From: a virus
DNA: 35,926 nt
Direction: 5' to 3' (one strand)
Virus record (IMG/VR): IMGVR_UViG_3300005253_003504
Span: 1 to 35,926 of that record
The position numbers and the translations under genes were made by a program. Shown here one piece after another: positions 1-35,926 of the stretch. Positions within the stretch are counted from its first letter, which is position 1; each line of letters starts with the position of its first letter. The notes below the pieces were generated by a model, which saw only the letters and a program-made list of their open reading frames with translations, did no database searches and was not told where the DNA came from.

Positions 1-942
1 CTAGTGGGATTCTTGATGTACTTTCTTTGTTGAGGTAGCGATATCCCAAATGGCTACTTCGGGAGCCTTCTTGTCTGTTGTTACTCGAGAGTAAGCTTCC
101 GCGTACATCAATATCAGCCAAGATAGAATTCCTTTAGGTGATTTTGGAGCTGCCTTAAAAGTAGCAGCTAGCCCTTTCCAGGGACTTAATGTAGATACAG
201 AATACCCACTTGCTTTGAGAGAAAGATGTCCTCGATATATTCTCTTTCTCTGTTTAATTAGATCAGTCATATTGTCAGGACCGCGATTGTACGTAACAGC
301 TAATGGTTCATAAACAACTTTGTAACCAGCAGCTACAATGGATGCTTCGATAAAAGCTTCGTCAACTGCAGTAGTGTCAGCAAGTTGGAATAGAGCTTTT
401 ATTGAAGTTTCAAAGAACTCTTCAAGAGTACCTTCAAGTTCTAACTCAATAGCACCAATATCTAACCTTCGCCAAGCTATCATCTCTCCAAGCTTAGGAT
501 GTTCTAATGCAAGATAGTGATGGGCTTTCCAAAGAATATGTGCTGCAATACCCATTACAGTATTTGGAATATTAGAGGGGACTGGACGAGAACCTACTGC
601 TCCAACTTCAGGATCTAGAAACCTATTTAATAAGTGTCGAATGGTTCCTGCACCAGGTAAAGTGTCAGTACTCTCCATAATTACAATAGGAGTTGATGTT
701 TCTCTCAAGAAGAGGTTTATAGCAGATGCTTTACCCTCACGTTCAGGTTGGATTAAGACACGAACTCTTGGCTCGAAGCTACGAGCTACCTCGATAGTAC
801 TGTCAGTACAGCCAGAAGCTATAACAACAATTTCTGTAAGGTCTCTTTCGCGTATCAACTTAGGAAGCAACTTTTTAAGGTTTGCTTCTTCGTTATACGC
901 AGGTAAGCACATTGCTACTTCGAAAGGTAATTTTATAGACAT
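1..942 (-). CDS. family 2 glycosyltransferase
   Basis: A 313-residue GT-A fold glycosyltransferase, complete to its stop at the left edge. The N-terminus has the nucleotide-sugar binding pattern of GT2 enzymes (LPAYNEE at about 13-19, then a short IVVIASGCTDST stretch at about 38-49). The usual metal-binding DxD is not obvious: ESTDTLP at about 90-96 sits where it should be. No transmembrane segment is evident, so it is probably cytoplasmic and acts on a nucleotide sugar. The ATG overlaps the stop of the GtrA-like gene (TAATG), placing it last in a three-gene sugar-transfer cassette behind the virion genes. Acceptor and sugar are unknown; glycosylation of virion spike proteins or host envelope is inferred from context. 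Confidence 0.82.
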   Translation of the reverse strand: MSIKLPFEVAMCLPAYNEEANLKKLLPKLIRERDLTEIVVIASGCTDSTIEVARSFEPRVRVLIQPEREGKASAINLFLRETSTPIVIMESTDTLPGAGTIRHLLNRFLDPEVGAVGSRPVPSNIPNTVMGIAAHILWKAHHYLALEHPKLGEMIAWRRLDIGAIELELEGTLEEFFETSIKALFQLADTTAVDEAFIEASIVAAGYKVVYEPLAVTYNRGPDNMTDLIKQRKRIYRGHLSLKASGYSVSTLSPWKGLAATFKAAPKSPKGILSWLILMYAEAYSRVTTDKKAPEVAIWDIATSTKKVHQESH

Positions 943-1154
943 TATGTTCGCTTCTTAAAAGTCCATCCCCTGTGAAGGAAGAAGTTATAGATGATGTTCG
1001 CAAAAGGAGCAGTTACGATTGCTATTGTTTGAGATATACCTAACTCAATAAATCCATAGTACCAAACAAGATAGAGAACATACCCAGTTCCGCCAATAAT
1101 AGAGAATCGAAGAGCTTGTGCAAGTATATGATCACTACGCCAAACATTCTTCAT
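942..1154 (-). CDS. short GtrA-like membrane protein
   Basis: About 70 residues with two or three hydrophobic helices and a GtrA-type signature: a FSIIGGTGYVLYLVWYYG helix near the N-terminus and a C-terminal NFFLHRGWTFKKR tail. GtrA proteins are thought to flip polyprenyl-phosphate-linked sugars across the membrane and are usually 120-150 residues with four helices, so this copy is roughly half size. The start at 1154 is chosen because its ATG overlaps the stop of the preceding glycosyltransferase by four bases (ATGA); a longer reading to 1193 would overlap that gene much more. It lies between two glycosyltransferases, as expected for a GtrA/GtrB pair. Confidence 0.7.
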   Translation of the reverse strand: MKNVWRSDHILAQALRFSIIGGTGYVLYLVWYYGFIELGISQTIAIVTAPFANIIYNFFLHRGWTFKKRT

Positions 1155-1810
1155 GAGAAAACCAACTTTAGATACCGCTGCAGCTCTCGCCAATTGGCTT
1201 TCGATTCTCCATACTCCCGTTTGTACAGAGTAATTGGAAGCTCACTAATGATTAGCTTATTATGCTTTAAGATATCGTACAAAATCTTGAAACCGTTTTC
1301 GGTTGTGTAGGTTACCAACTTTCGATGTGAAATAAAGAATCCCGTGAGATAGTCGGAAGCTCTTGTTTGAGCTCGCAAACTTCCAAGCCAGTTCAGAATT
1401 GCCGTTACGACCTTTCGATATTTAGGTAGCCCTTCTACAGAACCTCCAGACATCAATCGAGATCCAAGAACTACGCTTGGAGCAACAGGTCCTGAGAACA
1501 TTGCACTGATCAGTCTTTCAAGGTCTGCAACCTTATGCTGTCCATCAGTGTCCATAACAGCAACATATCTTGTCTTTGCTTGTTCTGCTCCATACCTAAT
1601 AGCAGCTCCAAGTCCTCTTTTAGATCTTCGGACCCTTAGAGTGACAAGAGGTAAATTCATACCTCTGACAACTTTAGCAGTACCATCAGGACTGTTGTCG
1701 TCAACAACAATGATCGGATGTCCAAGCTTTGCTACTTGAGGTAGTAGTATCTGTATGCTCTCTCTCTCGTTATATGTGGGGAGTATTATTGTCAAATTAG
1801 GAAAGTACAA
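1151..1810 (-). CDS. dolichol-phosphate-mannose-synthase-like glycosyltransferase
   Basis: A 219-residue GT2 enzyme of the DPM1/GtrB type, which transfers a sugar from a nucleotide donor to a polyprenyl phosphate. Visible motifs are ILPTYNERESI (9-19), VVDDNSPDGTA (35-45), RRSKRGLGAAIRYG (61-74) and the metal-binding MDTDGQH (86-92). It lacks the two C-terminal transmembrane helices of GtrB, and the next gene encodes a separate GtrA-like membrane partner. The start is TTG, supported by a strong GGAGGG six bases upstream and by following the previous stop directly. Likely role: making a lipid-linked sugar that is flipped outward and used on extracytoplasmic proteins. Confidence 0.85.
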   Translation of the reverse strand: MYFPNLTIILPTYNERESIQILLPQVAKLGHPIIVVDDNSPDGTAKVVRGMNLPLVTLRVRRSKRGLGAAIRYGAEQAKTRYVAVMDTDGQHKVADLERLISAMFSGPVAPSVVLGSRLMSGGSVEGLPKYRKVVTAILNWLGSLRAQTRASDYLTGFFISHRKLVTYTTENGFKILYDILKHNKLIISELPITLYKREYGESKANWRELQRYLKLVFS

Positions 1811-2236
1811 TTAAAACCCTCCAAGAATTCGAAGATAGTTTACAAGATCCTGATTAGTATATGTTCCAGCTAAAATTCTGGATTCAATATCTTTTCTTAG
1901 AGCCTCCAAATCTTGTATAGTAACTTCTCGACTATTTACTTTCGCTTGTAGAGCACTTTGAGCTGCAAGTAACTCAGAAATAGTAGGTTTTGAATACTGC
2001 GAATCAAGGATGATCAAATTTGCGTAATTTTTATTTGAAGAATCTAACCACCCAAACCATTGTCCACGGTGCATGCTAGAAAGCACATCATCATATGTTA
2101 CAGATTTAGTAATAACATCGAGAGGTGTTGTCGAAACAGCCAATGAATGATTCTGTTGACTACTGGCATTCACACCAACAGCTGCCAAAACAATCAACAC
2201 TCCAACCACCAACATAGCTATAAAAATTTTACGCAT
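1811..2236 (-). CDS. small secreted or lipid-anchored protein, unknown function
   Basis: 141 residues with a classic N-terminal signal sequence (MRKIFIAML followed by a V/L/A-rich core, with a possible cleavage near VNASS at about 22-26). The mature part is Ser/Thr/Gln rich, then has a helical C-terminal half with charged heptad-like spacing (QAKVNSREVTIQDLEALRK, about 94-112). The ATG is preceded by AGGAGA at good spacing, inside the end of the fibre gene. Position between the fibre gene and the glycosyltransferases suggests an exported virion or envelope component. I recognise no family. Confidence 0.75.
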   Translation of the reverse strand: MRKIFIAMLVVGVLIVLAAVGVNASSQQNHSLAVSTTPLDVITKSVTYDDVLSSMHRGQWFGWLDSSNKNYANLIILDSQYSKPTISELLAAQSALQAKVNSREVTIQDLEALRKDIESRILAGTYTNQDLVNYLRILGGF

Positions 2237-2237
2237 T

Positions 2238-4112
2238 TTATGTATCTCCTAATCGGATGAACATCATATAAGTAAAGTTATCTACCGAGCTTCCAATCAC
2301 ATTCTGAGAGTTGCCATTGATACGGAATTGGACTTTGCGTGTCGAAACGCTAGTGACATCGAATAAAAATGTAGCTGTGGTCGTAGTCGCAGCACTGCTA
2401 TTAAAAAGTGAACCTCTGCTAACTACCGCATTTGTATAAGCAGAATCATCTAATGTAGTCCAAATGGTTCCTTCCAGAATAGTATCGGATCCTGTTGAAG
2501 AAAGGAACGATACCGTGAATGTAATCAGCCAATATCCAGTCCTTGGAAATGTGAATATCCCTGAACTCTCAGTCATACCAACTGTCGCTGTTAGCACGGT
2601 AAAACCGTCGCTATTTACACGTTCGAGGTTTGATGTGATTGGTGAAGCATCACCGGAGAAGGTAGTGGTTAGTCGCCACTGGTCAGCCTCAGTAATACCT
2701 CCACTTGCTGCTTGGAATGTTGGGTCCGCACTAGAACCGTTCGAGGTAAGTACTTGACCTGTTGAACCGGTTGTAGTTACAGATAAGGCACCCGAACCCG
2801 AACCTACAAGTACACCATGATCAGTAAAAGATGATACACCAGTACCGCCATTACTAGTGTCAAGAATACCTGTAACATCTCCCGTCGTTACAGTAAGATC
2901 AATTTTATCTGTATCACAGCTCCAAGTATTTGTTGTAGTATCATACTGCAAACGATATACATTTTCAGTATTACAGTCAGGAACAGAATTCGCAACTGCA
3001 ACACCGGAAGAATTCCCTTGCCAAATATTATCATCTGGAATATTAGGAAGATCATTAACTCTACCTGCACCAAATACTTCAATAACACCTAGTGATGCAT
3101 GAGATCGTAATACTTCACCAATACTTTGAATCAAATCAGTTCCAATTGGTTTTGTCGAAGTTAGAGTATTTGTTGTTGTTCCTACATTAGAAATATATAG
3201 TCTATCACCAACAGAAAATGCAGATGAATCGACCTCTGAAATTCTTCCAGTAATAATGAATTCGCCTGAAGTATTATTAGCAAGAGTCGTTTGTTCCAAT
3301 AAAGCAACTGCGGGCATAGTACTCGAGGATGAGGCATCAGCTAGAGTAACCAAAGCAAGATCCTGTCCAACACTATAACCACTAATATAGACAGCATCGC
3401 CTTTGGTTAGTACCCCCCCTGATTCATTACGTAACTGAATATGCAAGTCATCAGCGTGAATTTTATTACTAAAATCATCGAGAGTTTTGTTGAAAAGTGT
3501 TTGCGTTACATCTTCAAAAACAAATTGATCTGTAGCACCTCCCAAATTAGGAATTTGCGCAGTACCAGTTCCAACAGTTTGAGTTAGTGCATCTATTACT
3601 AGAGAAAGAGTACGCAAGTAATTTAAGGTATCTCCAGCTCCTGAAAGTACTATATTAGTACCTCCGGAAGTATTACCTGTAGATAAGACCCCTGCTAAAT
3701 CTTGAGCTCCTCCTCCAGGGATAGTACAATCTGTTTGACCAGTACCTGCTGCACAAGTTACTCCTGCTCCTGTAAAGTTAACTACAGATTCTTGAGGAAG
3801 TGCACTATCTTCATCTTCGATAGTATCATATCCTCCACCACCACTTCCTGTAGAATTTATGATATAGTCAACATCATCACCAATACCTCCATCAGTACCT
3901 GTAATAGCGATAGCAGTCCCTTGAATAAGATTTATCCCTGATCTTTGAGCTATAGGAGTACTATTAGCTGCAAAATCGATCCTAACTCCAGTACCTGCAG
4001 TTGAAGTATTCAAGGCAAGAGCTAGTGCAATAAGCAACATTGCAACAACAGCTACAACACCGCCTAGGATAGCAAAAGGATTAGTCCCTCGTCTATTTCG
4101 CTGGTTTACCAT
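2238..4112 (-). CDS. membrane-anchored tail-fibre-like spike protein
   Basis: 624 residues starting at the ATG at 4112, which has AGAGG about six bases upstream; a TTG two codons earlier is possible. After a basic N-terminus (NQRNRRG) comes one hydrophobic segment (about 13-36), then a long Gly/Ser/Thr-rich stalk. The stalk contains stalk repeats familiar from phage tail fibres, such as SNGGTGVSSFTDHGVLVGSG and GQVLTSNGSSADPTFQAASG (about 415-475). The last ~150 residues look like a C1q/TNF-type beta-sandwich head (FPRTGYWLITFTVSF, YMMFIRLGDT). Combining fibre repeats with an N-terminal membrane anchor suggests a spike seated in a virion membrane, or one displayed through the host membrane. 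Likely role: receptor binding. Confidence 0.78.
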   Translation of the reverse strand: MVNQRNRRGTNPFAILGGVVAVVAMLLIALALALNTSTAGTGVRIDFAANSTPIAQRSGINLIQGTAIAITGTDGGIGDDVDYIINSTGSGGGGYDTIEDEDSALPQESVVNFTGAGVTCAAGTGQTDCTIPGGGAQDLAGVLSTGNTSGGTNIVLSGAGDTLNYLRTLSLVIDALTQTVGTGTAQIPNLGGATDQFVFEDVTQTLFNKTLDDFSNKIHADDLHIQLRNESGGVLTKGDAVYISGYSVGQDLALVTLADASSSSTMPAVALLEQTTLANNTSGEFIITGRISEVDSSAFSVGDRLYISNVGTTTNTLTSTKPIGTDLIQSIGEVLRSHASLGVIEVFGAGRVNDLPNIPDDNIWQGNSSGVAVANSVPDCNTENVYRLQYDTTTNTWSCDTDKIDLTVTTGDVTGILDTSNGGTGVSSFTDHGVLVGSGSGALSVTTTGSTGQVLTSNGSSADPTFQAASGGITEADQWRLTTTFSGDASPITSNLERVNSDGFTVLTATVGMTESSGIFTFPRTGYWLITFTVSFLSSTGSDTILEGTIWTTLDDSAYTNAVVSRGSLFNSSAATTTTATFLFDVTSVSTRKVQFRINGNSQNVIGSSVDNFTYMMFIRLGDT

Positions 4113-4188
4113 TTTCAACCTCTGGTCTTGTAAAGAGAGTCTACTCCATTATCACACAAATTGGAAATTAACATAACTGGATATCTCA

Positions 4189-4773
4189 TTACGGTGTAAA
4201 GAGTCGAGCTATACCCATAAATATATTCACCATCATAATTATGAACGAAATCATAAAAGCTCCCGAAAGTGGATAGAACAATATAAACTTGACATATACA
4301 AGAGGAACAGTCCAAAGAGAACCTTCGAGATAGCTATAGTCCCAAGAAATAATCTTTGCAAACGTTCGAGGAACAGTAGTTGCTAGCATAAAAGGTACTC
4401 GAATAACACCTGCAGTAGACATTGCTTCTGCAATATTAAATCCGATAAGACTATTTACAATATTAGATCCCTCATTATACACACTAACACCTGCAGCATG
4501 TGCTTCAGCTCCAGTATCTTGACAACCTCTTGTTATCCCTGTAAAAGTCGTTGCTGTCTTTCCAGTATAACAAATGTTTTCTTCCCCAATAACAATGAAA
4601 TCTAAAGTAAGAAAACCAGTAGTATCATCTACTTCAATAACAAGATCATTGTTATCTAGAGTCGTAGTTAAAGAAGTTGCAGCTATACCAAATTCACCCT
4701 CTACAGAAAATGATAAAATTGTTCCAATAATGAACAGGGTCATTATCCCCATTATTACCGCAAAAGTATTCAT
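4189..4773 (-). CDS. membrane-anchored virion protein with phage-type beta domain
   Basis: 194 residues. An N-terminal hydrophobic segment (about 5-23) is followed by a compact domain (about 32-98) with a pattern frequent in phage structural proteins: TTTLDNNDLVIEVDDTTGF, then GEENICYTGKTATTFTGITR and HAAGVSVYNE. The C-terminus has two strongly hydrophobic helices (about 150-190). The ATG overlaps the stop of the upstream large protein (TAATG), so expression is coupled. It is probably a minor membrane protein of the virion. The 70 bp between this gene and the fibre gene hold no convincing gene. Confidence 0.72.
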   Translation of the reverse strand: MNTFAVIMGIMTLFIIGTILSFSVEGEFGIAATSLTTTLDNNDLVIEVDDTTGFLTLDFIVIGEENICYTGKTATTFTGITRGCQDTGAEAHAAGVSVYNEGSNIVNSLIGFNIAEAMSTAGVIRVPFMLATTVPRTFAKIISWDYSYLEGSLWTVPLVYVKFILFYPLSGAFMISFIIMMVNIFMGIARLFTP

Positions 4774-7700
4774 TACATCGCCTTAACTTTGGAGAAGATC
4801 GAAGCAGCCATAGCCATCACTCCAAAGAAGAAGAATACCCAGAAAGGTAATACTCCACCTCCGAAGTTTATAAACCCAAGAGTAAACATACCCATAGCTC
4901 CAGCAGTCCAAGGTACGCTTCCTGTGTATAAGAAAGTGTAAGATCCTGAAGCTAGAATAACAACCATTGCAGTAATTATCCAGAACATGATTGGGGGTAT
5001 ATCATTGTTAGAAAGGGCAGATAACGCTAGCCATAAGTCACTTAGAGGAATATCATTATTAAAGATTGTTGCAGAAGTAATATCCCCCGGAGTTACTATG
5101 TCAACTAAATCAGGAGTACTTGCATCTCCAGATATAGTAATAGCTCCTGCAATAGTAGTTAATGGACCTGCGCTAGCTAGTAAAGTGTTATTTGTTACAA
5201 GAGGAAATGACATAATACCATCATTAGTACCAATACGATCATCTATAGTTAATGAAGGTATATCATTCAGCTTATACTGTAACGTAAAATCAGAACTATC
5301 TAACACTGAAATCAACATCGAATCCAGTTGAGGAGTTTCATTCACTGTAGTAGTAGGATCAAATGTTGCACGTACAAGTAATGAAACTCCTGTAAGATCA
5401 TCATTTACAAGAATTAAGGGAATTGGAGATCCATTAGATGCAGTAGACCATAAACCTCCACCATTAATAGAAGTTTCTATAAGCAGTATAGCACTTGAAG
5501 GTATTGTTTCGTCCCAACTAATTAAAGAACTAGACACGTCTGTAATCGAACCTAGAGCTACTGCAATAGACTGCCAAGTAGTAGAGCTTTGATACAACTC
5601 TTCGAAACTGGGATTTTGTACTAGATTTGTAGAAATTGTAGGAAATGATTCCTTAACAGCACTCTGAATAGCCTGAATACCATCCCAGGTACCCCAATCT
5701 ACACCAACACAAACACTTACACAACGATTCTGAATTGTTATTTGAGCTTGAGTAGCTAAAGCAGGAGCTATTTGATTTTCCCACTTAATATCACTCCAAG
5801 CTCCACAACCAGTACTATTAATAGTAGTAGCTGATCCTATAGGAGTCCCGTCAGATTCCTCCCACTGAATAATCATTTCATTATTTTCACCAGAACACGT
5901 TACTTGAGCTCCAAAAGAGTATACTAGTCCTGGAGTAAAACCTATGACTTCTTGAGTAGTATCTGCAATACCTGCAGACGTTCGAGCAAGTATAGCAGAG
6001 TAAATACCGCTAAAAGCACTATTCATATTTAGACCCGATCGACCTGCAGCAACGTCATCGAAGTCTGACCAGCCTGGAATATCTCGTTGAAAGTCTTCTT
6101 CAATCCTAAGATGCGAAGTAAAAAGATCAGATATAGTATACGTTAGATACTTCTGAAAGACAGTACTATTCGGATGTGTTACAAGCCAAGGATAATTCCA
6201 AACGCTTCCAGAAGTATCAATTGCAATATCTTGTAAAGCAAAAGGAATCGCTCCAGGATCTATAGGAAGTAAACTCGTATCAAATTGATAACCATAGGCA
6301 TCTACAGGAAGACGATAAATAGCTACGGCATCCGAAGTATTTGTCATTCGGTATAAGGAATAATGATTCAATCCAGAGCCTACAGTAGTAACCCAATAGA
6401 AACCGTCATAGTACTCTGCAGCATAAATACTAGCATCACCTGCAACAGCCATTGCTGTGATTGTACCTGAAGAATCTTGAGCTCCTCCTGTTTGATAGAT
6501 ACTTAAAGTAGGATTACCCGAAGGAGAACTAAAAAGAGCTAGACGATTTGTATCTGTATTATAGGCAATACCCCTAGCACCTACAGAGATTGAAGAAATA
6601 TCGAATTGACTTTGTAAAACACAACTTGTATTAATCTCAATAATATCAGTTGCAATAGAACTTACATACCAAAGATTAGTTCCATCTGAAGTTATAGCTT
6701 GAGCACCTATATTTACAAGTACACAATTTGAGATAGTAGACGTAGCATCCGTTTCGTCTAATTCATAAAGGTCATTAGAATCAACGATCCAAAGATTACC
6801 TCCATGAATAGTACTACCCAGAGGAACAATCGGAGGAATTCCAATATTTGAATAGATACTTGTATCGAGATATTCGATAGTATCTGTAAGAGTAGCTCCA
6901 GTTGCTAAGCTTCCAGAAGTATTCCAGTCCTCTATAACACTTGGAAATGTAAAACTTATCTCTTCGAAATAAAGAGTAGTATCTCCATCACCCCAAATCC
7001 AGCTATTGCCGTTATCTGAGATATCTAACATTGTAGTACTAGAACTACCTACTCCTGAAATAGTAAGAGTTAGAGTAACACCATCAGAAGAGACAGTAAT
7101 AGTAAACTCACCTGAGGTAACACCTGAGACAGTTGCTGAGTTAGAGCCTACTCCATCATCTATAGTAACTCGCACTTGCCCTGAAGAAGGATTATCAACT
7201 ACGATAGCACTGGTCTTTGTAAGATAGTTTCCGCTAGTACTATCTACGTCAAAAACACCTTCCATAGCAAAAGTAAAAGCTAACTGACCTAATTCAAGAT
7301 CAGCAGCATCAGTAGTAACAATTCCTTCATTCCCTGGAAATATTTGATGATTAGTAACTAAATCTGTAGCTCCACCCATAAATAAGGTATAATTAATTTG
7401 TACATTCTCACTAATGCTATCTACGTAAACAAACCAGGTACCAGATTCCCACCAAGCTTGAGTACCAAGAGCAGATGTAGTAACGGAAGTGTAAGAACTA
7501 ACCCTAGCACGAACCCAATAGGAAGTTACTGAGTCAACAGGAGTAGCAGCCCAATCGATAGGAAGATCAAATGTAACAGGTCCAACCCCAGCCGTTTCGA
7601 AAGAGTCTGTTTCATCATTTAGACCAACCAAAGCCGTCCAAGAGGAACCATTGTAGTACTCCCAAGTCAAAGCGTAATCATAGACTCCAGCTATTCCAAC

Positions 7701-8144
7701 ATTTACTGTTAAGATTCTTCCAGGAGAATACAATCCAAAGTAAAAGGCGTCATTTATTGCGGGAGTAGCAGGAAAGAAAATAACATCGAAGATACTGTTG
7801 TTGTTTATTTCCGTTGTATAGTCTGTGAAGACTGTTCCGTCATCTTGTTTTGCTGACTGATACGCAATTCTTGTTGATGGAGGCATTGCAGGAATACTTG
7901 TACTAAATGTATCTACTACAACACTATTCAAAGTATCAGGATCCATAAAGTTCTGATCTACAAGAGTAAATCCAGAATAAGGAAATCCGACAACTTCATT
8001 GGTAGTGACTATACTACTATTTGTAACAGAGAATAGAGATTGGTAAATTGCAGTATTAACTACAACTTGAGCTCCTACAAGAGCAGTCGTAAAGCTAAAA
8101 GCGATTACTGCCAGTAAGATACTAAACTTCTTGATTCTGTTCAT
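4773..8144 (-). CDS. large secreted multidomain adhesin, C-terminal membrane anchor
   Basis: 1123 residues. A Sec-type signal (MNRIKKFSILLAVIAF, cleavage near VGAQ at 23-26) leads into beta-rich modules. At about 120-225 there is a domain with WEYYNGSSWTALVGLND and DWAATPVDSVTSYWVRARV, a pattern seen in phage and surface proteins. A LamG-like sandwich follows (about 285-400). Next comes a stretch reading like a beta-propeller (NLWIVDSNDLYELDE, NLWYVSS, GIAYNTDTNRLAL), then a carbohydrate-binding-like domain rich in Cys and Trp (about 690-830). The end has two or three hydrophobic helices (about 1045-1120). This is a type I membrane topology: a large ectodomain held by C-terminal helices. Likely the main receptor-binding protein of the virion. 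Confidence 0.75.
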   Translation of the reverse strand: MNRIKKFSILLAVIAFSFTTALVGAQVVVNTAIYQSLFSVTNSSIVTTNEVVGFPYSGFTLVDQNFMDPDTLNSVVVDTFSTSIPAMPPSTRIAYQSAKQDDGTVFTDYTTEINNNSIFDVIFFPATPAINDAFYFGLYSPGRILTVNVGIAGVYDYALTWEYYNGSSWTALVGLNDETDSFETAGVGPVTFDLPIDWAATPVDSVTSYWVRARVSSYTSVTTSALGTQAWWESGTWFVYVDSISENVQINYTLFMGGATDLVTNHQIFPGNEGIVTTDAADLELGQLAFTFAMEGVFDVDSTSGNYLTKTSAIVVDNPSSGQVRVTIDDGVGSNSATVSGVTSGEFTITVSSDGVTLTLTISGVGSSSTTMLDISDNGNSWIWGDGDTTLYFEEISFTFPSVIEDWNTSGSLATGATLTDTIEYLDTSIYSNIGIPPIVPLGSTIHGGNLWIVDSNDLYELDETDATSTISNCVLVNIGAQAITSDGTNLWYVSSIATDIIEINTSCVLQSQFDISSISVGARGIAYNTDTNRLALFSSPSGNPTLSIYQTGGAQDSSGTITAMAVAGDASIYAAEYYDGFYWVTTVGSGLNHYSLYRMTNTSDAVAIYRLPVDAYGYQFDTSLLPIDPGAIPFALQDIAIDTSGSVWNYPWLVTHPNSTVFQKYLTYTISDLFTSHLRIEEDFQRDIPGWSDFDDVAAGRSGLNMNSAFSGIYSAILARTSAGIADTTQEVIGFTPGLVYSFGAQVTCSGENNEMIIQWEESDGTPIGSATTINSTGCGAWSDIKWENQIAPALATQAQITIQNRCVSVCVGVDWGTWDGIQAIQSAVKESFPTISTNLVQNPSFEELYQSSTTWQSIAVALGSITDVSSSLISWDETIPSSAILLIETSINGGGLWSTASNGSPIPLILVNDDLTGVSLLVRATFDPTTTVNETPQLDSMLISVLDSSDFTLQYKLNDIPSLTIDDRIGTNDGIMSFPLVTNNTLLASAGPLTTIAGAITISGDASTPDLVDIVTPGDITSATIFNNDIPLSDLWLALSALSNNDIPPIMFWIITAMVVILASGSYTFLYTGSVPWTAGAMGMFTLGFINFGGGVLPFWVFFFFGVMAMAASIFSKVKAM

Positions 8145-9140
8145 TTACCCACGCCTTAAAAACAGTATGAATACAGTTCCAAAAGTTGCGAACATTGCAA
8201 TCAACGCAGCAAATACCATATCTGTCAAACCTACATAAGCTCCAACAGGTAAAATAATTGCAGTAGTTAAAGGAGCTATCTGCCCTGCAGCAGGGTTTGC
8301 TTTAACCATTGCCATAATAATAGCTACATTGAAAGCTACTAACCCTAAAGTCGTAATGAGACTTCTAGGAGTGTTAAATACATCAGCAGCCCCCTGTAGA
8401 GCAGTCCCAATAGAAGAAGTATCCCAAAATTGTAGTAGCTGATCACGGTAACTAAGTGTAAACGTACGCTCGGTAACTACGGGAAGAGTAGTACGCCCTG
8501 TAAACAATCCAGAAGCAGCAATCCTAACATTAGGAATTACATTTCCAAAATAAACTTCCCCTTCTTGAGTAAATACATTTCCAGCAGCAGCAGTAGTTAA
8601 TAACTCAATATCAGGCTCAGTATATTGAGCCCAATTAAGTTGTAGATCAGTAGCTAAATCATTTAGAAGATTTCGCAAGTCGAACTTAGTAGTGAGAACA
8701 CTATTCCAGTCAATACTTGAATTGACTACAACAGGAGGACTTGCGAATAGAGAGGGATTACCTTGCAAACGTACTTCATAACCTGCACCCTCCCAAACAA
8801 TAGGTATAAGAGCAACATCACTAGCAGAGAAATACAAAGCAACCACACCACCATCATATCCAGCATTAATAAATGAAAAAGGAGCAGTTGATCCTAATTC
8901 CGTACCCCCATCCATTAAACGGAAAATGAAAGCTTGGGTAACAGTTTCTGTAGGATTAGAAGTATAATCAATATTGTAGGAAGCAATAAACAAAATATCA
9001 TTACTTTCTACAGTGTTTTGAAAAGCATTAATCGTTAAGATCGAAATGCTATTTGGAGAAGCAATAGCAAGTACCCTATTTGCAGGTATTACAGCAACAA
9101 ATACAGCAATCAACAAAATTGGCCATTTAAAGAATGTCAC
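8145..9140 (-). CDS. secreted membrane-anchored virion protein
   Basis: 331 residues when started at GTG (9140), which has GAAGGA six bases upstream and overlaps the preceding gene by 14 bp. This start yields a clean signal sequence (TFFKWPILLIAVFVAVIPA, cleavage near VLA at about 23-25); longer readings would bury it. The ectodomain is beta-rich (about 26-235), followed by three hydrophobic helices (about 250-328) ending in LRRG. The topology matches that of the 1123-residue protein encoded next, suggesting a pair of envelope proteins. No family is recognised. Confidence 0.7.
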   Translation of the reverse strand: MTFFKWPILLIAVFVAVIPANRVLAIASPNSISILTINAFQNTVESNDILFIASYNIDYTSNPTETVTQAFIFRLMDGGTELGSTAPFSFINAGYDGGVVALYFSASDVALIPIVWEGAGYEVRLQGNPSLFASPPVVVNSSIDWNSVLTTKFDLRNLLNDLATDLQLNWAQYTEPDIELLTTAAAGNVFTQEGEVYFGNVIPNVRIAASGLFTGRTTLPVVTERTFTLSYRDQLLQFWDTSSIGTALQGAADVFNTPRSLITTLGLVAFNVAIIMAMVKANPAAGQIAPLTTAIILPVGAYVGLTDMVFAALIAMFATFGTVFILFLRRG

Positions 9141-9381
9141 GTCTAGTCCTTCTAGGAGGTCGTGTTCCTGCAAGCTGTTTTTTGAATTCTCGTTGAACAT
9201 CGTCAGTAGTTGATTTATTTGGTACAAGCATAACTTGACCACCAGCAAACATTATAACTACAAACCAAAGACCTACAAAACCTCCTGCGATATATCCCGT
9301 TAGAAATGTTAATGTAACCCCAATCATTACAGCTGAGAAACTTATCAAAAACATATATGCGACTTTGAGTGGTGAAATCAT
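9127..9381 (-). CDS. small two-helix membrane protein
   Basis: 84 residues with two hydrophobic segments (about 8-29 and 33-52), then a basic tail (QREFKKQLAGTRPPRRTRR). The ATG overlaps the stop of the ATPase gene (TAATG), and its end overlaps the GTG start of the secreted protein. Small membrane protein of the virion module; it could be a scaffold or morphogenesis partner of the ATPase. Function unknown. Confidence 0.68.
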   Translation of the reverse strand: MISPLKVAYMFLISFSAVMIGVTLTFLTGYIAGGFVGLWFVVIMFAGGQVMLVPNKSTTDDVQREFKKQLAGTRPPRRTRRDIL

Positions 9382-10145
9382 TAGTAATTCTTGATTTTGG
9401 TCTGACTAGGTCTAAACCCAACAATGGACCATGAGTTAAACATAGACCAGTATTTAGTACCTTCCAAACGTAGTTTGAAACGATCGATACCACCAACAAA
9501 TCGAATAGTAGTTATATGTCTACAACCAGGACGAATACATTTTTTATTCAATGTCCTACAAGTAGTAGTACAACGACCGAACCAGTCAATTTGCCTTCGA
9601 ACTCTTTTGTCCAGGTTATCACGATTTGGAATTGTAATAACCATTGTAATATTATAGTGCCGAGACTGTGCAACAAAATACCCAAATAGTCTTACTAACT
9701 TATCTGAAGGAGTTCTAGAATCAAATAGTTTGATAGCTTCATCAAAAAGAATCGTGCTATCCATAATATCGATACCGAGTGACTTCAGAGCACGTTCAAC
9801 AGTAGTTTCTCCGGCCCCTTCTTCATCCGCGTTAGCAATATCTGAAATCTGATCTAGCTGTTCAACAAAATCTCTTTCACTAAGAAACTTGAAAGGCCCA
9901 AAGTTATCAGTCATACCAACTTTAGTACCAACAATAATTACAGGCTTACCAAACATCTCACGAAGTTCATATGCCAGAGCTACCGAGGATAGAGATTTAC
10001 CTCTACCTTTCTTACCCTCTAGAAGAACAATCTGGTTCAGAAGATAAGACAACAGTCTTTTCTTCTTATCTTCATTTTGTCGCGCTTGAATTTGTTTCCA
10101 AACCTTAAAGCGATCTGCTTGAGTTGTATCTTCTTTGATTAACAT
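9381..10145 (-). CDS. FtsK/HerA/Zot-type P-loop ATPase, putative packaging or extrusion motor
   Basis: 254 residues. Walker A is GKKGRGKS (44-51) and Walker B is TILFDEA (131-137). A sensor-like strand follows in QSRHYNITMVITIPN (160-174), then arginines in DKRVRRQIDW (179-188). The family logic (hydrophobic beta strand, DEA, S/R/H then a TIPN strand) fits the Zot/HerA-FtsK group used by filamentous phages for extrusion and by membrane-containing viruses for packaging. A four-Cys cluster (C192, C196, C203, C208) suggests a bound zinc near the C-terminus. There is no transmembrane helix in the protein itself. Lying among membrane-protein genes, it is the best candidate for the genome-packaging or virion-assembly motor. 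It does not resemble a large terminase. Confidence 0.75.
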   Translation of the reverse strand: MLIKEDTTQADRFKVWKQIQARQNEDKKKRLLSYLLNQIVLLEGKKGRGKSLSSVALAYELREMFGKPVIIVGTKVGMTDNFGPFKFLSERDFVEQLDQISDIANADEEGAGETTVERALKSLGIDIMDSTILFDEAIKLFDSRTPSDKLVRLFGYFVAQSRHYNITMVITIPNRDNLDKRVRRQIDWFGRCTTTCRTLNKKCIRPGCRHITTIRFVGGIDRFKLRLEGTKYWSMFNSWSIVGFRPSQTKIKNY

Positions 10146-10147
10146 GG

Positions 10148-10741
10148 TTACAACGAAGCCTCTTCTTCATCCGTACCATCACCCTTATGCAAGCCCCTAA
10201 TGAGTTCAACAGCTTCTAAACGTCCTTTACGATCTTTAGAGATCATCCTCTTATCGAATTCAGTAACAAAGATAGAAAGTAAGCTTTCACCTCTTGCAAT
10301 CCTTTCTTCATCATAAGCTGCATCAATAATCTTTGCTCTCACCAAAGGTAAAATCATCCTTGGAGGAGTTTCAGTCATCTTAGTTAGATCGCTTCTTCCT
10401 TTAGGATCAAACATTTGCCGAAAACCTGGAGGACCACCTTCTCCTCCAAACTCGTCATCTAAGTCATCATACGAGTATGCTTCTGGAAGCTCAAAATTTT
10501 GCTCTGGAACTAATTCAGTACTTTCTTCAACCGAGTTCTCTGTTGATTGAATGTCCTCTTCACTTGCATCAGACCCTTCGTTACTTGACTCTGCTGCTGC
10601 AAAAGCGTACTCTGGAAGTTCGAAGTTTTGCTCCGAACTTTCTTCCTCTTGGTCATCCTCAATAGTCTCCGGAAGATTAGCTAAAGGGTTTTCACTAAAT
10701 AAAGAAGAGTCTTGAGGATGAGCATTATTTTCAATACTCAT
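10148..10741 (-). CDS. acidic, partly disordered virion-module protein
   Basis: 197 residues. The first half is very acidic and Ser/Glu rich, with a repeated motif EQNFELPE (about 38-45 and 79-86). The second half is more folded and basic (ILPLVRAKIIDAAYDEERIARGESL, split around 130-154). The start overlaps the previous stop by four bases (ATGA). It may be a scaffold or linker for the ATPase encoded directly downstream. No family recognised. Confidence 0.65.
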   Translation of the reverse strand: MSIENNAHPQDSSLFSENPLANLPETIEDDQEEESSEQNFELPEYAFAAAESSNEGSDASEEDIQSTENSVEESTELVPEQNFELPEAYSYDDLDDEFGGEGGPPGFRQMFDPKGRSDLTKMTETPPRMILPLVRAKIIDAAYDEERIARGESLLSIFVTEFDKRMISKDRKGRLEAVELIRGLHKGDGTDEEEASL

Positions 10742-11334
10742 GCTAGACTCCTAAGGAAAATATCCATATCCTGAACTTGTTGAAAAATGATGAATAGAAA
10801 TACACCCAAACCAATAATTCCTGCTCCAAGAAGAATTCCCAAAATCACAAGAGGACTCTTAAAATTCGAAGGACCTAGTCCTATAGAATCAGCTGCATCT
10901 TGCCACGTAGCCTTCAACATCTTCTCATCAGTAATGTACTTCAAAGTTTTTGCTGTAATTACTGTTTCAATCTGTTCAGGATCAAAAGGCTCAGCGTTAT
11001 TTCGCATGAACAAAAGTGTTGGAACACTCTCTTGCATCCATACAGGAAATCCTTTTGGCCATTTAGACCAGAAAGACTTCTTCGGAACAATAAGATATTC
11101 TTCATCACCATCCCCGTGTTTGGATTTAATGATGCCAGACTCGTCGATTGGAAGTAACTCTTCTGTTGTTTGTCTGTTTGTTTCGATAAAATGTGCTACC
11201 ACTTTACCCTGGACCTTTCGACGGACCCAGAGCATAGTGAAGAACATCGTAACCGCAACAAAGCCGAGAGTAAATCCTCCGACAATTAATAGTGCCTGTC
11301 CTAGTGTGGACAGAATTGTTACGCCTTCATCCAT
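10738..11334 (-). CDS. membrane protein with two transmembrane helices
   Basis: 198 residues: helix about 10-37 (ending in the basic WVRRKVQGK), a cytoplasmic-type middle domain, and a second helix at about 160-186 (PLVILGILLGAGIIGLGVFLF). Start ATG with GGAAG six bases upstream. It sits between the 1523-residue protein and the ATPase and is likely part of the assembly machinery. Function unknown. Confidence 0.68.
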   Translation of the reverse strand: MDEGVTILSTLGQALLIVGGFTLGFVAVTMFFTMLWVRRKVQGKVVAHFIETNRQTTEELLPIDESGIIKSKHGDGDEEYLIVPKKSFWSKWPKGFPVWMQESVPTLLFMRNNAEPFDPEQIETVITAKTLKYITDEKMLKATWQDAADSIGLGPSNFKSPLVILGILLGAGIIGLGVFLFIIFQQVQDMDIFLRSLA

Positions 11335-11346
11335 GAGTATCTTCCA

Positions 11347-11718
11347 TTAATCCCTAAAAGGGTCGCCCTCGAAAATGTCTTCTTCTGGGGGCCTGTTATG
11401 TGATGCAGTAGTAGCTCCTAATTGCTTAAAGCGCTCTTTAGCACCGCTAAGGAGACCACCACTATTTTCCTCTAAATCGTCTACATCTCTGTGTGATATT
11501 CTTTTTAGAGCGTCGTCTGTAGGTACTCCATCCTCTCTAAGCTTCTGCTTTACTATACTAGTTGCTTTTGTACGATCTCTAGTAGGTAACCGATACCGTC
11601 TTGTTACCTCTAGATCGTCCTCTGCATTAGCTGCTTCTAATTCATCAAGAAACGGGCCTGCAAGAATTCTCTTGCCTTCTCGAGTTACCCCGAAGACCCA
11701 AAAATATGTATGTGCCAT
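11347..11718 (-). CDS. hypothetical basic protein of the virion module
   Basis: 123 soluble residues. The N-terminus (YFWVFGVTREGKRILAGPF) looks like a small beta fold; the rest is charged and helical. It begins just after the stop of the 1523-residue protein. No family recognised. Confidence 0.6.
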   Translation of the reverse strand: MAHTYFWVFGVTREGKRILAGPFLDELEAANAEDDLEVTRRYRLPTRDRTKATSIVKQKLREDGVPTDDALKRISHRDVDDLEENSGGLLSGAKERFKQLGATTASHNRPPEEDIFEGDPFRD

Positions 11719-11721
11719 GTT

Positions 11722-14700
11722 TTAGAAATCCACGTTCTTTGGATTGAAAAATGCGTCTACCGAAGGTTCAAAAGCTTTAAGTCCTCCTTCCTGAGGATCT
11801 AAAGCAGAACCAATGTTACCAAGCACAGCTCCCTCAATTCCAGTAGCTTCTCCTCTAGCAGTGAACCACGCAGCCCACTCATCGTAAGTACTAGCATCAG
11901 GTTCAAAACCAATCTTCTTGATTCTGTTCCATGCTTCCTTAGGCCCTCTAGTAGAAGTAGTTCCTTGTGGAGGAGTAATATCGTAAACGATATCATCCTC
12001 AGTGAAAGGAGGATAAATACCAATATAGATATTACCCATTGGCCAAGAAAAACCACCCTGCCTAACTCTTAGAAGTCTACGCCTAACTCCTAATGCACCA
12101 GCAGCAGCCCCTGCAGGAAGTATGGCTCTTCGTGGAGTAACTGGAACAACCTCTACTTCAATTCTAGTAGGCCTACGCCGTGTAACAGGTCTTATAGGTT
12201 GAGTTCCTGGTTGTACAGGTTCTATAGGTAGTACAGGTTGAATTTCTTCGAACTCTGCAAACTCATCTTGTGGAGTTGTCATTCTAGATTCCTTCAATTC
12301 TGGACGAGGAACATCAACAAGAGTGATATCCCCAGCTTTCCTAGTTACCTCGTTTTTAATTTCCGTAATTCTTCCAGTTTCAGGAGCAGCTGTAAACCAC
12401 TCAGCCCACTCATCTAAGCTATTTACACCAATGGTAAATCCATCCCTTTGAATACTATCCCAAGCTTGAATAGGCCCTCTAACCATCACCGTACCTTTAG
12501 GTCTTATAGTAGTATACTTGATATCTTTTTCCCTGTAAGGAGCAAATACCGTTACGTACACTCTAGCTTGTAACCAAGTATATCCTGAAGTAAGCTTTAG
12601 CTTCCTAACTTGACCAATCTTACCCTTGGGAGACTCAACATCTAATCTTATTCGAGGGTGAATTCTCCTATCTCTCTGCTTTATCAGCCTAACCAAATCC
12701 TCAGTTACAACTTTAGTTTTAGTAGGTTGAGGAGCTCCTTCTTCTTCAGGCTCAGGTTGTCCAGATATACTAGGCTCTTCTGCAGGCTCCTCCCCTGTGA
12801 GTGATGAAGGTTGTTCTCCAGGAACTGGAACTTTTGCAGGTTCTTCTATAGGAACTTCCCCTGGCTCTTTTCCAGGTTCTTCCCCAGGTTGTCTTATTGG
12901 AGTAACCCCTGGAATAGTTTCTGGAATTTCAACAGGAGCAAGAGCAGGTTCAAGATCAGGAGCTCGAGCAGGTTCAAGATCAGGAGCAAAAGCAGGTTCA
13001 AGATCAGGAGCTCTAGTAGGAGCAAACTCTGGAGCAGTCTCAGGTTCTGGAAGTGCAGGAATTACTGTACCTATTTCAGGAACAATCTGTTCTTCAGTGA
13101 GAATACCGGGCAATTCTTGGGGAATACCTGCTAATGCAAATACACCCTTTGGTCTAGATATAATTGCTCCAGGACTACTAGTAGCTCTTAAGAAAGTAGC
13201 AATCTCACTTCTTGCAACAGGACTTGCTGCTACAACTATCTCAGCTTGAGTAAGAACAGCAACTCCCCCTCCTGAGGGATCATAATCTACACTACCTCCC
13301 ACACCACTACCACCAGGGCCACCTCCAGATACTTTAGTTTCAGGTTCAAATCTGACTGACCTAGTTTCGACAACAGTAGCTTCATCCGCTGCTCTAAGCT
13401 TAGCTATCTTTACCTCTAACTTGGTAATCCTAGAACTTACTTGTTTTTCTGTTTGTAATATAGTAACGAGAGGATGTCCGATTTCATCTCCTCTAGCAGA
13501 AAATACAGGAATGTCATCTGAAATAGTTCCTAGCTTAGTTACGAGAGAATCTAGATCATCTTTCAACCTAGCTATTTTTGCAGCATTCTTTGTTTGACTA
13601 GCACTTTTCTTTACTACTTCAATACGATCTTCTAGCTTGTTTATTTTGAAGAGAAGATTTTCTTCTTCTGTAGTAATCCCTTGTTTTGCTTTTTCTAACT
13701 GCTCTTTAAGAGGGCCTAACTTCCTCTTTAAGACTTGCTTTCTTGAAAGGGTTAATGTCTCATCAAAGAGTTCCTTTTCTATTGCAGCAATCTCATCTTC
13801 TAACTTAAGCACCCTAGCTTTACTTAAGACCTTAGGATCTCGAAGGCGTAAAAGATTTCGAGCCTTAACTACTTGAGCTTGTAAAGTATTAATTTCATCA
13901 CTTAGCTTAGTTACTTCAGGACCAAAATTATCAGCTCCCTTACGAATAACTTCTACAACTTCATCTTGCAAGCCTGCAATACGAGTTTGCAAACTTAAAA
14001 TTTCAGGAGTATCTACAACTTTAAATGGTGCAACTCTCTTAGCTCTAACACTAGAAAGAGTATCTACTAACTCAAATAATTCATCCTTCAGCTTTGTTAC
14101 TCGAGCACTTTCCAGAGGAACTCCTTTGTCTATCTGAGTTATAGTTTCAATAACTCTAGGTCTACCACCAGTTCTAGGAGTAGGAAGGTTTTTCAAGTCC
14201 TGAATAAAAGTTTCAAGCTTCGTGATATCAGAACCAACTTTATCAGCAGAAGCACTTTTCCGGCCTTTAAGAAGATCGTCAAAACTCTTTACAGGAGCAT
14301 CTACATCAATCTTACGTATCTCAGACTCGAGTTTAACTCTAAGTCCTGCTAACTCATCCTGAGCCTTAATTAAATCTCCTGCAACATCTCTTTCTTTTCC
14401 TATAGCAATAGCACCGCCAGCTTGCCTTCTTAGCTTTTGCAAACTCCTAGAACGTTTAGGATCTAATATCTCTTGCATACGTTCTACAGTACGAGCTATA
14501 GTCCTACCTTCACTTATCTGAGCTGTAACTTCTTTTCTAATAAGCAATTCAGCTGCTTCACGAGCAACATTTAACTCTGCTCCTGCCAAGCGAGTATTTT
14601 GTATTCCCCAAAGAAGCATTCTATCACTTACAAGGCGTTCTACAGCACTACCTGGAGGTAAAGCACTTTCAATCCCTCTAACTATAATGGAATTTATTTC

Positions 14701-16293
14701 AGTATCTAGCCTTAATGCATCTGCAAGAGTTAACAATTGACTGTCAGATAGAGGTTCAGTTATTTCAATAACGCCTTGAGTATTTCTAGGTCTAAAAGGA
14801 ACGTCATCAATAGAACGTCCTATAGCCTCTAAAGCTTCAGGTCGCCCTTTTAAGACATCATCAACAATTCCTGAATTACGAATTCCTCTTGCAGTTGGTT
14901 GAATAGCTATTTCAAAGACCTGAGACCCATCTTCTATCTTCTCTGAAAGCTTAGCTACATCAGCTAAATACTTCAAATTGTCACTAGCGACTACCTCAAT
15001 ATTAGGAGCAATCTTCTGAACCTTACTTACCTGAGTAACAATCTTAACTGTTTCATCCGCAGAATCAGTAGTAGCTTTTATAACTATCCTACCTAAGTCA
15101 TCTCCCTTGAAGGCTAGTTTAGTCAAGGCAGATACTGGCCCCATGACTATAGTAACATCTCCTACAGCAGATAACAAAGTTAGACCAGTTCCACTAATTC
15201 TCTCTCCTGTAGATAAACTATCCCAGTTCTCAACAAGTCTTTTTGCCTCTCTAAAAGTTCCATAGATAGGAATAAGTGAAAGACCAATTTCTTTACCCAG
15301 GCTCCCCAAAGTAGCTTGCACAACTTCATCGTTTACCAAATCTAAAGCCAAAGGGTTAGATTTTTCTAAGTCCATCCCTAAAGCAAAAGCTTTATTCTTA
15401 AGACTGGTCTTACTAACTTGCTGACTTACAGTAAGTAGATCATCAGGAGTCTGCAACAAAACTATAGCAGCTCTATCACTGAAATTTAGCTCTATAGCAG
15501 CAGCTTTTATTTCCTCTGGAATGGTCTGAATAAGTGCTTGTTCACTAGCACTATCTTTTGTAAGAGTAAAGACTGCACTAGCAAGATCTGATCTTCCAGC
15601 TTGAACTAATTCTGTAACAATTTGTGAAGCTTCAAAACTACCTGAGTCTGCTCGCAACAGAGTAATAGCTTCATTAGCGCTATTTACTAATCTTTCTTCC
15701 TTACTAATCTTAGGGGGAGCACCCGTAACCTCAAAAAATTGACTAACAGAAGCCGCTTCTTTAACTGCTTTATCAATAATTGCCTGAGCTACTTTTACAG
15801 GTTTTGATACCCCAGCAACAATTTGAGTAGTTTCACCTTCATCAATTCTAGCGAGTTGTCTTTCTAAAACAGTATCTCCAGTACGTGAAAGTAAAGCAGG
15901 AGCTATCTTAGCTACTGGAACCGTAATAGCATTTAACTCAACCGCAATTTGTGATATCTCTTTCGTACCTTCCTTAACTTCAACTATTCTTGTAATTGGA
16001 GTATGAGGTACTTGGGGACTAATAGAACTAAGAGGAGTAATAGAAGCAATACCCTCTTGAGTAACAACGGTAGAAGACTCTACAAGGGCAATAGGCACTA
16101 GAACAGTAGTGGTACTTCCGTCACCTTCGGTAATAACAACTTCTCTAAATTGGGGAGACGTTTGGTCGTCTACAAAACCCGAATTACTAAGGGATGACGG
16201 ATCAGTAATTTGTGAAGTAACAATCGGGACCTGAATCCGAGATTCAGTACCATCTCTCTCTTGTACTATTAACGTACGAAACTGTGTTGCCAT
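11722..16293 (-). CDS. giant repeat-containing virion-module protein
   Basis: About 1523 residues, using the ATG at 16293 (MATQFRTL); an in-frame GTG at 16320 is possible, and neither has a strong ribosome site. Three related N-terminal units read FRTLIVQERDGTESRIQVPI, FREVVITEGDGSTTTVLVPI and ITRIVEVKEGTKEISQIAVE. A hydrophobic patch (LTLLSAVGDVTIVMGPVSAL) lies in the first third. Roughly residues 590-1000 form long charged helices typical of coiled coils. A Gly-rich hinge and a Pro/Glu/Ala tract with APDLEPA repeats follow. The C-terminal ~330 residues hold two copies of a domain with WLQARVYVTVFAPY / SWPMGNIYIGIYPPF, RGPxxAW and DEWAxWFTA. Its place between the putative major protein and the ATPase suggests a structural or scaffold role. 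A tape measure is a less likely alternative. Confidence 0.7.
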   Translation of the reverse strand: MATQFRTLIVQERDGTESRIQVPIVTSQITDPSSLSNSGFVDDQTSPQFREVVITEGDGSTTTVLVPIALVESSTVVTQEGIASITPLSSISPQVPHTPITRIVEVKEGTKEISQIAVELNAITVPVAKIAPALLSRTGDTVLERQLARIDEGETTQIVAGVSKPVKVAQAIIDKAVKEAASVSQFFEVTGAPPKISKEERLVNSANEAITLLRADSGSFEASQIVTELVQAGRSDLASAVFTLTKDSASEQALIQTIPEEIKAAAIELNFSDRAAIVLLQTPDDLLTVSQQVSKTSLKNKAFALGMDLEKSNPLALDLVNDEVVQATLGSLGKEIGLSLIPIYGTFREAKRLVENWDSLSTGERISGTGLTLLSAVGDVTIVMGPVSALTKLAFKGDDLGRIVIKATTDSADETVKIVTQVSKVQKIAPNIEVVASDNLKYLADVAKLSEKIEDGSQVFEIAIQPTARGIRNSGIVDDVLKGRPEALEAIGRSIDDVPFRPRNTQGVIEITEPLSDSQLLTLADALRLDTEINSIIVRGIESALPPGSAVERLVSDRMLLWGIQNTRLAGAELNVAREAAELLIRKEVTAQISEGRTIARTVERMQEILDPKRSRSLQKLRRQAGGAIAIGKERDVAGDLIKAQDELAGLRVKLESEIRKIDVDAPVKSFDDLLKGRKSASADKVGSDITKLETFIQDLKNLPTPRTGGRPRVIETITQIDKGVPLESARVTKLKDELFELVDTLSSVRAKRVAPFKVVDTPEILSLQTRIAGLQDEVVEVIRKGADNFGPEVTKLSDEINTLQAQVVKARNLLRLRDPKVLSKARVLKLEDEIAAIEKELFDETLTLSRKQVLKRKLGPLKEQLEKAKQGITTEEENLLFKINKLEDRIEVVKKSASQTKNAAKIARLKDDLDSLVTKLGTISDDIPVFSARGDEIGHPLVTILQTEKQVSSRITKLEVKIAKLRAADEATVVETRSVRFEPETKVSGGGPGGSGVGGSVDYDPSGGGVAVLTQAEIVVAASPVARSEIATFLRATSSPGAIISRPKGVFALAGIPQELPGILTEEQIVPEIGTVIPALPEPETAPEFAPTRAPDLEPAFAPDLEPARAPDLEPALAPVEIPETIPGVTPIRQPGEEPGKEPGEVPIEEPAKVPVPGEQPSSLTGEEPAEEPSISGQPEPEEEGAPQPTKTKVVTEDLVRLIKQRDRRIHPRIRLDVESPKGKIGQVRKLKLTSGYTWLQARVYVTVFAPYREKDIKYTTIRPKGTVMVRGPIQAWDSIQRDGFTIGVNSLDEWAEWFTAAPETGRITEIKNEVTRKAGDITLVDVPRPELKESRMTTPQDEFAEFEEIQPVLPIEPVQPGTQPIRPVTRRRPTRIEVEVVPVTPRRAILPAGAAAGALGVRRRLLRVRQGGFSWPMGNIYIGIYPPFTEDDIVYDITPPQGTTSTRGPKEAWNRIKKIGFEPDASTYDEWAAWFTARGEATGIEGAVLGNIGSALDPQEGGLKAFEPSVDAFFNPKNVDF
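12943..13014. repeat. three tandem 24-bp units inside the giant protein gene
   Basis: The + strand shows AGCAGGTTCAAGATCAGGAG at 12943, 12967 and 12991, each followed by four variable bases. The units encode APDLEPA plus one variable residue, within a longer Pro/Glu-rich linker. Near-identity at DNA level points to recent slippage expansion. Confidence 0.9.
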
Positions 16294-16374
16294 GGGCTTA
16301 TATAGAACTGGAGGGAGCACGGCCGCAATTGCTAAACCGTACTCCCTCTAATCCATCCTTAGCTTTTAAAGCTT

Positions 16375-16391
16375 ACACTCAATCGGAGTGT
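16375..16391 (-). terminator. small hairpin downstream of the putative major protein gene
   Basis: ACACTC and GAGTGT pair around a five-base loop, a few bases after the stop of the 67-residue protein. No U-tract follows directly, so it may only attenuate transcription into the giant gene or protect the 3' end of an abundant transcript. It is weak evidence for termination. Confidence 0.3.
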
Positions 16392-16398
16392 CGTTCGA

Positions 16399-16602
16399 TT
16401 AAACCGAGCGAAGCTTCGAAAGACCCAGGAAGAGACCCACGACGGTAATGATCGCGATCACGGGCGGAATCAGGGGCACGATAGCAAGCGACAGCGAAGA
16501 CCAGGTCGACGTGTCAAGTGAATCGAAAAGACCCTGAACCACTACGAAGGCGATCATGCCGAGGATACCTGCCACGAGGGCATTAATCAGCATGTCAATC
16601 AT
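16399..16602 (-). CDS. 67-residue two-transmembrane protein, candidate major virion protein
   Basis: Starting at the ATG at 16602, which has AAGGAG nine bases upstream, the product is MIDMLINALVAGILGM... with two hydrophobic helices (about 4-26 and 38-60), a short polar turn (DSLDTSTWSS) and a basic C-terminus (KLRSV). A longer frame to 16668 exists but lacks a ribosome site and would start at about the transcription start. The gene is about 53% GC by hand count against about 40% around it, has its own consensus promoter and starts the virion module: all signs of very high expression. Small two-helix proteins of this kind are the major capsid proteins of archaeal spindle-shaped viruses; tiny hydrophobic coat proteins are also used by filamentous phages. 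A holin or minor membrane protein is the alternative. Confidence 0.6.
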   Translation of the reverse strand: MIDMLINALVAGILGMIAFVVVQGLFDSLDTSTWSSLSLAIVPLIPPVIAIITVVGLFLGLSKLRSV

Positions 16603-16611
16603 GCGGTTTTT

Positions 16612-16617
16612 CTCCTT
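16612..16617 (-). promoter_or_regulatory. ribosome binding site of the two-helix protein
   Basis: AAGGAG on the minus strand, nine bases before the ATG at 16602. It decides between this start and upstream in-frame ATGs that lack such a site. Confidence 0.75.
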
Positions 16618-16667
16618 GGAGAGTAACTTCATCACAAAGGGATACTTATTTAGTTTCCCGTGTTCCA

Positions 16668-16697
16668 ATTATACTCTCCGGTCATCTGCTGTGACAA
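16668..16697 (-). promoter_or_regulatory. sigma-70-type promoter of the virion module
   Basis: On the minus strand TTGTCA (16692-16697) is followed by an 18-bp spacer and a perfect TATAAT (16668-16673). Transcription would start near 16661, leaving a leader of about 60 nt before the 67-residue protein. It lies in a 210-bp gene-free region between the polymerase stop (16813) and the late module. The rest of that gap holds an imperfect 8-bp hairpin (about 16720-16757) and nothing else I can name. Confidence 0.75.
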
Positions 16698-16812
16698 GGA
16701 TTGACTTGATTGTCTTGTTGTGTGCTCTCAGAATTAAGATAAAATGTTTTAGAGAGTGCTACACGTATAGCCCTTAGCTTGAAAGAATCCCACTAACCAA
16801 GCCCAATTAATA

Positions 16813-19386
16813 TCAAGCACTAACTAACTCTCTAAGAAGGACATTATCTTTTGTAGTACCTGGTCCCTTCCATTCCATTTTCTTTAGTTGACCCCACCTA
16901 TCTCCAGCATCAACATCGACATAGAAAGGTAATGAAGTATTCAAACTACGAGAAGGAACTTCTTGCAAAGTAGTCAAGAATGCGTCTAAAGTTTCAATAG
17001 AAATATTCTTTCTGATATTCCAAAGAACAGCATCATGAATAGGCCATAAAGGTCTTACCCAAGTACCGTACTTTGTCCATGCCTCATACATGGCATCTAA
17101 GTTACAATCATTACCTGTAGATTGCATTGGAAAGTTATATATCTGCTTTTCAATACTCTTCCAATTATCTCGAGTAATCAAATCATAACGTCTACGACGT
17201 CCTGAAGGTACTTCAAGATATCCTTGACTCTTAGTAATTTCTACAGTCTCTTCACGGTACTGCTTCAACCTAGGAATAGGTGCAAAGTAACTATCAACAA
17301 GCGCTTGTGCCTCTTTGATTGCTCGAGCACATTTCATATTTCGAGGACAACGAGCACAACTAGCATTAGAACAACCCAACTGACCTGCAATAGAAGGAAC
17401 ACCTCTTCCATAGTTAAGACCAAACACCAACATTTTAGCAATAACTCGTAATTCTTTTCTTCCCCCCTCATTAGCATCTAGAAACTTGGCTCCATACATT
17501 TCTTGAGCCATTGTTGCATGCCAGTCAGACTTAGGATCTGCAAGAACTTCTAACATATAAGGGTCTTGAGACAGAACTGCCTGAATTCGTAATTCCATAC
17601 CTGAGTAGTCAGCCTGAATAAAGAAACTATCCTCATCAGGAATAATGATTTCTTTTACAATCCCATATAAACTACCCTTACCTGCTTTGATTCTGTCTTC
17701 ATCTCTACTCTCACGAGGAAATACTAAAGGGTTGAAATTATTAGCAGATAATCTACCAGTAACAGTCCCAAATAATTTTAAGTCAGCATACCCAAAACCT
17801 CCACGATAAGACCTAGCAAGATTTACAAGATAAGTACCAACAACTTTCTGATACTGCTTGAACTCTATAAGCAACTCAACAAATTCGTGCTCAACAGTTC
17901 CTTCACCCGTAGACTCTAAAAGAGCTGCCATAACATCTTTATCAGTACTCAAGCCTTTTATCTTAGGCAGCTTGAAAACTTCGAATAGAGCTTTACGATT
18001 ATCAAGATAGCTATTAGGGTTATACAAAGGTATGCCCGTAATCTCTTGCATCTCTTTTACAAGAGCTTCTCTTTTTGCCGGCATCACCATCATAGCTTCT
18101 CGTAACTTTTCAAGATCCATCCTTGCCCCTACAGGAAGAACCTCTACAAACATTCGAACCCAATTAGCAATACGTTCGTGATAAAGTCTTGAAGGACCCT
18201 CATTCTCTGGCAAAGCCAATAACATATCAAAGATGTTGTCTAGCGCAAGAGTAGTAGTTGTATCAAATGTTTGATACCAGAATAAGGTACTAGGAGGTAC
18301 GAGAGTATAAGGATCTAACTTCTTCTTCAAGTACTTTTTAAGACCTATTTCCCAATTAGGAATGCCTAAAAAAGTGGAGGCATTTCTTTTTAGACTCTGA
18401 GCTCCAGCAACGTTTCTTTCATCCATAGAGTAGTGCTTCATAAGCACACAAGACTTCAACTTAACGTCAATGTCTTCACGTCTAAGAATACAAATATCGA
18501 AAGGGGCATTCCAAGCAATAACCCCTGTTTGAACCTCTAGAGCTTCTTTACAAGCTTGATAAACATCTTCGTACTCAAGAAGTCCATCAATTCCAGTATT
18601 ATGCATATCTTGGTATTCTTGAGACCAAGGAATTATAACACCGTAATCTTCTTCCCAAGCAAGACCTAACGAAGTAATTTTTGCCCCTGCAATATCTACT
18701 GAATCTGTTTCAAGGTCAACAGAAAGCTTTTCAGGAGGATTATCTCTTAACCAGTGAAAGAACTCAATAGCTTCTTCCCGAGTTTCATAGACAGTCATCC
18801 TACTAGCAACATGATCCCAATTCTTACCTTCAGAGAGCTGTTTTATTAACCAGATATTATCCTTGAAATCTCTGAAGTTATTAGAATTACTTCGCAAGTA
18901 ATATGCAGGGTGCGCAACAGGAACAACTTTCTTACCTATCTCATTAGGTACAGTAGTACCAGCGATGCTAAGAATACCGTCCCACCGACCAGTAAGAACA
19001 CCAAGGGCCTCATTACCCATTGGAACAAGCACTTCAGGGGTGTTAATATCAATGTGACCACTACATGCCTCTAAAGCCTCTCTTGGAGGTTTTTCTCCAT
19101 CTCGACTGTACCACTGGCAAAGAAGAGCGTTATCAACACCAACATCTTCTCGACTAATTTCATGCTCTTCGAGAGCAGAATTAAATAAGAGACCGGAGTC
19201 TCCTACTAAAGGTCTTCCAAGACGAACTTCTGTATTTGCGGGAGCTTGCCCTAAGAACAAGATCTTATAGGGCTTATCAGGAATTTCTGGCGGAACAAAC
19301 TTATTCCCTTGTAAAGGACATTCGTTACACTTAGACCCTGGGTATTTGAGCAATACTGTGCCCGCTTCCTGGGATACTGTAACCAC
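16813..19386 (-). CDS. family A DNA polymerase with N-terminal uracil-DNA-glycosylase-like domain
   Basis: 857 residues from the GTG at 19386, fixed by AAGGAGG five bases upstream. Residues about 17-170 resemble family 4 uracil-DNA glycosylases: C20/C23 and two further Cys (ALLCQW, EACSG) for an Fe-S cluster, GQAPANTE (46-53), PLVGDSG and HPAYYLR (159-165). A 3'-5' exonuclease follows with DLET (224), NAPFD (293-297) and YQTFD (371-375). The polymerase domain has motif A ADYSGMELR (592-600), motif B RVIAKMLVFGLNYG (647-660) and motif C PIHDA (782-786), with Ala where most Pol I enzymes have Glu. A Cys cluster (672, 677, 680, 686) is inserted after motif B. It is the likely replicative polymerase. 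Confidence 0.93.
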   Translation of the reverse strand: MVTVSQEAGTVLLKYPGSKCNECPLQGNKFVPPEIPDKPYKILFLGQAPANTEVRLGRPLVGDSGLLFNSALEEHEISREDVGVDNALLCQWYSRDGEKPPREALEACSGHIDINTPEVLVPMGNEALGVLTGRWDGILSIAGTTVPNEIGKKVVPVAHPAYYLRSNSNNFRDFKDNIWLIKQLSEGKNWDHVASRMTVYETREEAIEFFHWLRDNPPEKLSVDLETDSVDIAGAKITSLGLAWEEDYGVIIPWSQEYQDMHNTGIDGLLEYEDVYQACKEALEVQTGVIAWNAPFDICILRREDIDVKLKSCVLMKHYSMDERNVAGAQSLKRNASTFLGIPNWEIGLKKYLKKKLDPYTLVPPSTLFWYQTFDTTTTLALDNIFDMLLALPENEGPSRLYHERIANWVRMFVEVLPVGARMDLEKLREAMMVMPAKREALVKEMQEITGIPLYNPNSYLDNRKALFEVFKLPKIKGLSTDKDVMAALLESTGEGTVEHEFVELLIEFKQYQKVVGTYLVNLARSYRGGFGYADLKLFGTVTGRLSANNFNPLVFPRESRDEDRIKAGKGSLYGIVKEIIIPDEDSFFIQADYSGMELRIQAVLSQDPYMLEVLADPKSDWHATMAQEMYGAKFLDANEGGRKELRVIAKMLVFGLNYGRGVPSIAGQLGCSNASCARCPRNMKCARAIKEAQALVDSYFAPIPRLKQYREETVEITKSQGYLEVPSGRRRRYDLITRDNWKSIEKQIYNFPMQSTGNDCNLDAMYEAWTKYGTWVRPLWPIHDAVLWNIRKNISIETLDAFLTTLQEVPSRSLNTSLPFYVDVDAGDRWGQLKKMEWKGPGTTKDNVLLRELVSA

Positions 19387-19528
19387 TAAGTCCTCCTTCC
19401 GCGTCTTTGAAATCTGAAGATACAATGTACCAACCACAATTCATACATTTCAGTATCTTGCCTTCTTCGATACCATCGTATTCTCTCAAAGCCCCCGTTT
19501 TACACTTTTGACAGGCCCTAAAGTACAT
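19331..19528 (-). CDS. zinc-ribbon protein
   Basis: 65 residues beginning at the ATG at 19528, which overlaps the stop of the DpdA-like gene (TAATG). Two Cys pairs (CQKC and CMNC, about 20 residues apart) make a typical zinc ribbon. The last ~18 codons overlap the start of the polymerase gene by 56 bp, unusually long for this genome. Function unknown; perhaps nucleic-acid binding. Confidence 0.6.
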   Translation of the reverse strand: MYFRACQKCKTGALREYDGIEEGKILKCMNCGWYIVSSDFKDAEGGLSGYSIPGSGHSIAQIPRV

Positions 19529-20274
19529 TAGTGCGTGCCGTTCAAAAAGCTTACGCATCGTCGAATTTCATCCTGCACATCCGTTAAGATACCAGAATTG
19601 AATTCAACGACATCTGGTAGCTCTCGTAGGTTCTCAACCTTCGTTGCATAGATACCCATTAAAGCAGCCCGAGCAGGCAAACTAGAATCACAACCCCAAA
19701 TAGTTGAAATTTCTCTAGCCCAAGCTACCTCTTCTAAATTGTGTTGGACTCCTAAAAGATGGTAATTACCACTCCAGATCTTCTGAGCTGTTTCCCAAAG
19801 GGCTTTACGACCCCCTTCAAAAGTATCTTCAGCATATCTCCCAATACCAACAACAATATTAGTATTGTCACTAAAGAGATCTAACTGAGCTTCAAGACAA
19901 CCAAGCCACTCAACGAAAGTAGTTCCTTGAGGAACAATCATCAAAGTGAAAGATTCATCAAGCTCTTCCTCTCGAATGAACTCTGCAAAGTCCTGCGCAA
20001 GCTCGATAGTTCTCTTCTGGTCCCGAATTGAATCAGGAACTACAAGAGTAGCTTCTGGAAAATGATTCCAAGCTTCCATTAGATCTAGATAGCTCACCGA
20101 AGATCCTAACTCAATAACTCCATTATCAAGAATGATCTGATGACCCCTTTTTGAGGCCTCTTCATAATAAGCCCTTTTTACAGGATCTATTCTAATTTCA
20201 TGCGCAAGGATCAGATGAAAGTCTGAATACTTCGCGGGATCATATTGTACTGGGACTATAGGTGCGAACTTCAA
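19528..20274 (-). CDS. dpdA: DpdA2-like DNA-guanine transglycosylase
   Basis: 248 residues. The start is TTG, overlapping the previous stop (TTGA), with AGGAGA seven bases upstream. The sequence follows the tRNA-guanine transglycosylase barrel: ILDNGVIELG (48-57), VVPD (78-81), VPQGTT (114-119), VVGIGRY (141-147) and GCDSSLPARAA (194-204). The last echoes the DCVxPTRxxR nucleophile loop of TGT, with D196 as the expected catalytic residue. It matches the short phage DpdA group that swaps guanine in DNA for a 7-deazaguanine. With folE, queE and queC in the window, insertion of preQ0 or a derivative into viral DNA is the natural role, giving resistance to host restriction enzymes. Confidence 0.75.
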   Translation of the reverse strand: MKFAPIVPVQYDPAKYSDFHLILAHEIRIDPVKRAYYEEASKRGHQIILDNGVIELGSSVSYLDLMEAWNHFPEATLVVPDSIRDQKRTIELAQDFAEFIREEELDESFTLMIVPQGTTFVEWLGCLEAQLDLFSDNTNIVVGIGRYAEDTFEGGRKALWETAQKIWSGNYHLLGVQHNLEEVAWAREISTIWGCDSSLPARAALMGIYATKVENLRELPDVVEFNSGILTDVQDEIRRCVSFLNGTH

Positions 20275-20588
20275 GACGATGTCTCCTGTAGCACTTCAGG
20301 TGCTTTTTGTTTTAGTCGTACTCTCAACTCGAGAATCTTTTTAGCGGCGTTTCGAATATCTTTCTGTATTGCCTTCAAAGTACGTACTTCGGCTCTTAAG
20401 CCTCTCGATGTAACTTTGGCAATATGAACTTCCAAATGAATATCACTATCTGTAAGTGATATCAGAGTCTCCCAAGACGAATCTTGAAATAGAGGAACAA
20501 TTCTCAATCCTCCTGCTTCCAAATTCTCCTTGGATAAGAACATCCTCCTATTACGTTTGACTTCTTCGTAATCAGCAACTAGATCCAT
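20271..20588 (-). CDS. hypothetical helical protein
   Basis: 105 residues, mostly charged helices, with a coiled-coil-like C-terminal half (VRTLKAIQKDIRNAAKKIL, about 68-86). The ATG overlaps the nuclease stop (TAATG), and its own stop overlaps the dpdA-like start. Lying between a Cas4-like nuclease and the transglycosylase, it may work with either. No family recognised. Confidence 0.6.
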   Translation of the reverse strand: MDLVADYEEVKRNRRMFLSKENLEAGGLRIVPLFQDSSWETLISLTDSDIHLEVHIAKVTSRGLRAEVRTLKAIQKDIRNAAKKILELRVRLKQKAPEVLQETSS

Positions 20589-21322
20589 TAATTACTCCAA
20601 CATCTTTCTTTGAAAGGGCAAAGTTGGCATTGCTTACTTGTTTCCTCAAAATTTTGTTTTGGAAGTCTTCCTGCTGTCACATAAACCCAAAAATACTTCC
20701 AACGTGTAATAATACTTTCAAGGTATACAGAGTCTTTTTCAATAAGACATTCAAGCATAGCCCCATTATCTCGGTTCTTAAGAACCAAAAGCCACTGATC
20801 TATTCCTTCTTCAACAATAGCCTCAGAATGTAAATACATTTGTATCTGTCCCATATATGGAAAAGCAGAATCATGTAAAACAGTTTGATCATCTAAAATA
20901 AATCGGCCAGGAAGAACTTCTCTAGCTTTGGAAGCGTAATCGTTAAAAAGTTCATCTCCTGTAGACTTTATTTCAACACCATATGCCTTCTCATCTATTT
21001 CAACAAAAAGATCTGGATACCCCCTCCAAAATTGCTTTTCAAAACGATATCTCGTCCAAGCTTGTCCCTGACCAAAGTTCCAGATTTTAAATGAAGCCTG
21101 TTGAATTCTTCGAACAACCTCAGTTTCATGAAGATTACCTTCTGCAAGAACTACAGCCTTAAAATCTTCTATTCCAGGAACAAACTCTTCATCTTCAGGT
21201 GTTCTAAGAAACTGATAGCCAGCTCTACGGGTACATTGTTCAGCCCCCGACATCCTAAAAATCCCTTTAGACAAAGGACTCCAAGGAGTATGTTCACCTA
21301 CATAAAGTTTATCCACTATCAT
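20588..21322 (-). CDS. Cas4/RecB-like PD-(D/E)XK nuclease
   Basis: 244 residues. It carries the Cas4-type iron-sulfur arrangement: one Cys near the N-terminus (C30) and three at the C-terminus (C232, C235, C241). The RecB-like nuclease core includes GNLH (62-65), GYPDLFVE (101-108), GVEIKST (115-121) and QIQMYLH (159-165), giving D104, E117, K119 and Q161 as metal and catalytic residues. In phages, Cas4-like enzymes act in recombination and DNA end processing. No other cas gene or repeat array is present, so a CRISPR role is not supported. Confidence 0.85.
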   Translation of the reverse strand: MIVDKLYVGEHTPWSPLSKGIFRMSGAEQCTRRAGYQFLRTPEDEEFVPGIEDFKAVVLAEGNLHETEVVRRIQQASFKIWNFGQGQAWTRYRFEKQFWRGYPDLFVEIDEKAYGVEIKSTGDELFNDYASKAREVLPGRFILDDQTVLHDSAFPYMGQIQMYLHSEAIVEEGIDQWLLVLKNRDNGAMLECLIEKDSVYLESIITRWKYFWVYVTAGRLPKQNFEETSKQCQLCPFKERCWSN

Positions 21323-21536
21323 CTTTTACTTCCATTTGATCCAGAATTGCAAGAAGACCATATCCAACACCTAAATTACCGTAAACGGTAGCAAGTGTAA
21401 TAGTCTCATGCAATTCCTTCTTCTCTTCATTACTAAGATCCTCACGTCTAGACAACGCAGTAACCTTAGAAGATATACGCCGAGCTCTTTCAGTAAAGAA
21501 CTCAGCTGATTCACGAAAACTATTTTCTGAACTCAT
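21309..21536 (-). CDS. hypothetical small helical protein
   Basis: 75 residues, predicted largely alpha-helical and charged (FFTERARRISSKVTALSRRE). It starts with an ATGA overlap on the folE stop and runs 14 bp into the nuclease gene. The translational coupling supports it as real. Function unknown. Confidence 0.6.
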   Translation of the reverse strand: MSSENSFRESAEFFTERARRISSKVTALSRREDLSNEEKKELHETITLATVYGNLGVGYGLLAILDQMEVKDDSG

Positions 21537-22297
21537 GAGCGATTTAGCAGAGTCAAGAACTCCTGTTTGGCATGAGGATTTGATAGAAAAATCCCTCTAA
21601 CCGCAGAAGTTGTAAAACTCTGCCCTTCTGATTTGACACCCCTCATGGCGGTACAAGAATGGGTAGCCTCAATAACTACCATCGAACCTGAAGGCTTTAA
21701 AACCTTCTGCATTGCATTTGCAAGAGTTTCAGTAACTCGTTCTTGAATTGTAATTCCCTTCTGGGCTGCTTGAACCATCCTAGTTAGCTTAGATAAGCCA
21801 ACCGTCAACTCGTGCGGGATGTAACCAACAGCAACATTCCCAAACCAAGGAAGTAAATGATGCTCACAGAATGAGCTAATAGGAATTCCTTTCACAATTA
21901 ACATCTGATCGTACGACTCTTCTATTATCATTTCTGACAAAGCATCCTCGACCAGTATACCAGGAGTAAATTCGTTTACCCAAGCTTTGGCAACACGATC
22001 AGGCGTTCCTTTTAACCCCTCTTCTTTAGAATCTCTTCCAAGTGCTTGAATAATCAGACTAGCTGCCTCTTTAAGCATCTCTTCAGGACTTCTACCCTCA
22101 GTATAGAGTATAGTCATCACTCGCTCTTTTGCAGCCTGTCTTTCTTCGTCAGAAACCTCTTTTGGATCCTTACGAAACATCTCAGCTGCAAAAGCTAAAT
22201 AGGGATCTACGTTTGCAACCTTAAGCCTAGTTACCAAACGAGGAACTCCTGGCTCATTTGTAGACGTCTTTCGAGGTGCTGAGTGCTGACTAGTCAT
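21533..22297 (-). CDS. folE: GTP cyclohydrolase I
   Basis: 254 residues. It converts GTP to 7,8-dihydroneopterin triphosphate, the first step of both folate and 7-deazaguanine synthesis. Zinc ligands are visible as FCEHH (C144, H147) and HSC (C215). Other signatures are GLSKLTRMV (167-175), QERVTETLA (185-193) and HSCTAMRG. The first ~55 residues form a longer N-terminal extension than the E. coli enzyme. The ATG has AGGAG six bases upstream and its own promoter. In this setting it most likely feeds preQ0 production for DNA modification. Confidence 0.93.
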   Translation of the reverse strand: MTSQHSAPRKTSTNEPGVPRLVTRLKVANVDPYLAFAAEMFRKDPKEVSDEERQAAKERVMTILYTEGRSPEEMLKEAASLIIQALGRDSKEEGLKGTPDRVAKAWVNEFTPGILVEDALSEMIIEESYDQMLIVKGIPISSFCEHHLLPWFGNVAVGYIPHELTVGLSKLTRMVQAAQKGITIQERVTETLANAMQKVLKPSGSMVVIEATHSCTAMRGVKSEGQSFTTSAVRGIFLSNPHAKQEFLTLLNRS

Positions 22298-22314
22298 TTT
22301 TAGCTCCTAATACA

Positions 22315-22343
22315 ATTATATGTTATACCGAGTTTTTTATCAC
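22315..22343 (-). promoter_or_regulatory. sigma-70-type promoter upstream of folE
   Basis: Minus-strand GTGATA (22338-22343, four of six consensus bases), a 17-bp spacer and a perfect TATAAT (22315-22320). The start of transcription would be near 22308, about 10 nt before the folE ATG and close to its ribosome site, so the leader would be very short. Confidence 0.6.
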
Positions 22344-22348
22344 CCGGT
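22327..22348 (-). terminator. hairpin at the end of the upstream zinc-protein gene
   Basis: ACCGGGT and ACTCGGT form a 7-bp stem (one wobble pair) around an 8-base loop, covering the stop of the preceding gene and the -35 element of the folE promoter. There is no U-tract after it on the minus strand. It could attenuate read-through or act as an operator-like inverted repeat. Confidence 0.4.
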
Positions 22349-22528
22349 TACTTTGCTACGTGTTTCCATTTGTCTCATGAGGTGGTACATGTTGGGGTTT
22401 TTACATCCGAAACATCCTTCACACTTATCACGTTGTAATTCTTCTCCACGCTTAGGGATAGCACGTCCATGCCTTACACAACCTTCAGGATGTCCACAAC
22501 GAGTACAATACCTCTCACCTGCAATCAT
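22340..22528 (-). CDS. small Cys-rich zinc-binding protein
   Basis: 62 residues with CTRC, C17, and a CEGCFGC run (about 36-42), plus several His, indicating two metal sites. The ATG overlaps the previous stop (ATGA) and has GGGAG seven bases upstream. Function unknown. Confidence 0.65.
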   Translation of the reverse strand: MIAGERYCTRCGHPEGCVRHGRAIPKRGEELQRDKCEGCFGCKNPNMYHLMRQMETRSKVTG

Positions 22529-22839
22529 TTTTTATCTCCCACCTTTAGATGTTCTTCTTTCTCTACTCCACAGAGCATACACCTTCCAATAATATCAGGA
22601 GTAAATTGCGGTTGATAATTATGTTCTTCTATCATTAAGGCACTACTTCTGTATTTTTCTTTATCCTGCTTTTTTACTTCACAGATATCCTCTCCTATCA
22701 ACGCCTCGGAGTGAATAACAAAAACTGGTTTTCCTAAACTGCGTGCATAGTCCATCAGTTCATCCAGATATTCATTTTCATGAACTGGACATCCTGCCTT
22801 AATTCCATCAACACATTTGCAATCATTTGTAGTCATCAT
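22525..22839 (-). CDS. hypothetical protein with N- and C-terminal zinc ligands
   Basis: 104 residues. The N-terminus has C7, C9 and C17 with a following PVH; the C-terminus has CMLCG (about 87-91). The middle has an alternating hydrophobic segment (GKPVFVIHSEALIG) that may be a small alpha/beta core. Its start overlaps the previous stop. No family recognised. Confidence 0.62.
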   Translation of the reverse strand: MMTTNDCKCVDGIKAGCPVHENEYLDELMDYARSLGKPVFVIHSEALIGEDICEVKKQDKEKYRSSALMIEEHNYQPQFTPDIIGRCMLCGVEKEEHLKVGDKK

Positions 22840-23033
22840 TAAGGTGCTACTCCCGTTTCATGACAAATACAACCACAATCGTAAGTACCCCACAACTCTC
22901 CTTGAGCCATAGAAATACCTAAAAGGCTACAAGCATAATGTCTACCTTCATAACATTCCTCAAAAGGAAGTTTATTAGGATTGAACTCAGCACTTTTCAG
23001 AGCCCTACTATACTCCTTAAATGTCTTGATCAT
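22839..23033 (-). CDS. small Cys/His protein
   Basis: 64 residues, with ligands concentrated in ECYEGRHYACS and CGCICHE. ATG directly after the ribonucleotide reductase stop, with GGAG about ten bases upstream. Function unknown; one of a run of three small metal-binding proteins here. Confidence 0.6.
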   Translation of the reverse strand: MIKTFKEYSRALKSAEFNPNKLPFEECYEGRHYACSLLGISMAQGELWGTYDCGCICHETGVAP

Positions 23034-25121
23034 CTAACAGCGACTCCATCCACACGTGAGATTAGTACATTTCAAACACCCTTCTTCACGCGCTACTTTC
23101 GATTCACATTCAGGACAAATAAGTCCATGTGCTATCTCACTCCCTGTAGGAGTCAAGAAAGTCATTTCTAACCATCTTGCCATATAGTCAATTATCGAAT
23201 TAGCATTTGGTATCAAAGGATTGTCAGTAAACCCTTTAGGTTCAAAAGTTTTACCCTTAAGTCTCCCAACAAGAAGCTCTAAAGGAGTTCCATGCTGTAA
23301 TGCAAGAGATAACGAAATCATGAAGGAATCTAAAAGTCCATCAATTGTACCCCCTCTTGCAGGAGTAGTTACAAAAACTTCTCCAGGCATCTTTGTATCA
23401 GGATACAATCCTACAGTTATATAAACTGGAATATCTGCAATCTCAAAATGGTGAGTAATCGCTTCTCGCGTTTTTGGAAGCTTGATCCGATTCGTAAACT
23501 CGGGTTCTTCACGATAGCTTTCTTTAGGTTGACTATCCAAAACTTGAGTCTCCCGACTACCATTTCGATAGACAGTAATACCCTTACATCCTTCTTCCCA
23601 AGCTAACATAAATGCATTGAAAACATCATCAGAAGTAGCAGATTCTGGAAGATTAATAGTCTTACTAACTGCTAAGTCAGTATACCTCTGAAAAGCGGCT
23701 TGATGACGAACTTGTATCCTAGCACTAATCTCATGAGCCGTCTGAGGAACGAAAGATGACTTTCTCGCCTCTAACTCCTCAAGAACAGGAATAACTTCTT
23801 GAAGTTTCGTCCCATCCCCCATAGTACGCTCCCAAGTAGTAGCATAATGAGGCTCACACCCAGAAGAAGTCCCAGCAATAATCGAAATAGTACCTGTCGG
23901 AGCGATACAAGTAACTGTTGCATTACGTCTCTTCCAAGGAAGTGAACCTTCATCATGAATTTGACGAAGAGCAGGCGCGAAACCTTTCTCTTTTCCGAGT
24001 AGTTCACTTTCTTCAACCGCAGCAGTCTGAATTACTTCCATAACTTCTGCTGCAAGATCAATAGCTCTATCACTTTCATAAGGAATTTCCAAAAGTGCGA
24101 GCATATCTGCCCAACCCATAACTCCAAGACCCAATTTTCGAGTCTTTTTCGCGATTTCCTCAATAGCAGGATCGGGGAATATGTTATTGTCAAGAACTTC
24201 ATCGAGATAACGTATTGCTATCTTAGCCGTCTTACGAATCCCATCAAGATCTATATCTTGATCGCGAACAAACTTGCTAAGATTGATAGATCCGAGATTG
24301 CAAGGCTCATTATCGAGCAAAGGAACTTCTCCACACGGATTAGTTCCTGTCAATTCTCCTAACCAAGGAGTGGGATTATCTTTTTCCGCAGTAGTAACGA
24401 AATAACAACCAGGATCTCCTGTCTTCCAAGCAGAATGTGCCATCTCTACAAATAACTTTCGCTCTTCAGAATCTGGTTCATCTCGAACTTGCATCATAAA
24501 GTCATCTGTTAGCGACACACTTATGTTGAAAGTACTCAAAGACTCAGGATCCACATCCTTCACATGAATAAATTCACGAATATCCGGATGTGTAGCTGGT
24601 AAAATGCCCATTTGAGCACCATCTCTCTTACCAGCTTGAGTAATCATCATCGAAACTGATTGGTAATGATGCAAAACGCCAGAGTGGATCCCTTTCGAAG
24701 GTCTACCAACAGGACCCATAGCTCCACCATGTGTTGTAGATATTGGAGTCCGAAAAGGACGAAGATTTCCAAGGTAATAACCTACTCCTCCTCCCCACTT
24801 TTGAACTATAGCTGACTTACGTGCGACGTCCATAATCGATTCCATATTATCCTGGACATCAAACTTGAAACATGCAGAAAGAGTGCCCTGACCAGTACCA
24901 AGGTTAAAGAGGGTTGGACTATTAGGAAGGAAACAAAGCGACTCAAGAAGTTCTCGGTATTCCGGATTACCCATAGAGATACGATCAAAAAATTGTTCTT
25001 CAGTCTCGTGGTTAATTTGACAGTCTATGCAAGTCGTAAATTGCTCTCCCTTCCAGAAGTACCTTTTACAAAGAATAGTTCGCGCATTCTCATTAAATAC
25101 AGACTGGCTTACCGTAGTCAA
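23034..25121 (-). CDS. nrdJ: adenosylcobalamin-dependent (class II) ribonucleotide reductase
   Basis: 695 residues reducing ribonucleotides to deoxyribonucleotides with a B12-generated radical. Key sites: C84 (SACFKF), NPCGE at 261-265 carrying the radical Cys, and a partner Cys in TVTCIAPTGTIS. SSGCEPHYA after that is typical of class II enzymes. The C-terminus ends in a two-pair zinc ribbon (CPEC ... CLKC ... C ... C), which supplies the redox-active thiols in this class. The start is TTG, with AGAGGGAAG five bases before it and a TTGA overlap on the previous stop. It needs host thioredoxin and cobalamin. Works with ThyX next to it to supply dNTPs. Confidence 0.94.
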   Translation of the reverse strand: MTTVSQSVFNENARTILCKRYFWKGEQFTTCIDCQINHETEEQFFDRISMGNPEYRELLESLCFLPNSPTLFNLGTGQGTLSACFKFDVQDNMESIMDVARKSAIVQKWGGGVGYYLGNLRPFRTPISTTHGGAMGPVGRPSKGIHSGVLHHYQSVSMMITQAGKRDGAQMGILPATHPDIREFIHVKDVDPESLSTFNISVSLTDDFMMQVRDEPDSEERKLFVEMAHSAWKTGDPGCYFVTTAEKDNPTPWLGELTGTNPCGEVPLLDNEPCNLGSINLSKFVRDQDIDLDGIRKTAKIAIRYLDEVLDNNIFPDPAIEEIAKKTRKLGLGVMGWADMLALLEIPYESDRAIDLAAEVMEVIQTAAVEESELLGKEKGFAPALRQIHDEGSLPWKRRNATVTCIAPTGTISIIAGTSSGCEPHYATTWERTMGDGTKLQEVIPVLEELEARKSSFVPQTAHEISARIQVRHQAAFQRYTDLAVSKTINLPESATSDDVFNAFMLAWEEGCKGITVYRNGSRETQVLDSQPKESYREEPEFTNRIKLPKTREAITHHFEIADIPVYITVGLYPDTKMPGEVFVTTPARGGTIDGLLDSFMISLSLALQHGTPLELLVGRLKGKTFEPKGFTDNPLIPNANSIIDYMARWLEMTFLTPTGSEIAHGLICPECESKVAREEGCLKCTNLTCGWSRC

Positions 25122-25282
25122 TCTAACTTCCCTCTCACAATAGGAGTCACCACAGCTTTTATACCTACATTCTTAAGATTACACCATACATTACATAAAG
25201 TACAAAAGGCACCTTCCTCTTGAATAGAATGGTAATTTACAAGATGATTACACTCCACACAATAAGCATTAGAAAAAGTCAA
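25118..25282 (-). CDS. small zinc-ribbon protein
   Basis: 54 residues starting at TTG (25282), with GGGAGA eight bases upstream; the start overlaps the thyX stop and its stop overlaps the nrdJ start, both by TTGA. Ligands are C8, C11, C27 and C30 with an extra C34. It fills the 157-bp space between two dNTP genes. Function unknown; a regulatory or nucleic-acid-binding role is a guess. Confidence 0.65.
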   Translation of the reverse strand: MTFSNAYCVECNHLVNYHSIQEEGAFCTLCNVWCNLKNVGIKAVVTPIVRGKLD

Positions 25283-26148
25283 TCTAGCTTTCTCCCTGCA
25301 TTCTCATTAGGAAACTGCTTCCGGTATTGTCTCCAACCAAAAAGGTTTCCAAACCGTGCATCTGTCTCCTGTGCTTGAGCCATATGCTCAAATGGAGACC
25401 AATGCCCCGCTGTCGAAAGTTGTATGTACAAACGTAAATCAGAATCTATATCCTGAGTACCATCATGATTCAAATACGAAACACGAGCACATCGTGCTAC
25501 AGATAATTTCTGACGAACAGCAATACCTAAAGCTTCTCTCTCTTTCTTAGTTACAAATGGAAGATGCCAATAACCCGGCTCTACTACCTTATACTCCTCC
25601 TTTATATAAAGTTCCCACATCATACGAGCTATTTTCTGTATTTCGGGTTGTGCAGGAAAAGAGGGATTAAACCCCCTAGCAGCAAGAATACTAGAGTCAT
25701 CAGGTTGAGGGTCACAATCAGTACGAAGAACAAAAAAGTTATCAAACTCTGTAGCCGTAATAATTACAGTTATAAACATCCAGGGTTCAAGCAGTCTATT
25801 TGCAATCTGCTTATGCATTCCAAGCTTTGCTAACTTCCTAGAATATCCCAACATCATATCACGAGCTTCAAGCCACTCTCGTTCTGCAGAAGTAATATTA
25901 TCAATTTCTACAACTGCTTGCATTCCTTTTTGATTCTTTCCCCACCAGACAGGAATGACAGGATCTTCTTCAATACTTGCAATCATCCGAGCATTTGGAA
26001 TTGCTCTAGATGAAGAAGAGTTTCGTGAGAACATGCGATGAGTCATCAACTCTGCATGTACGAATCTAGGATAGCTAACTACAAATGTTGTGAGACGCTC
26101 TTCAGTACTAGCACAAAAACTATCTTCTATAATCTCCGCTTTATACAT
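25279..26148 (-). CDS. thyX: flavin-dependent thymidylate synthase
   Basis: 289 residues making dTMP from dUMP with methylene-tetrahydrofolate, FAD and NADPH. The ThyX signature appears as HRMFSRNSSSSR (37-48). The first Arg of the usual RHRxxSxNxxSxR is Thr here. STAGHWSPFEHMAQ and GNLFGWRQYRKQF near the C-terminus match the folate and substrate regions. It is longer than common bacterial ThyX (about 220-250). The ATG is three bases after the macro-domain stop, with AAGGA seven bases upstream. Paired with nrdJ for DNA precursor supply. Confidence 0.9.
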   Translation of the reverse strand: MYKAEIIEDSFCASTEERLTTFVVSYPRFVHAELMTHRMFSRNSSSSRAIPNARMIASIEEDPVIPVWWGKNQKGMQAVVEIDNITSAEREWLEARDMMLGYSRKLAKLGMHKQIANRLLEPWMFITVIITATEFDNFFVLRTDCDPQPDDSSILAARGFNPSFPAQPEIQKIARMMWELYIKEEYKVVEPGYWHLPFVTKKEREALGIAVRQKLSVARCARVSYLNHDGTQDIDSDLRLYIQLSTAGHWSPFEHMAQAQETDARFGNLFGWRQYRKQFPNENAGRKLD

Positions 26149-26150
26149 GA

Positions 26151-26612
26151 TTATCCTTCCACTAGAAATATATTTGAAGCAACTAACTTATCTTTAACTA
26201 CCTGAAGAACATTTACCCAATTTAAACGACCTTTACCTGTTCCTACTTTCGGGATATAAAAAGCACAATCAGGATGAACAATAGCTATAGAATTAAGCTC
26301 TTCACAACTCCTAGCTATTAAACTTAACTCTGAACCTTCTCTCCAGTCTCTCTTAGTAGGAAAGGAAACTATTCCCCAGGCCTTAAAGAAAAATACATGA
26401 TTTCCAGAACGAGCAATCTTTGACCCAATTATGAGATCCAAACCTGGAAATTTATGTATCGCCTGTTTAGCAAGACCTGCTCCCATAACTGAAGCACCAT
26501 TAACTTTGAGAATACTATTTGTAGGTATTACTACAATTGAAGTAGAATATAACTCAGAAGTGGAAGCTGCAATCTCCCAAATATCTCCTTCTAATATATC
26601 ATTAAATAACAC
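26151..26612 (-). CDS. macro-domain protein
   Basis: 153 residues forming a single macro domain, which binds ADP-ribose. The N-terminal strand and loop read IVVIPTNSILKVNGASVMGA (about 27-46), the canonical ADP-ribose site with Asn and GAGLA. A later loop IPKVGTGKGRLNW (about 119-131) fits the second phosphate-binding loop. The start is GTG with GAGG eight bases upstream. In a phage it may hydrolyse ADP-ribose-1''-phosphate, remove ADP-ribose marks or bind NAD-derived signals of host defence; which of these applies cannot be told. Confidence 0.85.
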   Translation of the reverse strand: MLFNDILEGDIWEIAASTSELYSTSIVVIPTNSILKVNGASVMGAGLAKQAIHKFPGLDLIIGSKIARSGNHVFFFKAWGIVSFPTKRDWREGSELSLIARSCEELNSIAIVHPDCAFYIPKVGTGKGRLNWVNVLQVVKDKLVASNIFLVEG

Positions 26613-26640
26613 TAGACACCCCTCTTGTCACCCTTATATA

Positions 26641-26862
26641 CTATTTCATAAACCTTCCACATCCCACAACACGAATGTCCCCATTTGGAAACTCTTCGTA
26701 AAAACAACTGGAACAATGTCTCTCAGGGCAAGATTTACAATCCCATGAATAATCAACAAAAGACCATAATCCCGGCTTATCAATCTCTGTAATTATTTCT
26801 CCTGTAGCATCACATACTAAACGAATCCCATAAACAATACCTGAAGGATGTCTACTGGACAC
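26641..26862 (-). CDS. hypothetical Cys-rich protein
   Basis: 73 residues from a GTG at 26862 with AAGAG six bases upstream; a longer frame to 26937 would overlap the upstream gene by 86 bp. A cluster CKSCPERHCSSC looks like a metal-binding loop, followed by CGRFMK at the end. The N-terminal half is beta-like. No family recognised. Confidence 0.55.
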   Translation of the reverse strand: MSSRHPSGIVYGIRLVCDATGEIITEIDKPGLWSFVDYSWDCKSCPERHCSSCFYEEFPNGDIRVVGCGRFMK

Positions 26863-27217
26863 TACGAACTCTTCTTCTCCGCTGACCTCTGAGACATCTA
26901 ATACAATAGAACGATAGCCAGCGCTTACGCTTCCCAATTACTACTCTAGGATACTTTCCACAATCACCACACAAACTATCAACTATCCTCCAAGGCCATA
27001 CTACTTTATATCTAGCTCTCCCCTTAAGATTACGTTTAGTACGACACGATTCACATATACCATTCTCACACGACTTTAGACAACGACTACATAATCCCGC
27101 CTTACGGTATCTTCGTCGAGCAGCTCTAGCCTGGCAAGTAGAACTACAAAACCTTTTAGGTGTACCTCCAAAGGCAATTCTCTTTTGTACAGAATTAGGA
27201 CATTCCTCACACTGCAC
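26852..27217 (-). CDS. multi-zinc-finger basic protein
   Basis: 121 residues with about seven Cys pairs: CEEC, CSSTC, CSRC, CESC, CGDC, CIRC and a single C between. Basic runs (ARAARRRYRKAG, GQRRRRVRSV) flank them. The first unit resembles small finger proteins found near HNH enzymes in phages, but no HNH motif is present. It is likely nucleic-acid binding. Confidence 0.65.
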   Translation of the reverse strand: MQCEECPNSVQKRIAFGGTPKRFCSSTCQARAARRRYRKAGLCSRCLKSCENGICESCRTKRNLKGRARYKVVWPWRIVDSLCGDCGKYPRVVIGKRKRWLSFYCIRCLRGQRRRRVRSVQ

Positions 27218-27219
27218 AT

Positions 27220-27924
27220 TTATACGCCTCTTTTATCTCCCCACAGAAGTACGTGTAACCTAGTTGTAAAGTTCCACCCATACTCAAGAACTTTGTCTGC
27301 AATTATTTGTGCGTGATAATTAATAGTCCTAACTTTCGTACCCTCAGGCATAATAAAAACCCTGTTATGAGGGATTTCTATTTGAGCAACTATCCAAGCT
27401 ACTTCTTCCAAATCAGATTCTTGCTGGACTACAAACTTAAAGTTTGCACCTAAATCTTTAAAGACTTGCAAAACTTCCGGAACGAATCTCTTTTCTTCGG
27501 AATTACCTGAATGTGCAAGTTTTGGAGAAACATTCCATTGAATTACAAACCTAGGATGTTGCATGTCTATGGTTGGAGCTAAAGTACCTGCAGTCTCAAT
27601 CTCGAAAGTGTAATCCCGAATTTGGAGTAACTCATCAAAAAGAGGAGGGAGCTTTGCCTGTTGAATCATAGGCTCACCACCGGTAATAACCAAACGATCA
27701 GTCTTCATCAACCCAATAACCCGTACTATGTATGCCATCTGCATTCTCGTAGCTTCTTTTTTAACGTCAAAGTTTTTCCAATCCCAAGTATATTTAGTAT
27801 CACACCAAACACACGCGAGATTACATGTAGCCAAGCGAAGAAAAGCAGCTCGACGTCCTAAAGAAGGACCCTCACCTTGAAAGGTTGGCCCAAAAATTTC
27901 CGATACAAGAATTTTACTCGTCAT
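27220..27924 (-). CDS. queE: 7-carboxy-7-deazaguanine synthase
   Basis: 234 residues; a radical-SAM enzyme that rearranges 6-carboxy-tetrahydropterin into the 7-deazaguanine ring. The N-terminal IFGPTFQGEGPSLGR is diagnostic. The [4Fe-4S]-binding CNLACVWC follows (C34, C38, C41, with CX3CX2C spacing), then CDTKYTWDW and VITGGEPMIQQ. The ATG at 27924 is preferred over an adjacent TTG. It needs the QueD product as substrate, and QueD is not seen in this window. Confidence 0.93.
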   Translation of the reverse strand: MTSKILVSEIFGPTFQGEGPSLGRRAAFLRLATCNLACVWCDTKYTWDWKNFDVKKEATRMQMAYIVRVIGLMKTDRLVITGGEPMIQQAKLPPLFDELLQIRDYTFEIETAGTLAPTIDMQHPRFVIQWNVSPKLAHSGNSEEKRFVPEVLQVFKDLGANFKFVVQQESDLEEVAWIVAQIEIPHNRVFIMPEGTKVRTINYHAQIIADKVLEYGWNFTTRLHVLLWGDKRGV

Positions 27925-28060
27925 CAATCAAAATCCATTTTTTAGGTTCGATACAATTAACTCCCGGACACGTTGACATAAAAGAATGTGATTCATAATG
28001 CCAAAAAGATCCACATCCTATTAGTTCAATTTTAAAAACAGCCTTACAATTAATAATCAC
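27914..28060 (-). CDS. small protein with Cys/His ligands
   Basis: 48 residues from a GTG that shares one base with the HPRT stop, running 11 bp into queE. It contains C5, GCGSFWHYESH and CPGVNC, a plausible metal site. It fills the whole gap between the two genes. The ribosome site is weak. Confidence 0.5.
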   Translation of the reverse strand: MIINCKAVFKIELIGCGSFWHYESHSFMSTCPGVNCIEPKKWILIDDE

Positions 28061-28569
28061 TATTCCACTACCAATACATCTGTCAGATTACGAAGTAGTC
28101 CAGACGAATCCATTCCATATCCAATCAAGAACTCATTAGAAGGAACTTCAAACGCGACATAGTCTACTTTTTCTTCTGTCAGTCCTTTATCTGCGAAAAC
28201 TGCAATTTCCAAAGAAGCAGGCTCAAGACCCTCAAATACCTCACGAATCTTTTTAATAGTTGCTCCAGTATCTAAAATATCCTCAACAACTAAGACATGT
28301 TTACCTTTTACACCAATATTAGGTAGCATATCTATCTTGACTTGACCTGAAGACTTAGTAGAGCTGCCATAACTCGACAACTGCATAAAACCAACCTCTA
28401 CACTAATTGCACGTATCTCTCGCGTCAAATCACATGTAAAGAATGCAGCCCCATTAAGAACTCCAATCACCACAAGAGCTTCATGGGATTCTAAGGTAGA
28501 GTATTTTTGTTCTACCTCAAAACCCACTCTTGTAATAGTCTCACGAATCTGCTGACTAGATAGCAACAC
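28060..28569 (-). CDS. hpt: hypoxanthine-guanine phosphoribosyltransferase
   Basis: About 169 residues. It joins hypoxanthine or guanine to PRPP. The PRPP loop is VLVVEDILDTGATIKKI, preceded by VVIGVLNGAAFF and followed by GYGMDSSGLLRNL near the C-terminus, as in HPRT/Hpt proteins. The long N-terminal part of the open frame overlaps queC and is not part of the family, so I start it at a GTG at 28569; the exact start is uncertain. Within a 7-deazaguanine cluster it could refill the GTP pool drawn on by FolE. Confidence 0.85.
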   Translation of the reverse strand: MLLSSQQIRETITRVGFEVEQKYSTLESHEALVVIGVLNGAAFFTCDLTREIRAISVEVGFMQLSSYGSSTKSSGQVKIDMLPNIGVKGKHVLVVEDILDTGATIKKIREVFEGLEPASLEIAVFADKGLTEEKVDYVAFEVPSNEFLIGYGMDSSGLLRNLTDVLVVE

Positions 28570-29239
28570 TCTCGTATTGCGTAGGATCGACAACTCCGGC
28601 GATTCCAAAGGCTTCGATTCTGCTGACACAGGTTGGGCAGGTACCACAGTGAAGTTCTCCTCCTTCGTAGCAAGACCATGTCTTTTCAAAAGGAACCTTA
28701 AGAAGATCCCCCAAAGCAGCAATATCTGCCTTAGAAAACCACATAAATGGTGTACGAAGACGCGTTTTAAAGTAGGAACCGACATATATAGCATTTGCCA
28801 TTGCGCCAATAAATTCTGGGGTGCAGTCGGGATATGCCCAATTATGAGCATCGTCTGCATGCGCACCAAAATAAATGTAATCAGCACCGTCGATAAGGGC
28901 TATTGATGAAGCAACAGCTAAGAAGTTCATATTCCGTTGTGGAACATAGGTCTTTGAAGGACCTTTTGCCTCTGCAAGTTCTTCATAACTCATTTGAGGC
29001 ATTTCGACACCATCATCAACTAAGGATGAACTAGCGCCCTGAAAGATCTTTGGCAGTTCTAACACCTCAACTCCACAGTTGAAATGTTTCGCCAACTCTA
29101 TCGCGTAATCTACTTCGCGAACATGCTTCTGACCGTACGAAAGCGAAAGGCCTCTAACGGTTTCATTTTCACTCTTTGCAAGAGCGAGACAAGTAGCAGA
29201 ATCCATTCCGCCGGATAAAAGGACAAGTGCTTTAGTCAA
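28556..29239 (-). CDS. queC: 7-cyano-7-deazaguanine (preQ0) synthase
   Basis: 227 residues; converts carboxy-deazaguanine to preQ0 using ATP and ammonia. The PP-loop SGGMDS is at 9-14, LSYGQKH and YVPQRNMNFL follow, and the zinc site is four Cys near the C-terminus (SCYEGGELHCGTCPTCVSR). The start is TTG at 29239 with GGAG nine bases upstream, inside the end of the previous gene (8-bp overlap). The last enzyme needed to make the free base that a DpdA-type enzyme could insert. Confidence 0.94.
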   Translation of the reverse strand: MTKALVLLSGGMDSATCLALAKSENETVRGLSLSYGQKHVREVDYAIELAKHFNCGVEVLELPKIFQGASSSLVDDGVEMPQMSYEELAEAKGPSKTYVPQRNMNFLAVASSIALIDGADYIYFGAHADDAHNWAYPDCTPEFIGAMANAIYVGSYFKTRLRTPFMWFSKADIAALGDLLKVPFEKTWSCYEGGELHCGTCPTCVSRIEAFGIAGVVDPTQYESVAI

Positions 29240-29456
29240 AGAACGATACTCCAATTGTATAAATAATCGCAAACAAAAGAAATTGCATCATCATACCAAT
29301 GAGTCCCGAACTTCCTTGATTGGAATACTTTTTGTACTCAGGATTGTGATCTTCAAGATCATTCAACCAGATTATGGATTCCTTAACTTCACGTAAGAGG
29401 CGAAGAGGATTACGAAAAGGGCTGAACCATCTTAGATGAAAACGCATAGCAAACAT
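29232..29456 (-). CDS. small membrane protein
   Basis: 74 residues: basic N-terminus (MRFHLRWFSPFRNPLR), a charged helix, and one C-terminal hydrophobic segment (about 53-72). ATG at 29456 or 29447; the second has a better-placed AGAGG. Tail-anchored topology. Function unknown. Confidence 0.6.
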   Translation of the reverse strand: MFAMRFHLRWFSPFRNPLRLLREVKESIIWLNDLEDHNPEYKKYSNQGSSGLIGMMMQFLLFAIIYTIGVSFFD

Positions 29457-29461
29457 CGCCT

Positions 29462-29653
29462 CTATGTGACAGCCAAGAAAAGGATCAAACCTAAAACCCC
29501 TACACCGCCGACTGATACGACGAACATGGATTTCATAATATCCGATTCCCGAGTCTTAAGTTTCTTGTAACCATTAAGGTTACGAATTTCTTCTCTTACA
29601 ACCTTGTAATCCTCATAGAGAGCCCAAGGCATTTTCCATATGATATCTTTCAT
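29462..29653 (-). CDS. small tail-anchored membrane protein
   Basis: 63 residues: a charged helical N-terminal part and a single C-terminal helix (MFVVSVGGVGVLGLILFLAV, about 43-62). Same architecture as the next gene, suggesting a pair. The 75 bp before it contain no clear promoter. Confidence 0.6.
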   Translation of the reverse strand: MKDIIWKMPWALYEDYKVVREEIRNLNGYKKLKTRESDIMKSMFVVSVGGVGVLGLILFLAVT

Positions 29654-29728
29654 AGTATGTGATTATCCTATATCTGATTTATTCAACTACCTAGTACCCA
29701 ACTTGGAAGAAGATCTACGCACTACGGG

Positions 29729-30175
29729 TTAGGCTAGTGCGCCAACCTCTTCTTCGCTCAGAGCACGAATGTTCTGAATGTTGTTCTGCATCTCGCCCTG
29801 ATACTCTCGCTGAGTAACAGAAACGATTGCTTCACGACCTTCAAACTCGGCGAGGAACTCCTCATCAACGTCTACCGAGCCTTCAAGAGTCTCAGGTTCT
29901 GCACCCAAGGCGACAAGCGTCCTCTTAAGGTTCCAGAGCGACTGAGCACTGAAGCTCGTGTTGTGAGGAATTGTCCGGTCAATTACCGAGCTAGGATCTT
30001 CAAGAACAGGGTTAGTGTTCAAAGCCTCAGTTACTCGGAAAAGCCAGAAGGCACCCTCGTTACCATTACCCGAGATTCTCAGTTCGGGCAGCCTGTCGAC
30101 TATCACACGATACCGTCCACGAGGAAGGGCATCAAATGCATTAGTCTCTACACCAGTAAGGTCTACTGTTGGCAT
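29729..30175 (-). CDS. DUF669-like putative single-stranded DNA-binding protein
   Basis: 148 residues, acidic C-terminus (ALSEEEVGALA) as in many SSB proteins. The core pattern GRYRVIVDRLPEL, FWLFRVTEAL, LWNLKRTLVALGAEPE and GREAIVSVTQREY follows the DUF669 proteins encoded beside Sak4-type recombinases in phages. The gene is visibly richer in G and C than its neighbours, pointing to high expression. It begins three bases after the Sak4-like stop, so the two are made together. Confidence 0.72.
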   Translation of the reverse strand: MPTVDLTGVETNAFDALPRGRYRVIVDRLPELRISGNGNEGAFWLFRVTEALNTNPVLEDPSSVIDRTIPHNTSFSAQSLWNLKRTLVALGAEPETLEGSVDVDEEFLAEFEGREAIVSVTQREYQGEMQNNIQNIRALSEEEVGALA

Positions 30176-30176
30176 T

Positions 30177-31025
30177 CTACTTCACCTCTTGCTTGCTAAA
30201 AATCGCTTCCGCGATCTTAGACATGTTTGGATCCTTCATCTCTCTTCCAAGAGTTTTGGATCTATCTCTACCACGAGACCTACCTTCCAAGCTGGGTACT
30301 AGGTACTTGACAGGTTTTCCACCTTCTTCTTTCGTTACTAGCCTTGCAACTATATCGAATCTAGAAGGCATAAGAACGGCGCCCTTGCCAATAAACATGG
30401 GCTGCACTACAGGCTTAAGTGTTATAGGGTCTTTCCCCTTAGACTCATGCGCTGCAGCGATAAAATTAACTCGACGTCTATCGATCGTACGGAGATCACG
30501 AAATCTCGTGTACATCCTTTTCATACGCTCTTGTATACGTCGAAAGTCTCCAAGTTCAGCCATCTCAGTATCTCGATCCGCTCGATTACCAGAAGCATTA
30601 CTTAGAATATTCTCTTCACAAAATCTCTCAATGTCAGTTCCACCATCTAACATTACAGTCTTGTAAGCATGTTCTCCTCTACATAAGAAGTTGTAAACAA
30701 ACTCAAGAGCAGTCCAAGCATCACAGGATTTACTCGCTGCAAGTTCCAACAGATGAATGGTATCAAGATTATCTATCTCTCGGATAGACAAAGTGCCTGC
30801 ATCTCCATCAATTAGAAGAGCTGGCATCATTTCAGGAACATCGACTACAGAACCAAGAAGAGGTGTCTTACCCTCTCCGACTTCTGCGTATACCATCATA
30901 TTAAAGACTATAAACTCTCCTGAAAAAGGCCGAGAATGAATCGTGCCCTCAGGTAAAGCTACATTCTCAGGTTTAACTGTAGATGGCTTACTGGATGCAA
31001 ATGTAGAGCCGTTACGTGAAGTCAA
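30177..31025 (-). CDS. Sak4-like RecA-fold NTPase
   Basis: 282 residues from a TTG at 31025, chosen because GGAG lies five bases upstream and because transcription should begin near 31045, downstream of another possible TTG at 31046. Walker A is EVGEGKTP (48-55), the following strand has LLIDGDAGTLSI (71-82), and Walker B is TVMLDGG. This is the AAA_24/Sak4 family of phage RecA-like proteins, which promote strand annealing or load replication factors. Paired with the DUF669-like protein in one transcript. Confidence 0.82.
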   Translation of the reverse strand: MTSRNGSTFASSKPSTVKPENVALPEGTIHSRPFSGEFIVFNMMVYAEVGEGKTPLLGSVVDVPEMMPALLIDGDAGTLSIREIDNLDTIHLLELAASKSCDAWTALEFVYNFLCRGEHAYKTVMLDGGTDIERFCEENILSNASGNRADRDTEMAELGDFRRIQERMKRMYTRFRDLRTIDRRRVNFIAAAHESKGKDPITLKPVVQPMFIGKGAVLMPSRFDIVARLVTKEEGGKPVKYLVPSLEGRSRGRDRSKTLGREMKDPNMSKIAEAIFSKQEVK

Positions 31026-31051
31026 AGTATCTCCGATTACCCTCAACTATA

Positions 31052-31080
31052 ATTATAGCACAATACAACAAACCAATCAA
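31052..31080 (-). promoter_or_regulatory. extended -10 sigma-70-type promoter
   Basis: On the minus strand TTGATT (31075-31080), a 17-bp spacer and TATAAT (31052-31057) preceded by TGC, giving an extended -10. It begins a leader of about 20 nt before the Sak4-like gene. The -35 overlaps the stop of the upstream gene. Confidence 0.75.
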
Positions 31081-31703
31081 CCGGATCCCCTCGCTACCTT
31101 GTCAATGGCTTGCTGTGCTACCAAAGAAGTGAACCCCATCTCCATTAGACCTTCTTCATCTCCATCTCTAGCCAACTTATAAAGCTTTCGATCTCGACGA
31201 TCCCTTCGATTCTTACGTAAATTATTGAGTGCAGACTGATAAGGAATATTTTTAGCAGGTGCAGGAGGAATCCCACGTAATGCACCATAAACTAAAAACT
31301 CCTTCTTACCAAACTTAGCGGGATGAATAAAATAACACCAAGAAAAGTCCCAAAGCCAATCTAACCTAAGAGTACTTAACTTATCTAACTCATTCATATT
31401 CTCACGCACCCAAGATCTAACATCAGTAGGTCTAACTTGAGGAGATAACAACATCTCTAACTCAGCTTTTATCCGTACCGGATTCACTTTAGTGTATGGT
31501 GTTAGAGTACCTTCTCGAGATACTAAATGTCTTGCTCCTGCAGTAATTTCCGTAAGAGGATCTTCACTAGCCAGCCTACGCTTTAAATGTCTCGCATCCA
31601 CAGTATCAAACTTGGATAGCATCTTAAGAGTAAGACGAACGCCCCCTATCTTAAATGCTTTACGAAGCTCAGGATCATTGGCTATATTATATGCTAAGGT
31701 CAT
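31077..31703 (-). CDS. hypothetical protein
   Basis: 208 residues, mostly helical and basic. It has an aromatic segment (RLDWLWDFSWCYFIHPAKF, about 113-131) and a basic stretch (NNLRKNRRDRRDRKLYKLAR). The ATG overlaps the stop of the preceding small gene by four bases (ATGA). Position between the two polymerase-related blocks suggests a replication or DNA-binding role, but no family is recognised. Confidence 0.65.
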   Translation of the reverse strand: MTLAYNIANDPELRKAFKIGGVRLTLKMLSKFDTVDARHLKRRLASEDPLTEITAGARHLVSREGTLTPYTKVNPVRIKAELEMLLSPQVRPTDVRSWVRENMNELDKLSTLRLDWLWDFSWCYFIHPAKFGKKEFLVYGALRGIPPAPAKNIPYQSALNNLRKNRRDRRDRKLYKLARDGDEEGLMEMGFTSLVAQQAIDKVARGSG

Positions 31704-31822
31704 TCCTTATCTTTTCTATACCCATAATAACCATTCCATCTAGAATCAGATGCCCAAGCTATTACTTTAGGTAAAGACCACGCCATAAGTGCCCCCATAA
31801 TATAAGCTAATACTATTTCCAT
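31700..31822 (-). CDS. small membrane peptide
   Basis: 40 residues: one hydrophobic helix (about 3-22) and an aromatic basic tail (NGYYGYRKDKE). ATG with GGAG ten bases upstream and an ATGA overlap at its end. It occupies part of a 336-bp stretch that otherwise appears gene-free. Confidence 0.6.
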   Translation of the reverse strand: MEIVLAYIMGALMAWSLPKVIAWASDSRWNGYYGYRKDKE

Positions 31823-31860
31823 CTACTCTTCTCCTACCTAATAAATGTTGTAAACTAAAG

Positions 31861-32028
31861 TCACCGAGAGTAAGTCTTAATACAATCTAAGCAAGTAGCA
31901 GAATCTTCAACTAACTTCCAATGACTTCTTTTTAACTGACCACACAATGCTCTAGATTGCCCTTTTGAGACTGCATGTATCTTACCCATAGCACCTGATA
32001 AATAAGACTCAGGAATAATTAAAAGCAT
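31861..32028 (-). CDS. small zinc-binding protein
   Basis: 55 residues with a pattern I associate with small actinophage proteins: IHAVSKGQSRALCG, SHWKL and TCLDC, giving a His/Cys metal site. A strong AGAGGAG lies five bases before the ATG, overlapping the end of the polymerase-like gene. Function unknown. Confidence 0.7.
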   Translation of the reverse strand: MLLIIPESYLSGAMGKIHAVSKGQSRALCGQLKRSHWKLVEDSATCLDCIKTYSR

Positions 32029-32039
32029 ATTTTCTCCTC

Positions 32040-33683
32040 TTACCTTACAAAAGTATACAATTCATAAAGCATTTGTCTCGAAGTCATAGGAGCTGTCCTA
32101 ATCTGTTCTTCCAAAAAATCACCCACACGATATTTTTTATTGCCAATAAAACTTCTAGTTACAGAACCCAACTTAATAATATCCTGCTGCTCTTTTTCAA
32201 CTCCTAAGTGAACCCACATTTCATTCTCACCAAACCGATCATAAGCACTCTTAAGGGTATGAAAATAAGTTAAGGGTGTTTCAATTGTATATTTATCTCT
32301 TTGTTCCCAAGCGCGATCTCTAAGATCCGGATTCTTCCAAGGACATGTCTTACGAATATCGTTGAAAAGAGTAAAAGTTCCTTCTCCCTTAAGAGCCATA
32401 GCTCCCATATGTTTAAAACTAGATGCAGCAGATAACTTATCCTCAGAAGTAACTCCATCTACAAACTCTCCAACAACGGATGCACCCATAGATTTCTCAT
32501 AGAGTTCCATTCTCATCATGGAAGTAACCTGTGAAGCAAATACAGGGTTATATAGATTACTTGCCTGAGTATGTCCTTCTCCTGTTATAGGATCCCTAAT
32601 AACTACATACTGTCCAATAGTCTTACCCCAAAGAGCAGCCATAACCAATTTAATATAGTCACCAATCTCAGGATTCTTAATCCTCATAGCATAAAGTTTC
32701 TTTACCAACCGTCTAAAAGGATAAAAACTTTTAGATATAGCTACACCCCAATAGCCATTATGAATTTTCTCAATTGTTCCTACCTCAGGATGTCTCTGTA
32801 GAAACTCAATCTCTGGCATATTAAGCCAAACATTACTAATTCTACCTACAGGATACCAAGAACCCCCCTTATAACCAACAGGAACAGCTATTGGTCCCCT
32901 AACTAATCTTTCATTCAGATGAATATCTGCCATAACAGCAGCATACGAAGCATTCTCAACAGGTTTATCACTTTCAATCCACTCCATATGTAGCGTCGAA
33001 ACTAACTTCGCACAAAGAGCAGGATAAGCAGATATAATATCATAGTCATACACCTCCGATGTGCCGAATATGATCCCTTCCATTCTAGCAGCTCTAAATG
33101 ACTGTAAGAAGGCATCCATAACCTCCCATTCACCCCTAGGCTGATATCTAGAACCCGGTAACTGAGCAGCTACATCCTGTATTGAACTCCCAACAGAACG
33201 AAACTTCATACTGAAAAATTCATTACTCTCAAATACAACATTAGCAAGGTCTAAAGCCAACTCAACTTGCTTTGCCGTCTTTGCTCCCGGGTATAGCGAA
33301 TAGATATTAGAAAAGTGTCCCCACCGGTTACCTTCTCGTACTGAAAAGTGACCGCCCCGCCCTCTAAGTTCAATTGTAATGTTTTTATACCATGCTATTC
33401 CAGCAGTGGCAAGAAATTTTAGAGATACAGGAGGGAGATATTTAAAGATCTTATCAAAATGTCCCTGGTACTCATTACTAACATAAACTTCCTTACCTAA
33501 AAGCCACTGAAAGAACTGTCCAGGTCCAATAGTTGAACCATCAACTAACAAAATGTAGTAGCTAGGACCGTCTTCTACAATCTCTACTCCAACAAATTCA
33601 ACGTCATCATACTTAGGTCGCCTCCCAGGTACAATCACATTCGGCAATTCAGCAGCTTCTAAGACCAAAACTTCTTTATCCAA
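32040..33683 (-). CDS. divergent family B DNA polymerase-like protein
   Basis: 547 residues from a TTG with no clear ribosome site. The palm is recognisable: motif A YDYDIISAYP (212-221, catalytic D215), motif B KLVMAALWG (345-353) and a motif C candidate EFVDGVTSE (406-414). An FRAARME run (196-202) precedes motif A, where protein-primed and related viral polymerases have YxGGRxE. The N-terminal half has an ExoII-like NEYQGHFD (70-77), but ExoI is unclear. Motif C reads DGV where DTD is expected, so the second metal-binding Asp seems absent. At 547 residues it is close to short protein-primed polymerases. It may act in priming or repair, or may have lost catalysis. No terminal protein is visible. 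Confidence 0.68.
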   Translation of the reverse strand: MDKEVLVLEAAELPNVIVPGRRPKYDDVEFVGVEIVEDGPSYYILLVDGSTIGPGQFFQWLLGKEVYVSNEYQGHFDKIFKYLPPVSLKFLATAGIAWYKNITIELRGRGGHFSVREGNRWGHFSNIYSLYPGAKTAKQVELALDLANVVFESNEFFSMKFRSVGSSIQDVAAQLPGSRYQPRGEWEVMDAFLQSFRAARMEGIIFGTSEVYDYDIISAYPALCAKLVSTLHMEWIESDKPVENASYAAVMADIHLNERLVRGPIAVPVGYKGGSWYPVGRISNVWLNMPEIEFLQRHPEVGTIEKIHNGYWGVAISKSFYPFRRLVKKLYAMRIKNPEIGDYIKLVMAALWGKTIGQYVVIRDPITGEGHTQASNLYNPVFASQVTSMMRMELYEKSMGASVVGEFVDGVTSEDKLSAASSFKHMGAMALKGEGTFTLFNDIRKTCPWKNPDLRDRAWEQRDKYTIETPLTYFHTLKSAYDRFGENEMWVHLGVEKEQQDIIKLGSVTRSFIGNKKYRVGDFLEEQIRTAPMTSRQMLYELYTFVR

Positions 33684-33790
33684 TCAAAACCATAAAAGTA
33701 CCAAATAAGTGAAGTAATCCAACCAAATATAAAGCCAAACAAAATAATCAACTCAACAAAAGAAGCTCTGCCAAAACTTAAATCTACCAA
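33659..33790 (-). CDS. possible small membrane peptide
   Basis: 43 residues from a TTG without ribosome site: one long hydrophobic aromatic helix and a KKFWS ending. The same ending occurs in the 50-residue peptide at 34035-34187. It overlaps the polymerase-like gene by 25 bp. Weakly supported. Confidence 0.35.
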   Translation of the reverse strand: MVDLSFGRASFVELIILFGFIFGWITSLIWYFYGFDWIKKFWS

Positions 33791-33793
33791 AAC

Positions 33794-34003
33794 TTACGAC
33801 TCCAAAGGTCTCTCAACCTTTACATCAGCAAGAATCATATACGAATCGAACTGCCGAAAATGGTTCTCACACAAATAAAGCATATAGAAAAACGGTAAAG
33901 GCCCATAACTACCAATATCATCTCTCATCATTATAGTACGCTCAGCATCTTTATCACACAACTCATAAGGTTTACTATCGACTACCACTAAACAGCTCGA
34001 CAT
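33794..34003 (-). CDS. hypothetical small protein
   Basis: 69 residues with possible ligands at C4, C16, C50 and H53 (LCENHF). No clear ribosome site. It is the longest open frame in this stretch and fits the gene spacing. Function unknown. Confidence 0.5.
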   Translation of the reverse strand: MSSCLVVVDSKPYELCDKDAERTIMMRDDIGSYGPLPFFYMLYLCENHFRQFDSYMILADVKVERPLES

Positions 34004-34034
34004 TATACGACCACATCTAATAGTTCAACAGTTT

Positions 34035-34187
34035 CTAGGACCAAAACTTACGTCTCAAATAATTCTTCAGCTGTAACATTCGATAGTATAAAAAAGTCAA
34101 ACCAATCGACCACCAAATAACTACAAGAGTCCACTGGAACCAATTATACCCACCCAGTATCTCACGAATTTCATCAAACAAAAACAT
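34035..34187 (-). CDS. small single-helix membrane peptide
   Basis: 50 residues: an amphipathic start, a helix (WTLVVIWWSIGLTFLYY, about 19-35), and a basic end (LRRKFWS). The ATG overlaps the end of the upstream gene by 14 bp. A holin-like or membrane-modulating role is possible but unproven. Confidence 0.5.
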   Translation of the reverse strand: MFLFDEIREILGGYNWFQWTLVVIWWSIGLTFLYYRMLQLKNYLRRKFWS

Positions 34188-34329
34188 TACCTTCAATTCT
34201 GCGCCGCAAGTTCATAACAAGTTCAGCATGCTTAGCGCAATGAGGTACAACATCAGAAGCCCAGTACTTAGGTGCAGAGACCATACACGTTTTATATGCA
34301 GTACACCCAGGCCAAACACACTTATTCAT
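34174..34329 (-). CDS. small zinc-finger protein
   Basis: 51 residues with CVWPGC, C15 and an HCAKH motif, a likely single metal site, then a basic tail (LRRRIEG). A GTG three codons upstream is an alternative start. It follows the ASCH gene by eight bases. Confidence 0.55.
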   Translation of the reverse strand: MNKCVWPGCTAYKTCMVSAPKYWASDVVPHCAKHAELVMNLRRRIEGNVFV

Positions 34330-34337
34330 TACTCCCA

Positions 34338-34829
34338 CTATAAAATCAACTCCCACGAACAAGGTCCAATATGCAGTGCTAGCTTTGTACATCTACCTGG
34401 CCTAATAGGATCAGTAGATAACCCAATACACAATTCTTCAAGAGTAAAAGAATGAGACATATTATGAACAGATCTACGTCTTCTACACTTTGACTTTGGA
34501 GGATTAATGAACATCTCCCACTTACATGTTGGATCTAAAACAAACTGATGAAGAACTACAACCTTATTAGGTACAAACCCAATAATAAAATGAAGCCCTA
34601 CCCAAGTCTTAACTAATTCTTCTGGAGAACTAAATCCCTCCTGCTTCCAGAAAGAATCTCGCAATACTTGTTCAGTAATCTGAACTATTCCCGTAATCAC
34701 AAAAGTCATTCCAAAAGCAGAGAAATGATCTCCAACCCTACCTATTGCCTTTACACGTGCCGTTGTAGTTTTTACACCTAAAGATAAAGGCTCTTCGAAC
34801 ATTCTCAAAAAAGGAATTTTTACCCTCAC
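34338..34829 (-). CDS. ASCH-domain protein
   Basis: 163 residues from a GTG at 34829 that overlaps the stop of the preceding gene (GTGA), with GGAGAG 11 bases upstream. The first ~80 residues follow the ASCH/PUA-like pattern: EEPLSLGVKTTTARVKAIG, GDHFSAFGMTFVITGIV and EGFSSPEELVKTW. ASCH domains bind RNA or modified nucleotides; some are amidohydrolases. The C-terminal ~80 residues hold Cys pairs and a basic patch (PPKSKCRRRRS). A role tied to the modified base is an attractive guess only. Confidence 0.75.
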   Translation of the reverse strand: MRVKIPFLRMFEEPLSLGVKTTTARVKAIGRVGDHFSAFGMTFVITGIVQITEQVLRDSFWKQEGFSSPEELVKTWVGLHFIIGFVPNKVVVLHQFVLDPTCKWEMFINPPKSKCRRRRSVHNMSHSFTLEELCIGLSTDPIRPGRCTKLALHIGPCSWELIL

Positions 34830-34987
34830 AACTTTACCAACTCTCCAGAACAAATAACCCACAACCACTTATAACCGTCGTAGTCAAGATAATCTTCTGA
34901 CATCGGATGATCGTAGTATTTCTTCCCACAATCGTCACAAATAATGTCGCCACCAGCCCTATAGAACTCAGGATACTCATCAGTCAT
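34826..34987 (-). CDS. small zinc-finger protein
   Basis: 53 residues with CDDCGKKYYDHP, a common zinc-finger-like start in small phage proteins. The ATG overlaps the upstream short frame by 8 bp and the stop overlaps the ASCH start by four (GTGA). It is too short for usual gene callers but well supported by the overlaps. Confidence 0.65.
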   Translation of the reverse strand: MTDEYPEFYRAGGDIICDDCGKKYYDHPMSEDYLDYDGYKWLWVICSGELVKL

Positions 34988-35051
34988 GAATAAAAGGACA
35001 ATCATTAGGTAAACGATACTTTATCCTATGTTCAAAACAATATCCAAACAT
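34980..35051 (-). CDS. possible leader peptide or very small gene
   Basis: 23 residues (MFGYCFEHRIKYRLPNDCPF then IHD) with a perfect AGGAGG eight bases before the ATG. C/H and C/H spacing hints at metal binding. It could serve mainly to couple translation to the next gene. Confidence 0.45.
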   Translation of the reverse strand: MFGYCFEHRIKYRLPNDCPFIHD

Positions 35052-35063
35052 AACAAATACCTC

Positions 35064-35390
35064 CTAAGGAGACGCCAAGGATGCAAGCTCCCAAGGAAGC
35101 TCTTCTCCAGATTCAACTCTAGAAATAATCTCATCATAAGCTAAGTCTCTAGCTTCTTCGTTCCCTTCAGCAGGATCTGCTCCCGCATCTATATATCGCT
35201 GAACTATCTCATCCATTTGCCTAATAATACCCGTACCCCTTTTAGAGTTTACAGGCGTAAATTCTGCCAATATAATAGCAATTTCTCCAGGTAATACACG
35301 ACTATAGATCTCAAACCTACGTTGAATTGTCCTTCTAGAAGGACCAGGTTCTGCATCTCTAAACGTCACCCTGCGCTTCCTTCCTCTCAT
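35064..35390 (-). CDS. hypothetical basic protein
   Basis: 108 residues. A basic N-terminus (RGRKRRVTFRD, PSRRTIQRRF) is followed by an acidic helical half. It overlaps the upstream gene by 32 bp. Function unknown; DNA binding is possible. Confidence 0.6.
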   Translation of the reverse strand: MRGRKRRVTFRDAEPGPSRRTIQRRFEIYSRVLPGEIAIILAEFTPVNSKRGTGIIRQMDEIVQRYIDAGADPAEGNEEARDLAYDEIISRVESGEELPWELASLASP

Positions 35391-35625
35391 TCAATATCCT
35401 ACGGATAAGCTTCTGCTTAGCGTAGTGTCGCGCGAGAGAACGAATAGCAGCCTCAGTCGTTCCTACAGGAATCCAATCTAAATCAATCGGAAATCCATCA
35501 GGATCTTCTTTTATATCAGGATGCAACTGTAGTACCTGACGTGCTAACCTATCGCGTAAATTTCTAGCTTCTCGCCGTTCTTCCGCGATCTTAATCTGCT
35601 CATCCATAGTTTGCGTCTGGGTCAA
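35359..35625 (-). CDS. hypothetical protein
   Basis: 88 residues from a TTG at 35625, chosen because AAGGAG lies six bases upstream; an ATG six codons later lacks such a site. Charged helix (QIKIAEERREARNLRDRLAR), then DGFPIDLDWIPVG and a basic helix. No family recognised. Confidence 0.6.
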   Translation of the reverse strand: MTQTQTMDEQIKIAEERREARNLRDRLARQVLQLHPDIKEDPDGFPIDLDWIPVGTTEAAIRSLARHYAKQKLIRRILNERKEAQGDV

Positions 35626-35926
35626 TTTCCTCTCCTTCATCATTAGAGATATTCCAAAAATAATCTTTATCTCGTTGTATTTCCGCACCTTCAACCATAA
35701 CCCGAGCAATATCCTCCCGTTCAATAGCATTATAATATCTACCGCCACAATCCTTTTCTGGAACGTGTTTTCTAGCAACATCAAGAGCTAGCAACTCAGG
35801 CTTCTCATCTACCCTCTCTTCGGTTACATTTTCCTCTCTAAGAATAGCAAGAGGAATAACACAAGCACATCTAGGGCACTCTACCTGAAATCTTACCGCA
35901 GTTCCCTCCTTTACAGATTCACCCAT
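35600..35926 (-). CDS. hypothetical protein with an N-terminal zinc knuckle
   Basis: 108 residues beginning exactly at the right edge; an earlier start outside the window cannot be excluded. Ligands CPRCAC at about 17-22 and a later single Cys. The C-terminus is acidic (EGEEIDPDANYG). It is the first gene seen of the early-type region. Confidence 0.55.
   Translation of the reverse strand: MGESVKEGTAVRFQVECPRCACVIPLAILREENVTEERVDEKPELLALDVARKHVPEKDCGGRYYNAIEREDIARVMVEGAEIQRDKDYFWNISNDEGEEIDPDANYG

Follow-up and report, generated by a model that had tools for sequence, protein, structure and literature searches.

The window, i.e., the whole stretch of DNA that was analysed, is a linear IMG/VR record of 35,926 bases and represents a fragment of the larger genome of an uncultured virus; its main genes, including all those given with coordinates here, lie on the minus strand. 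At its centre are three enzymes of 7-deazaguanine synthesis: QueC (7-cyano-7-deazaguanine synthase, 28556–29239; PF06508, 4.4e-59), with an SGGMDS P-loop and a CX7CX2CX2C zinc motif, QueE (7-carboxy-7-deazaguanine synthase, 27220–27927; phrog_2076, 4.7e-57), with a radical-SAM CNLACVWC motif, and FolE (GTP cyclohydrolase I, 21533–22297; PF01227, 4.4e-55), with CEHH and HSC zinc motifs. The presence of all three, which the original prediction had proposed, is confirmed by these family profiles and by the cofactor and metal motifs. QueC is a single-domain protein lacking a Gat fusion, and its TTG start at 29239 is consistent with homologues. QueF had been noted as not seen, and the profile search agrees: the sole match to the QueF profile was FolE itself, below the cut-off, and was rejected. 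Between FolE and QueE lie the large subunit of ribonucleotide reductase, with a TSCPD domain (23034–25121; PF02867, 2.7e-95, and PF12637), and the thymidylate synthase ThyX (25279–26148; PF02511, 5e-12). On the other side of FolE, a Cas4-like exonuclease (20588–21322; phrog_1990, 2e-12), a 105-residue protein (g105, 20271–20588), a 248-residue protein (19528–20274) and, directly downstream of the latter, a UDG-PolA DNA polymerase (16813–19437; PF00476, 3e-47; PF03167, 1e-17) follow one another. A divergent PolB of the protein-primed type is encoded at 32040–33683 (phrog_11768, 2e-11).

Although these genes had been described as scattered, comparison with related viruses points the other way. 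The order QueC-QueD-QueE-FolE-DpdA-PolA is nearly constant in dozens of viral contigs, DpdA (the counterpart of the 248-residue protein) adjoins PolA in most related loci, and the window keeps this usual order, with insertions. Chance occurrence of the gene set is excluded by the E-values together with the order conserved across many loci. The window's own lineage comprises four contigs (the window, L006, L123 and G052), which share the block PolB-g208-Sak4-SSB-QueC-QueE-FolE-Cas4-g105-DpdA-PolA, with minor detection gaps in L006, where PolB is partial; Cas4 is retained in L006, L123 and G052, and g105 has homologues in the same place in L123 and G052. The transglycosylases of the four contigs form one clade (support 0.997). 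The large subunit of ribonucleotide reductase has no match in G052. A pathway that replaces guanine of viral DNA with a 7-deazaguanine is of a known kind, and the window carries most of its genes.

Fold and family of the 248-residue protein

The 248-residue protein is assigned to the TGT-fold (deoxy)guanine transglycosylases by its predicted fold and by a family profile. Profile searches with Pfam and NCBIfam gave no match, the PHROGs gave only weak matches to two unannotated families, and nothing was retrieved by single-sequence searches of viral contigs or, with phmmer, of the PDB. An alignment query recovered 311 relatives in viral contigs (80 retained), and D50, N51, E55, H172, G175 and D196 are invariant in all 66 aligned relatives from such contigs. 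When the resulting family profile was compared with PDB sequences, the DNA-guanine transglycosylase 7ui4 was the sole significant match (4e-5); the alignment pairs the HLLG and IDS motifs of the two proteins, so that D196 corresponds to the Asp of IDSTTP, while D50 can be paired with the TGT/DpdA superfamily through a weak alignment to the phage 9g enzyme. Both conserved catalytic aspartates of the superfamily, D50 and D196, therefore appear to be present. The AlphaFold2 model (pLDDT 95.5) is a (beta/alpha)8 barrel of the TGT type; the top rows of a Foldseek search were TGT structures and DpdA 7ui4, and VIA-align superposed the model on TGT over 222 residues (Z 16.4, 3.4 Å). The TGT fold, on which the original prediction depended, is upheld by these comparisons, and a TGT/DpdA fold is confidently predicted.

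The bacterial DpdA 7ui4, a DNA preQ0 insertase, resembles the 248-residue protein in fold and in the aligned catalytic region, but it is considerably longer (approx. 410 residues) and only 16% identical. Bacterial DpdA also belongs to a dpd island with partner proteins. The viral protein is strongly acidic (net charge −19), which is unusual for a DNA-acting enzyme and, taken by itself, counts against DNA as the substrate. However, a negative net charge is also seen in 9g DpdA, nt-1 DpdA2 and E. coli TGT, and global charge was rejected as a test of DNA binding since known TGT and DpdA proteins are acidic as well.

Within the superfamily, the family profile matches proteins of the phages CP220, immuto, MaInes, Youna2 and BSP7 (E-values from 1.5e-39 to 4.7e-57) and phiST (7e-38), and finds no match at E ≤ 10 in the records of nt-1 (DpdA2), 9g (DpdA1) or HVTV-1. 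Profile-profile comparison with hhalign is equally clear-cut (probability 99.7% for CP220, 2% for nt-1 and 0.2% for 9g). The DpdA2 of Vibrio phage nt-1 (464 aa; YP_008125322) and the DpdA1 of phage 9g (317 aa) are also TGT-superfamily enzymes that adjoin preQ0 genes, yet they show only weak local motif similarity to the 248-residue protein. The label "DpdA2-like" should accordingly be abandoned; on profile evidence, the protein belongs to the CP220/immuto/phiST transglycosylase family. This family is probably the DpdA subfamily that Cui et al. (NAR, 2023) named DpdA3 and reportedly tied to complete guanine replacement; CP220 and phiST would fit such a description. Campylobacter phage CP220, Flavobacterium phage immuto, Cellulophaga phage phiST, Brevundimonas phage MaInes, Weizmannia phage Youna2 and Bacillus phage BSP7, all of them tailed phages, share the transglycosylase family, and most share the 7-deazaguanine pathway, although phiST lacks QueC.

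QueD and the extent of the window

No QueD is encoded anywhere in the 35,926-base record, in agreement with the original prediction. The conclusion originally drawn, i.e., that the set functions without its own QueD and borrows the enzyme from the host, is not supported in that form. An in-house profile detects QueD in 42 of the 46 non-redundant loci that have QueC, QueE and DpdA; the four others are L006, L081, L082 and the window, and QueD of L082 is detected by the Pfam profile. In MaInes, Youna2, immuto and BSP7, unlike the window, queD lies near the other pathway genes. Within the window's lineage, QueD is missing from the QueC-to-PolA block of all four contigs, but in the longest, G052 (78,758 bases), it is found at 70381–70794 (PF01242, 6e-30), approx. 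51 kb beyond QueC. The window extends only 16.8 kb past PolA, and the glycosyltransferase genes at its end match G052 near 49–50 kb. Because the G052 queD falls beyond the region that the window covers, the missing gene is best explained by the end of the fragment; indeed, as the record is a linear fragment, absence of QueD is weak evidence on its own. L006 (19 kb) and L123 (24 kb) are also fragments, and their QueD-free blocks decide nothing.

It is unlikely, then, that QueD is truly missing from this virus and that the host supplies 6-carboxytetrahydropterin or the enzyme itself. Such dependence would agree with the QueD-free window and with the blocks of L006, L123 and G052, but it is at odds with the distant queD of G052, with a window of 36 kb that ends well before the corresponding region and with the presence of queD in nearly all other loci of the transglycosylase family. 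Incomplete coverage of the genome is the most likely reason for the absence, and queD is predicted, from a lineage of four contigs, to lie on the remaining part of the window's genome. More generally, when a metagenomic fragment seems to lack one gene of a pathway, comparison with a longer relative can explain why.

Guanine phosphoribosyltransferases and the proposed route to modified DNA

A further gene, not mentioned in the original prediction, encodes a hypoxanthine-guanine phosphoribosyltransferase (HGPRT; 28060 to approx. 28569, with GTG at 28569 as the likely start). It overlaps the 3' end of queC and sits between queC and queE, that is, in the slot usually occupied by queD. The protein bears the 6-oxopurine phosphoribosyltransferase (PRT) signature, including the PRPP motif VVEDILDTGAT, and matches TIGR01203 over 28060–28560 (1.7e-41), its score of 141.7 bits being slightly below the curated equivalog cut-off of 150. 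No HGPRT is found in G052, the closest long relative, and a PRT domain is matched in only 7 of 43 related viral records, so HGPRT is an accessory rather than a core component.

Nonetheless, the PRTs classified near the transglycosylase family are all of the 6-oxopurine type, either HGPRT (the window and L059) or XPRT-like (MaInes, immuto, L023, L035, L090 and L093). A guanine-type PRT is present in MaInes, immuto, phiST and CP220; in the group formed by these phages with Youna2 and BSP7, it is XPRT-like or lacking, whereas the window has an HGPRT. A search with the MaInes XPRT among 50,697 phage records returned only 22 matches, of which 18 come from Brevundimonas, immuto, phiST-group and Campylobacter phages, i.e., carriers of the transglycosylase family (checked via representatives). 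Because the records are nearly identical within groups, these 18 amount to four lineages and not to 18 independent cases. The remaining four are unannotated records, among them MT835497, which lacks the transglycosylase family. MaInes, immuto, L035, BUCT-ZZ01 and the window each have a guanine-type PRT next to FolE, QueE or QueC; in Synechococcus phage BUCT-ZZ01, which is without the window's transglycosylase family, an XGPRT is located between QueE and QueD/FolE. HGPRT-like matches in the phage collection, viewed as a set, look cellular or prophage-derived and have no visible link to preQ0 genes. A limited literature search found no paper describing a link between PRTs and 7-deazaguanine phages. 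The recurrence of guanine PRTs in these phages suggests, as the simplest reading, that released guanine is recycled.

Taken as a whole, the locus is likely to be the principal part of a module for 7-deazaguanine modification of DNA, a reading in line with the full replacement of dG reported for CP220, which carries the same enzyme family. GTP would be converted to preQ0 by FolE, QueD (predicted elsewhere in the genome), QueE and QueC. The small TGT-fold enzyme would then replace guanine of the viral DNA with preQ0 or a closely derived base, e.g., the amide, near or after PolA-driven replication. HGPRT would convert the guanine freed by this exchange to GMP, which would refill the GTP and dGTP pools that feed FolE and DNA synthesis. 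DNA as the substrate, the identity of the base and the extent of its incorporation are predictions of this scheme: dPreQ0 is a fair one, and dADG, as reported for CP220, is equally possible. The modification set first proposed for this DNA is thus retained with respect to FolE, QueE, QueC and a TGT-fold enzyme, but not as a DpdA2-containing set devoid of QueD. To it are added the corrected subfamily, the most likely account of the absent QueD and HGPRT as a new candidate partner.

For phages in which guanine is fully replaced, it has been debated whether the base is swapped once the DNA has been made or a modified dGTP is synthesised. In the latter case, preQ0 would be placed onto a (deoxy)ribonucleotide, either through HGPRT and PRPP or through action of the TGT-fold enzyme on free guanine nucleotides, and phosphorylation, the viral ribonucleotide reductase and PolA would then bring about complete replacement; HGPRT or its PRT counterparts may thus have a role in making the modified nucleotide. 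In HGPRT, an Asp handles the purine N7, which is missing in 7-deazaguanines, and preQ0 is therefore expected to be used poorly by the enzyme; moreover, characterised TGT-fold relatives act on polynucleotides, and no kinase is recognised in the window. These points make the nucleotide-level route improbable here, despite the strongly acidic transglycosylase, the adjoining PolA, the nearby guanine PRTs and ribonucleotide reductase, and two unrelated nucleotide-kinase-like families whose genes, at several loci, overlap that of the transglycosylase or lie directly against it. It also finds support in Campylobacter phages: 100% of dG is reported to be replaced by dADG in the DNA of CP220, which has the same enzyme family, and CPt10 (PMC8306585), and Hutinet et al., who counted Campylobacter phages among those without DpdA, proposed a modified-dGTP pathway for them (PMC6884629). 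Guanine PRTs, kinase-like genes and PolA repeatedly accompany this transglycosylase family, which points to specific proteins that can be tested. That the genes merely boost preQ0 or queuosine for host tRNA, with viral DNA left unmodified, is very improbable: FolE, QueE and QueC are common to tRNA queuosine synthesis, but no tRNA-specific queuosine gene is recognised among the window's annotated genes, and the transglycosylase family of modified-DNA phages adjoins PolA in dozens of viruses.

Type of virus

Profile searches of the window revealed no recognised family of terminase, portal, capsid or tail proteins, only weak fibre-like matches, and no terminal repeats were found. A host search of 84,980 genomes with the PolB and Zot proteins of the lineage returned no relative. 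The window and G052 have in common a virion-like module consisting of a Zot-type ATPase (PF05707, 4e-9; 1e-72 between the two contigs), g123, g198, g197, g84, g367 and g194. The case suggests that 7-deazaguanine modification extends to viruses of a lineage in which no tailed-phage genes can be recognised. A broader proposal can be put forward tentatively, and with some doubt: that the window represents a rare, uncharacterised and probably non-tailed lineage with 7-deazaguanine DNA and guanine recycling by its own PRT, such enzymes being a general, unrecognised partner of high-level substitution.

Small two-helix membrane proteins are encoded after PolA, as tandem 67-aa proteins in L006 and G052, and have no sequence match to known capsid proteins. 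Thaspiviridae possess an 81-residue two-helix capsid protein and a pPolB (PMC8491892). In outline, i.e., in its two-helix proteins and pPolB-like PolB, the lineage resembles spindle-shaped archaeal viruses, and in the phage collection its PolB is best matched (1e-7) by an archaeal-virus polymerase of the protein-primed PolB type.

Virion-like module and DNA polymerases

The window (1-16668) and G052 (26000-49738), a viral contig of the same lineage, share a conserved virion-like module in which a Zot-type ATPase occurs together with glycosyltransferases and large proteins that carry membrane anchors; no terminase, capsid or portal was recognised in either copy. These viruses possibly represent an undescribed lineage of non-tailed viruses. 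The window virus encodes two DNA polymerases, i.e., a UDG-fused PolA (16813-19437) and a divergent PolB of the protein-primed type (32040-33683). PolA is immediately followed by a small protein with two hydrophobic helices (16402-16602), a candidate major capsid protein, which is present in two tandem copies each in L006, another contig of this lineage (15208-15411 and 15500-15703), and G052 (about 26.0-26.5 kb).

Genes at the transglycosylase and within the modification module

In related loci, the transglycosylase gene is overlapped or abutted by nucleotide-kinase-like genes of two mutually unrelated families (at L003 19396, L005 9441, L022 9459, L061 9123, L002 8768, L078 9453, L085 10789 and L096 10801), an arrangement that looks as if the paired genes were translationally coupled. 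The transglycosylase-family match in Campylobacter phage CC_R7 (L142; PQ092953, 103444-104124) contains one in-frame TAA stop. Within the window's modification module, a protein (26151-26612) resembles the DarG DNA ADP-ribosyl glycohydrolase (NF048014, 4e-12, far under the cut-off of that model) and might counter DNA ADP-ribosylation.
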